Assembly: GCF_004122035.1 (NCBI RefSeq)
Contig: NZ_SAXA01000020.1
Location: 1 to 54,865, forward strand
Reading direction: 5' to 3'
Source: Ancylomarina salipaludis
GTDB lineage: Bacteria > Bacteroidota > Bacteroidia > Bacteroidales > Marinifilaceae
Length of the DNA: 54,865 bases
Shown: piece after piece, positions 1-54,865 of the stretch
How the letters are laid out: each line of letters begins with the position of its first letter
How positions within the stretch are numbered: position 1 is the stretch's first letter
Position numbers and translations under genes: made by a program
Notes under the pieces: model-generated
What the model was told of the DNA's origin: nothing
Seen by the model: only the letters and a program-made list of their open reading frames with translations
Database searches by the model: none

Positions 1-60
1 ACTTAACTCAACAGCATTCAATTTAAACTCTCTACTAAATTTTCGTCTTTCTTTTTCCAT
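1..60 (-). CDS. IS3-family transposase OrfA, N-terminal fragment (cut by window edge)
   Basis: The start codon is at 60 and the frame runs off the left edge after 20 codons. The visible residues (MEKERRKFSREFKL, then NAVELS) match the start of IS3-family OrfA proteins, which carry a helix-turn-helix that binds the IS ends. The stretch 61 to about 126 would be the IS leader and terminal repeat. I see GGACAG on the minus strand near 97-102 but cannot fix the boundary. The family call rests on a short but characteristic stretch. Confidence 0.75.
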   Translation of the reverse strand, partial: MEKERRKFSREFKLNAVELS

Positions 61-131
61 AATCTAAGATATAAATTATTAATATTCTATATCTTAACTC
101 ACTGTCCGTATAAATGTAGCAACTTCACCGT

Positions 132-257
132 CTTGCTTCGCAAGCCACCCCTCCTCAAAATAAGGAGGGGAAACTATTCAAAGCTTTATAAAAGACAAGT
201 TGACTATTTCTCCTCCCAAAAAAGGAGGAGAATATTTAGGCTTTGCTTCATAAAGCC
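132..257. repeat. Cluster of four palindromes between IS end and first gene
   Basis: Four perfect short inverted repeats follow one another: CTTGC/GCAAG (132-144), CCCCTCCT/AGGAGGGG (148-170), TTCTCCTCC/GGAGGAGAA (208-232) and GGCTTT/AAAGCC (239-257). The second and third share the CTCC/GGAG core and look like two copies of one palindromic repeat. They encode nothing. They may be REP-like intergenic repeats or hairpins that block read-through from the IS. The structure is visible directly; the role is inference. Confidence 0.7.
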
Positions 258-263
258 AGGATA

Positions 264-295
264 CAAAAAAAGCTGTGGCTCTCTAACCACAGCTT
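264..295 (-). terminator. Intrinsic terminator of the 362-1366 gene
   Basis: A 9-bp perfect stem (270-278 with 287-295, AAGCTGTGG/CCACAGCTT) and an 8-nt loop are followed on the minus strand by a T run (265-271 read in reverse). It lies 66 bp past the stop of the minus-strand gene. Confidence 0.85.
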
Positions 296-361
296 AGTCA
301 AGCTCTTTCTAATTATAGTTCAACCACTGAACTGTCGAATTAGAAAGCAACTTGTTGTTTT

Positions 362-1366
362 TTAAATGGAGTTGGGTTCCAACAGAGGCACAGCCTGCAT
401 ACTAATGTACAGCTTACATGGCCTTGATTCGAAGCGTCGGATTGGCACATATAGGGTCTTGTAGCCAATCGATTCAATTCGAAGTCTGTGATCGCCCTTA
501 GGGAATGATTTAAATCTGAAGCTTCCTGTTGGGCTAATGGCTGTGCTTAAGCCTAACTCCTCAGCAAAGACTTTCCCCTCTCCAATAATTTGTCCATTGG
601 CCTCATCGGTCAGATATCCCATCAGTTCGTAAGGGTGTTGAATTCCCTTGGCTGTTTGTCGGGCCGCAAAATAATGGTTCACAAAGTCGGGATGCGACTG
701 ACGGTATCTTTCAATACTTCGATCGAGCACTGTTTTTAAAAACTGATTGGTTTTTTTCTTAAGATCGTTAAAAGCCTTATTAGATGTCTTTTTATCTTCC
801 ATCAGAATTAAACGATCGGTTCGGTTCTTAAGAAAGTCTCCTAAATCGGTTTGCAAGCTGATAATACTTTCCTGAGTAATGGCATAATCATTCAATTGAG
901 CCAGGTTATCCTGAGCAATCTTGATGCACGACTCGGTGTATTGAATTAAGTTTACCTCGCTCAAACCAGCCAATACCGATTTCGAAATATCAACTTGTTC
1001 GAGGATTGAGGTATCCCCATTACTATTGGCAAAACAAACCAGGTTATTGGAGAAAGGAAATAAACTGGCAATCAATTTGTTTTTAATCTCCTTTTTATTC
1101 ACAATGAGCCAGTCAGCCGGAGCATTCATTTTTTCGGCAAGCTTAAAAAGGCCGATTTTGTATCCTGTAAACCTCGTCACCTCTTCTTTGGTGGGTGCAT
1201 CCGATTCGTAAACACTACTGTTTAAATTAAGAACTTGTTCAACCTCCTGATAAGAATCTAATTTTAATTGATCATTTGTATTCATCATTTTGAATTTATG
1301 CAGTACGACTAAATCAAAGGATGTATCACGATTTGGTTCACACTGCTTGATTAATAATAAACTCAT
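362..1366 (-). CDS. Hypothetical protein with C-terminal carboxypeptidase-regulatory-like domain
   Basis: The longest frame gives 334 residues. A second start, two adjacent ATG codons at 1288 and 1285, would remove 26-27 residues and has the A-rich upstream sequence usual in this phylum; I favour it, though not firmly. The first about 240 residues are charged and helical with no motif I recognise and no signal peptide. The last about 85 residues (GYLTDEANGQIIGEG..., GSFRFKSFPKGDHRLRIESIGY) have the pattern of a CarboxypepD_reg/CNA-B-like beta-sandwich, as found at the start of SusC proteins, here at the C-terminus. It is a single gene with its own terminator. Function unknown. Confidence 0.75.
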   Translation of the reverse strand: MSLLLIKQCEPNRDTSFDLVVLHKFKMMNTNDQLKLDSYQEVEQVLNLNSSVYESDAPTKEEVTRFTGYKIGLFKLAEKMNAPADWLIVNKKEIKNKLIASLFPFSNNLVCFANSNGDTSILEQVDISKSVLAGLSEVNLIQYTESCIKIAQDNLAQLNDYAITQESIISLQTDLGDFLKNRTDRLILMEDKKTSNKAFNDLKKKTNQFLKTVLDRSIERYRQSHPDFVNHYFAARQTAKGIQHPYELMGYLTDEANGQIIGEGKVFAEELGLSTAISPTGSFRFKSFPKGDHRLRIESIGYKTLYVPIRRFESRPCKLYISMQAVPLLEPNSI

Positions 1367-1528
1367 CTGACACAGCCAGATTTAATCATCTTAAGCTAAG
1401 CTGTCTGAGATCAGCTTAGGCTTGTGTAAACAACTGTCTTGCTTTAAATTTTACTTTTGCTTTCTTATTCAAAGCTTTTTTGCACTTCTATTCAAAATTG
1501 AATTAGCCCCTCTAAAATTTAGATTTGT

Positions 1529-1738
1529 TGCTTTAAAATTTGAATCACTTGCTTTCAGAAACACAAAACCTGCTTTAAAATTTGAATTACTTGCTTCCAG
1601 AAATACAAAACCTGCTTTAAAATTTAAATTACTTGCTTCCAGAAACACAAAACCTGCTTTAAAAATTGAATTACTTGCTTTCAGAAACACAAAACCTGCT
1701 TTAAAATTTAAATTACTTGCTTTCAAAATTGCGTCAGC
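1529..1738. repeat. 42-bp tandem repeat, five copies
   Basis: Units start at 1529, 1571, 1613, 1655 and 1697; the last diverges at its end. Each unit has a 20-bp half (TGCTTTAAAATTTRAATTAC) and a 22-bp half starting TTGCTTYCAGAAA. Degenerate half-units can be followed out to about 1440 and 1800. Because 42 is a multiple of three, long frames stay open on both strands (a 14-residue repeat), but neither looks like a protein with a start site, so I treat it as non-coding repeat DNA. Confidence 0.85.
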
Positions 1739-2599
1739 TCCTCTCAGAGCCTAATCATTTGATTTAAAATCTTAATCAGCTGGCTTCAAAAAATGAATAG
1801 AAAGCATCCTGAATAAATCGTTTTAATTCATATGAATGGAATTTTAAAGAAAATTGCTGGCAACGAACAAAATCGTGCAGAGAGATTCAGCAAATATGAA
1901 ATACTTCGACTTAGGCGTCTCAAAAGTATTCAGAGGGTAAATACAGACTCACTTTCAGTCTTGTGATCTGTAATCCAAGATGTTCTTGTGGTTGAACTGT
2001 AAAGCTAAGTTAAAGAATAATTTCGTTATTCTCCAAATAAAAAATTCATTCATCCCAAAATAAATGCGATTCATCAAACAAAGCAAGTCGTTCACAAGTA
2101 AGCAAAACGCCAGATAATCCAAGCCATTCAGAATATGAGCTGCAAAGGCTATTTTTTATCAGTTGTTTTGTTGTATTTCGACTGGCCTAAATAATGGAGA
2201 TAAAAAGCACTAATAAACAGGTCTTTGAAGATTTATTCAAAAACGAACAATCGGGATTGAATTCAAAATGGTATGAGAGATAAAAGATAAATCCATGATG
2301 CCTGGTGCTTCCCAAGCAGGAATACTTGAGGAAAGAAAGAGAGGTGGTTTGAATAAAGCATCTCCCCGTCAAGCAGAGCTTGCCAGACTTTCTCCTTATT
2401 TGGCTACATCTCGGCTCCACTCGATATTCAGCATTTAAACTCCACTCGATGCGGCGGTTCAGAAACAGGAAGGGGGAAACTTTAGTAGAACAACAAGCTT
2501 GGATTTGCACCATTTAGTCAGAGCATGACATTTACAGCTTACTTATAGTCAGAGCATGACGGTACATTTTGGACTTGCAACAAAAATTTGGCAGTAGAA
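1739..2599. other. Gene-poor stretch with short direct repeats
   Basis: About 860 bp hold no convincing gene. A 29-codon plus-strand frame (2194-2283, MEIKSTNKQVFEDLFKNEQ...) is open but unsupported. A 108-codon minus-strand frame (2187-2513) is rich in Cys, Ser and Arg and reads like chance translation. An 11-bp direct repeat, CTCCACTCGAT, occurs twice between about 2415 and 2450. A 15-bp direct repeat, TAGTCAGAGCATGAC, lies at 2515-2529 and 2546-2560. This could be a decayed gene or an intergenic repeat family. Confidence 0.5.
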
Positions 2600-3700
2600 C
2601 TAAATCATTTTCAACACCCACAACTCCACCTGCTCTTCAGCACGCCAGTTCTGGTTTCGTTGGGTTTTATTCGAGGCGGCTTTCACACCCTTGTGCAAGA
2701 GCAGTTCTTTCTGAAATCGTCCGCCTTCGGCTAGTTCTTTTTTGATTGGGTGTTCGGCATCCTTATGCGTGATTTCGATCATATTGGAAAACAACAATGT
2801 CACTCTGCCTCCGGGCTTTAAGTGCTTAATGGCTTCAGCAAAAAAACGGGGAAACAATTGCTCATCGTAATAAATCGCCATATCAATCCCTTCCAAATTA
2901 TGGGAAGCAGGCAGCCAGGGCGGATTAAAAACAATCAGTTCGGTTTTTTCGGAGCAATCAGCAAACAGATCCCCGTGCATCAGCTCCACTTTGGCATCCA
3001 ATCCGTAGCGTTTCAACTCTTCGTTGACACCTGCAATGGCATTGGGGTTGGTATCGGTGCCATAAAGTTTTCCGAAACCCTGTTTTAACATTTGCAGAGA
3101 AAGAACACCACTACCAATTCCAACATCAATAGCTGATTTCTTTTCACCCACATACTGTTTCAACCACTTGTCGAAAAGGATGAGATGCTCGAATCGCGTA
3201 GGAAAATAAGTTCCGAAGAAAGGACGAATCTTGCGACCTAAAACCGGAATAAAAATGCCTTTCTCATGCCATTGCCAGGAACTGTTTAAACCTTGCACCT
3301 GTGGAAAGGGCAATAAAAACTCATCCATATCGGGATACAGACTTTTTAACCAGCCAATTTCCGGTGCTTTTCTGACCGTGAGCTTGTTGTTACTAACCAA
3401 GAGCAACAGGCGGTGAGAGAGTTCACGAAACCTGGCCCGGTAATCGCGTTGTCCCTGAAAAGACTGATCGGGATATGCCTTTTTCAGATAAGCCTTAAGC
3501 GCATTCAGTACGATCAGTCCACTGCTAAAGTAATCAACAATCAGAACATAATCCCCTTCTATCAAAGCATCTACAGCATCCAAGGGATCCATTCGACGTT
3601 TGTATGCCAACACATCAACATCCACTATGGGATTGGGACGATCTATCTGAATGCTTTTTCCTGAAACGATCATTTCGATCGCTGATGCTTGCTTTGACAT
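2600..3700 (-). CDS. Class I SAM-dependent methyltransferase, HemK/PrmC-like
   Basis: A protein of 366 residues. The C-terminal half is a Rossmann methyltransferase: motif I VGIGSG at about 193-198 binds S-adenosylmethionine, the acidic GTDTNP follows strand 2 at about 214-219, and NPPW at about 259-262 is the catalytic tetrad of enzymes that methylate amide or exocyclic nitrogens (PrmC glutamine, N6-adenine or guanine-N2 enzymes). The N-terminal about 170 residues are a separate domain that probably selects substrate. It is cytoplasmic with no signal peptide. The substrate (release factor, rRNA, ribosomal protein or small molecule) cannot be told from sequence. A possible -7 box TAGCTTTG lies at 3782-3789 on the minus strand. 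Transcribed alone. Confidence 0.85.
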   Translation of the reverse strand: MSKQASAIEMIVSGKSIQIDRPNPIVDVDVLAYKRRMDPLDAVDALIEGDYVLIVDYFSSGLIVLNALKAYLKKAYPDQSFQGQRDYRARFRELSHRLLLLVSNNKLTVRKAPEIGWLKSLYPDMDEFLLPFPQVQGLNSSWQWHEKGIFIPVLGRKIRPFFGTYFPTRFEHLILFDKWLKQYVGEKKSAIDVGIGSGVLSLQMLKQGFGKLYGTDTNPNAIAGVNEELKRYGLDAKVELMHGDLFADCSEKTELIVFNPPWLPASHNLEGIDMAIYYDEQLFPRFFAEAIKHLKPGGRVTLLFSNMIEITHKDAEHPIKKELAEGGRFQKELLLHKGVKAASNKTQRNQNWRAEEQVELWVLKMI

Positions 3701-3830
3701 GATTGTGATTATTAGAAACAGATAAGATCCAACAAGAACACTTACAAAATGAAATGCTCTGCTTTTTGTTTAATTCTAACACAAAGCTAGTCTAAATCTT
3801 ATTACTCATGATAATAATCGTCAAAACAAT

Positions 3831-3862
3831 AAAAAAAAGCTGCCACCCTAAGGATGACAGCT
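3831..3862 (-). terminator. Intrinsic terminator of the OsmC-like gene
   Basis: An 11-bp stem (3838-3848 with 3852-3862, two mismatches) is followed on the minus strand by a run of eight T (3831-3838 reversed). It begins 16 bp past the OsmC stop codon. Confidence 0.85.
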
Positions 3863-3877
3863 CAAATACATCATTCA

Positions 3878-4339
3878 TTAAGCCATAGCTTCAGCAAGCT
3901 TTTTCTTTTTAAGCTTTAAACTTACCGGAGTTATATTTCTCAGGTTATCCGAAACAGGACATCTGTCTTCGATAGCCTCCAGCCATTTAGCCAAAACCTC
4001 AGGCGAAGCGTCACAATCGGGTTCGATTGACACTTCAATTCCCTTATAACCTGCTCTGTCGTCAAAGGATGTTCCAAACAGACGATTGGGATTAAGCTCT
4101 CCGGCCATTTTAATCTTAAGGGAACGCAATTCAATGTTCATCTCCTTGGCAATAACGTGAGCCATCACATTGATACATCCGCAAAATGCTGCCAAAATGT
4201 ATTCAACAGGATTTGCCCCCTGATCTGTTCCTCCCAAATCAGCAGGTTCATCAATAATGATCTCAAAACCTCTTGCTTTTACGACTGTTTTGGTTGCATT
4301 CTCGCTATGTGCTTTTACTCTGAATTTTAAATCTGACAT
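3878..4339 (-). CDS. OsmC/Ohr-family protein
   Basis: A protein of 153 residues, the usual length of the family. OsmC/Ohr proteins reduce organic hydroperoxides through two cysteines; some members act on other substrates or have unknown roles. The N-terminal cysteine region AAFCGCIN (Cys53, Cys55) and the second conserved cysteine in EDRCPVSDNLRN (Cys127) are present, as is the GANPVEYILAA helix typical of the YhfA-like OsmC branch. Cytoplasmic. It is divergent from a Crp/Fnr-type regulator 152 bp away, which suggests that regulator may control it, but this is inference from position only. It has its own terminator. Confidence 0.88.
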   Translation of the reverse strand: MSDLKFRVKAHSENATKTVVKARGFEIIIDEPADLGGTDQGANPVEYILAAFCGCINVMAHVIAKEMNIELRSLKIKMAGELNPNRLFGTSFDDRAGYKGIEVSIEPDCDASPEVLAKWLEAIEDRCPVSDNLRNITPVSLKLKKKKLAEAMA

Positions 4340-4430
4340 CTTATATAGGTTTAGTTGTTTAAATATTTAATAACACAAAAATGCAGGATCTTCATTAACT
4401 ATAAAACAATCGAAAGAAGCATAGATTCAC

Positions 4431-4467
4431 TATATTTGATGCAATTTCACATCAAATTTTAATGTGA
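4431..4467 (+). promoter_or_regulatory. Promoter -7 box and dyad operator before the Crp/Fnr gene
   Basis: TATATTTG (4431-4438) matches the Bacteroidota -7 consensus TAnnTTTG; no TTG is found at the -33 spacing. Just downstream lies a perfect dyad TCACAT-N9-ATGTGA (4447-4467). It falls about where transcription would start, so a bound protein would repress. Its half-sites are CRP-like bases but in the outward order, so it is not a standard CRP site. Auto-regulation is inference. Confidence 0.5.
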
Positions 4468-4491
4468 TTTTAATTGAGATAAATACACGTC

Positions 4492-5190
4492 ATGAATTTT
4501 GAATATCAAACTAGCGGATATTGTGCCGACCATCAATCGATTAGTGCTAAAGATTGTTTTGAATCCTTAACAATGAATCAAAAAAGTTTGGTGGAAAAAT
4601 CCACCAGCATACTCCGGTTTGCCAAAGGAGAAACCATCATTAAACAAGGTTTCGTGGCATCGCACATCCTCTATATTGAAAAAGGTTTGGCTAAACTCGA
4701 TGTCACCAATGATTCAAAACTCTCCACTTTAAAACTATTAAGCAGTGATTCCTTTGTAGGCATCATGTGCAGTTTTGCATGCCGTAATCTCGATTTTTCA
4801 GCAGTCGCTTTGGAAGACACCACCATACGAATGATTGATATGGATCTCTTTTTAAACCTGATTAAAGAAAACGGGGAATTTGCTCTAAGACTCATGCGCC
4901 ATATGTCGTCGCTCACCAATGACATTATGCACCGAACAAGTCGTATAGCCAGCAAAAATGTTGAAGGCTCACTGGCTATGATTCTAAAGGAATTTAAAGA
5001 GATTTATAAGAGCAACACCTATACCTTACCTGTTACGCGTGTAGGATTAGCCTCATTGGCTGGTTGTTCGAAGGAAAGTGCCATAAACACACTGGCTAAA
5101 TTTCATAACGATGGCATTATTCATCTTAAGGATAAATCCGTTAGCCTTCTCAAACCCGAAAGTCTTGAGTTGATCATTAAGAATGGCTAA
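4492..5190 (+). CDS. Crp/Fnr-family transcriptional regulator
   Basis: A protein of 232 residues. An N-terminal cyclic-nucleotide-binding-type beta-barrel (about 25-140, with AKGETIIKQGFVASHILYIE and GLAKLD) is followed by a long dimer helix and a C-terminal winged helix (about 160-228) with the recognition helix near VGLASLAGCSKESAINTLAKF. The glycine/glutamate pocket that binds cAMP in E. coli CRP is not evident, so the ligand is unknown. The N-terminal Cys11 and His14 are not the four-cysteine Fnr iron-sulfur motif. Divergent from the OsmC-like gene. A dyad sits in its leader, suggesting auto-control. Confidence 0.88.
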   Translation: MNFEYQTSGYCADHQSISAKDCFESLTMNQKSLVEKSTSILRFAKGETIIKQGFVASHILYIEKGLAKLDVTNDSKLSTLKLLSSDSFVGIMCSFACRNLDFSAVALEDTTIRMIDMDLFLNLIKENGEFALRLMRHMSSLTNDIMHRTSRIASKNVEGSLAMILKEFKEIYKSNTYTLPVTRVGLASLAGCSKESAINTLAKFHNDGIIHLKDKSVSLLKPESLELIIKNG

Positions 5191-5269
5191 TTCATAATTC
5201 AAAATTAAGAGTTATGAATTATGAGTTTTCACACGGTGGCTTAAAACCTGCAATCACAAATGACTTAAT

Positions 5270-6481
5270 TTACTTCAATTGCCCCGCCAAAAAGCCAGTT
5301 GACCAGGCAGCTTGTAAATTATAACCTCCTGTAATGGCATCGATATCCAGGACTTCGCCAGCAAAATAAAGGTTCTTACATTTTTTGGATTGCATGCTTG
5401 CCATATCCACACTTTTAAGACTCACCCCACCGCAGGTGACAAATTCGTCTCTAAAAGTCGTTTTACCTTTTACGGCATACTCGTCATTTGTCAACAGGTT
5501 TAGTAATTTATTGATGCCTTTCTTACCCAGTTCTCCCCACCTTTTGTCGGATGGTAAATTTCCTTTTTCCAGTAAAAATTGCCAAAGTCTGTCGGGTAGA
5601 GCATAGGGTCTGTAATTGGCTAGAATCTTATTGGTATTTTCTTTAATAATCGTATTTAAATCAGCGATAACGGCATCATTCGAGGCTTGGTTTACCCAAT
5701 TCACAAGAATATTAAAATCGTAGTTCTTTTCACTTAAAATTCTAGCTCCAAAAGCCGATAGCTTTAAAATCGCCGGTCCGCTCATCCCCCAGTGGGTAAT
5801 CAGCAAAGGTCCTTCTGATTTCAATTTGGTTCCCGGAAGCGATACCAAAGCCTTCTCCACCACTATCCCCATAAGTTTGGTCACCGATTCATTCGGCATA
5901 TTAAACGTAAAAAGTGATGGAACCGGATCTTCAATCTTATGCCCCAAAACTTCCAACCACTCCAAGCCATTTCGTTTTGGCGAGCCCCCGGTTGTTACAA
6001 TAAGTTTATCAAAGATTCCCGAAAGCACATTGTCTGTATCAAAAACCAATTCGAATTTCTCACCAAGGGGCTTAATCGATTTTACAGCCAAACCCTTTTG
6101 AATCTCAACGCCCAAGCGTTTACATTCCTTCAGGAAGCAATCGATAATACTCTGGGAATCCTGAGAAACGGGAAAAATACAATTGTCGTCCTGAGTAACC
6201 AAAGGCACTCCTCGTGATTCGAACCATTCAACACAATCCTCGTTATTAAACAGATGAAAGGCTTTTTTCAGACTTCGCCCGCCTCGGGGATAAGCCTGAT
6301 ACAAGTCTTGCGGATCGCAGGCATTAGTCAGATTGCATCTGCCACCTCCCGATATTTTAACTTTGGATAAAAGCTGTCTTGATTTTTCGATAATCACCAC
6401 CTTTGCCTCCGGATAATTTTCCTTGGCGGCTATGGCTGAAAAGAAACCTGCTGCTCCCCCTCCTATTATTCCGATTCGCAT
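5270..6481 (-). CDS. NAD(P)/FAD-dependent oxidoreductase, BaiN/HI0933 (YhiN) family
   Basis: A protein of 403 residues, the full family length. The FAD-binding dinucleotide fold opens at residue 3 with IGIIGGGAAGFFSA (GxGxxG). SKVKISGGGRCNLTN at about 40 is the family signature. The second FAD contact is near the C-terminus (NLYFAGEVLDIDAITGGYN). Members include BaiN, which takes part in bile-acid dehydroxylation, and YhiN; most have no known substrate. It is cytoplasmic with no signal peptide. It lies 25 bp downstream of the U32 gene on the same strand, so the two probably share a transcript. Its stop is 79 bp from the convergent Crp/Fnr gene. Confidence 0.9.
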   Translation of the reverse strand: MRIGIIGGGAAGFFSAIAAKENYPEAKVVIIEKSRQLLSKVKISGGGRCNLTNACDPQDLYQAYPRGGRSLKKAFHLFNNEDCVEWFESRGVPLVTQDDNCIFPVSQDSQSIIDCFLKECKRLGVEIQKGLAVKSIKPLGEKFELVFDTDNVLSGIFDKLIVTTGGSPKRNGLEWLEVLGHKIEDPVPSLFTFNMPNESVTKLMGIVVEKALVSLPGTKLKSEGPLLITHWGMSGPAILKLSAFGARILSEKNYDFNILVNWVNQASNDAVIADLNTIIKENTNKILANYRPYALPDRLWQFLLEKGNLPSDKRWGELGKKGINKLLNLLTNDEYAVKGKTTFRDEFVTCGGVSLKSVDMASMQSKKCKNLYFAGEVLDIDAITGGYNLQAAWSTGFLAGQLK

Positions 6482-6506
6482 ATCTTTCTATTTTTATTGA
6501 GGCTTA

Positions 6507-8750
6507 CTAAATTCCTTTTTTATACTGAACACAAGTTGTCGTTTCAATTGACTGATGAAGCATCTGCTCTGAAATGGCATCCCCATTAATCATCCTTTCA
6601 AAGAGTTGAATCAATTTTGATTTATCAATTGTTATGTGGCTTTCTGTTTCAACATCTCTTAAATCAATCAAATAACTTGAAAACCGATGAGGTAAATCTT
6701 TCACAATATCTGTATTCAAAAAATTTGAAGCATTATAAATCTTGTGATAATTCCCCTTACTCTTCTCTATAAAAAAGGAATCCTTTTTCATGTTAGTAAT
6801 CGTAGATGTCTTTTCACAATTCTGAATACAGCTTGCATCTACCCGGTTTTTCTCACAACCCGTCACCTGATGAAAAAGACATTGCCTGCTGGTCATTAAG
6901 ACAATGGGATGGTAGATGCTATAATGCAATTCGAAATTTTCGGGACAGTTGATTTGCTTAATCTGATTTCTATTGAGTTCATTGGATATAAAAGCGCCGG
7001 AACCATTCAAATTCTCTTTCAAACTCAAAAGACTGTACGAATTCGTCAAATTCATTTGAGGGCCAGCTAGCCAGGCAATTCCTCTCTTAAAAGCCTCATA
7101 AGCAATACCCGTATTATCAGTAACAAGCCTCTGAGGTTTTAGCCGATCGAGAAACTGCAAGGCCATCTCATAATCATCACCAATTATCACCGAAGGAAAC
7201 CAGGGAATCAAGCTGCTATTCTTTCTGAAAAGGTCCAGATAATCATCAAAACGATGCTTAAATCGATTGGGCAATTGAAAATAGAAATCTGCAGAACTCG
7301 TTTCAAGCAAGTGCAAATCATCGGCTGATGAGATTAAAATTGATAGTTTGGCTTTCTCTATATTTCGACTTACTGTTTTTAGTTTGGTTAGCTTAACAGG
7401 TTCGATAATCGCTTTCGATCCATTCAACAAAAATAAAGCCCGGTTTTTCAAAGAGGTCAATTCCTTAAACGGAATAAACAAGCCTTCGTCCAAAGCTTCC
7501 AAATCCAGCTTCTCAATAAAATATTCCGTTTCATTTAGTGCTTTAAAGCGTTTCAGAGCCATAGCCTCATTCAGCCTCTCGCCTTCTTTTCTCTCAAGAG
7601 GCAGTCCCGACAATAGTTCAAAAGAGCTGTCGGGCGTTTGAATTTCAACTTTCAAAGGCTCATTATAATTGCCGAAAAAATAAATACGAAGCGCTGCCTT
7701 CTCTGCACATACAGCTTTAATTTTATTCTCCACTGATCGCTTCATCGCTTCCTTTTCCTCGTACAAAGCCAGGTGTGCCTCTTCCAGCTTATCTGGGCTG
7801 GCAAACATATTCGCTACCGATAAATGCTGAATGGAATGATCGCGAGGGTTATCAATAAACATATCCTTACTGATGTCTCCCTTGAGGTAAGTATTTGAAA
7901 AATCGCGATTAAAAACCTTATACAAAGCGCTATTATCAGCAGCTTTGTTTTCATGCCTATACAAAGCTTGAATATTTTTATTCCAGGCATCCACAACCGT
8001 ATAAACGTAGTCGGCTTTCTTAATTCGTCCCTCAATTTTTAAAGAATAAACGCCAGCCTCATAAAGTTCTTTCAAATCGAAATAGGCTGAATTATCTTTC
8101 AGGTTAAGCGGGTAATCTTTTCCTGCTGCTGTTCTCATATAAGAATCGCGACAAGGCTGACTGCAACGCCCCCTGTTTCCCGAATTCCCACCATGAACCG
8201 AACTGATATAACAGATTCCTGAAAAGGCAATACAATTGGAACCATGAACAAAAACCTCAGTCAAAACCTGATTATCCTGAGCATAGCGGGTCAAATCTTT
8301 GATTTCAGCAAGACTTAATTCTCTTGACAGATTTACTCTCGATACATGCTGTTCACTTAAAAATTTAATCTGCCCCCTATTGTGTGTCGTCATCTGCGTG
8401 GATGCATGCACATCAATAGTTGTGAAATACTTATTCAAAAGATAAAGCATACCCAAATCCTGAACAATCACCCCATCGATGCGGGTATTCGCTAACTTAT
8501 TTAAAAGCTTAATCAATGCTGGGATCTCATTCTCAACAATCAGAATATTAAGGGTAATAAATATCTCACAATCGTGCTGATGGGCCAGCCGCAGAATCCC
8601 TTGCAAATCGTCCAAACTAATATTGGCAGCACGGTTTCGGGCATTAAACTTATCCAAACCACAGTATATTGCATTTGCCCCGGCAAGTATGGCTGCTTTT
8701 ATGGCATCAACATCGCCACCCGGCGCAAGTAATTCTATTTTCCTCTCCAC
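6507..8750 (-). CDS. U32 family protein, RlhA/TrhP-like RNA hydroxylase
   Basis: I place the start at the GTG at 8750 (ERKIELLAPGGD follows); an upstream TTG at 8771 would add seven residues not usual for the family. The result is 747 residues. U32 proteins such as E. coli RlhA and TrhP hydroxylate 23S rRNA or tRNA using prephenate-linked chemistry. Seen here are LAPGGD near the N-terminus, CGLDKFNAR, the VHAST strand and the metal-cluster cysteines C-x6-C-x15-C-x3-C (173, 180, 196 and 200 counted from the GTG), ending RGRCSQPCR. A second cysteine group lies in the C-terminal region (RQCLFHQVTGC). It is longer than RlhA. Which RNA is modified cannot be told. Often annotated as a peptidase, probably wrongly. 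Confidence 0.85.
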   Translation of the reverse strand: MERKIELLAPGGDVDAIKAAILAGANAIYCGLDKFNARNRAANISLDDLQGILRLAHQHDCEIFITLNILIVENEIPALIKLLNKLANTRIDGVIVQDLGMLYLLNKYFTTIDVHASTQMTTHNRGQIKFLSEQHVSRVNLSRELSLAEIKDLTRYAQDNQVLTEVFVHGSNCIAFSGICYISSVHGGNSGNRGRCSQPCRDSYMRTAAGKDYPLNLKDNSAYFDLKELYEAGVYSLKIEGRIKKADYVYTVVDAWNKNIQALYRHENKAADNSALYKVFNRDFSNTYLKGDISKDMFIDNPRDHSIQHLSVANMFASPDKLEEAHLALYEEKEAMKRSVENKIKAVCAEKAALRIYFFGNYNEPLKVEIQTPDSSFELLSGLPLERKEGERLNEAMALKRFKALNETEYFIEKLDLEALDEGLFIPFKELTSLKNRALFLLNGSKAIIEPVKLTKLKTVSRNIEKAKLSILISSADDLHLLETSSADFYFQLPNRFKHRFDDYLDLFRKNSSLIPWFPSVIIGDDYEMALQFLDRLKPQRLVTDNTGIAYEAFKRGIAWLAGPQMNLTNSYSLLSLKENLNGSGAFISNELNRNQIKQINCPENFELHYSIYHPIVLMTSRQCLFHQVTGCEKNRVDASCIQNCEKTSTITNMKKDSFFIEKSKGNYHKIYNASNFLNTDIVKDLPHRFSSYLIDLRDVETESHITIDKSKLIQLFERMINGDAISEQMLHQSIETTTCVQYKKGI

Positions 8751-8818
8751 TATCAAAATATATAAACTCAAACAGAGCTATACAAATGAAAGATTGCCCT
8801 ATCCTGACTATTAGCTGT

Positions 8819-8826
8819 CAAAAGTA
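8819..8826 (-). promoter_or_regulatory. Probable -7 box of the U32-flavoprotein unit
   Basis: The minus strand reads TACTTTTG, a match to TAnnTTTG, about 70 bp before the GTG start. No TTG lies at the right distance for a -33 box, so the call is partial. Confidence 0.4.
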
Positions 8827-8902
8827 AGGCAATTAATCTGTTTTAAGAAAAATGAAAATCTTAAAATGCAGGAGATAAAACGGACACCGAATTCAATTCA
8901 GA

Positions 8903-10168
8903 TTAAAGCGATAGCGTCTTGAGCGTAAAAATAAAACTGGAACCAACATCTTTTAAACTTTCTACCCAGATTTGTCCACCATGCTTCTCAACAAAGTCTT
9001 TGCAAAGAATTAAACCCAAACCTGTCCCCTGCTCATCTTGAGTGCCCGAGGTCGAATGTTTTTCATCAATTCTAAAAAGTTTTGGGATAACGTCTTCAGA
9101 CATACCAACACCCGTATCTTTAACAATAACTTTAAGATGATGGGCAAGTTGCTCGGCCTTTACACTCACAGAACCACCACTACGAGTAAATTTAATGGCA
9201 TTTGAAATCAGATTTCTTAAAACCGTTGAAATCATGGAATAATCGGCACAAACCGGCAGTTTTGAATCAAAATCCATATTTATTCTGATATTCTTTCCCT
9301 TGGCTATACATGCAAAAACCGAAACCGTTTCTTTAGTCAAATCCAGAAAATCAAACGCTACTGGTTTATAAACCATTCGCCCGGTTTGAGATCGAGCCCA
9401 ATCCATCAAATTGGTTAATAAATCAAAAGCTAAATTGGACGAATCCAAAACAATCTCAGCATATTTTTCAATGCCCTCGATATTTTTAAGCTTTATCTCT
9501 TCAATTAAGATCTTAGTAAAACCCACAATCGCATTAAAGGGACTTTTTAAATCATGAGCTATTATTGAAAAAAATTTGTCCTTTTGAGCATTTAAAATAT
9601 GTAATTGTTTATTTTTCTCTTGAATGTCTTGCTGTTTCTTTTTGCGTTTGGTAATATCAAAAAGGACTCCTGTCCAGACCACGTCACCATTGGCTAACAA
9701 CCTGGGAGTTGATTCAAAATGTACCCAAATAATCTCGTTACTTACAAGTAAGCGGCCTTCCCAAATAAATGGATTAAGATTTCGGTTTGCCTCAATGTTC
9801 TTCTGAATAAACCTTTCCCTATCTGACTCAAATACAAGATTGTTTATAATACCCGGATCTCTCTGAAATTGTTCAAAACAAACATTCAAAATTTCGCAGA
9901 ATCGCGTATTGGCAAACTCAATAATATAGGGCGCATCAGTTGTACTATGAAATCTAGTTTCATCAATTTTTTTATAATTCGAGATACGTAATCGATAAAC
10001 TCCTGTGGGTTGAGAGTTAGCTAAATCAAGATATAATTGGCGCTCATGCTCCAGAACTTCTTCAATTCGCCGATGTTTCTCTTCAATCAAATTTATCACA
10101 GATGGATCTATATTGGCCTTAGCCAATAAATCAACTGCACCTTTATTTGATTTTGCTTGGGGTTTCAT
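8903..10168 (-). CDS. Cytoplasmic PAS-domain sensor histidine kinase
   Basis: A protein of 421 residues with no membrane segment, so it senses inside the cell. A short coiled helix (about 25-50) leads into a PAS domain (about 75-175, ending GVLFDITKRKK), then the HisKA dimer helix with the phospho-accepting His205 in SIIAHDLKSPFNAI. The HATPase domain follows, with the N box NLISNAIKFT, the G1 box DTGVGM and the G2 box GTGLGL. It has no receiver domain and no response regulator gene next to it, so its partner is elsewhere. The PAS ligand is unknown. It stands alone, with gene-free DNA upstream. Confidence 0.92.
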   Translation of the reverse strand: MKPQAKSNKGAVDLLAKANIDPSVINLIEEKHRRIEEVLEHERQLYLDLANSQPTGVYRLRISNYKKIDETRFHSTTDAPYIIEFANTRFCEILNVCFEQFQRDPGIINNLVFESDRERFIQKNIEANRNLNPFIWEGRLLVSNEIIWVHFESTPRLLANGDVVWTGVLFDITKRKKKQQDIQEKNKQLHILNAQKDKFFSIIAHDLKSPFNAIVGFTKILIEEIKLKNIEGIEKYAEIVLDSSNLAFDLLTNLMDWARSQTGRMVYKPVAFDFLDLTKETVSVFACIAKGKNIRINMDFDSKLPVCADYSMISTVLRNLISNAIKFTRSGGSVSVKAEQLAHHLKVIVKDTGVGMSEDVIPKLFRIDEKHSTSGTQDEQGTGLGLILCKDFVEKHGGQIWVESLKDVGSSFIFTLKTLSL

Positions 10169-10661
10169 ATATAGTGCTGAGAAAATATATAGATTGAGAT
10201 TAACGCTTTTTCACAAGTATCAATAGTTATTTTTGTTTCAAGATTATTAAATATACGACATAAAAAAAGACCAAGCAAAGACTATCGGCTCTATTGGTAT
10301 TGCTTAAGCAATCCCCAATAAACTAAAAACAACCTATTTAAAATATTATTATTCACAATACTATTTTTTTATTAGTACGCGAAATTTAAAACAATATTAT
10401 TATCAATAAAATAGTACCCAATGACCTATTCATAGGAATAATCATGAATAAAACTATAGTTTATGAAACAGTTAAAGCTTCTTCTACTAATCAAAAAAAA
10501 AGTTAGCAACTTTAACTTAAGCTTCAAAGTCAACAAATTTTCCGAAACAATACCAATACTATTATTTAGATTAATTTAAATGAAAGCTGGCATTAACTAC
10601 AGATAAGCAGCCCCCTTATATAGAATAAATTAAAATAACATCACAAATTCTAATTAAAAAA
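10169..10661. other. AT-rich intergenic region, nothing recognised
   Basis: Almost 500 bp with no open frame of note. It contains AT-rich inverted segments around 10350-10420 but no clear terminator, promoter box or RNA. It separates HrpB from the histidine kinase gene, both on the minus strand, and must hold the HrpB terminator and the kinase promoter. Confidence 0.4.
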
Positions 10662-13145
10662 CTAAGACTTCCTTTTTACCCCTCTTATTGCCTCAGCTTC
10701 ATAAGGATTTTCAGGCCAATAGTGCTTTGCATAGCGTATACGCAATTCCTTACGCACTTCGAAATAGGTATTTTCCCAAAAGTTTGGTAAATCTGAAGTA
10801 ATCTGAATGGGACGTGATGCTGGCGATAACAAATGCATCAATACCGACACTTGTCCCTGATTCACCTTCGGGTTTTCGGACAGACCAAACACCTCCTGAA
10901 TACGAACAGCCAATATGGGAGCCTCCCCATTGGCTTGATACTGCAATCGGATTTTTGAACCACTGGGAACACCTATATGTTTGGGAGCAAGTTGATCCAA
11001 TTCAGTCTGTTTTTCCCAAGGCAAATGGTTTTGCAAGACTTCTTCCAAATCGATCTTAGCCAAATCTTCGGACCTTCGAATATTAGATAAATAAGGGCTT
11101 AACCAATCCATATTGTTTTTCAACAAATTAGCAGTACTCACATCGGGCCATTCAGCATCGGGCTGCCATGTTCGCAAACTCAACACCCGATTTTGCCATT
11201 GGGTAAACTCAGGACTAAAGTTCAATAATGTACTTCCCTCCTTTTCAATCGCTTTTGATATAACTGACACAAGCTGCTCCTCATCCGGATTCCGAAGCGG
11301 CTTCGATTGCAAAACAATACGCCCGATTCTCAGCTCCTTGTTGGCAATGAGTCCGCCTTTGCGCGTATCCCAAACAATATTTTCCCGATCCTTAACCAAT
11401 GGAGCCAAGTCTTGCGGATTAAGAGCCGATGCCATAAAAATCTTTCCCCCATGCTCGCGATCATCCACATGGGCAATGGCCAACCAAGGCTCATAAGCCA
11501 AATCGTCTTTATGACTGGCCATGGCTTGCTTGCCATTTGCCATCATAAAACGGGCATTGGTTCCCGGACTGGCATGAGCAATTCGCTCGGGATAAGCCTG
11601 CACCAAAATCACACCCGTTTCATAAGGATCAACAGGTCCGTTTCCAGCTTTTATATCAAAAAGCTGTCGATAAGAGGCCGCAACTTTTTCAATCTTATTC
11701 AATGACTTTAAGGTTCTGTCTCCCTTGCGATGACGACGCAGAGCCTCTATTCTCAAATTGATATCGATACCTGTTTCACGAGGCAAAGGATCCCGCTCTT
11801 CCAAAAGGGCCGCTAAATCTGTAGCAAGTGGCAACAAATCTTCTTCCTTAGCCTTAAGGAGCATATGCGCAATTCGTGGATGACAGGGCAATTTCTGAAT
11901 CTGACGTCCGTGTTCAGTAATTTTATTATTATCCAGAGCCTCAAGTTCGTGCAAACTATCGCTTGCCAATGCTAACGCTCCTAAAGGTGGTTGACTCAAC
12001 CATGTAAGTTCTTGTATGTCCTCAACACCCCAGGCTGCCATCTCCAAAACCAGGCTACTCAGATCGGCTTCCAAAATCTCTGGCACACGATGTTTTTTCA
12101 ATCGATTATGCGTGGCTAATGGCCACATGCGATAACACACACCAGGGCCTAATCGTCCGGCTCGTCCGGCTCGCTGATCGGCAGAATCTTTTGATATCTC
12201 AATTGTCTCCAAACGAGATAATCCTGTCTTGGGATCGAATCGGGACACCCGGCTAAACCCGCAATCAACCACGGTTTTAATTCCCTCAATAGTCAAACTG
12301 GTTTCGGCAATAGCTGTTGCCAACACAATTTTTCTTCGTCCCTGTCTATCGGGCATAATAGCGGCCTGCTGTTGATTCCCCGATAACATCCCATATAAGG
12401 GATAGATCATGAAATCGGGAAACTGCGCCTTAAGCAAGGCTTCACATTTTCGAATTTCACCCTCACCAGGTAAAAAAACAAGCGTATCCCCCGATTGTTC
12501 CTTTACTGCCCTTACAAGCGTATGCGCTGTGATTTCCGGTAATAATCTCAGATCGCAAGCTTCGGTGTAAATCAATTCAACGGGATACTGTCGCCCTTTA
12601 CTTTCGATCACTTCAGCTTGCAGGCGATCACTAAGTTCACTACTGTTAATCGTAGCGGACATCAGCATGATGCGCAAATCGGGTCGCAAAACGTCCTGCG
12701 CTTCCCGACACAAAGCCAAAGCCAAATCAGCATGCAGACTTCGTTCGTGAATCTCATCGAAAATGACCAATCCCACCCCCTCTAGGGCATTATCGGACTG
12801 CAACATTCTTGTGAGTATTCCTTCGGTGAGCACCTCGATGCGAGTCGCCTTTGAAATCCTCTTTTCAAAACGAATACGATAACCAATGCTTTGACCTACT
12901 TCCTCACCTAAAAGAGAAGCCATACGCATGGCAATACTTTTAGCAGCCAACCTTCTGGGCTCCAACATCAGGATCTTCTGTCCTTTCAACCAGACTTCTT
13001 CCATCAAAGCCAATGGCAATAAGGTACTTTTCCCGGCACCAGGAGGTGCTGAAATGATAAGGGTATTCTTTTGTTTCAGATGTTCTCTGGTTTCTGAAAT
13101 AATTTCTTTAACAGGTAAATCTATATTGAAGGGATCGAAAGTCAA
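10662..13145 (-). CDS. hrpB: ATP-dependent RNA helicase HrpB (DEAH box)
   Basis: A protein of 827 residues, the usual HrpB length. The start codon is TTG: the only ATG just upstream is followed at once by a stop, and the frame begins MTFDPFNIDLPVKEI. The motor motifs are in order: Walker A GAGKST (36-41), DEIH (130-133), SAT (163-165), ETSLTIEGIK, and QRAGRAGR in the second RecA-like domain. The HA2 region and the HrpB-specific C-terminal domain follow (QITSDLPNFWENTY...VRKELRIRYAKHYWPENP). HrpB is a cytoplasmic DExH helicase whose substrate is poorly defined in most bacteria. Expressed alone; a -7 box lies about 40 bp upstream. Confidence 0.95.
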   Translation of the reverse strand: MTFDPFNIDLPVKEIISETREHLKQKNTLIISAPPGAGKSTLLPLALMEEVWLKGQKILMLEPRRLAAKSIAMRMASLLGEEVGQSIGYRIRFEKRISKATRIEVLTEGILTRMLQSDNALEGVGLVIFDEIHERSLHADLALALCREAQDVLRPDLRIMLMSATINSSELSDRLQAEVIESKGRQYPVELIYTEACDLRLLPEITAHTLVRAVKEQSGDTLVFLPGEGEIRKCEALLKAQFPDFMIYPLYGMLSGNQQQAAIMPDRQGRRKIVLATAIAETSLTIEGIKTVVDCGFSRVSRFDPKTGLSRLETIEISKDSADQRAGRAGRLGPGVCYRMWPLATHNRLKKHRVPEILEADLSSLVLEMAAWGVEDIQELTWLSQPPLGALALASDSLHELEALDNNKITEHGRQIQKLPCHPRIAHMLLKAKEEDLLPLATDLAALLEERDPLPRETGIDINLRIEALRRHRKGDRTLKSLNKIEKVAASYRQLFDIKAGNGPVDPYETGVILVQAYPERIAHASPGTNARFMMANGKQAMASHKDDLAYEPWLAIAHVDDREHGGKIFMASALNPQDLAPLVKDRENIVWDTRKGGLIANKELRIGRIVLQSKPLRNPDEEQLVSVISKAIEKEGSTLLNFSPEFTQWQNRVLSLRTWQPDAEWPDVSTANLLKNNMDWLSPYLSNIRRSEDLAKIDLEEVLQNHLPWEKQTELDQLAPKHIGVPSGSKIRLQYQANGEAPILAVRIQEVFGLSENPKVNQGQVSVLMHLLSPASRPIQITSDLPNFWENTYFEVRKELRIRYAKHYWPENPYEAEAIRGVKRKS

Positions 13146-13186
13146 GTTGAAAGGCTTTTATTAAATCATAAGTGCTTTTTGCGCTG

Positions 13187-13194
13187 CAAATTTA
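13187..13194 (-). promoter_or_regulatory. Probable -7 box of hrpB
   Basis: The minus strand reads TAAATTTG followed by CAGC, a match to TAnnTTTG. The implied leader of about 37 nt runs to the TTG start at 13145 and supports that start. No matching -33 TTG is seen. Confidence 0.45.
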
Positions 13195-13282
13195 ATAAAA
13201 ATGCGTCATTCGTGAAGTTTGAAGTCAAATAGCTCAGTTTTACAATGGACTTCCAAATATGCAATCGATATTATAAAATATA

Positions 13283-13360
13283 ATAAACCACCTCCAGTTT
13301 GTACTGAACCCCAGGAAGTTAGACACCATTTGGGGGCAGTGCAGTTTAGAAGTGGTTTAT
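13283..13360. mobile_element. 78-bp palindrome made of two IS3-type ends (collapsed IS remnant)
   Basis: An imperfect inverted repeat is centred near 13321. The outer arms ATAAACCAC (13283-13291) and GTGGTTTAT (13352-13360) match exactly. Inside them TGTACTGAACCCC (13300-13312) faces GGGGGCAGTGCA (13332-13343). Both inner arms resemble the terminal repeat of the IS3-type element at 54726 (TGTACTGACCCC). It contains no coding capacity. Best reading: an IS whose interior was lost, or a small non-autonomous unit. A strong hairpin is certain; the origin is inference. Confidence 0.6.
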
Positions 13361-13491
13361 CTACACAGTATAAGTCCGTTTGTTATAATTTCACCATACC
13401 CCTATAAGGACTGAGAGTTGATCAATAAATCATTTATATCAATCCCCCTCAGCCCTAATTCAACTAACTAAAAAAATGTCCTATGTATTTA

Positions 13492-13917
13492 TTATTTTAA
13501 TATCAATACTTCTTTCACCAGCGTGAGAAATTCCTCTTTATTCTGATAGCCACTATAATCTTTAAGGACCTTTCCTTCGGAATTTAAAAATATAAATGTT
13601 GGAAATCCAGTAACACCATATTCTTCCCTAGCTCTCTTTTCTTCCGCCTTATTTTTTATTGGATCTATCTTTACCGAAACAAAATTTTCGTTTACTACTT
13701 CAGCTACTTCGGGTAAAACAAAAATCTCTATCTCCATTTGTTTACAAGGTTTACAGCCTACTGTAGAATAATCGACAAACACCAGTTTATTTTCCTTTTT
13801 CGCTGCATCAAAAGCCTTGTCTATACTAATATTCTGAAATTGTATCCCTTCATTATCTTGTGCAAATCCAATGGTCGCTGCACACATAATGAAAATCAGG
13901 CTTATAATATATTTCAT
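13492..13917 (-). CDS. Secreted thioredoxin-fold protein
   Basis: I place the start at 13917 (MKYIISLIFIMCAATIGFAQ), which gives a clean signal peptide cleaved after FAQ and a mature periplasmic protein; a longer frame to 13956 would overlap the upstream gene and spoil the signal. The length is 141 residues. The thioredoxin fold shows VFVDYSTVGCKPCKQM, with Cys55 and Cys58 as the redox pair. The family's Trp before the first Cys is replaced by Val-Gly, as in the thioredoxin_7/DUF255-type group. The cis-proline is in TGFPTF. It is the last gene of SusCD locus 1, 22 bp after the TlpA-like gene, and probably works with it in thiol reduction or disulfide repair in the periplasm. Confidence 0.88.
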   Translation of the reverse strand: MKYIISLIFIMCAATIGFAQDNEGIQFQNISIDKAFDAAKKENKLVFVDYSTVGCKPCKQMEIEIFVLPEVAEVVNENFVSVKIDPIKNKAEEKRAREEYGVTGFPTFIFLNSEGKVLKDYSGYQNKEEFLTLVKEVLILK

Positions 13918-13939
13918 AGTTCTATATTTAAATGTTTGG

Positions 13940-15271
13940 TTAAAGTAATGAGTCAATCATTTCTTTCAGAATACTGTCAGAAGGACGTGGGGCTTCAACA
14001 GACACAACTTTCCCTTCCTTATCGAACACCATAAATCTTGGTATGGCATTTATTTTATATTCCTTTGCTATATCGGAAGAAAAGGCCTTTGGGGCGTGAA
14101 GCTGAATACCTTCAGGCTTCTTTCTTTTAATATATTCTTCCCATGCTTCTTTATTCTCATCGAGAGATATTGATATAAATGCCACATCTTTCCCATGATA
14201 TTTTTTTTCCAACTCATGAAAATACGGTGCTTCCTTTTTACAAGGGGCACACCAGGTAGCCCAAATATCAACAACGACAACTTTCCCTTTTAAGTCGCTT
14301 AATGATGTTTTTACACCATCAATATTCGGATAAGAAAAGTTGAGCCCCGGATTTCCAACCAGATGCATTCCTTCAACTCTTAACATTTTCTCAAGGATTT
14401 CTTTGTGTTCTTTCATAACAAGGTGTTTCCCATATTTGTCTGCTGCAAGTTTTAAACTCATGCCTTTTAATCGACCCAAATATCCCATTGTCAGGAAACT
14501 ACAAAGCGTATCATCTGCAACATATCTCATTTGTTGTACAAGAACATCCTCCTTTTTGTTATACTTCCCTTTTAAGAACAAATAAGTTAAATAAGCGTGT
14601 AAATAATCATCACCCTTGTCATACAAGTATACAGATGCATCAATAAATTTATCCTCTTTAATTATTTCATCGTAATAAGAAGGCAGTTTTTTCATATCAG
14701 GATGAACAGAGCGCCCTGTTAGTAAAAATCGCATCAAAGTATGCTCAAAATCATTTTTTTGCATTTTTTGGAAAATACTCACAAAGTCGGCATCCAATCC
14801 ATAGTTATCAATACTTTTGTACTCTTTTGAGTTTAGCCATGATTCAACAAAAGGAAAAAACTCTTTATAAGTCGTTCTTGCATGACTAGCTGTATCTTTA
14901 AGCTGCTTAAGTGTTTCATACCATACACTTAAGAGCTGATTCTCTTTATAATTATCTTCTTTAACCTGAAAATGATTATCTCTCAGCTCTACTTTCAAAT
15001 GGTCGCCAGGCTTTACAAAGACACGGGCATATCCCTCTTTTCCCAGGTTGATTATGGCTGGTTTATCACAAGCCAGCTTAAAGAAAAACACGCCATCATT
15101 TCTTTTTTGCATCCCAATCGTTTCTAACTTACCATTCGCAACATTAAAAATTTCAGTGGTATTGCCTGAGAGATTTATTCCCTCAATAATCACTTCTCTT
15201 TTGTTTGGCTTCGTGCCACATGAGCTAGCCCAAAGACTAGCGAGGATTAAAAAAATGCTAATTTTATTCAT
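13940..15271 (-). CDS. TlpA-family thiol-disulfide lipoprotein
   Basis: A protein of 443 residues. A lipoprotein signal peptide ends at a lipobox ASSCG (Cys18), so it is anchored to a membrane facing the periplasm. An N-terminal beta-rich region of the DUF4369 kind (about 25-110) and a helical middle part precede a C-terminal TlpA/AhpC-type thioredoxin domain (about 305-443) with WATWCAPCKK (Cys341, Cys344) and cis-proline in INAIPRF. Such proteins commonly ride with SusC/SusD loci in Bacteroidota. It is 201 bp after SusD on the same strand with a hairpin between, and just before a second thioredoxin gene. Electron donor and substrate are not evident. Confidence 0.9.
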   Translation of the reverse strand: MNKISIFLILASLWASSCGTKPNKREVIIEGINLSGNTTEIFNVANGKLETIGMQKRNDGVFFFKLACDKPAIINLGKEGYARVFVKPGDHLKVELRDNHFQVKEDNYKENQLLSVWYETLKQLKDTASHARTTYKEFFPFVESWLNSKEYKSIDNYGLDADFVSIFQKMQKNDFEHTLMRFLLTGRSVHPDMKKLPSYYDEIIKEDKFIDASVYLYDKGDDYLHAYLTYLFLKGKYNKKEDVLVQQMRYVADDTLCSFLTMGYLGRLKGMSLKLAADKYGKHLVMKEHKEILEKMLRVEGMHLVGNPGLNFSYPNIDGVKTSLSDLKGKVVVVDIWATWCAPCKKEAPYFHELEKKYHGKDVAFISISLDENKEAWEEYIKRKKPEGIQLHAPKAFSSDIAKEYKINAIPRFMVFDKEGKVVSVEAPRPSDSILKEMIDSLL

Positions 15272-15375
15272 TGGTTAATATTTTTTGTGGTCACAATAAT
15301 CCATGGCAACTTCACTACTGATTTACAAATCAATAACAACTACACAATACCATGAAAATTGACATAAGAGATTAG

Positions 15376-15406
15376 AGTCTGGCTCCGACATAATCGGAAC
15401 CGGACT
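15376..15406. other. Intercistronic hairpin between susD-1 and the TlpA-like gene
   Basis: A 13-bp stem (15376-15388 with 15394-15406) with one mismatch, one G-T pair and a 5-nt loop. On the minus (coding) strand no T run follows, so it is more likely an mRNA-stabilising or processing hairpin that lowers expression of the downstream thioredoxin genes than a full terminator. Confidence 0.6.
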
Positions 15407-15472
15407 ATTAATCTTTTTATAAAATGTGCTTGAAATAAACCCTTAGAAAAAGGATTTTATAATATTGATAAG

Positions 15473-16855
15473 CTATCGTGGTGTATTCTGTTGCAATGCA
15501 TCGTTCTTTTCTAAAGCAGAAAACGCAAACGGGAAAACCCATAGGTGGGAATCCGGTGCCAAAGAAAGAGATTTATCATGTACATGATCAGTTAAAATAC
15601 GGGCATATTCAGGCTCTGTATTCAGTCGCTTTAAATCAGCATATCGAATACCCGTAGCAAAGAATTCTTTTTCTTTTTCACTTAAAATAATATCCATAGC
15701 TTCCTGAGTTGTTGCAGCCGTCAAAGGAACAAAGTCAGCAGTAAGAATGCGCTTTGCTCTTAAAGCATTCACATCTTCCATGGCCTTGGCCAGATTTCCT
15801 TTCCTGGCATTCAGTTCAGCTCTGATCATACGAACCTCTGTCGATTTCATCCCCCCTACGTTGGTATTATCCGACCGTGAAAAGTAGTACATGGGTTCTC
15901 CGAAATAAGGAAAAGGTTCAAAGTTAACAAGAGCACGAGTATCTGCAGCTTCATATTTTTCCATATGAGTCTCATAAAGCCATGTGTACCTTAAGCCAAA
16001 CTCAGAAAGCCCTTCTGCCCAAAATAAATTTTCCTGACTCTCAAACTCAACTTCAGGCCATTTATATCTGGGGATATTCTTATTAGTCTCATAAAAGTTG
16101 ACCCAATCGTAAATGTAATCGTTAAGAGCTAATGATTTCTCGGCGGCTTCCAATGCCAGATCATATTTGTGCATATGCAAATAAACACGAGCCAAAAAAC
16201 CATAGCCAAAGGCCTTATTGGGATGTATATAGTTAAGCGTTTCCTCTTTTAAATCATCAACTGCAAGAAGACAGTCCTCAAGAATCTGATCGTAAGTTTC
16301 CTTTACGGTAAACTGCCTTGGTTTGACTTCCATGTCGGCTGTTAATTTCACTAAAATACCGCCATCGGTACCTGCAGTTTCAGGATGGTAAGCTTTGGCA
16401 TACTTATTTATCAAATCGAAATAATTATAAGCTCTTAAAATCCTTGCCTTAGCCAATAATGCCTTCTTCTGCTCCTCTTCGGCAAGTGTTTCTGTTATAA
16501 TATCTGCTTCCAGTATGGTATTGCAATAGAAAATACGTCTATAATAATAGCCATAACCTGTATCTTCCAAAAAGGTTTCTGAACGATCACCTGTTTCGTC
16601 CCAGTAATAATTTATGGTTCTATAATTCCCTTCTACCAACAAATCCTTACGACTGTAATTTTCATGTACAAAACTCACCTGCTGAGACTTATCATATAGA
16701 GTCATATATATTTCATCTTCCAACAAGGGCTCAAAGTCGGCAACTGTTTTAGGAATTAATACGCCCGTGGGTTGAATCGTAACATAGTCTTCACAAGATG
16801 TTACTGAAAAAAGCAGCACTATAGAAAACAATGACAATAATATTTTATTTTTCAT
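15473..16855 (-). CDS. SusD/RagB-family outer-membrane lipoprotein (locus 1)
   Basis: I place the start at 16855 (MKNKILLSLFSIVLLFSVTSCEDY), 10 bp past the SusC stop; a longer frame to 16888 would overlap susC. The length is 460 residues. The lipobox SVTSC anchors it in the outer membrane, where SusD acts as the lid and substrate-binding partner of SusC. The N-terminal SusD signature follows the lipid cysteine (EDYVTIQPTGVLIPKTVADFEPLL), TPR-like helices fill the middle (LAKARILRAYNYFDLINKYAKAY) and the C-terminal MDIILSEKEKEFFATGIRYADLKRL is the RagB/SusD end motif. The ligand is unknown; no glycoside hydrolase or protease is next to it. Confidence 0.93.
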   Translation of the reverse strand: MKNKILLSLFSIVLLFSVTSCEDYVTIQPTGVLIPKTVADFEPLLEDEIYMTLYDKSQQVSFVHENYSRKDLLVEGNYRTINYYWDETGDRSETFLEDTGYGYYYRRIFYCNTILEADIITETLAEEEQKKALLAKARILRAYNYFDLINKYAKAYHPETAGTDGGILVKLTADMEVKPRQFTVKETYDQILEDCLLAVDDLKEETLNYIHPNKAFGYGFLARVYLHMHKYDLALEAAEKSLALNDYIYDWVNFYETNKNIPRYKWPEVEFESQENLFWAEGLSEFGLRYTWLYETHMEKYEAADTRALVNFEPFPYFGEPMYYFSRSDNTNVGGMKSTEVRMIRAELNARKGNLAKAMEDVNALRAKRILTADFVPLTAATTQEAMDIILSEKEKEFFATGIRYADLKRLNTEPEYARILTDHVHDKSLSLAPDSHLWVFPFAFSALEKNDALQQNTPR

Positions 16856-16865
16856 TTCAATTTCT

Positions 16866-19800
16866 TTAAAATTTAACATTAAGACCAAACATATACGAAG
16901 CTGTTGTTAAGCCTTCAGGGTCTTTGCCCTGGTTGTTAGCAGCCCAATACCACGCGTTATCCACCTGGAAACTGAATGCCACTGATTTGGCTCCAATTTT
17001 TGACAAGTATTTCTCAGGAAGATTGTACGACAAGCTCAGGTTTCTGAGCTTAATAAAAGAGGCATCAACAAAGTTTCTATCGGCATAATTCCATAATCTA
17101 CCCCGGAATCCATCTCCCCTGTCTGCTTCGAAAGTACTTCTTGGCACATCGGTAATGAGTTCATCGCCTGGCTTTCTCCAACGTTTAGTAATTTCTTTAT
17201 AATACTGCCCCGATGCACCTTCACCAAAATTGCCATAAGCTCTTGATGGCGATTTCCATGCTGACATCAAATGACCTCCATGAAAAATCATCAGTGCCGA
17301 AAGGCTGAATCCTTTGTAGCTAAATGAATTTCTTAATGATCCACTATAGACAGGTTGTTTAACCCCCAGCTCTTTAATGGCGTCCAAATCCTGTAAGTCT
17401 TCATAAACAGCTTCACCCTCGGCATTATAGACCATCGGTTGTCCTTCTGCATTTAGGCCAGCATATTTATAACCGTAAATAGAATAGTAAGAATTACCAA
17501 CCTCAAACATCGGATTGGAAGTTAAATAATCCTTATATGAATTGGGTGTGATATCAACATCGACCACTTCATTTTTATTATGAGAGAAACTTAAAGCTGC
17601 TTGCCATGAAAAATATTTTTGTTTAATAATCAGGCCGCTTAAAGCGATCTCGACCCCCCTATTTTCCATTTCACCATTATTCAAATACATATATTCGAAA
17701 CCATAGGTAGGATCGAGTTTAGTATTTGAAATCAAATCGTCGCTAAAGCGCTTGTAATAATCAAATGATCCTGATAAACGATTGTTCAAAACTGAAAAGT
17801 CGACACCAATATTTTTAGTGGAGGTACGCTCCCAGCGTAAGTTAGGGTTTGCAGGGTTGTATATTCGTCCTGTAGTCTGGTTAGTCAGTCTGGAATTGCC
17901 ATAGAAAGCAACCAAATGTGCCGTTTCGGTGGTTGGTATATTACCATTGATACCATAAGTGGCACGTAATTTCAACCTGTTCAACCATTCCAAGTTAATA
18001 AAAGACTCTTCTGTTAAATTCCAACTGGCTCCCACCGACCACAATGGACGATACAAATATTCTGCAGATTGTCCAAAAAGATTAGAAAGGTCATAACGAA
18101 TACTGGCTGTAAAATTGTATTTATTTTGGAAAGAGTAACCCAGATTGCTATAAAAAGAAGCAAATCTTCTTTTAGCATGTTTCAAATAAGTGACCTGATC
18201 TGAGTAATTCCCAAATTGAGAACTCGAATAACCATTAACCAAAGCTTTGGCATCAACAGGAATATGAGAATCTAACTCAGCATCATAACCAAAAAGTTTA
18301 TACTTGTCTGCCTTAGACTTAATTTGCTGAATCTCATTTCCTGCCAAAAAGGTCACATGATGATCTTCGGCAAAAACATTGTTAAAATTAATCTGGTTAC
18401 GGAACAGGTATTCATTGGAATGGCTCTTATTATTCTCGTATGTGTCTCCAACAGGAATGGCAAAGGACACTGATCCATCATCTTCAATTTGAGCGGTTTT
18501 ATTAAAGGTTCTTCGCATACTTTCTGACTCCTGGTAGTCGAAATACTCAGTCTCATCATATGTTTTTTCATATGAGAATTTCATATCATAGTTCAACCAC
18601 TTTGCCAGCTTAACATTAAGACCTAAGTTGGTACGAAGATTAAGAGAAGTACTCTCGTTCTTATTCAATTTTAACTCATCGAGCAGATTAAAATCAAGGG
18701 AAAACAGACCTTCATGATCATCAATAAATTGTTGATCGTCGGCACCAACATCTGCTCTTAAAAAAGTAGATGCATTACCAAAATCATCGACAAAGGATTC
18801 GTAAGGAAGTTTATTGGAATACCCCCACGCATTAACCGACGTGTTTTTACTTTCCTTGTATATGGCATTAATACCATAAGTCAACTTCACTTTATTGTCA
18901 AGAAAATTCAATTGATTGTTAATGTTCATTCTCAACTGATCACTTGAATTATTATCCACATCGCCTTTCCATTTCACGTAATTAAAAGATAAAAACATAT
19001 TGGAATAATCGGTTCCCTGCGAAACATTGAAATTGACCTGAGTCTGCTTCTTAGGTTGCAGAATGAATTTCTTAAAATCGTTGTGATAGTTATTCTTTCT
19101 CAGCTTATCAATACCTGCATTGGCCTCTGCCTGTGTTATTTCACCCATCTCGGCAGCATACATCAATGCTAGTGCAGGAGAAGGTGTAAACCCACCATTA
19201 CGCAATTCGGTAATTCGACCAATCTTATCATTTTGATACTCTTCATAGTTGGCTAAATATTCCATCTCCATATCAATCACTTCACTGGAACTAGCATAAT
19301 CGTAGTAACCAAAATCGGGTTTCCCTTCGTATCTGTAATCAACCGAGGCACTAAACTGAGCCTTTCCTTTTTTCCCCTTTTTGGTGGTAACAATAATAAC
19401 ACCATTTGCCGAACGAGATCCGTAAATCGAAGCTGCCGCTGCATCCTTCAATACATTAATACTCTCCACATCAGCAGGATTGATATCATCAAGAGATAGT
19501 GAAGAAGTTGCAAAACCATCTATCACAATTAGTGGACGATAATCTGACTCAACACCCGAATCATTTCCAGTGCTTGGACGGGATAATTTATTCACCCCTC
19601 TCACTCTCAACTCATTGCCATAGGTAACCAGTCCGGGGGCTAAGCCCTCAATACTTTTACTTAGGTTCTCACTAATTCTGAGCTGAAGCTCTTCAGCATC
19701 AATAGTTACAAAAGACCCGGAAGCCCGCTCACGAGATATGGTTTGGTAACCCGTTACCACAACCTCACTCAATTGACTTTTATCGGCTACTAAACTCACA

Positions 19801-20402
19801 TTTTGTAAGACCTGATCTGTAATCTCAATTTCCTGAGCAATCATACCCACAAATGAGAAAATCAGAACACAGCCACCTTCAGGGATCTTAATGCTGTAAT
19901 GACCATCGATATTAGTGGCTACACCTAAAGTGGTTCCTTTTACAACAACTGATACGCCCGGTAAGGTATGCCCACCTGCATCAGTTACAAGACCTTTAAG
20001 CTCTCTCTTCTTTTCTTGCTGTTTCTGAATGACTTCCGGGGCTTTTTCACGAATTACCACCACCTGGTTATCGATGTAGTAATCTAATCCTGTATCCTTC
20101 AGACAGGCCTCCAATATTTGTTCAAGGGAAGCATCTTCAACTTGTATTTGATCCACTTCAATCTCCTTAATTGCATTTTCGCTATACACAAAAGTATAAG
20201 TTGAATTAGCTTTCAGTTCCTGAAAGACTTCTTTCAAACTGGAATTTTCCATTCTGATAGATATGGAATTCCCTTGACAAAATCCTTCTGCCGCTACGCT
20301 AAATACTCCCCAAAAGAGTATAATGGTCGTTAATTTCATAACCCTTAAGGTTTTTTTCCAGACATAACTTCTGTAATGCCCGAAGACTTGATTTTTTTTC
20401 AT
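16866..20402 (-). CDS. SusC/RagA-family TonB-dependent transporter with STN domain (locus 1)
   Basis: A protein of 1178 residues. After an N-terminal signal segment (MKLTTIILFWGVFSVAAEGFCQ) comes an STN domain (about 45-118, SISIRMENSSLKEVFQEL), then a CarboxypepD_reg domain (about 130-215, GLVTDAGGHTLPGVSVVVKG), the TonB-box/plug region (LSEVVVTGYQT; DINPADVESINVLKDAAAASIYG and SANGVIIVTTKKG) and a barrel ending in ...FGLNVKF. The STN domain contacts a FecR-type anti-sigma factor, and fecR is just upstream, so import probably signals to the ECF sigma factor at 21996-22550. It imports an unknown ligand with the SusD protein encoded 10 bp downstream. Confidence 0.95.
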   Translation of the reverse strand: MKKNQVFGHYRSYVWKKTLRVMKLTTIILFWGVFSVAAEGFCQGNSISIRMENSSLKEVFQELKANSTYTFVYSENAIKEIEVDQIQVEDASLEQILEACLKDTGLDYYIDNQVVVIREKAPEVIQKQQEKKRELKGLVTDAGGHTLPGVSVVVKGTTLGVATNIDGHYSIKIPEGGCVLIFSFVGMIAQEIEITDQVLQNVSLVADKSQLSEVVVTGYQTISRERASGSFVTIDAEELQLRISENLSKSIEGLAPGLVTYGNELRVRGVNKLSRPSTGNDSGVESDYRPLIVIDGFATSSLSLDDINPADVESINVLKDAAAASIYGSRSANGVIIVTTKKGKKGKAQFSASVDYRYEGKPDFGYYDYASSSEVIDMEMEYLANYEEYQNDKIGRITELRNGGFTPSPALALMYAAEMGEITQAEANAGIDKLRKNNYHNDFKKFILQPKKQTQVNFNVSQGTDYSNMFLSFNYVKWKGDVDNNSSDQLRMNINNQLNFLDNKVKLTYGINAIYKESKNTSVNAWGYSNKLPYESFVDDFGNASTFLRADVGADDQQFIDDHEGLFSLDFNLLDELKLNKNESTSLNLRTNLGLNVKLAKWLNYDMKFSYEKTYDETEYFDYQESESMRRTFNKTAQIEDDGSVSFAIPVGDTYENNKSHSNEYLFRNQINFNNVFAEDHHVTFLAGNEIQQIKSKADKYKLFGYDAELDSHIPVDAKALVNGYSSSQFGNYSDQVTYLKHAKRRFASFYSNLGYSFQNKYNFTASIRYDLSNLFGQSAEYLYRPLWSVGASWNLTEESFINLEWLNRLKLRATYGINGNIPTTETAHLVAFYGNSRLTNQTTGRIYNPANPNLRWERTSTKNIGVDFSVLNNRLSGSFDYYKRFSDDLISNTKLDPTYGFEYMYLNNGEMENRGVEIALSGLIIKQKYFSWQAALSFSHNKNEVVDVDITPNSYKDYLTSNPMFEVGNSYYSIYGYKYAGLNAEGQPMVYNAEGEAVYEDLQDLDAIKELGVKQPVYSGSLRNSFSYKGFSLSALMIFHGGHLMSAWKSPSRAYGNFGEGASGQYYKEITKRWRKPGDELITDVPRSTFEADRGDGFRGRLWNYADRNFVDASFIKLRNLSLSYNLPEKYLSKIGAKSVAFSFQVDNAWYWAANNQGKDPEGLTTASYMFGLNVKF

Positions 20403-20428
20403 AAATTTGGATTATCGGTTATTATTTG

Positions 20429-20482
20429 GCGCAACTAGTCCTTGCGCTTTATTTAACTTGAGGGGATGTTGGTAGCATCCCC
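20429..20482. other. Two tandem hairpins between fecR and susC-1
   Basis: GCGCAA/TTGCGC (20429-20447) and the 8-bp stem GGGGATGC/CATCCCC type (20462-20482) lie in the 84-bp gap. On the coding (minus) strand neither is followed by a T run, so they are not standard terminators. They may set the fecR:susC expression ratio or protect the susC mRNA end. Confidence 0.55.
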
Positions 20483-20486
20483 TTTT

Positions 20487-21638
20487 TTAGTTCACTGTAA
20501 TCACATTACCTTTTATAACAAAAGAAGCATCACCAGTGCCTTCAATAAGGCTTAATATGGATTCAATTTCGCCATAACGTAAGACATCAACCGAAAAATG
20601 GGCTTCCTTAACTGATGAATTCCCGAAGAATATTTTCACATCATACCAACGAGCCAAATCGTACATGATATCTTCCAAACGGCGGTTATCAAAAATGAAC
20701 CGTCCATTTTTCCATGCAATTACAGACTCAATATTGGCTTGAGACACCTGCATAGAATTATCTGATTTCTGAATATGAACCTGCTTGCCCGGAACCAAAA
20801 TTCTGCCATCCCCCAGGGCATTTTTCACTTCCACACTACCTTCTACAAGAGTGGAAATCACCTGGTTTTCATCGGCATATGAGCGAAGATTAAATTCGGT
20901 ACCCAGAACTTTTAAATTCATTCCCTGACTTTCAACGATAAAAGGTTTAGCCTCATCTTTAGCCACATCAAAATAAAGTTCTCCTTTGGCTATCACTTTA
21001 CGCTGGTTATCGGCAAAAACTGAAGGAAACTCCAAATATGAATCAGCATTTAACCAAACCTTTGTCCCATCAGGCAATTCAACCTGATATTCTCCTCCAA
21101 TAGGGGTAACAATTTTGTTTAAACGGGTCAGCTTATTAGAAAGTAAACTGTCAGAATTAATGGATAGTTTTTCATCATCCTTTCTCACCAGCAAATGATC
21201 TTTGGTGCGAATTAACATAGAGGTATCTACCTTTAAATCGACAACATCACCATTGGCAAAATACAAAATAGCATGACTGCTTCCGGGAACAATAGTTGTT
21301 GTTTCGGTCATCACCTCATCATATTGTGGGTTTTGTGTCAATATAAGAAAACCTATAGCTATGGGTAAAATAAGGATGGCAGCATAGGCGAGCCAATGCT
21401 GAAGCAAATGCTTATTTAAGAGCTGCTTTTCAATTTTAGTCCAAGCTTTGTCAAGATCGCAACCATCATATTCAAAACTCATCTTCAGAATATTCTCCTT
21501 AGTTACAATCTTTTCAAAAAGATTACGATGCAGAGGCGTTTCTAACCATTGGTTTAATTCCTGTTCCTGTTCATCATTTAGTTGTCCATTTAAATAACGA
21601 ACTATCAATTTTGATATCTTATAATTTGGTGTCTGCAT
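20487..21638 (-). CDS. FecR-family anti-sigma factor
   Basis: A protein of 383 residues. A cytoplasmic N-terminal region (about 1-75) would bind the ECF sigma factor. One membrane helix spans about 80-102 (LAYAAILILPIAIGFLIL). The periplasmic FecR domain follows (PGSSHAILYFANGDVVDL; LNKIVTPIGGEYQVELPDGTKVWLNADSYLEFP; FDVAKDEAKPFIVESQGMNLKVLGTEFNLRSY), then a short C-terminal STN-contact region (RRLEDIMYDLARWYDVKIFF...). It holds the sigma factor until the STN domain of the loaded SusC signals. It is upstream of susC in the same direction; the sigma gene is 357 bp further upstream rather than adjacent. Confidence 0.94.
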   Translation of the reverse strand: MQTPNYKISKLIVRYLNGQLNDEQEQELNQWLETPLHRNLFEKIVTKENILKMSFEYDGCDLDKAWTKIEKQLLNKHLLQHWLAYAAILILPIAIGFLILTQNPQYDEVMTETTTIVPGSSHAILYFANGDVVDLKVDTSMLIRTKDHLLVRKDDEKLSINSDSLLSNKLTRLNKIVTPIGGEYQVELPDGTKVWLNADSYLEFPSVFADNQRKVIAKGELYFDVAKDEAKPFIVESQGMNLKVLGTEFNLRSYADENQVISTLVEGSVEVKNALGDGRILVPGKQVHIQKSDNSMQVSQANIESVIAWKNGRFIFDNRRLEDIMYDLARWYDVKIFFGNSSVKEAHFSVDVLRYGEIESILSLIEGTGDASFVIKGNVITVN

Positions 21639-21823
21639 TTTCTCTGAATTTTAACTCTAAGAAACGCTTGCGTTAAAACAGGGTGACAGAATATTTGTAT
21701 TTTTTTAACAATTGTTGACTTTTTTAAAAGAAATTGTACCAAACACCTAGCTTTATAACGCATTCAGTTCACACAGAAACCTGAATAACAACAATTTTTA
21801 TATAAAATGAAAAAAAACTGAAT

Positions 21824-21952
21824 ATGGATTATACTCAAAAATATCAGCAGCATTACCATGAATATGCAAATCTATGGGAAGCTTCGGGATTGCTGTCCCA
21901 TCCCTATATTTACCGGGATCTTAAGAGGAAAGTTAAAGGAAAATATTTTTAG
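21824..21952 (+). CDS. Possible small protein, 42 residues, unrecognised
   Basis: A plus-strand frame opposite to its neighbours lies in the 357-bp gap between the sigma and anti-sigma genes. It starts MDYTQKYQQHYHEY, is rich in Tyr, His, Lys and Gln, and ends DLKRKVKGKYF. Upstream is AT-rich with no clear ribosome site, as is usual in this phylum. It has no motif I know and could be a relic, a real small protein or chance. The rest of the gap (21639-21823 and 21953-21995) shows nothing certain. Confidence 0.3.
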   Translation: MDYTQKYQQHYHEYANLWEASGLLSHPYIYRDLKRKVKGKYF

Positions 21953-21995
21953 TTGTTAAGTACTTAGTACTCCATACTTTTTTTTAGTTAGCGAC

Positions 21996-22550
21996 TTAGT
22001 TCAATAATAAGAATAGAACCCAATGTGCCCCTTTCAAGCGTTCGCGTAGAAATTGGTAGGCTCTTTTTTTAAGAGTCTTAACGGTATTTACAGATACCTC
22101 AAGTTCCGCGGCAATTTCAGGATTCGATAAACCATTCATGCTCATCACTACTATACGACGTGATTGTGGGGACAATTCCTTTATTGCTTCATAAACTTCA
22201 GCATACACCTCTTCTTCAATCACGGCATCATCAAAATACTCATCAGTGGACAAGGACAGAATTTCTGATTGATTTTTGCTTTTCACTTTCTCATGACGAA
22301 GGTGGTTGAGGCAATTGTTGCGTACTGCTGTATAGAGATAACTTTTTATGGCACTAAAATCTGATATTTGTTCACGACTTCGCCATAGACCCAAAAAAGC
22401 TTCCTGCACAAGGTCATCGCTGGTCGCATCTTCGTCGATATATTTTTTAGCAAACCCCCTAAGTGGTCGATAATACTGATCAAACATTTTTTTGAACACC
22501 AATCGGTTACCCTCGCGAAGTTGCATTATCATCAAACGATCATTCTCCAT
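21996..22550 (-). CDS. ECF RNA polymerase sigma factor, FecI-like
   Basis: A protein of 184 residues, the usual length. Region 2 is at about 10-80 (FKKMFDQYYRPLRGFAKKYI; SDDLVQEAFLGLWRSRE; YLYTAVRNNCLNHLRH) and binds the -10 element and core enzyme. Region 4 is at about 120-175 (ELSPQSRRIVVMSMNGLSNPEIAAELEVSVNTVKTLKKRAYQFLRE) with a helix-turn-helix for the -35 element. It should drive SusCD locus 1 when released by FecR. A good promoter abuts the start codon, giving an almost leaderless mRNA. Confidence 0.94.
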   Translation of the reverse strand: MENDRLMIMQLREGNRLVFKKMFDQYYRPLRGFAKKYIDEDATSDDLVQEAFLGLWRSREQISDFSAIKSYLYTAVRNNCLNHLRHEKVKSKNQSEILSLSTDEYFDDAVIEEEVYAEVYEAIKELSPQSRRIVVMSMNGLSNPEIAAELEVSVNTVKTLKKRAYQFLRERLKGAHWVLFLLLN

Positions 22551-22557
22551 AAAAGCT

Positions 22558-22587
22558 CAAAATTAGAAATAGAAATGGAATTTCCAA
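22558..22587 (-). promoter_or_regulatory. Housekeeping promoter of the ECF sigma gene
   Basis: On the minus strand TTG (22587-22585) and TAATTTTG (22565-22558) are separated by 19 bp, matching the Bacteroidota consensus in both boxes and spacing. The expected start of transcription, about 5-7 bp on, falls within a few bases of the ATG at 22550. Confidence 0.6.
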
Positions 22588-22867
22588 ATCTGAACAACTA
22601 GAATAATATCTTGTTATTAATCAAATACACTTTAATCATTAAACTCTTAAAAAAAAATGAAAATATGACTTTTAATAAGATGCTTCACCCAAAAAATGAG
22701 AATCCAAAAAGCTGTTTTAAGGGTAAAACACAATACTCAATTCTGCTGATTCCAATTAATCCTAGTTTACAATCATACATTCAGCTTACAAATAACTATA
22801 ATATAAAATTTAATAATCATGCATTAATACAAATAAGACACAATGATCTTTTAAACTTGCTATTTCT
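22588..22867. other. Divergent intergenic DNA, no supported gene
   Basis: This AT-rich stretch lies between the ECF sigma promoter and the promoter of the transglutaminase-fold gene. A 110-codon plus-strand frame (22611-22943) is open but rich in Asn, Lys, Ile and Leu with no domain pattern. It spans the promoter of the next gene and ends four bases before its start, so I do not call it. Confidence 0.4.
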
Positions 22868-22897
22868 TTGCAGGACAAAAGCTTTAAGTTACTTTTG
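22868..22897 (+). promoter_or_regulatory. Strong promoter of the transglutaminase-fold lipoprotein gene
   Basis: TTG (22868-22870, in CTTTG), 19 bp, then TACTTTTG (22890-22897) fits the Bacteroidota -33/-7 consensus. The leader of about 44 nt carries a small hairpin TGGGA-TCAAG-TCCCA (22913-22927), 20 bp before the ATG. Confidence 0.7.
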
Positions 22898-22946
22898 CAC
22901 GATTAAAAAAAATGGGATCAAGTCCCAATTAAATAAAGATTAGAAA

Positions 22947-23972
22947 ATGATGATAAGGATGAGATGGATGTTATTTCTTGCTGTAGTTGTGCTTAGCAGT
23001 TGCAGTAAAGTACCGGAAAGAAATTTTGAATTTAATTATAAAGTGAGCCTGCAAGCCAATTCAGGTAAAAATATGAAGGTTTGGATTCCAATCCCCAAAT
23101 CAAACGAAATTCAAAACATTAGCGAACTAAGTATTGATACCGAAATCCCCTATTCAATTAAAACTGAAGAGAAGCATGGTAATACTTACTTTTATGCCGA
23201 TTTAAAAGAAGGTTTAACCAAAGCAACGGACATTAACATTCATTTTAATGTGAACAGAAAGCAACGAAGTGCTGCTAAATTTAATGGCGTTAATACAAAC
23301 CAATATCTAAATGCAAACCGCTTGGTTCCTGTGGGCGGACGATTCGATTCAATTGTAAAAGCAAACCATTTTTCACCTGAAAACATGAAGGCTGTCTACG
23401 ATTTTGTTTTGAATGAAATGTATTATGGCAAACCTAAAGCTCAAAATCCATCAGATCATTATTATGCCAGCTTACCAGCTACCATCAAAAAAGGCATTAG
23501 CAAGGACAGTGTCGTATCCCTTTATCTGAATACCACAAAAATTGCGGGAGAATTTACTTTTGGAAACGGGAACTCAAATTACGCCTGCGACATATCTGTG
23601 GGTAATTGCACAGACTTCCATTCCTACTTTATGTCTTTGGCTCGTAGCATACAAGTTCCTGCACGTTTTCATATTGGCTTTTCAATTCCTGAAGGGAAAA
23701 AAGGAAATATTGGGGGCTACCACTGTTGGGCTGACTATCACCAAAACAAGACATGGCTTCCTGTAGATATTTCAGAAGCTGACAAAGCACCTGAAAAAGC
23801 CAATTTCTATTTTGGAAATCTGGATGCCAATCGTGTGGAAATGACTCAAGGTCGTGATTTAATTCTTAAAGGCTACACAAAAGGAGCTGTCAACTTTTTT
23901 GTCTACCCCATTGTGGAGTGTGACGGACAAGCTGCTGCATACACAAAATCATTCTCTTTTAAAGAGATCTAA
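22947..23972 (+). CDS. Transglutaminase-like (papain-fold) lipoprotein
   Basis: A protein of 341 residues. A short basic N-terminus and hydrophobic stretch end at a lipobox VLSSC, so it is a membrane-anchored lipoprotein outside the cytoplasm. The first about 125 residues form a beta-rich domain (YKVSLQANSGKNMKVWIPIP), as seen in many bacterial transglutaminase-like proteins. The core triad is visible: Cys221 in VGNCTDFHSYF, His259 in GGYHCWADY and Asp274 in PVDISEADK. Such proteins are usually cysteine proteases or amidases rather than true crosslinkers. It lies between two SusCD loci on the opposite strand, with its own promoter and terminator, so a link to either locus is only positional. 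Confidence 0.88.
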   Translation: MMIRMRWMLFLAVVVLSSCSKVPERNFEFNYKVSLQANSGKNMKVWIPIPKSNEIQNISELSIDTEIPYSIKTEEKHGNTYFYADLKEGLTKATDINIHFNVNRKQRSAAKFNGVNTNQYLNANRLVPVGGRFDSIVKANHFSPENMKAVYDFVLNEMYYGKPKAQNPSDHYYASLPATIKKGISKDSVVSLYLNTTKIAGEFTFGNGNSNYACDISVGNCTDFHSYFMSLARSIQVPARFHIGFSIPEGKKGNIGGYHCWADYHQNKTWLPVDISEADKAPEKANFYFGNLDANRVEMTQGRDLILKGYTKGAVNFFVYPIVECDGQAAAYTKSFSFKEI

Positions 23973-24000
23973 ACGGAATAACTAAGACGAATTTGAAAAG

Positions 24001-24025
24001 GCTGGGGAAACTCAGCTTTTTTTTA
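24001..24025 (+). terminator. Intrinsic terminator of the transglutaminase-fold gene
   Basis: Stem GCTGGG/CTCAGC (one G-T pair) with a GAAA tetraloop is followed by eight T. An overlapping GGGGAA/TTCCCC pairing (to 24035) may also help stop the convergent response-regulator transcript. Confidence 0.85.
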
Positions 24026-24056
24026 TTCTTCCCCTAATAGCTTGTCAAAAACAAAC

Positions 24057-24827
24057 TTATTGGTTTAACCATTTTTTAAACTCCGAACATCTATCCTGAC
24101 TAACAATAGCATCCATTGCTTCCTCACAAGTCGGATTAAGATTCAATTTTATTCTCGTCTTTGAATAGTAAGTCATATCTATTATGGAAGGATAACTAAC
24201 GATGAATTTTCTATTGATCCTAAAAAAGATATTGGGATCTAGTTTTTTTTCAAGGTTTGCCAAAGTCCCATCAAACAAATAACGAGTTCCATCCTTACTA
24301 AAAAGATAACAGGCTTTTCCATCAGCCATAAAATATGAAACTTGTTCTAAATCCAGAGATAGAATACGATCGCCACGACTTACCATAAAACGCTCCTGAT
24401 ACTTTTGACCACCAATAATAGATTGCAGAGAATTTTGCAAAGATTCAATATCAACCGACTTTGGCTTAACAAACATATCATCATATTTATTAAGAGCCTG
24501 CTCCAAATCATCTTCATCAATAGGTTTCAATAGGTAATCGATACTACACTGTTTAAAAGCCTGAATAGCATACTGATCGTAGGCCGTTGTGAATATCACA
24601 GGCGTTTTCAGTTCCAATTGTTCGAATATAGAAAAGCTGTTGCCATCACCTAAATGAACATCCATAAAGATAAGATCAACCTCATTCTCAGAAAACCAAG
24701 CCACAGCCTGACTCACATTCTCAAGCTTAACCTTGATGTCTATTCCATCTGGCCGCAAGCTCAATAGGCTATTTCCCAACTCACGAGCTGCAAGATGCTC
24801 ATCCTCTACTATCGCAACACTAATCAT
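24057..24827 (-). CDS. LytTR-family response regulator
   Basis: The start is at 24827 (MISVAIVEDEHLAAREL); a longer open frame would run backwards into susD-2 and has no family match. The length is 256 residues. The receiver domain (1-125) has the acidic pair at Glu8-Asp9, phospho-acceptor Asp56 in DLIFMDVHLGDG, Thr80/81 and Lys101 in LLKPID. The LytTR DNA-binding domain (about 150-256; DRILSLDLEQVSYFMADGKACYLF, NIFFRINRKFIVSYPSI) binds direct repeats of DNA. The matching LytS-type kinase is at 32745-34673, on the far side of the SusCD-protease block. It lies downstream of susD-2 but behind a terminator, so it probably has its own promoter in 24828-24924. Confidence 0.93.
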   Translation of the reverse strand: MISVAIVEDEHLAARELGNSLLSLRPDGIDIKVKLENVSQAVAWFSENEVDLIFMDVHLGDGNSFSIFEQLELKTPVIFTTAYDQYAIQAFKQCSIDYLLKPIDEDDLEQALNKYDDMFVKPKSVDIESLQNSLQSIIGGQKYQERFMVSRGDRILSLDLEQVSYFMADGKACYLFSKDGTRYLFDGTLANLEKKLDPNIFFRINRKFIVSYPSIIDMTYYSKTRIKLNLNPTCEEAMDAIVSQDRCSEFKKWLNQ

Positions 24828-24859
24828 ACCTCGAATATTTAGTCTACAAATGTAAAAAG

Positions 24860-24892
24860 AAATGGGGCAGTCTTTATCAGAAAGCCCCATTT
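24860..24892 (-). terminator. Intrinsic terminator after susD-2
   Basis: Stem AAATGGGGC/GCCCCATTT (24860-24868 with 24884-24892) with a 15-nt loop that can itself pair (CTTT/AAAG). A TTTCTTTTT run follows on the minus strand. It separates susD-2 from the response-regulator gene. Confidence 0.8.
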
Positions 24893-24924
24893 TTGATTCA
24901 GATAATTTTATTAACCTCTTACAA

Positions 24925-26265
24925 TTAATTTGCCAAGTTAGGATTATTATTAATCGCTTCCTGAGGATAAGGCAATGTATAACGAGGATCACCTTGTTGC
25001 AACACAACTGTTTCATCACCAAAAACATGAATAATCTCAGGCTGCGTTGTTCTTCTTAAGTCAAACCAACGATGACCTTCAAAAGCAAACTCACGGAAAC
25101 GCTCAGTTAGAATTTCCTTAATCAATTCTGCTCTATTCATACCAGCAATACGTGCAACTTCTGTAGAGTAGAAATCAGGTTTTAGTCTTTTTACTTTCAG
25201 CTGATTCAAATAATCACGAGCATCGTCAAGTTTATCCAGTTGAGCAGAAGCTTCAGCTGCAATCAAATACAATTCAGCTGTACGGAAAGTACAACGAAAT
25301 TTATCATCACCACCTTTAGAAACAACATAAGATCCTGATCCATTATCAGAATAATATTTTGCAAAACGCAAATCATTATCTATATCGTAAACGCCCATCA
25401 ATTCGTCAGAAACAAATACTGAATTTACAACTGCAGCATGAATACCTTCCTCTAAAGCCATGATACTTTCCTTAGAATTGTATTCACTAGGAATCAAACT
25501 CTCTGAATTGTTTAAATCTTCCAAGTCTGATTTTATGGCTAAAGTTGTTTTAGCAGAAGCTAAAGCGTTCTCCCATTCGTTTTTATACAAAGCAACTCTT
25601 GCTTGTAGAGCATTTGCAGAAGTCTTAGTAAAACGGTAGTTTTTACCCAATTCATATTCTTCAACATTCAATAGAGCCAAACCTTTAGTTAAATCTGATT
25701 CTACAAGTCCATATACTTCTGCAACTGTTGAAGGTACATAATTGGCTTCCAAATCAATTACTGTTGATACTGGTACTCCTTTATCAGTAGCAGATGAATT
25801 TAAATCGTAATGAGAAGCATATTGATTTACTAAATTAAAGTGCATCAGAGCGCGCATTAAATAAGCTTCACCTTGTAATTGCTCAACTTCCTCTTTCGTC
25901 CCGTCTGTAATTTCAGAACCTTCAGCAATAATATGGTTGGCATAAAAGATCGCTTTATAAAAACTTTGCCATCCAAAAGATAAAGTTGATGGAGCTGGTG
26001 TTTCATCTTCCCATAAATAAATATCCTTATAAGAAGCGATATCATTTTCCCATGCCCATCTGTAGAATTTCACTTCATCGGTACGCATGGTTAGTTTTGA
26101 ATTCTCAGCAGGAACTAAATAATAAGCTCTGGTCATTAAAGCTCTAAATTCCTCCATCGTTTCTGGTATTACTGTATCTGCAGGCTTTACATCCAGATAT
26201 TCGTCACATGATGGTAACACCAATAGGGCTAGCATTATGCTGATATATACTTTTATATTTTTCAT
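24925..26265 (-). CDS. SusD/RagB-family outer-membrane lipoprotein (locus 2)
   Basis: A protein of 446 residues. The signal peptide MKNIKVYISIMLALLVLPSC ends in the lipobox (Cys20). The N-terminal SusD signature is DEYLDVKPADTVIPETMEEFRALM, central TPR-like helices include LQGEAYLMRALMHFNLVNQYASHY, and the RagB/SusD C-terminal motif is RAELIKEILTERFREFAFEGHRWFDLRRT. It acts at the cell surface as the lid of the SusC encoded 10 bp upstream. The neighbouring metalloprotease suggests peptides as ligand, as for RagAB of Porphyromonas gingivalis; this is inference from context. Confidence 0.94.
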   Translation of the reverse strand: MKNIKVYISIMLALLVLPSCDEYLDVKPADTVIPETMEEFRALMTRAYYLVPAENSKLTMRTDEVKFYRWAWENDIASYKDIYLWEDETPAPSTLSFGWQSFYKAIFYANHIIAEGSEITDGTKEEVEQLQGEAYLMRALMHFNLVNQYASHYDLNSSATDKGVPVSTVIDLEANYVPSTVAEVYGLVESDLTKGLALLNVEEYELGKNYRFTKTSANALQARVALYKNEWENALASAKTTLAIKSDLEDLNNSESLIPSEYNSKESIMALEEGIHAAVVNSVFVSDELMGVYDIDNDLRFAKYYSDNGSGSYVVSKGGDDKFRCTFRTAELYLIAAEASAQLDKLDDARDYLNQLKVKRLKPDFYSTEVARIAGMNRAELIKEILTERFREFAFEGHRWFDLRRTTQPEIIHVFGDETVVLQQGDPRYTLPYPQEAINNNPNLAN

Positions 26266-26275
26266 ATTTCCAGTT

Positions 26276-29200
26276 TTAGAAAGTCACATTTACACCTATA
26301 GTGAATGATTTAGCTTGTGGTTGTGAATAAATATTTCCATATGATTCAGGATCAAAATAACCGTCGTATCCATTCGAAATTACAAAAGGATTACGTGCCT
26401 CAAAACTAAATCGAACACTATTCAATTTTAATTGATCAGCTAATTGCTGAGATAAAGTATAACCCAAACGGATACTACTTATTCTCATATAATTCACTTC
26501 TTTTAACCAAATATCCAAAGCCTGATATGTATTTACAGGATCTGAAACTGCATGCCAGTTCTTCTCCATCCAATAACTTCCATCACCGGATGTACTACCC
26601 ATCAAATTAGGGTATTTCGTATTTCTTCCTTCAATTACGTCTAAAATATCAACGGGTGCATTTCGACCTCTATCGTAATCTGTAATATCATATGGAGGAC
26701 GCGCCATACGCATCATCTTCAAATTAAAATTAGCAGATACAGTTAAATCAAAGTTTTTGTATTTGAAATTATTAATGATACCTCCCGAATATTTAGGGTC
26801 AGCATCACCTGCATATGAGAATAGGTTTCTGGTTTCTTCGGAAGTTAAAGATGAAGCGGACACATTTCCTGGCCACCACTCGGCATAAGCATCATACAAC
26901 TTGAAGAATTCCTGTCCGTTAAGCTTATTACCATCTTTCAAATAAATTGGGTAACCATTCTCATCTAATCCTGCTGTTTTAATAACAAAAACAGAATTTA
27001 CAGGATGCCCTTCTAAAGAAGGTGTACCTTGATTATCACGCACCTGAACTTTATTTACTTTACTTTTATTATGAGAGATATTGAAATTGGTATTCCACTC
27101 AAAATTATCCGTTTGAATATTTCTTGTTGCAATACTAAACTCCCAACCTTTGTTCGAAACCTCTGCCCAATTCACATTAGTAAATTCGAATCCATTCTCC
27201 ATTGGAATAGATTTCATACCAATCAAATCTGAGCTATTCCTGTCATACACATCAAGACTAATACGAACAGCATGACGAAAAAGAGCTAAGTCTAAACCTG
27301 CATTGTAGGTTCTTGTTTTTTCCCAACGTAATTTATCATTAGGAGGAGATAAAACCTCAATACCTTGCTCGCTAAAACCTGGAAGGATTGAATTCTGCTT
27401 GTATTTCCCAACAACAACAGGATAAGTCTCCTTATCAATGTTTCCTTGCAAACCATATGATGCACGTAATTTCAAATTACTCAACCAATTGACATTTCTA
27501 AGAAAATCTTCTTCAGAAGCGGTCCATGAACCACTCAATGCCCAAAGAGGTGTGTACTTATATTTTGAAGCTGTACCAAATAAATTAGAACCATCGTAAC
27601 GAACACTACCAAATACCGTATACTTTCTGTTGTAGGTATAAGATGCTGTTCCAAAAAATGATGCATATCTATTTTTAATATAGGATTTTGAATCCTTATT
27701 AAATTCTTTTGCATCAGATTCATTAGGATAGATCACAGCAGTTCCATTCAAACCATTAGGATTCCAACCATAGATACTTGAATGAACAAGAGTGCTTTCA
27801 GTTTCTCTCAATTCATTACCAACCATAGCGTCGAACTCATGAACATCATTAAAAACTTTATTCCATTCAAGCATATTCTTCCAGTTGTAAGAACGATTCT
27901 CTCCATTCCAACTTCTTAACACCCCGCCTTCAGGCATAAAAGGTAAACGCTCTTTAGCTACTGGATCCCAACGACGAGACCTCTCTCTTATCTGTCTTGA
28001 ATAATAGGTATTTTCTTTGGCTTCTTTTGTTGTCTGAGTGTTATCTGACTGGATACCTAGTTGTGATCTCAAAGTTAAATCAGCAGTAATTTCCCAATCC
28101 AGGTCAAAATTCACATTCAGCTTACGGCTCTTCATTTTATGAGAAGTTCCTTCACGCTCTTCGATAATATTAAAAGGTACATAAGCGTCATCAGATTCCT
28201 GAATTTCACCATCATACACATATCGACCTTTCTCATCATATACCTTTTGATAAGGATTGACAGTACGAGTATAATAAGATGGGTTTGTAAAGAAATCAGT
28301 TCCTGTTAAATACGAATTCTTTTCGACTTCTGATCCAAATACACCAACGCCAAATTTTAAATTACGTCTTAATTGGAAATCTGTTTTTAAAGTCACATTA
28401 TATCGATCCATAGAAGTTCCGATAGTCGTTCCTTTTTCGTTATAGTATCCACCTGAAAAATAGTAAGTCGCAAAATCGTCTCCACCAGAAATACTCAAAG
28501 AGTGATCTTGATTAACAGAGGTTTGGTACAATAAATCTTCCCAATTTGTATTGGTATTTCTCAAACTATTAATTTCAGTCTGAGCATCATTACTAATTCC
28601 GGAAAAGCCATTTGTTCTGTAAGCATCCAATTGGTCATATTTATTTAAAATACGAGCAACACCACCTTTACCTGATCTGTAAGTCAAATCTTCACGTCCA
28701 GCCAAGGCTAACTCTAAATCAACTTTCTGATCTGAGTTCATCAAATTTAGTTTGCTTAAATCAGGACGAGAAGTAAATGAAGTATTACTATTAAAGCTTA
28801 CTCTCATTTTACCTTGTTTACCGTTTTTTGTGGTAATTACAATTACTCCATTAGCAGCACGCGCACCATAAATAGCTGTTGCAGCCGCATCCTTAAGAAT
28901 AGTTATATCCTTAATATCCTGAGGATTCAAGCCAGCAATTGAAGAATTGTATAACTGGTCAATATTATCAGAATCATTAAAATCAGGGAGATCATTACCT
29001 TCCAAAGGCACACCGTCAACAACCCATAGAGGATCTTGGGTTCCATTTAATGACGCGGTACCACGAATACGAATTTTAGCAGGTGCGCCAGGCGCTCCAC
29101 TTGTTGGCATAGAAGTCACACCAGCCAACTGACCAGCAAGCATATTATCAACACTTGCAATACCTGCCTGCATAATCTTATCAGCACCGACTTTAGCTAC

Positions 29201-29605
29201 TGCTGAGGTTAATTTGCGTTTTTCAATTTTCTGATATCCTGTCACAACAATCTCACCTAACTGACTATTAGAATTGTTAAGCTTAATTGTCACAAAATCT
29301 TTTCCAGCAATATCAACCACTTGAGTTTCGAAACCCAGAAAGCTACACGAAATAGTTTTCAATGCTTTAGGTACTTCAAGTATAAAATTACCGTCCAAAT
29401 CGGTAATCGTTCCCATTGTGATATTCTCTATCACTCCTTTTACTCCCGTTTCAGCTCCAATTGTCGATTTGTCTATAAACACAGAAGCACCGATCAGCAC
29501 ATCGCCGTCGGTTGCTGAGAGTACTCTCCCCTTAATTTGCTTCGTCTCTTGTGCCAATACGATGGCTGGTAAACAGATCAAAAGCCAGGTTAGCAGTCTT
29601 TTCAT
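26276..29605 (-). CDS. SusC/RagA-family TonB-dependent transporter (locus 2)
   Basis: A protein of 1109 residues. The signal peptide MKRLLTWLLICLPAIVLAQ is followed by a CarboxypepD_reg domain (about 22-110, IKGRVLSATDGDVLIGASV), the TonB-box region LGEIVVTGYQKI, the plug (LKDAAATAIYGARAANGVIVITTKNG) and the barrel, ending FTIGVNVTF. It lacks the STN domain of the locus 1 paralogue, which fits regulation by a two-component system rather than by sigma/anti-sigma. Within the CarboxypepD_reg domain there is an insertion (TIGAETGVKGVIENITMG) between the usual strands. Co-transcribed with susD-2. Ligand likely peptide by context. Confidence 0.95.
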   Translation of the reverse strand: MKRLLTWLLICLPAIVLAQETKQIKGRVLSATDGDVLIGASVFIDKSTIGAETGVKGVIENITMGTITDLDGNFILEVPKALKTISCSFLGFETQVVDIAGKDFVTIKLNNSNSQLGEIVVTGYQKIEKRKLTSAVAKVGADKIMQAGIASVDNMLAGQLAGVTSMPTSGAPGAPAKIRIRGTASLNGTQDPLWVVDGVPLEGNDLPDFNDSDNIDQLYNSSIAGLNPQDIKDITILKDAAATAIYGARAANGVIVITTKNGKQGKMRVSFNSNTSFTSRPDLSKLNLMNSDQKVDLELALAGREDLTYRSGKGGVARILNKYDQLDAYRTNGFSGISNDAQTEINSLRNTNTNWEDLLYQTSVNQDHSLSISGGDDFATYYFSGGYYNEKGTTIGTSMDRYNVTLKTDFQLRRNLKFGVGVFGSEVEKNSYLTGTDFFTNPSYYTRTVNPYQKVYDEKGRYVYDGEIQESDDAYVPFNIIEEREGTSHKMKSRKLNVNFDLDWEITADLTLRSQLGIQSDNTQTTKEAKENTYYSRQIRERSRRWDPVAKERLPFMPEGGVLRSWNGENRSYNWKNMLEWNKVFNDVHEFDAMVGNELRETESTLVHSSIYGWNPNGLNGTAVIYPNESDAKEFNKDSKSYIKNRYASFFGTASYTYNRKYTVFGSVRYDGSNLFGTASKYKYTPLWALSGSWTASEEDFLRNVNWLSNLKLRASYGLQGNIDKETYPVVVGKYKQNSILPGFSEQGIEVLSPPNDKLRWEKTRTYNAGLDLALFRHAVRISLDVYDRNSSDLIGMKSIPMENGFEFTNVNWAEVSNKGWEFSIATRNIQTDNFEWNTNFNISHNKSKVNKVQVRDNQGTPSLEGHPVNSVFVIKTAGLDENGYPIYLKDGNKLNGQEFFKLYDAYAEWWPGNVSASSLTSEETRNLFSYAGDADPKYSGGIINNFKYKNFDLTVSANFNLKMMRMARPPYDITDYDRGRNAPVDILDVIEGRNTKYPNLMGSTSGDGSYWMEKNWHAVSDPVNTYQALDIWLKEVNYMRISSIRLGYTLSQQLADQLKLNSVRFSFEARNPFVISNGYDGYFDPESYGNIYSQPQAKSFTIGVNVTF

Positions 29606-29650
29606 AGTTCAATTTTTAAAGGTTATTAAAATAGTGGTTTTTGTAAGTAA

Positions 29651-29686
29651 AAAAACAGATAGGGTAGATTTCTTTACCCCATCTGT
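29651..29686 (-). terminator. Intrinsic terminator after the metalloprotease gene
   Basis: A 12-bp stem (29655-29666 with 29675-29686, one G-T pair) and an 8-nt loop are followed on the minus strand by seven T. It lies between the metalloprotease stop and susC-2, so read-through would be partial at best, or susC-2 has its own promoter in the remaining 45 bp. Confidence 0.85.
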
Positions 29687-29700
29687 CAAACAGATTTTTA

Positions 29701-32391
29701 TTATTTCATATTGAGTGCTTCTTCAATTCTCAAAACTAAATCAGTATAGTGATAACGAGTCGCTTGATCATTTATCGTCAAACGTTTCTTCAATAAGGAT
29801 CGAATCTTCATCAACTCACCTCTTTTCATTGAAACCGCATCCGAAACACGATTCATCGTGGCATATACCAGATTACGATTAAAATTTCTGGAATCACCGC
29901 CATCGGCCTTTTCATCTTCAAACATGCCAACTGATCTCACCGAATAGTCACACAAAACAGGCATGTGATGGTGCAAAGAACAGGAACAATCAGAGTGCAA
30001 TGCTTTTTTAGTTGTTTTCTCCATAGCCTTATTCTGGGTAATGATTAAGGCATCGATGTAATTTTTTTGACTTTGACGATCGTAAACATTCAGCTTATAG
30101 CCCTTGATTGTTTTCTTAAAAATCCCCTGATGCAAATCGTCCAGCATATTTGCAACCGTGTAAGCTTTATTACCATTTACAGCTTCGTTTTCAAGCATTC
30201 TAAGCAACCTTTCTTTCTGTAAAAGCGAATAAAATATTCGAGCATGCAAGTCGCGAAATAGAGTCGTTGGTGCATATTCAATATCTCCAATTGGCGATTC
30301 TTTAATAGGGTATGTTTTATTGTAAACATCAGCTTTTGTCAACCAAGCAGGAATATCAATTACTTCATCAATTAAATACTTAATGGCATCCTTTTGTTTA
30401 GCTTTCTCTACATGAGCATAAGCTGCTTTTTGCTCACCATATACCGGATGATCAAGATAAACTCCTCCAATATTGGTAACCACATGATTGGCATAGGTAA
30501 ACCACTGTCCAATGATTCCCATCATCATCTTACCGGCTTTCTCATAATCCTGACCTTCTTCGTAAGTCCAGTTTTCAACCTGTGGCACAATACGTTTCAA
30601 ATTCTTCAATCCATAACGGCTTGCTTGCATCGAATTATCCCCCAAATCTTCACTTTGTGCCGACGGATCAATCGTATTCTTACCATCCTGCTGCGGACCA
30701 TAATGGTATAATGGATCCGTTTCATGTTTACGAATCATAGCCGATTGATCATTCAACTCATCCCATGGCGTGTTTTTATTATTCCATTTGTAAGCCCATC
30801 CTATTGCGAAAATATCGTACACTCCAATTTGCGGGGTAATATTTTCAACACCATCTTCTGGTTGTGCCACATAATTGAATCGCGCATAATCCATGATGGA
30901 AGGAGCGGTTCCTCCCATTCTATCGGTATAGGTTTTCGATCGCAAAGAATCAACAGGATAAGCGTACGAAGCTCCCATATTGTGCATCAAACCCAAGGTA
31001 TGGCCCACTTCATGAGAAGACACAAAACGAATGGCATGTGCCATGTGCTCATTCTCGAATTTATTGGCTCTTGCCTTTGGATCAATCGCACCGGTTTGAA
31101 TTCTTATCCACGATTGCAAAGCCGTCATCACATTGTGCCACCAAATAATATCAGCTTCAATAATTTCTCCTGAACGTGGATCAACAACTGAAGGTCCCAT
31201 TGCATTTGCCTGACTCGAAGCGGCATAAGTCACCATAGAATAACGCACATCGTCGCCATCAAAATCAGGATCGTTAATTGGTGCATCTTTAGCAATAATA
31301 GCATTTTTAAAACCTGCTTGTTCAAAAGCAATCTGCCAATCGTTTATCCCATCTTTGATAGTCTGTCTCCATTGTTTAGGCGTTGATGGATCGATATAAT
31401 AAACGATTTGCTTTTGTGGCTCAACCAATTCACCTGCTAAATATCTCTCAACATCTTCCTTTTTAGGCTCTAAACGCCAACGATTTACCAATTCGCGATT
31501 CTCCAGGGCTTGCTGATCATCGTTAAAATAAAAATGCTTTGTAGAGAAGAACCCCACTCTTCTGTCTGCAAAACGGGGTTTCATTGGTTTTTCGTTCAAT
31601 AAAACGATGTTTGATGTGACTTCGATTGAAACCGTAATTCCTTCGGCCTTTGTTGTCAATAACGATTTAACAATGGCATTTTCAGGAAAAGACTTTACTT
31701 CATCAATCTTCGAAAGCGTACTAACTGCCGAACCTGGCATCCCCAGAATTCCAAAAAGATCATTCAAACTTTTTTCGGAACCATCAAAAACCTTATTCAC
31801 CTTAAAGACATAAGAGGTTGAATCTTTTCCCAAACAAGATAAATCAAAGCTCTCTCTGATAGATGAAATATAATTATCTTCGAATGACTTCGTAATTGCA
31901 TCACCTTTTTTACTTGAGTAGGCAGCCTTATATGTTTTTACCCATACTTTTTTAAGAATCGTATCCAATTCAAACTTGATTAATAAGTTTTGATAGTTGA
32001 TTCCTTTATTAAATCCCAACTCATTAATTTCAGTGGGTACTTTAGATATTTTATTCACCAATAAAAAATCACGCCCCAATAGACTTTTATCCAATTCAAA
32101 AAAATAATCTTTCTTTACCCGATGGATATCGATAACACCCTTCTGACTTACTGCATCAGAAGTAATAACGTCGTCGTATTTCTTGAGAGTTGATTTTTTC
32201 TCATCAGTCACCTTTGCATCCTCTTTGTCGGCTTTTTTATTTTTTTTCTTGAAAAATTTAAAAACCCCGGTTTCAGATTGTTCCTGGTTTAAAATAGCAG
32301 CCTGCGTTTGCTCCTGTATCCCACCAAGAATACAAGTTGTCATTATAGCTACGGCTAATGTCTTTTTAAGTGTGTGTGTGTTTAAGCTCAT
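29701..32391 (-). CDS. Secreted zinc metalloprotease, metzincin type (DUF5117/DUF5118 family)
   Basis: A protein of 896 residues. An N-terminal signal peptide (KKTLAVAIMTTCILGGIQEQTQA) is followed by a Lys-rich linker (about 44-70), which is unusual. A DUF5118/5117-like beta-rich region (VKKDYFFELDKSLLGRDFLLVNKISKVP) leads to the catalytic core. The zinc motif HEVGHTLGLMH (His460, Glu461, His464, His470) is the metzincin HExxHxxGxxH form, and SIMDY about 35 residues on supplies the Met-turn. A helical C-terminal part follows. It should cleave proteins in the periplasm or outside. It lies just upstream of susC-2/susD-2 in the same direction, separated by a terminator. The sensor kinase upstream probably controls the set. 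Confidence 0.92.
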   Translation of the reverse strand: MSLNTHTLKKTLAVAIMTTCILGGIQEQTQAAILNQEQSETGVFKFFKKKNKKADKEDAKVTDEKKSTLKKYDDVITSDAVSQKGVIDIHRVKKDYFFELDKSLLGRDFLLVNKISKVPTEINELGFNKGINYQNLLIKFELDTILKKVWVKTYKAAYSSKKGDAITKSFEDNYISSIRESFDLSCLGKDSTSYVFKVNKVFDGSEKSLNDLFGILGMPGSAVSTLSKIDEVKSFPENAIVKSLLTTKAEGITVSIEVTSNIVLLNEKPMKPRFADRRVGFFSTKHFYFNDDQQALENRELVNRWRLEPKKEDVERYLAGELVEPQKQIVYYIDPSTPKQWRQTIKDGINDWQIAFEQAGFKNAIIAKDAPINDPDFDGDDVRYSMVTYAASSQANAMGPSVVDPRSGEIIEADIIWWHNVMTALQSWIRIQTGAIDPKARANKFENEHMAHAIRFVSSHEVGHTLGLMHNMGASYAYPVDSLRSKTYTDRMGGTAPSIMDYARFNYVAQPEDGVENITPQIGVYDIFAIGWAYKWNNKNTPWDELNDQSAMIRKHETDPLYHYGPQQDGKNTIDPSAQSEDLGDNSMQASRYGLKNLKRIVPQVENWTYEEGQDYEKAGKMMMGIIGQWFTYANHVVTNIGGVYLDHPVYGEQKAAYAHVEKAKQKDAIKYLIDEVIDIPAWLTKADVYNKTYPIKESPIGDIEYAPTTLFRDLHARIFYSLLQKERLLRMLENEAVNGNKAYTVANMLDDLHQGIFKKTIKGYKLNVYDRQSQKNYIDALIITQNKAMEKTTKKALHSDCSCSLHHHMPVLCDYSVRSVGMFEDEKADGGDSRNFNRNLVYATMNRVSDAVSMKRGELMKIRSLLKKRLTINDQATRYHYTDLVLRIEEALNMK

Positions 32392-32744
32392 TCAGTGTGT
32401 TTGTTCTTTTTGCAAAGGCTGACACAAAAGATAATTGTATAAACAAATATCTTTTGCGTATAACATGCCCGTGCAGGATCTAACCGTTTACTAACCAAAA
32501 TTTATTTTAGATCCATTTGAAGAGGATCTGAAACAAAAATCTATTTTTTGTAATTAGCAATAAAAAGGAAGGGTGTGAATCAGGAAAATTGAAGAGTGAA
32601 TCGTAAAAAAAAGAGAATGAACAAAAATGCAAGCCTCAAACAGACTCGCATAACGATCCCAATTCAAACATTTTTAGAATGATGAAATGCTCAATTCATA
32701 TGAACTTTTAAACAGACAATTTGCACTAAAATACGGGGCAAGAT
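32392..32744. promoter_or_regulatory. Control region between the sensor kinase and metalloprotease genes
   Basis: This 353-bp gap must hold the metalloprotease promoter. On the minus strand GGTTAG recurs at an 11-bp step (minus-strand reading of about 32480-32496), the arrangement typical of LytTR-protein sites (direct repeats one helical turn apart). GGATCT occurs at 32476 and 32524, and with AGATCC at 32509-32514 forms a dyad (AGATCC-N9-GGATCT, 32509-32529). No exact TAnnTTTG box is seen on the minus strand. Assigning these to the response regulator at 24057 is inference. Confidence 0.35.
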
Positions 32745-34673
32745 TTATGAGATAAGAGGTAGTCGAACAACAAACAGATTTCCCTCTACACCATATTTAG
32801 GCTGCTCTTTACCTAAAAAGGTATATAAAGCATTAAGTGTTTTGAGGCCTGTGCCCGAACTCGACCCAACATCTGAACGCAATTGGTAGGTATTGGCAAC
32901 AACCAATTCGTCATTCTCAATTCGTATTGTAATCAGAAGCGGTTTTTCTGAAGTTACAATATTGTGCTTTATGGCATTCTCCACAAGTGACTGCAAACTG
33001 ACCGATGGCAACTTGGAACTCATATAACAATCAGAAATGTCACAGTCTAAACTCAAATTTTCACCAAACCGAATTTTCTGAAGGAAAATATAATGCTTCA
33101 TAAAATCCAGCTCCTGTTTTAAATCGATCAGACTTGAATTGTTTTGATCCAAAAGATAACGGTAAACTTTTGACAATTTCAAAACAAACTTGCGAGCTAA
33201 TCCTGGCTCAGCTTCTACCAAAGCATATAACGAATTAAGTGAGTTAAACAGAAAATGAGGATTAATCTGATTTTTGATATTCTTCAACTGAGCCTTTACC
33301 TTCTCCTCTTCTTCTTGATTTGCACGCTTTCTCAACTCAACTGTTTCGCTAATATCAAATCGAAAACTTGAGAACCCAATTACAATATTATCTTCATCAA
33401 AAATAGCATTGAATATTTGCTGATAATGCTGCTGATTTCTCTCATATTCAATCAAAAAATGTTCGCCTTGAATCGCTCTCTCAAAAGATTTCCGCATTAA
33501 CTCACGCACATCTGTCTTATAAACTCCTAAAGCATTATCCCCAAGCTCGATACAAACCCCTTCCTTTTCAAGAATATCTTTTTGATATACCGAATTAAAA
33601 CTCGTATAATGAAAATCCCGATCAACTGAAAAAATCATAATTTGATCCGTACTCTCCATAATTGAAGACAACTTATTCTCAACAGCCCGATGTTTTGTTT
33701 CCGCCTTTTGTCTTCTATCATATTCAGAAAGCCATTTACGCTGTGAAAAGTACAAGAACACCATCAATAAAAATGCCAGGGCAATACCAATTAAGGCCGT
33801 GGAATTTCGAACTTCCTGCACAGCCTCTTCAACATTAAATAAAGGCACACTTACTGAAATCAACCAATTGGCATTGATTTCACCCAATTGTATCGATTGA
33901 TACACACGAACAACAGGAACTTGAAGAAAATCAGAAACAACCTCAGCCTGATACTTTTCACCCGAGATAAGCACCTTCTTCACATTGTTACTATCACTCA
34001 TACTATTTATTCCAGCTCCAATTCTTTTTTCATCGGGATGAATAATACAATAGCCTTCAGAAGATATGATTGATACATAAGCCCGCCCTAAAGATTGCTC
34101 ATCGTAAAAGTGTTGTTGAAAATTAAATAAGTCGATATCAAGCCCCAAGGCTCCCACAAGATTCCCTTTTATTTTAACAGGCATAACAATAGAAACCAAG
34201 AAACGACTATCCTGAGATAAGTAAGGAGGAGAAACAAACTCCTCTCCCTTTAACTGCAAATTCTTAAATAATGCTTTTCGACTTGCATCAATTTCTTTTT
34301 TTCCAACGCCTTCTTCAATATGAGTAAAAAACAATCCCTCTTCCGATTTTTCAAGATCAATAAACCAACACGAATAAAAATCATTTTTTCCAATCAATAC
34401 ACCTTCCAATTGTTCACTTATCGTAGGTAATTGAATGCCATTCACCTTAATAATTTCCTCAAGAGTCTTTCCAAGCTCAATTGAAAACTGGTAATTATCC
34501 TTCAATTTATTTTTAACGATCAAAAAACTGTTCTGAGCTTTTGACACAGCCAAATCAACACTCATATTACGAGCAGTTTGTGACATTTTTTCGCCTATTA
34601 AATAAGCAACGATCACAAAAGTTACAATAATAACAATACCGACCTGTACGATGGATTTATTACGCCGTTTCAT
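32745..34673 (-). CDS. LytS-type membrane sensor histidine kinase with Cache and PAS domains
   Basis: A protein of 642 residues. Membrane helix 1 is at about 9-26 (VGIVIIVTFVIVAYLIG). A periplasmic Cache-type sensor covers about 30-285 (FVSPPYLSQDSRFLVSIVMPV; LVGALGLDIDL; SEGYCIIHPD). Membrane helix 2 is at about 293-311. A cytoplasmic PAS domain (about 335-445) precedes the His_kinase domain with phospho-acceptor His473 in NQINPHFLFNSLNSL and a C-terminal HATPase (SLVENAIKHNI; GSSSGTGLKTLN). This architecture pairs with LytTR regulators; the one at 24057-24827 is the obvious partner. Cache domains often bind small molecules such as amino acids, which would suit a peptide-use locus. A -7 box lies upstream. 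Confidence 0.93.
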   Translation of the reverse strand: MKRRNKSIVQVGIVIIVTFVIVAYLIGEKMSQTARNMSVDLAVSKAQNSFLIVKNKLKDNYQFSIELGKTLEEIIKVNGIQLPTISEQLEGVLIGKNDFYSCWFIDLEKSEEGLFFTHIEEGVGKKEIDASRKALFKNLQLKGEEFVSPPYLSQDSRFLVSIVMPVKIKGNLVGALGLDIDLFNFQQHFYDEQSLGRAYVSIISSEGYCIIHPDEKRIGAGINSMSDSNNVKKVLISGEKYQAEVVSDFLQVPVVRVYQSIQLGEINANWLISVSVPLFNVEEAVQEVRNSTALIGIALAFLLMVFLYFSQRKWLSEYDRRQKAETKHRAVENKLSSIMESTDQIMIFSVDRDFHYTSFNSVYQKDILEKEGVCIELGDNALGVYKTDVRELMRKSFERAIQGEHFLIEYERNQQHYQQIFNAIFDEDNIVIGFSSFRFDISETVELRKRANQEEEEKVKAQLKNIKNQINPHFLFNSLNSLYALVEAEPGLARKFVLKLSKVYRYLLDQNNSSLIDLKQELDFMKHYIFLQKIRFGENLSLDCDISDCYMSSKLPSVSLQSLVENAIKHNIVTSEKPLLITIRIENDELVVANTYQLRSDVGSSSGTGLKTLNALYTFLGKEQPKYGVEGNLFVVRLPLIS

Positions 34674-34698
34674 TGGGAACTTTTCTTTAAATATTTTG

Positions 34699-34706
34699 CA
34701 AAGCTA
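34699..34706 (-). promoter_or_regulatory. Probable -7 box of the sensor kinase gene
   Basis: The minus strand reads TAGCTTTG followed by CAAAA, a match to TAnnTTTG about 26 bp before the ATG at 34673. No -33 TTG is seen at the expected spacing. Confidence 0.4.
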
Positions 34707-34817
34707 TGAAATATACGCTTGGTAAGCTTTAAAATAAAACGATTATTGCAGTATGCTTTTCTTTATAAAACTTTGTGATTTACTTTGCACAAATTAAAAA
34801 CGACTTATTAATCAGGA

Positions 34818-35651
34818 ATGATAGATTTTATAATTGACGAGAATAAATGCATTACTTGCGGACTGTGTGCTCAGGATTGTCCCGTTGGAATTATTAATAT
34901 GAACCCCAAACCCGGCATCCGCAAATCGAGAGAGAAGCTATGCCTTAAATGTCAACACTGTTTGGCTATTTGTCCTACTGCTGCAATATCAATTCTTGGG
35001 AAAAAGCCTGAAAATAGTTTACCTGCAGATGGTGAACGCCCCACATATGAAGGAATGACTCGTTTGATTAAAACCCGTCGGTCAATCAGAAAATACCTGC
35101 ACGAGGATTTGGATCAAAATCTTATTCAAGAACTTCTGGAAACAACGGCATACGCTCCAACAGGTCACAACTACAACTCGGTACACTTTACCCTTATCGA
35201 TAATAAAGAAGACTTAGACTTGTTTCGGGATAAAATTTATGCAGCCATAAAAAAAGCGGGTGAAGCAAAAACTCTCCTGCCACAATTCGAATTTCTGTAC
35301 GCCATTCAAAAAGTCTGGGAAAACAATCAGGTTGATGTTATCTTCAGAGATGCACCCCATCTTCTGATCGCTTCAGCACCAAAGAAAAATTCATCACCTC
35401 TACCCGATTGTCTGATTGCTCTCTCCTATTTTGAACTTCTGGCAAACAGCCATGATATCGGAACCTTATGGAATGGGATGTTGACATGGGTATTAAACGA
35501 TATCGATCCGGACATAGCCGAACAAATCGGCATTCCTAAGGATTACACGGTTGGGTACGGAATGGTTTTTGGGAAATCTGCAGTTAAATACCCTCGGGCC
35601 ATTCAATCGGAAGGCTTGAGTCTAAATCGAGTCAATCTGACAAAAAAGTAA
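34818..35651 (+). CDS. Nitroreductase fused to an N-terminal ferredoxin domain
   Basis: A protein of 277 residues. The first about 62 residues are a 2x[4Fe-4S] ferredoxin domain with two clusters of four cysteines (CITCGLCAQDCP and CLKCQHCLAICP). The rest is a flavin (FMN) nitroreductase fold beginning MTRLIKTRRSIRKY and APTGHNYNSVHF. In this fused family electrons pass from ferredoxin-type clusters to FMN; the physiological acceptor is unknown. Cytoplasmic, and typical of anaerobes. It is followed 77 bp later by kdsA on the same strand, which has its own -7 box, so co-transcription is possible but not required. Confidence 0.92.
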   Translation: MIDFIIDENKCITCGLCAQDCPVGIINMNPKPGIRKSREKLCLKCQHCLAICPTAAISILGKKPENSLPADGERPTYEGMTRLIKTRRSIRKYLHEDLDQNLIQELLETTAYAPTGHNYNSVHFTLIDNKEDLDLFRDKIYAAIKKAGEAKTLLPQFEFLYAIQKVWENNQVDVIFRDAPHLLIASAPKKNSSPLPDCLIALSYFELLANSHDIGTLWNGMLTWVLNDIDPDIAEQIGIPKDYTVGYGMVFGKSAVKYPRAIQSEGLSLNRVNLTKK

Positions 35652-35697
35652 ATCCTCTTTATCATTAAGATGATTCTCTATTTCTCAAAGCTTTTCC

Positions 35698-35705
35698 TAT
35701 TTTTG
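35698..35705 (+). promoter_or_regulatory. Probable -7 box of kdsA
   Basis: TATTTTTG followed by CAAG matches TAnnTTTG and lies 23 bp before the ATG, giving a short leader of about 17 nt. A -33 TTG is not visible. Confidence 0.45.
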
Positions 35706-35728
35706 CAAGAAATAAAACTCAATATATC

Positions 35729-36547
35729 ATGATTAAAAATATTCCCAATATAAAACACACCGAATCGGGCAACTTTTTTCTCTTGGCAGGTCCATGTGCT
35801 ATCGAAGGTGAAGAAATTGCAATGCAAATTGCTGAGCGTATAGTCGAAATCACAAACAAACTTGAAATTCCTTTCATATTTAAAGGCTCGTACCGAAAAG
35901 CCAACCGTTCGCGTTTGGATTCATTTGCGGGTATTGGGGATGAAAAAGCATTAAAAATTCTAAAAAAGGTCAGCGATACTTTTGGCGTTCCAACTGTCAC
36001 AGATATTCACTCAGCAGAAGAAGCTGCCATGGCTGCCCAATATGTTGATGTTCTGCAAATTCCGGCTTTTCTTTGTCGCCAGACTGATTTATTGGTGGCT
36101 GCTGCTAACACAGGAAAAGTTGTGAATATTAAAAAAGGGCAATTTCTTTCTGCAGAATCGATGAAATTTGCTGTTAATAAGGTTAGAGAAACAGGGAACG
36201 ATCAAGTTATTTTGACTGACCGTGGTAATATGTTTGGCTATCAGGATATGATTGTTGACTACCGTGGTATTCCAACCATGCAAGAAAACAATTGTCCGGT
36301 TGTTTTGGATATCACCCACTCTCTACAACAACCCAATCAAACTTCCGGCGTTACCGGAGGACGTCCTGATTTAATTGAAACTATTGCTAAAGCAGGTATT
36401 GCTGTTGGTGTTGATGGTATTTTTATTGAAACACACCCCGATCCGGCCAATGCCAAATCTGATGGTGCAAACATGTTGCATTTGGATTACCTTGAAGATT
36501 TATTAACAAAATTGGTTGCAATCCGTAAAGTGATCAATCAATTTTAA
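35729..36547 (+). CDS. kdsA: 3-deoxy-8-phosphooctulonate (Kdo-8-P) synthase
   Basis: A protein of 272 residues, full length. It condenses phosphoenolpyruvate with arabinose 5-phosphate to give Kdo-8-phosphate for the lipopolysaccharide inner core; cytoplasmic. Family motifs are GPCAIEG (21-27), FKGSYRKANRSR (51-62), LQIPAFLCRQTDL (109-121) and ETHPDP. Cys23, His197, Glu234 and Asp245 correspond to the four metal ligands of the Aquifex enzyme (Cys, His, Glu, Asp), so this looks like the metal-dependent class; metal-independent KdsA has Asn in place of the Cys. A strong terminator follows. Confidence 0.97.
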   Translation: MIKNIPNIKHTESGNFFLLAGPCAIEGEEIAMQIAERIVEITNKLEIPFIFKGSYRKANRSRLDSFAGIGDEKALKILKKVSDTFGVPTVTDIHSAEEAAMAAQYVDVLQIPAFLCRQTDLLVAAANTGKVVNIKKGQFLSAESMKFAVNKVRETGNDQVILTDRGNMFGYQDMIVDYRGIPTMQENNCPVVLDITHSLQQPNQTSGVTGGRPDLIETIAKAGIAVGVDGIFIETHPDPANAKSDGANMLHLDYLEDLLTKLVAIRKVINQF

Positions 36548-36572
36548 GGAAAATCATCATTTATAAAATTTC

Positions 36573-36608
36573 AAATCCCTTGTAAGCATAAAGCCTACAA
36601 GGGATTTT
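36573..36608 (+). terminator. Intrinsic terminator of kdsA
   Basis: A perfect 12-bp stem AAATCCCTTGTA/TACAAGGGATTT (36573-36584 with 36596-36607) followed by a T-rich tract. The symmetrical A/T flanks mean it may also stop the convergent hydrogenase transcript, whose last stop is at 36710. Confidence 0.85.
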
Positions 36609-36709
36609 TCGTCTTTATCATCCCCAAAAGCAATGATACAACGAAATTGTTTTTACCAAACATACCAATCACCATTCAAGAATGGTTTGATATCTAAACC
36701 CTACCAGCT

Positions 36710-38500
36710 CTAATAAGGCTGACGTTTCACATAAGAGGTATGCAAAAGCTCATGCGATTTGTGACTCAGGGGTTTCCCTAAAAATTCCTCATAGATCTGA
36801 GTAATTTCAGGATTTTCATGAGATTTTCTAAGTGTCAGCGATAAATCTTCTGAATATATTGCATCCATACGCTTCTGGCGGATTTCATTATCTACCGGGA
36901 AGGGTTGACCACCTCCTCCAAGACATCCACCGGGGCATGCCATAATTTCAATAAAATGATAATAACGATCTCCCCTTTCGATAGCTTCCATCAGCTGATG
37001 TGCATTTTCCAAACCATTCGTAATAGCACACTTCAGTTCTACCCCTTCAAGGAAATTCCATTCAGGACGAACATTTTCAATCAATACAACGGCTTCTTTC
37101 ACACCAGCTAAACCCCGAACCGGTTTAATTTCTAAATTATTGAAAGGCACTTCACGACCAGTAACAATTTCATAAGCTGTCCGTAAAGCGGCTTCCATCA
37201 CACCACCTGTCGCTCCAAAAATAACCCCCGCACCAGAACCAATTCCCATAATGGAATCATAATTCTCCTCATTCAACTGATCGAATTCAATACCCGCCTG
37301 TTTAATCATAACGGCCAACTCCCGGGTGGTCAGTACAAAATCAACATCTTTAAAACCGCTATCCTTCATTTCAGGTCGGTTTGCCTCATATTTTTTAGCT
37401 GTACAAGGCATAATCGAAACCGACACAATATTTGCAGGATTCACATCAATATTCTTCGCGTAATAGGTTTTAGCCAATGCTCCAAACATTTGCTGTGGTG
37501 ATTTACATGTGGATAAATTTGGTAGATACTGCGGGTATTTGTGCTCAATATATTTCACCCAACCTGGCGAACAGGAAGTTGCCATTGGCAATGCAACATC
37601 AGGATTATCATCAAACAAAGCTGCTTTTAAACGCATTAAAAGTTCAGTGCCCTCTTCCATAATGGTCAGATCTGCCGTAAAATCGGTATCCAATACCGAA
37701 TCAAATCCTAAACGACGTAGGGCGGCAACCATTCTTGAAGTCACTCGTGTTCCGGCTTCAAAACCAAGTTCTTCACCCAAACCAACCCGCACGGCTGGAG
37801 CTGTTTGTACCACAACATGCTTCTCAGGATCTGCAATAGCATCCCAAACTTGCTCCACATACGACTTTTCTACTAAAGCTCCGGTAGGGCAATGCACAAT
37901 ACACTGTCCGCAATTGGTGCAAACCACTTCGTTAAGAGGCTGATTAAAAAAAGTGGAAATCTTCATCTCAGCACCCTTATGCGCCACAGCAATGGCACCA
38001 ACACTCTGAATTTCAGCACAGGTTCGCACGCATCGCTGACAACGAATGCATTTACTGTCATCCTTTTCAATAGATGGTGAGTATGAATCAATACTGTAAT
38101 TCTTATCAGGAACCAAATCAATAAAATCCGGATTGGTTATCTGAAGATCAGCCGCAATAGATTGCAATTCACAATGCCCGTTTCGGTAACACTTGGTACA
38201 TTCCTCGTTGTGTTCGGCTAATAAAAGCTCAATAATATGCTTACGGCAATTTCTCACCTTCAAGCTATTGGTATTAATCTCCATCCCCTCGCTAACGGGT
38301 GTAGCACATGAAGCCACCAGTCGGTCAACGCCTGCCTGTTCTACCACACAGACTCTGCAATTTCCGGCTATACACAAGTCTTTGTGATAACAGAGAGTGG
38401 GTATATTTATATGTAATTTTTGAGCTGCTTCGAGTATGGTTTTTCCCTCTTCTACACTAACAGCTATTCCATTAATTGATAAATTGATCGTGTTTGACAT
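36710..38500 (-). CDS. hndD: NAD-linked [FeFe]-hydrogenase catalytic subunit (HndD/HydA type)
   Basis: A protein of 596 residues, the length of HndD. Domains in order: [2Fe-2S] (CYHKDLCIAGNCRVC), His-Cys [4Fe-4S] (HNEECTKCYRNGHC), two ferredoxin-type [4Fe-4S] (CIRCQRCVRTC; CTNCGQCIVHCP), the H-cluster domain with L1 TSCSPGW, L2 MPCTAKKYE and L3 EIMACPGGCLGGGGQP, and the C-terminal small-subunit-like tail (RKSHENPEI...HELLHTSY). It makes or oxidises H2 in the cytoplasm. Note Ser in L1 where Clostridium CpI has the second Cys of TSCCP. Third gene of the unit with the NuoE- and NuoF-like subunits. No maturase genes (hydE, F, G) are in the window. Confidence 0.94.
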   Translation of the reverse strand: MSNTINLSINGIAVSVEEGKTILEAAQKLHINIPTLCYHKDLCIAGNCRVCVVEQAGVDRLVASCATPVSEGMEINTNSLKVRNCRKHIIELLLAEHNEECTKCYRNGHCELQSIAADLQITNPDFIDLVPDKNYSIDSYSPSIEKDDSKCIRCQRCVRTCAEIQSVGAIAVAHKGAEMKISTFFNQPLNEVVCTNCGQCIVHCPTGALVEKSYVEQVWDAIADPEKHVVVQTAPAVRVGLGEELGFEAGTRVTSRMVAALRRLGFDSVLDTDFTADLTIMEEGTELLMRLKAALFDDNPDVALPMATSCSPGWVKYIEHKYPQYLPNLSTCKSPQQMFGALAKTYYAKNIDVNPANIVSVSIMPCTAKKYEANRPEMKDSGFKDVDFVLTTRELAVMIKQAGIEFDQLNEENYDSIMGIGSGAGVIFGATGGVMEAALRTAYEIVTGREVPFNNLEIKPVRGLAGVKEAVVLIENVRPEWNFLEGVELKCAITNGLENAHQLMEAIERGDRYYHFIEIMACPGGCLGGGGQPFPVDNEIRQKRMDAIYSEDLSLTLRKSHENPEITQIYEEFLGKPLSHKSHELLHTSYVKRQPY

Positions 38501-38583
38501 TTTTATTCTCTTTAGACATGAGGTTATCTGTATGACTAGACTTCCTCAAAAAATTGAACATCAGATTCTAAAATCAAAATCCA

Positions 38584-39771
38584 CTAGTAAATCATTTCTT
38601 CACGGAAATTTTCTACAATGGAAGAAAAGGAATTCGCGACCGATTGCCCCAAACCGCATTTAGCCGTTAAACGCATCGTATCGGTTAGTTTTAAAAGCTT
38701 ATCTAAATAAGCAGCTGGCTTTTCACCACGTTTCACAGCCTTTATCCCTTTCAATAGCTGTTGACAACCAACCCGACAAGGTGTGCATTGCCCGCAAGAC
38801 TCCTCCTGAAAGAAATCAAGGTAATTATCCAATACATTATACATGGATCGAGAACTATTAAAAATCATCATAGAACCACCAGTTGGCAGAGATACACCAG
38901 TCAGTTTCCCCTGATATCCAATATGAGATTTGGCAAAACGCTTACGCGGAACAAGAAAACCCGAGGCTCCTCCAACCTGAACAGCCTTGGTATCACCATC
39001 GCCAAAATCATCAACAAAATCCTGAACACTCATACCCAATTCCAACTCGTAAATACCTGGGATTGGCGTGTCACCAGAAACAGAAAACACCTTGGACCCC
39101 CACGAATCTTTAACCCCAAGTTCGCGGAACTTTTTAGCCCCATATTTCATAATAGTATAGGAATGAGCCAGGGTTTCAACATTATTGATTACGGTAGGTT
39201 TGTTTAAATAACCACACTCGGTTGGGAATGGAGGCTTATTTCTTGGTTCGCCTCGTTTCCCTTCCATCGACTCAAATAAGGCTGATTCTTCACCACAAAT
39301 GTATGCTCCACTACCAAGAAAAATATCCACTTCAAAATCAAGGTTCAACTCATCCATGATTTGATGAAATTTTCGTAGCTCTTCTCTCAATTGGGGAACC
39401 AAAAATTTATATTCACCTCTTAAGTAAATATAACCTTGTCTCGATCCTATTATTTTTGCACACATCGCCATTCCAGCCAACACTTTATGCGGCACACGTG
39501 TTAATATTTCTCTATCCTTAAAGGTTCCCGGCTCTCCTTCGTCGGCATTACAAATAACATATTTAGGACTATCTTTCACTTCAGCTGTTAATTTCCACTT
39601 TAACCCTGTTGGAAAACCTGCACCTCCACGTCCCTTTAGACCCGAATTTACCATTTCGTTAATCACTTCTTCATTGGTGCGATCGAAGGACTTCTTTAAT
39701 ATTTCTTTACAATCGTCTTCATGATTGAAAATAAGATCTATTCTCTTGAGTTGTTTTATTTTTGTTGTCAT
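38584..39771 (-). CDS. NuoF-like flavoprotein subunit of the hydrogenase (HndC/HydB type, short)
   Basis: A protein of 395 residues. It binds NAD(H) and FMN: GLKGRGGAGFPTGLKW (about 44-59) and CNADEGEPGTFKDRE form the nucleotide and flavin sites, and GSGAYICGEESAL is conserved. ESCGQCTPCRVGC near 340-350 holds one [4Fe-4S] cluster. The N-terminal thioredoxin-like [2Fe-2S] domain and the C-terminal two-cluster ferredoxin domain of typical HndC/HydB are absent, so this is the minimal NuoF core. It transfers electrons between NAD(H) and the hydrogenase subunit encoded 83 bp downstream. Confidence 0.93.
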   Translation of the reverse strand: MTTKIKQLKRIDLIFNHEDDCKEILKKSFDRTNEEVINEMVNSGLKGRGGAGFPTGLKWKLTAEVKDSPKYVICNADEGEPGTFKDREILTRVPHKVLAGMAMCAKIIGSRQGYIYLRGEYKFLVPQLREELRKFHQIMDELNLDFEVDIFLGSGAYICGEESALFESMEGKRGEPRNKPPFPTECGYLNKPTVINNVETLAHSYTIMKYGAKKFRELGVKDSWGSKVFSVSGDTPIPGIYELELGMSVQDFVDDFGDGDTKAVQVGGASGFLVPRKRFAKSHIGYQGKLTGVSLPTGGSMMIFNSSRSMYNVLDNYLDFFQEESCGQCTPCRVGCQQLLKGIKAVKRGEKPAAYLDKLLKLTDTMRLTAKCGLGQSVANSFSSIVENFREEMIY

Positions 39772-39807
39772 AAAACTCAGATTTTAAGCGTTAAAAAATT
39801 ATTGATA

Positions 39808-40284
39808 CTATTCAGCATCAGCTTCTTGCTTGTATGAACTCAGAATATCAACCACCTTATTAGGTGTTAACTCTGTGTAAACATCATCGTTTACCAACAT
39901 TGCCGGGGCCTTATGACACCATCCCAAACAATTGGTTTCTAATATGGTGAATAGCTTATCCGGCGTTGTTTCGCCAAGTTTTATTTTTAGGAAATCTTCA
40001 AGCGCTAAAAGAATCTGGTTTTTCCCCTTCATAGAGCAGGTAATGGTTTTACAAACACGAATGACGTATTTACCACGGGGGATAATATCCAAAAATGAAT
40101 AGAAACTAGCCGTACCATAGACATCAGCGGCAGGTATTTTAGTTTCTTCTGCTATTTTAAGAATAGCATCTGCAGATAAATAACGATCTTTTTCAACAAC
40201 AGCCTGCAGGATAGGAAGTAATTCCTCCCTTTTAACACCATGTTCAATTGCAAGATCTTTTACTAATTCAGCCTGATTGTTCAT
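39808..40284 (-). CDS. NuoE-like [2Fe-2S] subunit of the hydrogenase (HndA/HydC type)
   Basis: The start is at 40284 (MNNQAELVKDLAIEHG); a longer frame to 40368 has no family match. The length is 158 residues. Helical N-terminal part (LLPILQAVVEKDRYLSADAILKIAEE, VYGTASFYSFL), then the thioredoxin-like [2Fe-2S] domain with ligands in RVCKTITC and TNCLGWC. It relays electrons between the NuoF-like flavoprotein and the catalytic subunit. First gene of the three-gene hydrogenase unit; gaps of 36 and 83 bp to the next two. Confidence 0.93.
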   Translation of the reverse strand: MNNQAELVKDLAIEHGVKREELLPILQAVVEKDRYLSADAILKIAEETKIPAADVYGTASFYSFLDIIPRGKYVIRVCKTITCSMKGKNQILLALEDFLKIKLGETTPDKLFTILETNCLGWCHKAPAMLVNDDVYTELTPNKVVDILSSYKQEADAE

Positions 40285-40713
40285 AGTTTGATTTTTTGTT
40301 AAAACAAATAAACTAAACACGATACACATTTTAAGTCTGGCTCCATATATCAAGCTCAGATTAAACAAACAGTATCGAGTTAAGGTTCGTTCATTTTCTT
40401 ATTATTGTGAGATAGATTAGTTTTTATGCTAATTATTCTGGTACAATTTCAAATTCAAACTTTAATGAGTGCGGCTAAATCAACTCATATTCAACAAGCT
40501 TCTTATCCAATTATGGCCTTTAATATACTAATTTAATAGAGAAATATTTCTTCATTTTACAAATTCAACTCCAACTTACAGAAACCATAACATCTGAATA
40601 TCAACACTAAGGCTTAAAATACTGATATTCCATCATGATTTTAATTGAAGTATTTATTCAATTATATACATTAATTTATATTTAATCTTCTTAAGCACAA
40701 CAGAATTTTGAGA
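40285..40713. other. Intergenic DNA upstream of the hydrogenase unit
   Basis: About 430 bp of AT-rich DNA between the butyrate kinase terminator and the hydrogenase start. It must contain the hydrogenase promoter, but I found no exact TAnnTTTG box on the minus strand and no convincing dyad. No gene is seen. Confidence 0.4.
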
Positions 40714-40746
40714 ATAAAAAAAACCTTCGACTCAAGTCGAAGGTTT
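40714..40746 (-). terminator. Intrinsic terminator of butyrate kinase
   Basis: A perfect 11-bp stem AAACCTTCGAC/GTCGAAGGTTT (40721-40731 with 40736-40746) and a 4-nt loop are followed on the minus strand by a T run of eight or more. Confidence 0.9.
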
Positions 40747-40772
40747 TCTTTGAAATATGATAAAGAATTGTT

Positions 40773-41849
40773 TTAAACGTATCTCTTAGGCTCAATTTCA
40801 CCTTTCAAGACCATATAACCATTCATTGCAAGAGCTTTCATTTCATCTTCACCCGGATAAACAATAATTGGTGCAATAAATGAAACCATTTCTTTCACAT
40901 AATTTACCAAGTCAGTGTTATGAGCGATACCACCGGTTAGGATAATACCATCAACCTTACCTTTTAAAGAAGCTGCACAAGCACCAATTGATTTACCCAC
41001 CTGGTAAGCCATAGCATCTTGAATTAGTTTCGCTTTTTCATCACCCGCTTTGGCTTTCAATTCAATCTCGTAAGCATCATTCGTTCCCATATGAGCAACC
41101 AATCCACCTTCACCTTTGATCATTTTTTTCAAATCATCCAAAGTTACTTTTCCGCTAAAACAAAGTTTAGCCAAAGCTCCGGCTGGAAGTGTTCCCGAAC
41201 GCTCAGGTGAGAAAGGACCTTCACCATCCAATGCGTTATTTACATCAATAACACGCCCTTTTGAGTGAGCACCAACAGAGATACCACCTCCTAAATGTGC
41301 TACAATAATATTTAAATCCTCGTAGTGTTTATCAAGGGTTGACGCAAAAGCACGACCTACTGCTTTTTGATTCAAGGCGTGAAAAATTGAAATACGCTCA
41401 AATTCAGGATGACCTGAAACACGTGCCACATCAATCATCTCATCAACCACAACCGGATCAGCAATATAAGCTTTAGCATTAGGTAAAGACTGTGCAATAT
41501 TATCAGCAATCAGCCCACCAAGATTACTTGCATGCTCTCCAAGAACACCTACACGTAAATCAGCTTTAAGGTTCTCATCAACCAAATATACACCTGATTC
41601 AATAGGCTTTACAAGTCCTCCACGACCTACTACAGCTTCAATAAAATCAATAAGAATCTCAGCATCTATCAATTCCTTTAGGATGATATCTTTACGAAAC
41701 TCGAATTGTTCTGAAATGCTGTTGAATTGAGCTAACTCTTCGTTAGAGTGCTTAATATTTTTTAGAAAGACTGATTTGTCGCCTTGATATACGGCAATCT
41801 TTGTAGATGTAGATCCCGGATTAATAGCTAAAATTCTGCGATTTTCCAT
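40773..41849 (-). CDS. buk: Butyrate kinase
   Basis: A protein of 358 residues, the usual length. It interconverts butyryl phosphate and ADP with butyrate and ATP in the cytoplasm, the last step of one butyrate route; relatives act on branched-chain acids. The acetate-kinase-type ASKHA fold shows ILAINPGSTSTKIAVY (phosphate 1), AVVGRGG, IFHALNQKAVGR, VAHLGGGISVGAHSKGRVIDV (phosphate 2) and GIILTGGIAHN (adenosine). No phosphotransbutyrylase gene (ptb), its usual neighbour, is next to it. It has its own terminator and a -7 box, so it is a single-gene unit. Confidence 0.95.
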   Translation of the reverse strand: MENRRILAINPGSTSTKIAVYQGDKSVFLKNIKHSNEELAQFNSISEQFEFRKDIILKELIDAEILIDFIEAVVGRGGLVKPIESGVYLVDENLKADLRVGVLGEHASNLGGLIADNIAQSLPNAKAYIADPVVVDEMIDVARVSGHPEFERISIFHALNQKAVGRAFASTLDKHYEDLNIIVAHLGGGISVGAHSKGRVIDVNNALDGEGPFSPERSGTLPAGALAKLCFSGKVTLDDLKKMIKGEGGLVAHMGTNDAYEIELKAKAGDEKAKLIQDAMAYQVGKSIGACAASLKGKVDGIILTGGIAHNTDLVNYVKEMVSFIAPIIVYPGEDEMKALAMNGYMVLKGEIEPKRYV

Positions 41850-41887
41850 TAGAAAAAGTAGTTTATTGTTTGTTTAGTATTCGAGTG

Positions 41888-41895
41888 CAAAAATA
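41888..41895 (-). promoter_or_regulatory. Probable -7 box of buk
   Basis: The minus strand reads TATTTTTG followed by CACT, a match to TAnnTTTG about 38 bp before the ATG. At the -33 position the minus strand has TGG rather than TTG. Confidence 0.45.
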
Positions 41896-41990
41896 CCAAT
41901 CTCTATAGGATAACCATGCAAAAATTAAAATCTTTTTCCTGCTTTACATCATGAATTCCAAACCCAAAGTAGAAACAGATAATCAGCAAC

Positions 41991-43097
41991 TTACAAAAGC
42001 TTTACCATTTCAGAAACTGCATCTCTCAAATTTTCTTTTGTCTGTTTCATCGCATCAGTCAGGCTTTGGCTCTCTTTTTTTATAGGGAAAACCTTGTCAA
42101 ATGGTGAGTTTTGAAGAAATTCTGAAGTCCCGCAAAATGCATAAACACGTTTCCCCATTTCTTTTGCTTTTTGGGCTAAAACATAGGGGGCTTTTCCAAA
42201 AGCTGACTGCGAATCAATTCGCCCCTCTCCGGTAATCAAAAGGTCACATCCTGCTATCGCTTTATCCATATTCAAACAATCGAAAACCAATTCGCTACCA
42301 GATCGCAATTTAGCCCCGCACATGGCGTAAAGACCTGCCGCAATACCGCCAGCAGCACCTCCATACTTCATTTTCGATATGTCTATCTGAAATTCCTTCT
42401 TTATTATTTCAGCAAAATATTGATGATTCTGATGCAACAGATCAATTTCATCACAAGAGGCTCCCTTTTGTGCTCCAAAAACCTTTGCCGCACCACATTC
42501 TCCAAGCAAGGGATTTTCAACATCACAGGCGATCTGAAAATCGACATTCAAAATTCGCCTGTCAAAATCCTGAGAATCTATCTTAGCAATTGCAGATAAA
42601 TTACCTCCTCCACCCTTAAGTTCTAGACCATCTTTATCAAAAAAACGATACCCCAAAGCTCTTAAAACTCCAAACCCCATATCAAGTGTTCCACTGCCAC
42701 CAATGGCAAGAATTATCTTGGAACAACTCAGATTAAGAGCCGAACGAATTAAATCGCCCACGCCATAAGTATGCGTATTCAGAGGCTTATATTCAGAGGG
42801 GGCCAGTAAAGACAAACCAGCAACATGAGTTAGTTCAATAATTGCAACATCTTGTTCTGTAAGAAATAAAGAGGCCTGGATTTCTCTACCAAGCAGATCA
42901 GTGGTTGTAACAATGTGATTTTCACCTTTTAAATGATGGGTCAACACATCAAAAGTCCCGTCACCACCATCAGCAATGGGTAAACATTGACACTTAAGTT
43001 CAGGATGAAACTTTAGAAGATTAAATTGAATGATTTCAGCAACTTCAAGAGCAGACATACTGCCTTTAAAAGCATTGGGTGCAATCAAAATATTCAT
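41991..43097 (-). CDS. Glycerate kinase (GarK/GlxK family)
   Basis: A protein of 368 residues, full length. It phosphorylates D-glycerate, usually to 2-phosphoglycerate in this family, feeding lower glycolysis. Family hallmarks: IAPNAFKGSMSALEVA at the N-terminus, IADGGDGTFDVL, ELTHVAGLSLL, ILAIGGSGTLDMGFGVLRALGY and ITGEGRIDSQSAFGKAP. Cytoplasmic. It lies 44 bp downstream of the serine hydrolase gene on the same strand and could be co-transcribed, though the two have no obvious biochemical link. Confidence 0.95.
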   Translation of the reverse strand: MNILIAPNAFKGSMSALEVAEIIQFNLLKFHPELKCQCLPIADGGDGTFDVLTHHLKGENHIVTTTDLLGREIQASLFLTEQDVAIIELTHVAGLSLLAPSEYKPLNTHTYGVGDLIRSALNLSCSKIILAIGGSGTLDMGFGVLRALGYRFFDKDGLELKGGGGNLSAIAKIDSQDFDRRILNVDFQIACDVENPLLGECGAAKVFGAQKGASCDEIDLLHQNHQYFAEIIKKEFQIDISKMKYGGAAGGIAAGLYAMCGAKLRSGSELVFDCLNMDKAIAGCDLLITGEGRIDSQSAFGKAPYVLAQKAKEMGKRVYAFCGTSEFLQNSPFDKVFPIKKESQSLTDAMKQTKENLRDAVSEMVKLL

Positions 43098-43141
43098 CCT
43101 TAAATTAGAGCTTCGTTATTAAATATATCGATTTCAAACTC

Positions 43142-44512
43142 CTAGCTGCGATCAATAAAATCGGAAATATCATCGAATACAAGCATTGTTGGCTGTGCTT
43201 CGAAATAATTAAACAGATCCATCTCCGGCCATTTCTTTACAGAACGCATCACACGAGCCATTAGCTTATTCAATTCACTTGGAAAATCAGATCCTCTCCA
43301 CGAAGATGTATTGGTAATAATCACCCAGGTTGTGCCATCAGGGTTCTGTTTCATCAAGGCAGAAGTCCCTGCAAGCGTTCCGGTACGCCACCATGTACCA
43401 TTCGATCGGGTTCCTTTCCATCCAATTGGGCTAAATCCCCTTCTGCTGGGTTTTGTCATATAGGCTATACTCTCCTTAGAAAGAATATCGGCCTGCTTAT
43501 CTTTACCATCAATAGCCACATAGAATTTCATCAACTCGGCTGCAGAAGCAACCCAAGCACCTGCACCACCGAGAGCTTCAATATTATTTCCCCCATTGCT
43601 ACGGTAAACTTTTTCTCCTGAACCATCAAAAGCCGGAATCAACATAGCATTCGATTGCTCATAATAATTCACTTCATTAGGAAGCTTATCTTCACGCAAA
43701 TTTTTTCCCAAATGCATATCAAAAATACCTGCTGGATGCAAAATATGTTCCTGAACGTAGCTTTCATAATCTTTTCCTGAAACGGCCTCAACAACTTTTT
43801 CAAGAACTACATAACCTAAATTCGAATAACTGCCACGACTACCCGGGGTGAAATGCAAACGTCGTGATAAAGCAAATTCAATAATCGTTTCTGCACTTGC
43901 CGGAGCAGGAACATTCATCTTTTCAGCAATGGTTATTGGTAAAAACATCTGATCCCCATATCGGCTTGTAAATCCAGCCGTATGTCTTAACAGGTGTTCA
44001 ACATTTATTTCTCTGGCTCGCTTATCGCGGATATTTAAATAGTTTTCCGAATTAAGAATTCCATTCTCACCAAAAACCTTATCACTTAAATGCAACTTCC
44101 CTTCTTCCTGAAGTTTCATAATTGCAGTAGCCGTAATCAGCTTTGAAACACTGGCAATACGAAATAAATGATCGGGTTCTACCTTCACCTTCTTTTCCAC
44201 ATCAGCATAACCGTAACCTTTGGCAAAGACTAATTTCTGATCTTTAACCAAAGCAATAGAAGCACCATTAATATGCCAATACTCAAGAAATTTATTGATT
44301 TTATAATCAGCATTCTTAGTCGCCTCTGATGATGAAAGTTCATTGGATATACGATGCGAAACAGGATCTAGTTTGCTATCGTAGGGAATATGTAATTCTT
44401 CGCGTTTGGACGAGCTGGTATGTGTATCCAACAGGACCACAACCAAGGTTAATATGAGTATTATGATTTGTTTTACAGTCATTCTCCACAGTTTATCTTT
44501 TAAAGATCTCAT
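43142..44512 (-). CDS. Class C beta-lactamase-like serine hydrolase, membrane-anchored
   Basis: A protein of 456 residues. An N-terminal hydrophobic segment (KQIIILILTLVVVLLD, about 14-29) acts as signal or anchor; an alternative start at 44482 (MTVKQIII) would keep it. The beta-lactamase/DD-peptidase domain has the catalytic S121-V-S-K124 in RIASVSKLITA, the Y229-S-N231 motif and the HTAG box. The last about 50 residues (MDLFNYFEAQPTML...) are outside the core. It probably acts on peptidoglycan peptides, D-amino peptides or esters in the periplasm; lactamase activity is not implied. Divergent from PBP1A, 538 bp away. Confidence 0.88.
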   Translation of the reverse strand: MRSLKDKLWRMTVKQIIILILTLVVVLLDTHTSSSKREELHIPYDSKLDPVSHRISNELSSSEATKNADYKINKFLEYWHINGASIALVKDQKLVFAKGYGYADVEKKVKVEPDHLFRIASVSKLITATAIMKLQEEGKLHLSDKVFGENGILNSENYLNIRDKRAREINVEHLLRHTAGFTSRYGDQMFLPITIAEKMNVPAPASAETIIEFALSRRLHFTPGSRGSYSNLGYVVLEKVVEAVSGKDYESYVQEHILHPAGIFDMHLGKNLREDKLPNEVNYYEQSNAMLIPAFDGSGEKVYRSNGGNNIEALGGAGAWVASAAELMKFYVAIDGKDKQADILSKESIAYMTKPSRRGFSPIGWKGTRSNGTWWRTGTLAGTSALMKQNPDGTTWVIITNTSSWRGSDFPSELNKLMARVMRSVKKWPEMDLFNYFEAQPTMLVFDDISDFIDRS

Positions 44513-44907
44513 TACAAGATGCCTTAAGGATATTTATCTCTCAAATTTCGATTCGCCACAAAAGTGACTATTTTTTCTCAATAAACAGCTTGAAGATAAA
44601 ACATTTCCTTCAGATACATGACATAAAAACGCAAGTTTTTGGCTAATAACAACAGATACAAGATTTTTATATAAATTTCAATAATACAGACATATACTTG
44701 TATTTCTGATCATTTGTCGTGAGATTCAACTAATATAGATCTAAGACCTAATCCGATCACCCAACGCTAAAGCATCAAAAAAGTGTACAAAAATACAGAC
44801 CTAAAGATTAACAACTTAAGGAGATTCCTTCTTGTTCAAAGATAAAGCCATAATCTTTTTTAACACTTTCAGTCTCTAATTCCCCAAAACGATTCACAAG
44901 TTTTACC
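44513..44907. other. Divergent intergenic DNA, little recognised
   Basis: About 400 bp of AT-rich DNA upstream of the serine hydrolase gene. On the minus strand CACTTTTG near 44569-44576 is a one-mismatch -7 box for that gene. No open frame or RNA is apparent. Confidence 0.35.
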
Positions 44908-45001
44908 TATATTTGCAGGGACCTTACCTTAAAACTCAATATCTAAACTTTTAGCAATAAAAGTTATTCACCTGTTATAACTGTTTTGAACAGCTGGGTG
45001 A
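44908..45001 (+). promoter_or_regulatory. Promoter -7 box and structured leader of the PBP1A gene
   Basis: TATATTTG followed by CAGG (44908-44915) matches TAnnTTTG; -33 is unclear. The leader of about 130 nt is long and contains a two-part hairpin: TCACC (44968-44972) with GGTGA (44997-45001), enclosing CTGTT (44981-44985) and AACAG (44989-44993). Its role is unknown. Confidence 0.45.
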
Positions 45002-45050
45002 GTATTTACACACAAAAAAATTGAGTCAAAAATCACAACTACAGGAATAA

Positions 45051-47453
45051 ATGACAAAAGGCAAGAACACCCCAATCAAGGCTATTAAAAAAAATCCTCC
45101 CAAAAGAAAATCAACTCCGGCAAAAAATAGAAAGTCTAAGCAAACATTCAAAAAACGTCTCTTTCGCTTCTTCTTTTTCTGTCTGCTCATAGCTGGTTCA
45201 ATGTTTGGATTATTTTTGGCTAGTATCTATTATGGTGCCTGGGGAAAGTTACCGGATTACCATACTTTAAAAACGATCCAAAATGCTGATGCTTCAGAAG
45301 TATATTCAGATGATGGAAAGATTCTGGGACGTATTTATGCAGAAAATCGCACAAATATCGATTTTAGTGCAATTCCGATTAATGTGATCAATGCACTTGT
45401 TGCTACGGAAGATTCTCGTTTCTACAGCCACGAGGGAATTGATGAAATTAGCTTGGTTCGCGTGCTGGTAAAAACATTAATTTTAGGCAACAAAAGCTCA
45501 GGTGGTGGAAGTACATTGAGTCAGCAATTAGCCAAAAATCTCTACCCAAGAAGAGATTTTGGTTCATTCTCTATGCCTGTTAATAAGATCAAGGAAGCTA
45601 TTACCGCATCACGATTAGAAAAGATTTACTCCAAAAAGAAAATCCTTCAACTCTATTTGAATACCGTTCCCTTTGGTGAACAAGTATATGGTATAGAAAG
45701 CGCTTCACGTCAATACTTTAGCAAACCGGCTTATCAACTTAAACTTGACGAAAGTGCTGTTCTGATTGGAATGCTCAAAGCACCATCCTATTATAACCCT
45801 CGCCGTTTCCCCGAACGTTCAAAACAACGCAGAAATGTAGTTATTGGACAAATGGCTAAAAACAATTTTATTTCAGCAAACCAAGCTGAGCAGCTTAAAC
45901 AAAAGCCTCTTGTAATCAAGTACCAAAAGCAAAGCACTCATTCAGGTCTTGCCCCCTATTTACGTGAACGCATTCGTGTTGAAGCAGATAATATTCTTAA
46001 AAAATACACGAAGGCTGACGGATCATATTATGACATCTACAGAGATGGTTTAAAAATTGTGAGTACTGTAGATTATAACATGCAAAAATATGCAGAAGAT
46101 GCTGTTAAGTCTCACATGAAAAACTTACAGGATTTATTCTATAAACATTGGGGCAAACAAAACCCTTGGGATAATAATCAAGTAATTCTGACTTCAGCAA
46201 TTGAACGTTCGCCTTATTATAAATCCTTAATAAAGGAAGGAAAAAAGAAGAAGGAAATAGATGCAATATTGAAGAAAAAAAGAGACATGAAGATTTTCAC
46301 CTGGAATGGCGAAAAAGAAGTCAAGATGAGTGCTCTCGATTCTATCAAACATTACATCAAACTCCTAAATACAGGCTTTGTGGCCATGGAAAGCAATACA
46401 GGTAAAATCAAAGCCTGGGTTGGTGGAATCGATTATAAACATTTTCAATACGATCGTGTTACGGGCAGACGACAAGTGGGTTCCATATTCAAACCTATTG
46501 TTTATGCAGCTGCTCTTGAAGCAAATATGTCACCTTTTGAATATTATCCTAATGAGCGCAAAACATACTCTGAATACCAAGACTGGTCGCCCCGAAATGC
46601 TGATAACAATTACGAGGGCAGTTATAGTATGGAAGGTGCATTAGCTGAATCAATAAATACCATTGCTGTCGATTTTATCATGGAAACCGGTATTCAGGAA
46701 ACCATTGAATTGGCTGAAGAACTAGGAATCACCTCTCCTTTACCCAAAGTGCCATCACTTGCTTTGGGAACCGCTAATATTTCACTATTGGAGATGATTC
46801 AGGTTTATGCAAGTTTTGCCAATAGAGGTAAAAAAGTTGAACCCTATTATATCTCCCGAATTGAGAACAATAAGGGAGAAGTTATCGTTGATCTAAACCC
46901 ACTGGACACTGATACTGAACCCAACTTGTCACCTGAAAATGCTGATATCATCAATCATATGCTGACGGCTGTTGTTGACAGTGGAACAGCAAAAAGCCTG
47001 CGATCAGTATATGGTCTGAAAGGTGAATTTGCAGGAAAAACGGGTACAACTCAGTCTCAGGCTGACGGTTGGTATATTGGATACAATCAAAATCTGGTTG
47101 CAGGAGCCTGGGTTGGAGCAGAAGATATGCGTGTGCATTTCCGTTCTTTAAGCCTTGGACAGGGTGCTTCAATGGCACTCCCTATTTATGGTAAATTTAT
47201 GTATCAACTCAACAATAATAGTAAATATAACAACTATTGTACGGCACCTTTTTTCAAACCTGATAATGAAATTCTAGCCAAACTTGACATACCTCATTAT
47301 ATGCCTCCTCGGGCAGGTTTTTTTGAAAGATTATTGGGTCTTGATAATAATAAAGACGACAAGATTAAAATTAAGGAACAACGAAATAGAAAAAAGAAAG
47401 ATAAAAAATCCATCTACGATAAAATCAGATCCATTTTTAGAAAAAAAGATTAA
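45051..47453 (+). CDS. Penicillin-binding protein 1A, bifunctional
   Basis: A protein of 800 residues. A very basic cytoplasmic tail (about 1-36) precedes one membrane helix (about 37-60). The GT51 glycosyltransferase domain has catalytic Glu120 in ATEDSRFYSHEGID and GGSTLSQQLAKNL (152-164). The transpeptidase domain has Ser478 in VGSIFKP, SIN in AESINTIAVDF and KTG at 663-665. A Lys/Arg-rich tail (about 760-800) closes the protein. It polymerises and crosslinks peptidoglycan on the outer face of the inner membrane. Single-gene unit with a long structured leader and a strong terminator. Confidence 0.95.
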   Translation: MTKGKNTPIKAIKKNPPKRKSTPAKNRKSKQTFKKRLFRFFFFCLLIAGSMFGLFLASIYYGAWGKLPDYHTLKTIQNADASEVYSDDGKILGRIYAENRTNIDFSAIPINVINALVATEDSRFYSHEGIDEISLVRVLVKTLILGNKSSGGGSTLSQQLAKNLYPRRDFGSFSMPVNKIKEAITASRLEKIYSKKKILQLYLNTVPFGEQVYGIESASRQYFSKPAYQLKLDESAVLIGMLKAPSYYNPRRFPERSKQRRNVVIGQMAKNNFISANQAEQLKQKPLVIKYQKQSTHSGLAPYLRERIRVEADNILKKYTKADGSYYDIYRDGLKIVSTVDYNMQKYAEDAVKSHMKNLQDLFYKHWGKQNPWDNNQVILTSAIERSPYYKSLIKEGKKKKEIDAILKKKRDMKIFTWNGEKEVKMSALDSIKHYIKLLNTGFVAMESNTGKIKAWVGGIDYKHFQYDRVTGRRQVGSIFKPIVYAAALEANMSPFEYYPNERKTYSEYQDWSPRNADNNYEGSYSMEGALAESINTIAVDFIMETGIQETIELAEELGITSPLPKVPSLALGTANISLLEMIQVYASFANRGKKVEPYYISRIENNKGEVIVDLNPLDTDTEPNLSPENADIINHMLTAVVDSGTAKSLRSVYGLKGEFAGKTGTTQSQADGWYIGYNQNLVAGAWVGAEDMRVHFRSLSLGQGASMALPIYGKFMYQLNNNSKYNNYCTAPFFKPDNEILAKLDIPHYMPPRAGFFERLLGLDNNKDDKIKIKEQRNRKKKDKKSIYDKIRSIFRKKD

Positions 47454-47519
47454 AACTTAATTATCAGCGACTTTCTAAAAAAAATATCCTGATAATTATT
47501 AGTCTTTAAAATTCATTTT

Positions 47520-47570
47520 GCGTAAAAATACGTGTTCAGATAAAACACGTATTTCTACGCTATTTTTTTT
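47520..47570 (+). terminator. Intrinsic terminator of the PBP1A gene
   Basis: A long interrupted stem (GCGTA/TACGC outside, AATACGTGTT/AACACGTATT inside, 47520-47560) followed by TA and eight T. It is 66 bp past the stop. Confidence 0.9.
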
Positions 47571-47638
47571 ATATCATCCAGCTTAACTTGCCAACCTCTT
47601 TAAGAGAAAAATGAATTTAATCAAACCCCCTGAAAACG

Positions 47639-47920
47639 ATGTGTGCAACGGCAAATCAAACGAGAGTCTGGACCAAGTTTCAATCAGAAATAACAAGTGA
47701 AGAATTAGCGGTATTTAAATGTGCATTTAAAAACTATGAAGGAGGGGATTATGCCCCAATTGCTGTATCAACATTAGTAAGAAATCGGGTATGCTATAGT
47801 TTTTTTTGTAATGTTAAGAGAGAGTATCCTCAAGAAATCTACGTCCCTGCCATTGTAGAAATCTGTTTGGGAGATAATAATATTCCAAAAATTTCAAATA
47901 TTATCGTTTACGAACGTTAG
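47639..47920 (+). CDS. Small orphan protein, 93 residues
   Basis: It starts at the ATG at 47639 and has no signal peptide or membrane segment. It contains five cysteines (2, 28, 52, 57 and 75) and a mixed alpha/beta composition (SEITSEELAVFKCAFKNYEGG; NRVCYSFFCNVKREYPQE). I do not recognise the family. It stands between two plus-strand terminators, so it is a separate unit, which supports it being a gene. A second frame (47611-47700, 29 codons, MNLIKPPENDVC...) overlaps its start in another frame with a better upstream AAGAGAAAA. Confidence 0.6.
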   Translation: MCATANQTRVWTKFQSEITSEELAVFKCAFKNYEGGDYAPIAVSTLVRNRVCYSFFCNVKREYPQEIYVPAIVEICLGDNNIPKISNIIVYER

Positions 47921-47983
47921 CTCATTTAAAATAAAACCAATACAAAAATTTAAGTATGTAATGCAGTAAATAACTGTCTGTTG

Positions 47984-48021
47984 AATAAGCTTGGTTGTTA
48001 GTTGGCCAAGCTTATTTTTTT
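47984..48021 (+). terminator. Intrinsic terminator of the small orphan gene
   Basis: A perfect 11-bp stem AATAAGCTTGG/CCAAGCTTATT (47984-47994 with 48006-48016) runs into eight T. The flanks allow weaker action against the convergent rarA transcript. Confidence 0.9.
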
Positions 48022-48043
48022 ATAGACAAACATCTTTAAAAAG

Positions 48044-49318
48044 TTAGAAGCGTTTCTTCCACCAAAACTTCAATCGTTCCAGTATCTTAATCTCTGATGC
48101 ATTATTCTGAGGAATGTAAAGTCGCTGATTGGCAATCTCCTCCGGAAGGTAGTCCTGATCAACAAAATTGCCAGGATAATCGTGAGAATATTTGTACTCC
48201 TTACCATAGCCCAGATCTTTCATCAACCTGGTTGGGGCATTGCGCAAATGCAAAGGAACTGACAAATTTCCGGTTTCTCTGACCAAAGCCTGAGCCTTAC
48301 CAATCGCCAAATAAGACGCATTACTTTTGGCTGAAGTCGCTAAATAGATGGCTACTTCAGAAAGGATAATCCTGGACTCTGGCATACCTACTAAATTGAC
48401 CGACTGAAAGCCTGCATTGGCCAAAAGCAGTGCATTGGGATTGGCTAGTCCAATATCTTCACTGGCAGATATCACCAATCGTCTGGCAATAAACTTAGGA
48501 TCTTCTCCCCCTTCAATCATTCTTGCCAGCCAATAAACTGCAGCATCAGGATCGCTACCCCGAATCGATTTTATTAAGGCAGATGCGATATCGTAATGCT
48601 GTTCACCATCCTTATCATACATGGATGGATTTTCCTGTAGCTCCTTCAAAACGAGCTTATTGGTCAAAACAATCTTATCAGTTACCTGAGAATTAACAAC
48701 CAACTCCAATATATTTAACAACTTGCGGGCATCACCTCCCGAAAATTTAATCAGGGCATCCTTTTCTTTTACTGTAACATCTTTCTCTTTTAGGTAAATA
48801 TCTTTCGAAATAGCATGATCAATCAAATACTCCAAATCTGATTTATCCTGAGCCTTCAAAACATAAACCTGACAACGGGAAAGCAAAGGAGATATCACCT
48901 CAAATGAAGGGTTTTCAGTTGTTGCCCCTATCAGAGTCACCGTTCCGTTTTCAACAGCTCCCAAAAGAGAATCCTGCTGAGATTTACTAAAACGATGTAT
49001 TTCATCGATAAATAAAATAGGATTAGGTGTCGAAAAAAACTTCTGCTTTTCAGCCTTGGCAATCACCTCCCGCACATCCTTCACACCCGAATTTACAGCT
49101 GACAGAATATAAAAAGGTCGATTTAATTGATTGGCTATAATCTTTGCCAAAGTCGTTTTTCCAACCCCAGGAGGTCCCCATAAAATGAAAGACGAAATAT
49201 TCCCCGACTCAATCATCTTTCGAAGAACTGCTTTCTCACCCACCAAATGTTTTTGTCCCAAATAATTGTCAAGACTGGTAGGGCGCAGTCGTTCTGCTAA
49301 AGGTTGGTTTGCTGACAT
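48044..49318 (-). CDS. rarA: Replication-associated recombination protein A (AAA+ ATPase)
   Basis: A protein of 424 residues, the usual length. RarA/MgsA (Mgs1/WRNIP1 in eukaryotes) works at stalled replication forks with single-strand-binding protein. N-terminal PLAERLRPTSLDNYLGQKHL, Walker A GPPGVGKT (48-55), Walker B LFIDEIHRF, sensor 1 GATTENPSF, arginine finger SPLLSRCQVY, and the C-terminal tetramer domain (DPDAAVYWLARMIEGGEDPKFIARRLV). Cytoplasmic. It is 71 bp downstream of the TPR gene on the same strand; co-transcription is possible. Confidence 0.96.
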   Translation of the reverse strand: MSANQPLAERLRPTSLDNYLGQKHLVGEKAVLRKMIESGNISSFILWGPPGVGKTTLAKIIANQLNRPFYILSAVNSGVKDVREVIAKAEKQKFFSTPNPILFIDEIHRFSKSQQDSLLGAVENGTVTLIGATTENPSFEVISPLLSRCQVYVLKAQDKSDLEYLIDHAISKDIYLKEKDVTVKEKDALIKFSGGDARKLLNILELVVNSQVTDKIVLTNKLVLKELQENPSMYDKDGEQHYDIASALIKSIRGSDPDAAVYWLARMIEGGEDPKFIARRLVISASEDIGLANPNALLLANAGFQSVNLVGMPESRIILSEVAIYLATSAKSNASYLAIGKAQALVRETGNLSVPLHLRNAPTRLMKDLGYGKEYKYSHDYPGNFVDQDYLPEEIANQRLYIPQNNASEIKILERLKFWWKKRF

Positions 49319-49389
49319 ATAAAAAGTAAGATATTAAAATTGAAAGTCTGTATTGAAGATTTTTATTCTCAGAAACAAGGATTGAAGCT

Positions 49390-51369
49390 TTATTTATCTT
49401 TATTGCAATAGCGTTTTATCACATTATAAGCATCAAGTAAGCCTAATTCACCGGCCTTACTTAAATCACCATAAGCTGATGTCTTATCATTATTGTACAA
49501 ATACACCAATCCGCGGTTATAATAGGCTTCCTTAAATCGACTATCCAACTCAATCGCTTTATTATAGTCCGAAATTGCCTTATCAAACTGTTTGGATTTG
49601 GCGTAAGTGTTTCCTCTGTTAAAATAAGCGAAGTTAAAATCCGGATTCAATTTTATGGCTTTATTATAATCTGAGATAGCTGAGCTGTAATCAACGATAA
49701 TCTCATAATCTTTTCCCTTTTTATCCTCATTCATTCGCAAATTAGTATGGTTATTCACACCAATTGATTGAATATAATCCGTCATATCAACAATTGCATT
49801 TGCCCGATTAAAATAAGCAAAGGCAAAATTCTTATTCTTCTCGATGCAGGTATTAAACGAAGCAATTGCATTATTGAATTTCTTATTACTTAACTCATAA
49901 GTCCCTTTAAAGAAATACGCCTCACTATCCCCTGCCTTAATCTGAAGATCAGCATCATTAATCTGTTTCTCAACCAACTCCTTAGAAAATAAGCTGTGTT
50001 TATTGCTAAAAGTAAAGGCTGGTGAATAATTATGCTTTTGATTGAAGTTCATCAACTCCTGATCGTAATACTGCATCTTTCCGGCACGAAGACTATCCAT
50101 TGACAAATGGGTGATATGAAAATCGGCCTCGAGTTTGATAGTCACAAACTTATCCTGAACACGTCCCTTTATAATCTCTTCAACCACCTTATCTCTGGAG
50201 TTCAAATCAATCAAACGTTGAAAATTTTCAGTGGTATCAACAAAGGCTGCCATAGCACCTTCATTCTTCATTTTTTTATACTTTTCGATAATAATCAGAC
50301 CTTGATTCCTATCCTGAATAGCCCCATCGATATCTTTTATCTCCTGCTTGGATGAAGATCGTGCCAAATACGCTTTTGCAAAATCAGGATAAATCTCAAT
50401 TGCAGTTGTATAATCAGCAATAGCCCCCAGATTATCCCCAATATCAGCCTTAACCAATCCCCGATTGAAATAGATGAGCATATTGTCCGGATTCATATCC
50501 AAAACCATATTGAAATCTTCGATAGCAGAATTAAAATCGCCCACTTCCGACTTTAATAAGGCTCTATTATAATAACCGTAAGCGTTATTCGGATTCAACT
50601 CAATCACTCTATCGTAATCAGCCAAAGCCCCTCTTAAATTCTTAGTTGCATAATTTGAAATCCCTCTTCCCATTATCAGGCGCTCATCATTCGGATTGAT
50701 TTTTAAGGCTCGCTCATAATCCGCCACAGATTCCTTATATTCTTTGTTCTTATATTTTAAATAGGCTCTGTGACCAAAGGCATCTGCTGAAAAATTATTG
50801 AGTTGAACAGCTTTATTACAATCGGCAATAGCGCCTTTAATATCATCCATTTGTTCTCTGACAATTGCCCGATTCAGATAAGCACCAATCATATCTTTTT
50901 TAATCTGTATCGCTTTGGTGTAATTAGCCTCAGCATCTTTAAAACGCTTTAAAGCTGCTAATGTAATTCCTCTGTTGGCAAATATTTCTGCATTATTAGG
51001 ATTTAATTCCTCTGCCATATCAAAATCCTTAAGAGCCTGATTGTAACGACTCAACTGATTGTTGGCAACGCCTCTGTAAAGATAAGCCAGGGTATAATTC
51101 GGATTGATTGAAATCGCTTTGGTATAATCAGCTTCAGCCCCCTCAAAATCTTCCAGGTAATACTTGGCTAATGCTCTGAATAAATAAGGTTCCGGCAGAT
51201 AAGGTTTAACCCGAATGATTTCGTTGAATTTTGTAATCGCCTCAGTATAGTCATCAAAATAGATCGCATTACGCCCCTTTGACAAAAGATTCTCTGTATT
51301 AAGCTGAGCACTTGCAAATTTGACACTAAACAGAAGACAAAAAAATATCAGAATACGAAATAAACGCAT
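49390..51369 (-). CDS. Secreted tetratricopeptide-repeat protein, about 14 TPRs
   Basis: A protein of 659 residues. The signal peptide MRLFRILIFFCLLFSVKFASAQ puts it in the periplasm or on a membrane surface. Ten regular 34-residue TPRs run from about 25 to 365 (pattern AYxNRGxxKxxxxxxxxAIxDYxKAIxxNP). A non-TPR insert of about 110 residues follows (about 370-480, VEEIIKGRVQDKFVTIKLEADF), then about four more TPRs to the end, one with an internal loop (GVNNHTNLRMNEDKKGKDYE). TPR arrays bind partner proteins; none is indicated here. A -7 box TAAGTTTG lies at 51399-51406. No partner gene is adjacent. Confidence 0.92.
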   Translation of the reverse strand: MRLFRILIFFCLLFSVKFASAQLNTENLLSKGRNAIYFDDYTEAITKFNEIIRVKPYLPEPYLFRALAKYYLEDFEGAEADYTKAISINPNYTLAYLYRGVANNQLSRYNQALKDFDMAEELNPNNAEIFANRGITLAALKRFKDAEANYTKAIQIKKDMIGAYLNRAIVREQMDDIKGAIADCNKAVQLNNFSADAFGHRAYLKYKNKEYKESVADYERALKINPNDERLIMGRGISNYATKNLRGALADYDRVIELNPNNAYGYYNRALLKSEVGDFNSAIEDFNMVLDMNPDNMLIYFNRGLVKADIGDNLGAIADYTTAIEIYPDFAKAYLARSSSKQEIKDIDGAIQDRNQGLIIIEKYKKMKNEGAMAAFVDTTENFQRLIDLNSRDKVVEEIIKGRVQDKFVTIKLEADFHITHLSMDSLRAGKMQYYDQELMNFNQKHNYSPAFTFSNKHSLFSKELVEKQINDADLQIKAGDSEAYFFKGTYELSNKKFNNAIASFNTCIEKNKNFAFAYFNRANAIVDMTDYIQSIGVNNHTNLRMNEDKKGKDYEIIVDYSSAISDYNKAIKLNPDFNFAYFNRGNTYAKSKQFDKAISDYNKAIELDSRFKEAYYNRGLVYLYNNDKTSAYGDLSKAGELGLLDAYNVIKRYCNKDK

Positions 51370-51398
51370 AGAAAATTAAAATTTCAGATGTTGAATTA

Positions 51399-51406
51399 CA
51401 AACTTA
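51399..51406 (-). promoter_or_regulatory. Probable -7 box of the TPR gene
   Basis: The minus strand reads TAAGTTTG, 30 bp before the ATG at 51369. The nearest TTG motifs upstream are spaced 14 and 23 bp, not the ideal 19. Confidence 0.4.
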
Positions 51407-51622
51407 AAAAATCTAGCTGGCAATCGAGGCAAATTAACAGAATTTAAATCTTAAAATACACAGCCTCACCAAGAGACTTAATCATCTATTTCTGATAAGA
51501 TAAAACATATTCTTTTAATTTTTTCATAAATGTCTTAACTTGAAGATAAAAGCACAGCCATAAACAATATAATATATGAGGAATTATGGGTGTTTAGCTA
51601 AGACCTACTAAAAACTGCCGCT

Positions 51623-52309
51623 ATGAAAGATGTTCTATATCAATACATGAAAAAGCGATATCAGCTTAAAGAACCTGACCCTTCAGAATTTATATTTCCA
51701 GGCCCTGTCATAACGATTTCAAGAGAATGTGGATGTTATGCAATTAATGTAGCCAATCTACTTGTTGAAAGACTCAATATCATTACTGGTAAGAAATGGA
51801 CGGTTCTGACCAAAGAAATTCTTCTGGAAGCCGCAGAGAAACTAGGTTTACATCCTAAAAAAATAGAATACGTATTTGAGTCGAAAGAAAAATCAACCTG
51901 GGATGAAGTTTTTTCAGCCATGTCAAGCAAATACTACAAAAGTGATAAACAAATTAAAAAAACCATAGCCGATGTCGTGAAAGCGATGGCCAGAAGAGGA
52001 AATTGCATCATTATTGGGCGTGGCGGCGTTATTCTGACACAGGATATTGAAAGATCCTTACATTTAAAATTACATGCTCCCCTTAAATGGCGTGCCGAAC
52101 AATTACAAAAAAAACATACAGGCTCTCTCACCGAAATGATGTCTTACGCACAATCGATAGATAATAAACGTGAAATCTTTCGTAATTTTTTCAATAAAAA
52201 ACCTCTTGAATTAAGTCATTTCGACCTTATATACAATTCGATGAAACTTTCAGATGAGATCATTGTCAATACAACAATTGAAATTTTAAAAGCAAAAAAA
52301 ATGATCTAA
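51623..52309 (+). CDS. Cytidylate kinase-like family protein
   Basis: A protein of 228 residues. It has the P-loop nucleoside-kinase fold of the Cytidylate_kin2 family: ITISRECGCYAINVANLL at about 31-48 is in the Walker A position, but the usual GSGG-type loop reads GCYA, so phosphate binding may differ. IIIGRGGVIL at about 134-143 and LKLHAPLKWRAEQL at about 153-166 are conserved family segments. Residues 1-25 are an extra helix. True cytidylate kinase makes CDP from CMP; this branch has no settled substrate. Single gene, preceded by 250 bp without clear signals. Confidence 0.82.
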   Translation: MKDVLYQYMKKRYQLKEPDPSEFIFPGPVITISRECGCYAINVANLLVERLNIITGKKWTVLTKEILLEAAEKLGLHPKKIEYVFESKEKSTWDEVFSAMSSKYYKSDKQIKKTIADVVKAMARRGNCIIIGRGGVILTQDIERSLHLKLHAPLKWRAEQLQKKHTGSLTEMMSYAQSIDNKREIFRNFFNKKPLELSHFDLIYNSMKLSDEIIVNTTIEILKAKKMI

Positions 52310-52416
52310 ACTGCCTTTATTTACATGAATTAAATTCTCGTTTGAGTCAGATTTCAGCTTTTCATCGAGATAATCCTTAATAATATCTAAAAACTTAAGC
52401 AAAGCCCGCATAACAA

Positions 52417-52446
52417 TTGGCTAGGTTTAAGTTTTTCTTATTTTTG
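52417..52446 (+). promoter_or_regulatory. Strong promoter of the C1 peptidase gene
   Basis: TTG (52417-52419), 19 bp, then TATTTTTG (52439-52446) with GCG after it fits the Bacteroidota consensus in both boxes and spacing. The leader is about 75 nt. Confidence 0.7.
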
Positions 52447-52525
52447 CGCTGGAGAAATTGAGGCATACCAGGACAACAACTCATTTTTCAACATTAAAAA
52501 AATTATTACTTAAAATATCAACACT

Positions 52526-53740
52526 ATGAATTTTAAAATTCTTGTAGCTGCTCTTCTTATTGGAGGAACCGCATTTTCTTCGACAGCCGGAGTAAAAAAA
52601 GACAAAAAAAAGGACAAAAAAGAAGGCTATATTTTTACGGATGTGAAGCGTATGCCAGCAACATCAGTAAAAGATCAGCACCGTTCCGGGACTTGTTGGG
52701 CTTTTTCGGGACTTTCATTTATTGAATCTGAAATGTTGCGTATGGGCAAACCAGAAGTTGATTTATCTGAAATGTTTGTGGTTTACAACTGCTACTCTGA
52801 CAAAGCAATTAAAGACGTTCGTTTGAGTGGTAAATTCAACTTTGGTGGCGGTGGTGCATTCCACGATGTGACCTACGTGATGAAAAATTATGGTATCGTT
52901 CCTGAATCAGTATACGGCGGATTAAACTACGGTGAAAAAGGACATACTCATGGTGAAATGGATATCATCCTAAGCAACTATGTTGATGCTGTTATTGCAA
53001 ATAAAAACAAAAAATTAACACCCAACTGGCACATCGGTTTCGATGGTGTTTTGGATGCTTATTTAGGAAAATTGCCTGAGACATTTAAATACGAAGGTAA
53101 AGAATACACACCCAAGACATTTGCTAAGGATTTTGTAGGCTTAAATCCGGACGACTATATTGAGATTAGCTCTTACACTCACCACCCATTCTATGAAAAA
53201 TTCATTATCGAAGTTGGTGACAACTGGTTATGGGACGAAGTATACAACCTGCCTATTGATGAGATGATGGAAGTTATGGAAAGCGCCATTATGAATGGTT
53301 ACACCATTGGATGGGCTTCTGACGTAAGCGAAAAAGGTTTTGCATATCGTAAAGGTGTTGCAATTGTGCCTGAAGCTGATACTAAAAACATGAGCGATTC
53401 TGAAATTTCTAAATGGCAGGATATGTCAGACCAGAAAAAAGAAGCACAACTTTACACATTCGAAGGTCCTGGAAAAGAAAAAGTAATTACTCAGGAAATG
53501 CGTCAAGTCGCTTTCGATAACTACTCAACGACTGATGATCATGGTATGCACATTGTAGGTATTGCTAAGGATCAAAAAGACAACAAGTACTTTATCGTAA
53601 AGAACTCATGGAATACTGATAACAATCCTTATGAAGGTTATTTTTATGCATCTTTCCCATTTGTGAAATACAAAACCATGTCTTTCATGATTCACAAAGA
53701 TGCTGTTCCTGCTAATATCAAAAAGAAATTAGGTTTGTAA
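52526..53740 (+). CDS. Exported C1-family cysteine peptidase, aminopeptidase C/bleomycin hydrolase type
   Basis: A protein of 404 residues. The N-terminal MNFKILVAALLIGGTAFSSTAG is a signal peptide, followed by a Lys-rich spacer (24-33). The papain-fold active site is Gln51 and Cys57 in KDQHRSGTCWAFSGLSF, His342 in DDHGMHIVGI and Asn360 in VKNSWNT. It is shorter than cytoplasmic PepC (about 440-450), and the export signal is unlike that enzyme. It ends KKKLGL; bleomycin hydrolases use their C-terminus to set aminopeptidase specificity. It probably trims peptides in the periplasm and could serve the peptide-uptake locus, though it is 20 kb away. Confidence 0.92.
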   Translation: MNFKILVAALLIGGTAFSSTAGVKKDKKKDKKEGYIFTDVKRMPATSVKDQHRSGTCWAFSGLSFIESEMLRMGKPEVDLSEMFVVYNCYSDKAIKDVRLSGKFNFGGGGAFHDVTYVMKNYGIVPESVYGGLNYGEKGHTHGEMDIILSNYVDAVIANKNKKLTPNWHIGFDGVLDAYLGKLPETFKYEGKEYTPKTFAKDFVGLNPDDYIEISSYTHHPFYEKFIIEVGDNWLWDEVYNLPIDEMMEVMESAIMNGYTIGWASDVSEKGFAYRKGVAIVPEADTKNMSDSEISKWQDMSDQKKEAQLYTFEGPGKEKVITQEMRQVAFDNYSTTDDHGMHIVGIAKDQKDNKYFIVKNSWNTDNNPYEGYFYASFPFVKYKTMSFMIHKDAVPANIKKKLGL

Positions 53741-53766
53741 TAAGCAAATCCAATTCAATAATACAC

Positions 53767-53797
53767 AAAGCCTGACTGTACTAGTCGGGCTTTTTTT
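53767..53797 (+). terminator. Intrinsic terminator of the C1 peptidase gene
   Basis: Stem AAAGCCTGACT/AGTCGGGCTTT with a short loop is followed by seven T, 27 bp past the stop. Confidence 0.9.
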
Positions 53798-54020
53798 ATT
53801 GCATAAACCAGACTTATTCCGTGATTGCCTTTCTGAAGAATATATTCTTACCAATCGAATACGTGTTCCCCAAATACAATTGTCTTCTTAAGAAAGGATG
53901 TCAAATACAGATTCAAACATTTATTGTCCGATTATTGTAGCATACGATATCCCTTATTAAAGTTGAAGCTATTTTTTTGCATCGACCATTTACAAAATAT
54001 AAAAATTTAATATAAATTCG

Positions 54021-54051
54021 TATCTCTGTAAAGTTTACTACCTTAGAGATA
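54021..54051 (+). promoter_or_regulatory. Nested dyad upstream of the beta-barrel gene
   Basis: Outer arms TATCTCT (54021-54027) and AGAGATA (54045-54051) enclose an exact palindrome GTAAAGTTTAC (54028-54038). It is 50-80 bp before the ATG, in a 360-bp gap with no other feature after the terminator. It could be an operator or leader hairpin. No exact TAnnTTTG box is seen. Confidence 0.4.
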
Positions 54052-54101
54052 GAATTTTAAGTAAAGGACTCATTAGATTATTAATACATAATTTTTACAC
54101 T

Positions 54102-54689
54102 ATGAAAAAGTTATTACTAGTAGCAGCTATCTGCTTATTTTCATCGGCCTTGTTTGCCCAATTATCGTCACCTATCAGTCTTGGTGTACATGGAGGTCTT
54201 GTTAGTACTAAACTAGATGCTAATATGAACGGTGCAAGTATCAAAGAAAATGCGAAAAATGGTATGATGCTGGGGGTTTTTGCAAGAATCAATATCAACA
54301 AATGGTACATTCAGCCTGAATTAAATTATGTGGTTCGTAAAAGTGAAACGGTTATTGCTGGCGAGAGCTATGATTTTAAAACTAAAACAATGGATATTCC
54401 AATGTTGTTGGGTTACAAAATCGTAAAGCTTCCTCTTTTCAAATTAAGAGCTTTTGCTGGGCCTGTAGCATCTTTCAATATTGACAATTCATTCTCTCAA
54501 TCAGTTAAAGATCAATTTGGTGATCCAGATTTCAAAAGTGCTGTTTGGAATGGTAAAGTTGGTGCTGGTGTTGATGTTTGGAAACTGACTCTTGATGTTG
54601 ATTACGAATTTGGTTTAACTGATGTATCATCTGAATTCCTTAAGAAAAATAAGATGGTAAATATCACCTTAGGCTTCCGTTTCTTTTAA
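54102..54689 (+). CDS. Small outer-membrane beta-barrel protein (PorT/OMP_b-brl_2 type)
   Basis: A protein of 195 residues. Signal peptide MKKLLLVAAICLFSSALFAQ, then alternating strands (SLGVHGGLVSTKL; GMMLGVFARININKWYIQPELNYVVRKS; DIPMLLGYKIVKLPLFKLRAFAGPVASF; GKVGAGVDVWKLTLDVDYEFGLTDVS), ending VNITLGFRFF with the terminal Phe needed for outer-membrane insertion. An eight-stranded barrel is expected. Function unknown; such proteins are abundant in Bacteroidota. It is the last complete gene before the right-hand IS. Confidence 0.88.
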   Translation: MKKLLLVAAICLFSSALFAQLSSPISLGVHGGLVSTKLDANMNGASIKENAKNGMMLGVFARININKWYIQPELNYVVRKSETVIAGESYDFKTKTMDIPMLLGYKIVKLPLFKLRAFAGPVASFNIDNSFSQSVKDQFGDPDFKSAVWNGKVGAGVDVWKLTLDVDYEFGLTDVSSEFLKKNKMVNITLGFRFF

Positions 54690-54725
54690 ACGATTTGCAC
54701 TATAAAACACAAAAAACCGTCATTT

Positions 54726-54865
54726 TGTACTGACCCCAAAAAGTTGGACGGTTAAAAAATTAATTTTGAAAATGAGCTCGATACTTTATCGGGCTCATTC
54801 CATTTAGAGCCAAAGATATTCTTTCTTTATTATAATATTGTATGTATTCTTCAATATCGATTTTC
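54726..54865 (-). mobile_element. IS3-family insertion sequence, 3' end (cut by window edge)
   Basis: The terminal repeat starts TGTACTGACCCC at 54726 and runs to about TTGGACG at 54750. The OrfB stop codon is 10 bp inside it. The element reads on the minus strand and continues off the right edge. Confidence 0.85.
54760..54865 (-). CDS. IS3-family transposase OrfB, C-terminal fragment
   Basis: The last 34 codons plus stop are visible. The reading EEYIQYYNKERISLALNGM followed by SPIKYRAHFQN is the standard end of the IS3 OrfB (rve integrase core, IS150/IS3-like group), including the YYNxxR and SPxxYR motifs. The DDE catalytic residues lie outside the window. Confidence 0.9.
   Translation of the reverse strand, partial: KIDIEEYIQYYNKERISLALNGMSPIKYRAHFQN

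Follow-up and report, generated by a model that had tools for sequence, protein, structure and literature searches.

A LytS/LytTR pair and a conserved tandem octamer as the candidate switch of a metzincin-SusCD operon in Bacteroidota

In the DNA of Ancylomarina salipaludis analysed here (the window, 54,865 nucleotides in all) five genes follow one another on the minus strand in the order dCache-fold LytS kinase, metzincin, STN-less SusC, SusD and LytTR regulator (Table 1). Regulation of this operon by LytS/LytTR is strongly supported by comparative evidence from sequence, and we consider it likely that kinase and regulator form a dedicated, self-amplifying two-component activator of one operon that imports and cuts peptide- or protein-like cargo. 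To our knowledge, the triggers that turn on peptide- or protein-type SusCD importers are mostly undefined. The tandem octamers upstream of the metzincin and the fixed spacing to a promoter-like box are new here for a LytS/LytTR-SusCD-protease cassette, and a literature search at the level of titles and abstract openings found no report of the five-gene cassette. Regulator, site and operon are open to a joint test in a non-pathogenic laboratory Flavobacterium, with a prediction at single-base level.

Results

Composition of the cassette

The original prediction of five genes in one-strand order, with a SusC devoid of STN domain and a Cache-type LytS, was borne out by the domain matches. The kinase is formed by a hydrophobic stretch, about 264 extracytoplasmic residues, a second hydrophobic stretch and the His_kinase domain, with its histidine in a PHFLFN motif found in 65/65 kinases of complete cassettes; together with a regulator made of a receiver and a LytTR domain (PF04397) it constitutes a LytS/LytTR pair. 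Structure matches and an AlphaFold model assign a dCache fold to the sensor region; the Pfam dCache_1 match (38.3 bits) stays below the curated cut-off of 45, and for this reason we call it dCache-fold. A peptide or amino acid, as originally proposed, would be one candidate among the diverse ligands known for dCache domains; the alignment of the sensor profile with amino-acid receptors (PctA, the CtaA set and Mlp37) spans only about 70-80 residues.

The metzincin matches PF16313 with 371.3 bits (cut-off 24.2), and both HExxHxxGxxH and the Met-turn are present in 65/65 metzincins of complete cassettes. Its signal peptide and the absence of a lipobox, judged by eye, suggest that the protein is probably periplasmic; a loose lipobox pattern matched by 11/65 metzincins counts against this placement. 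The SusC scores 702 bits against TIGR04056 (cut-off 368.25) and lies adjacent to a SusD_RagB protein, as in SusCD/RagAB importers. The cassette is flanked by two plus-strand genes, a transglutaminase-like one (22947-23972) and a ferredoxin-nitroreductase one (34818-35651), and scans of the window for Rfam families (gathering threshold) and tRNAs gave no match. On the transglutaminase side, 16866-22550 holds a second SusCD locus with a sigma factor, a FecR-like protein (FecI/FecR-SusCD) and a SusC whose N-terminal extension looks STN-type by eye. On the other side, 36710-40368 encodes an iron-only hydrogenase large subunit with NuoF-like and, by eye, NuoE-like neighbours, perhaps an electron-bifurcating hydrogenase.

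Table 1. Cassette features with their positions in the window
Feature	Position	Strand	Remarks
LytS-type histidine kinase, PF06580	32745..34673	-	Pfam match; hydrophobic stretches at residues 8-26 and 291-309
Kinase sensor region, residues 27-290	33804..34595	-	AlphaFold pLDDT 89.8, dCache fold; block-wise differences among some relatives
PAS-like linker of kinase, about residues 330-450	33324..33686	-	present in 6/18 aligned kinases; no Pfam match
Distal (third) octamer TTCATTCT	32614..32621	-	candidate LytTR-type site
Middle octamer TTCACTCT	32593..32600	-	21 bp from each neighbouring octamer
Proximal octamer TTCACACC	32572..32579	-	candidate LytTR-type site
-7-like promoter box GATTTTTG	32534..32541	-	38 bp from start of proximal octamer
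Metzincin zinc protease, DUF5118-DUF5117-DUF4953	29701..32391	-	Pfam match; signal peptide, no lipobox by eye
SusC/RagA TonB-linked importer, TIGR04056	26276..29605	-	CarbopepD_reg_2 and Plug; no STN match
SusD/RagB lid lipoprotein	24925..26265	-	SusD_RagB 77.2 bits, cut-off 23.1
Response regulator with LytTR DNA-binding domain	24057..24827 (probable extent)	-	domain match
Block covering SusD and the greater part of the SusC barrel	about 24800..28800	-	differs from sister genome G002; 200-bp steps, edges approximate

Conservation of the five-gene order

A search of Bacteroidota for this order, called for by the original prediction, recovered it on one strand in 65/80 loci found with the metzincin, many of which belong to close relatives, so that the counts are not independent. 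Complete cassettes occur in Marinifilaceae, Flavobacteriaceae and Weeksellaceae (Marinifilum, Labilibaculum, Ancylomarina, Flavobacterium, Myroides, Chryseobacterium, Arenibacter, Sinomicrobium and a few other genera), and the order is also present in 12 further same-family loci with a distinct metzincin. The 15 incomplete loci comprise 12 from Chitinophagaceae and one from Sphingobacteriaceae without orthologs of the pair, the short contig L060, and L083, in which the kinase is kept and no LytTR match was found in the locus. Five Chitinophaga loci (L046, L048, L049, L050 and L052) have upstream LytS/LytTR genes that are distant (kinase 47-58 bits, LytTR 48-53 bits) and were not counted as the cassette pair; octamers are lacking in these loci. 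In L049 the distant pair, with a kinase of TPR type, and the metzincin are 387 bp apart. When 40 metzincins of our choice were placed in a tree, one clade with support 99/97 held all 26 rows with the pair, together with two rows whose kinase lies elsewhere and the short-contig rows L060 and L131.

The metzincin was detected at E 1e-250 or better in 15/295 genomes of an order sample. Among its nine new loci, eight have no LytS/LytTR pair and the ninth (G541) carries LytTR-kinase upstream; metzincin and SusCD stay together in 7/8 pair-less loci, SusCD being absent nearby in that of G508. Two relatives (G015 and G021) keep LytTR in the block and have the kinase ortholog elsewhere in the genome; the relocated kinase of G015 (L112, 4626-10952) is flanked by a CarbopepD_reg_2 protein and a 979-aa protein that has no Pfam match. 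The metzincin contig of G054 has 454 bp of sequence ahead of the metzincin, and this genome of 1180 contigs yielded no full-length kinase. A kinase and regulator kept by relatives without the block, named beforehand as the finding that would refute control of the block, was encountered among the genomes examined in G046 only; there a site copy scoring 14/16 persists between kinase and regulator, so that G046 looks to have lost the metzincin-SusCD block. At first look, two genomes of the same family (G025 and G043) have 56 and 48 candidate metzincin paralogs, a possible large expansion.

A tandem octamer at fixed distance from a promoter-like box

Alignment of the kinase-metzincin gap from 12 Marinifilaceae-type loci revealed strongly conserved direct repeats that recur every 21 bp, with a promoter-like box after them. 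The consensus, YTCACTCC-N13-YTCACTCC, has a 13-nt spacer; almost all LytTR regulators recognise two repeats of 9-11 nt separated by 11-13 nt, according to a passage of PMC4847170, and the octamers agree with a spacer of 11-13 nt near the target promoter in geometry only. The tandem octamer is also found upstream of the metzincin in Flavobacteriaceae, in Weeksellaceae and in the other genera of the window's own family, and a candidate site is present in 65/65 complete cassettes, 64 of them inside the 300 bp scanned and L104 at -307. Incomplete loci (n=15) score at most 10/16 in 14 cases, the kinase-keeping L083 scoring 15. A pair of at least 13/16 occurs in 81/98 distinct metzincin upstream regions; the 17 regions below 13 are 14 loci without kinase ortholog, whose scores are at shuffle level, the short contigs L060 and L131, and L104, whose site falls outside the scan. 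Shuffled sequences reached at least 13 in 6/4900 cases and 14 never. The window's own pairs are degenerate (14/16 and 13/16) and are missed by the exact pattern. G541 (L182), arranged as LytTR-kinase-metzincin-SusC-SusD, has no pair of at least 13, with two octamer-like copies 42 bp apart. In some Flavobacterium loci such as L061 (site at -97, gap of 86 bp) the kinase gene runs with its final codons into the first octamer, and conservation there could therefore be partly coding.

A TAnnTTTG-like box, which we take to be the Bacteroidota promoter consensus, matches at least 6/8 at exactly 38 bp after the proximal octamer in 79 of the 81 upstream regions with a pair of at least 13 (8 positions scored, the two N always counted); in the other two, L068 and L099, the box matches in full at 39 bp. 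The mean box score is 6.95 at offset 38 and at most 5.11 at other offsets between 28 and 49, and the spacing from candidate site to box is alike across two bacterial orders. Two regions had been put forward as targets of the regulator. The first, 32392-32744, is where the conserved tandem site and the box were found; the second, 29606-29654, contains no tandem octamer, the best pair in 29606-29700 scoring 9/16. No further site was found between metzincin and SusC, between SusD and LytTR or ahead of the kinase, where the best pairs reach 9, 7 and 7 of 16, respectively.

Distribution of the site across the phylum

In a phylum sample of 395 genomes, the full-length kinase (called at >400 bits) was found in 13, and 15 carry the metzincin (E 1e-250 or better), namely the same 13 plus G114 and G464. 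The kinase is directly upstream of the metzincin in 12/13 kinase genomes; in G316 the two are on opposite strands, about 8 kb apart. We found the exact site in 29/395 genomes, that is in 12/13 kinase genomes versus 17/382 others. The 12 have one exact site each, directly upstream of the metzincin, and belong to families f64 and f65, which are of the window's class but of another order; the thirteenth, the window's own genome, has relaxed copies only. Among the 17 non-kinase genomes with the site, 12 have matches that look by eye like CTCACTCC-rich tracts and five have isolated matches, G308 with three identical copies. Four genomes with isolated matches were examined: in G300 and G413 the site lies at Fasciclin-LytS-LytTR gene sets, and in G304 and G452 no kinase or LytTR match was found within 12 kb. 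These Fasciclin sets, from genomes of the same class (L175, 4884-8303; L178, 5654-8515), have the tandem octamer upstream.

The relaxed pattern gave four matches in the own genome and its reversed control none; two of the four overlap in the cassette. Another, outside the cassette, falls inside a UspA-like ORF (by eye), and the last adjoins another kinase-like/response-regulator pair. On the own contig C1 (L142, 3346-8400) this pair, with the relaxed tandem octamer at its start, accompanies a LanC-like gene and small ORFs, possibly a modified-peptide cluster.

The occurrence of the motif at the other LytS/LytTR sets of G300 and G413, and its relaxed copy beside another pair in the own genome, would be expected if the pair were a general regulator with many targets and its neighbourhood reflected operon convenience or joint transfer. 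However, a single exact site per genome, upstream of the metzincin, in 12/12 kinase genomes having any, and the shuffle-level scores where kinase orthologs are absent, make this reading highly improbable. The motif at other LytS/LytTR and kinase-like pairs suggests that the octamer may be common to several Bacteroidota LytTR proteins.

Exchange of importer and sensor blocks

Compared with its sister genome G002, the window is conserved in kinase (94%), metzincin (95%) and LytTR (95%) and divergent in SusC (66%) and SusD (55%); DNA identity is 81-96% in neighbouring cassette parts versus 50-72% between about 28800 and 25000. The comparison with A. euxinus (L115) gives the reversed pattern, with SusC 97% and SusD 94% identical versus kinase 75%, metzincin 87% and LytTR 89%, and DNA identity of 86-98% in the block versus mostly 73-85% outside. 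Similar importer-block cases are L040 versus L035, L038, L039 and L041, then L123/L124, L128/L136 and, less cleanly, L055/L057. The L038/L039 cassettes differ mainly in the kinase sensor (42-43% identity versus 96% in the core); L084 lies outside the sensor comparison, its kinase ORF being a 252-aa piece. Over 3003 pairs, metzincin identity correlates at 0.94 with LytTR and 0.87 with SusD. The block comparisons indicate that changes in importer and in sensor occur independently of the rest of the circuit, which stays fixed, and from the sharp block edges we infer that the blocks may have been exchanged by recombination.

A sensor that differs as a block, as in the Marinifilum kinase, could also mean signalling instead of feeding, with the kinase sensing a strain-specific peptide which SusCD and metzincin take up and clear; the partners of LytTR proteins in Gram-positive bacteria are often pheromone systems. 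We regard this as very unlikely, since sensor and importer changes are uncoupled (within the cassette, L038/L039 differ in sensor only and L040/L041 in importer only), the ligands named for the dCache matches are small molecules, and no small peptide gene was noticed in the cassette.

Discussion

We propose that the extracytoplasmic dCache-fold domain of the kinase would bind a small ligand and that phosphorylated LytTR may then bind two to three YTCACTCC octamers spaced by 21 bp, as their conservation and geometry suggest, at a constant distance of 38 bp from the -7-like box that precedes the metzincin, thereby turning on metzincin-SusC-SusD-LytTR. The regulator gene is the last of the likely operon, and so the switch would amplify its own output; the kinase gene, being upstream of the site, is probably transcribed apart from the operon. 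SusCD would bring peptide- or protein-like cargo into the periplasm, where the metzincin, by homology and signal peptide, may cut it. The proposed LytS/LytTR control of protease and importer is supported by the kept gene order and the conserved candidate site. In its favour we also count the split cassette of G316, where the metzincin stands alone with a site and LytTR-kinase-SusC-SusD lies on the other strand with a second one (15/16) at the kinase end, before SusC; the kinase outside the block yet in the genome in G015 and G021; and the motif before the Fasciclin-LytS-LytTR sets.

For the import and cutting step alone, the switch could be real and the cargo a glycan or other non-peptide, the metzincin acting on something else. 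SusCD systems mostly import glycans, the next SusC match after ButC is 8aa4, a 'SusC homolog' (250 bits, above RagA with 222), and sugar-binder SusD structures match as well. Against this, no CAZyme was found among the five cassette genes, which sets the cassette apart from a polysaccharide utilisation locus; the structure title of ButCD, by far the best solved relative, names a complex with a protein; and metzincin and SusCD occur together without the kinase, as in the pair-less order-sample loci. A non-peptide cargo therefore appears unlikely, and homology to ButCD and RagAB indicates peptide or protein.

As a tentative and rather doubtful extension of the proposed switch, the importer may be a regulated gate, in which SusC barrel and SusD, and the kinase sensor, would have recombined independently under pressure from antibacterial proteins or phages entering via ButCD-like importers, with promoter, protease, kinase core and regulator fixed. 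If so, the switch would limit how often the gate is open. The differences in importer and sensor blocks provide natural pairs of alleles with which possible drivers (toxins, phages, substrate) can be compared.

Comparison with known systems

The closest solved chains to the cassette SusC and SusD are ButC and ButD (PDB 8YPT and 8YPU). The title of 8YPT is 'Cryo-EM structure of BfUbb-ButCD complex', BfUbb being, we assume, the ubiquitin-like antibacterial protein; this closeness ties a widespread operon to an importer solved with an antibacterial protein. A relative still closer to ButC (L183, 1337 bits) has metzincin-SusC-SusD and no kinase, LytTR or site within 20 kb. RagAB of Porphyromonas gingivalis, whose structure is titled 'RagAB peptide transporter', is likewise of SusCD type and has known allelic variants such as ragB-1, but is a weaker match to the cassette SusC. 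In Flavobacterium psychrophilum, oligopeptide import has been inferred for the SusCD pair THC0290_2100/2101, according to a passage of PMC9723704. SusCD loci under ECF sigma/anti-sigma or hybrid two-component control share with the cassette a local regulator beside SusCD, whereas the cassette has LytS/LytTR, no CAZyme and a SusC without STN. A regulatory parallel, YpdA/YpdB-yhjX of E. coli, also combines a LytS/LytTR pair, one transporter gene and tandem repeats, yhjX being described within PMC4847170 as the only direct target; however, yhjX is a putative major-facilitator transporter, whereas the cassette contains an outer-membrane importer operon with protease and regulator inside.
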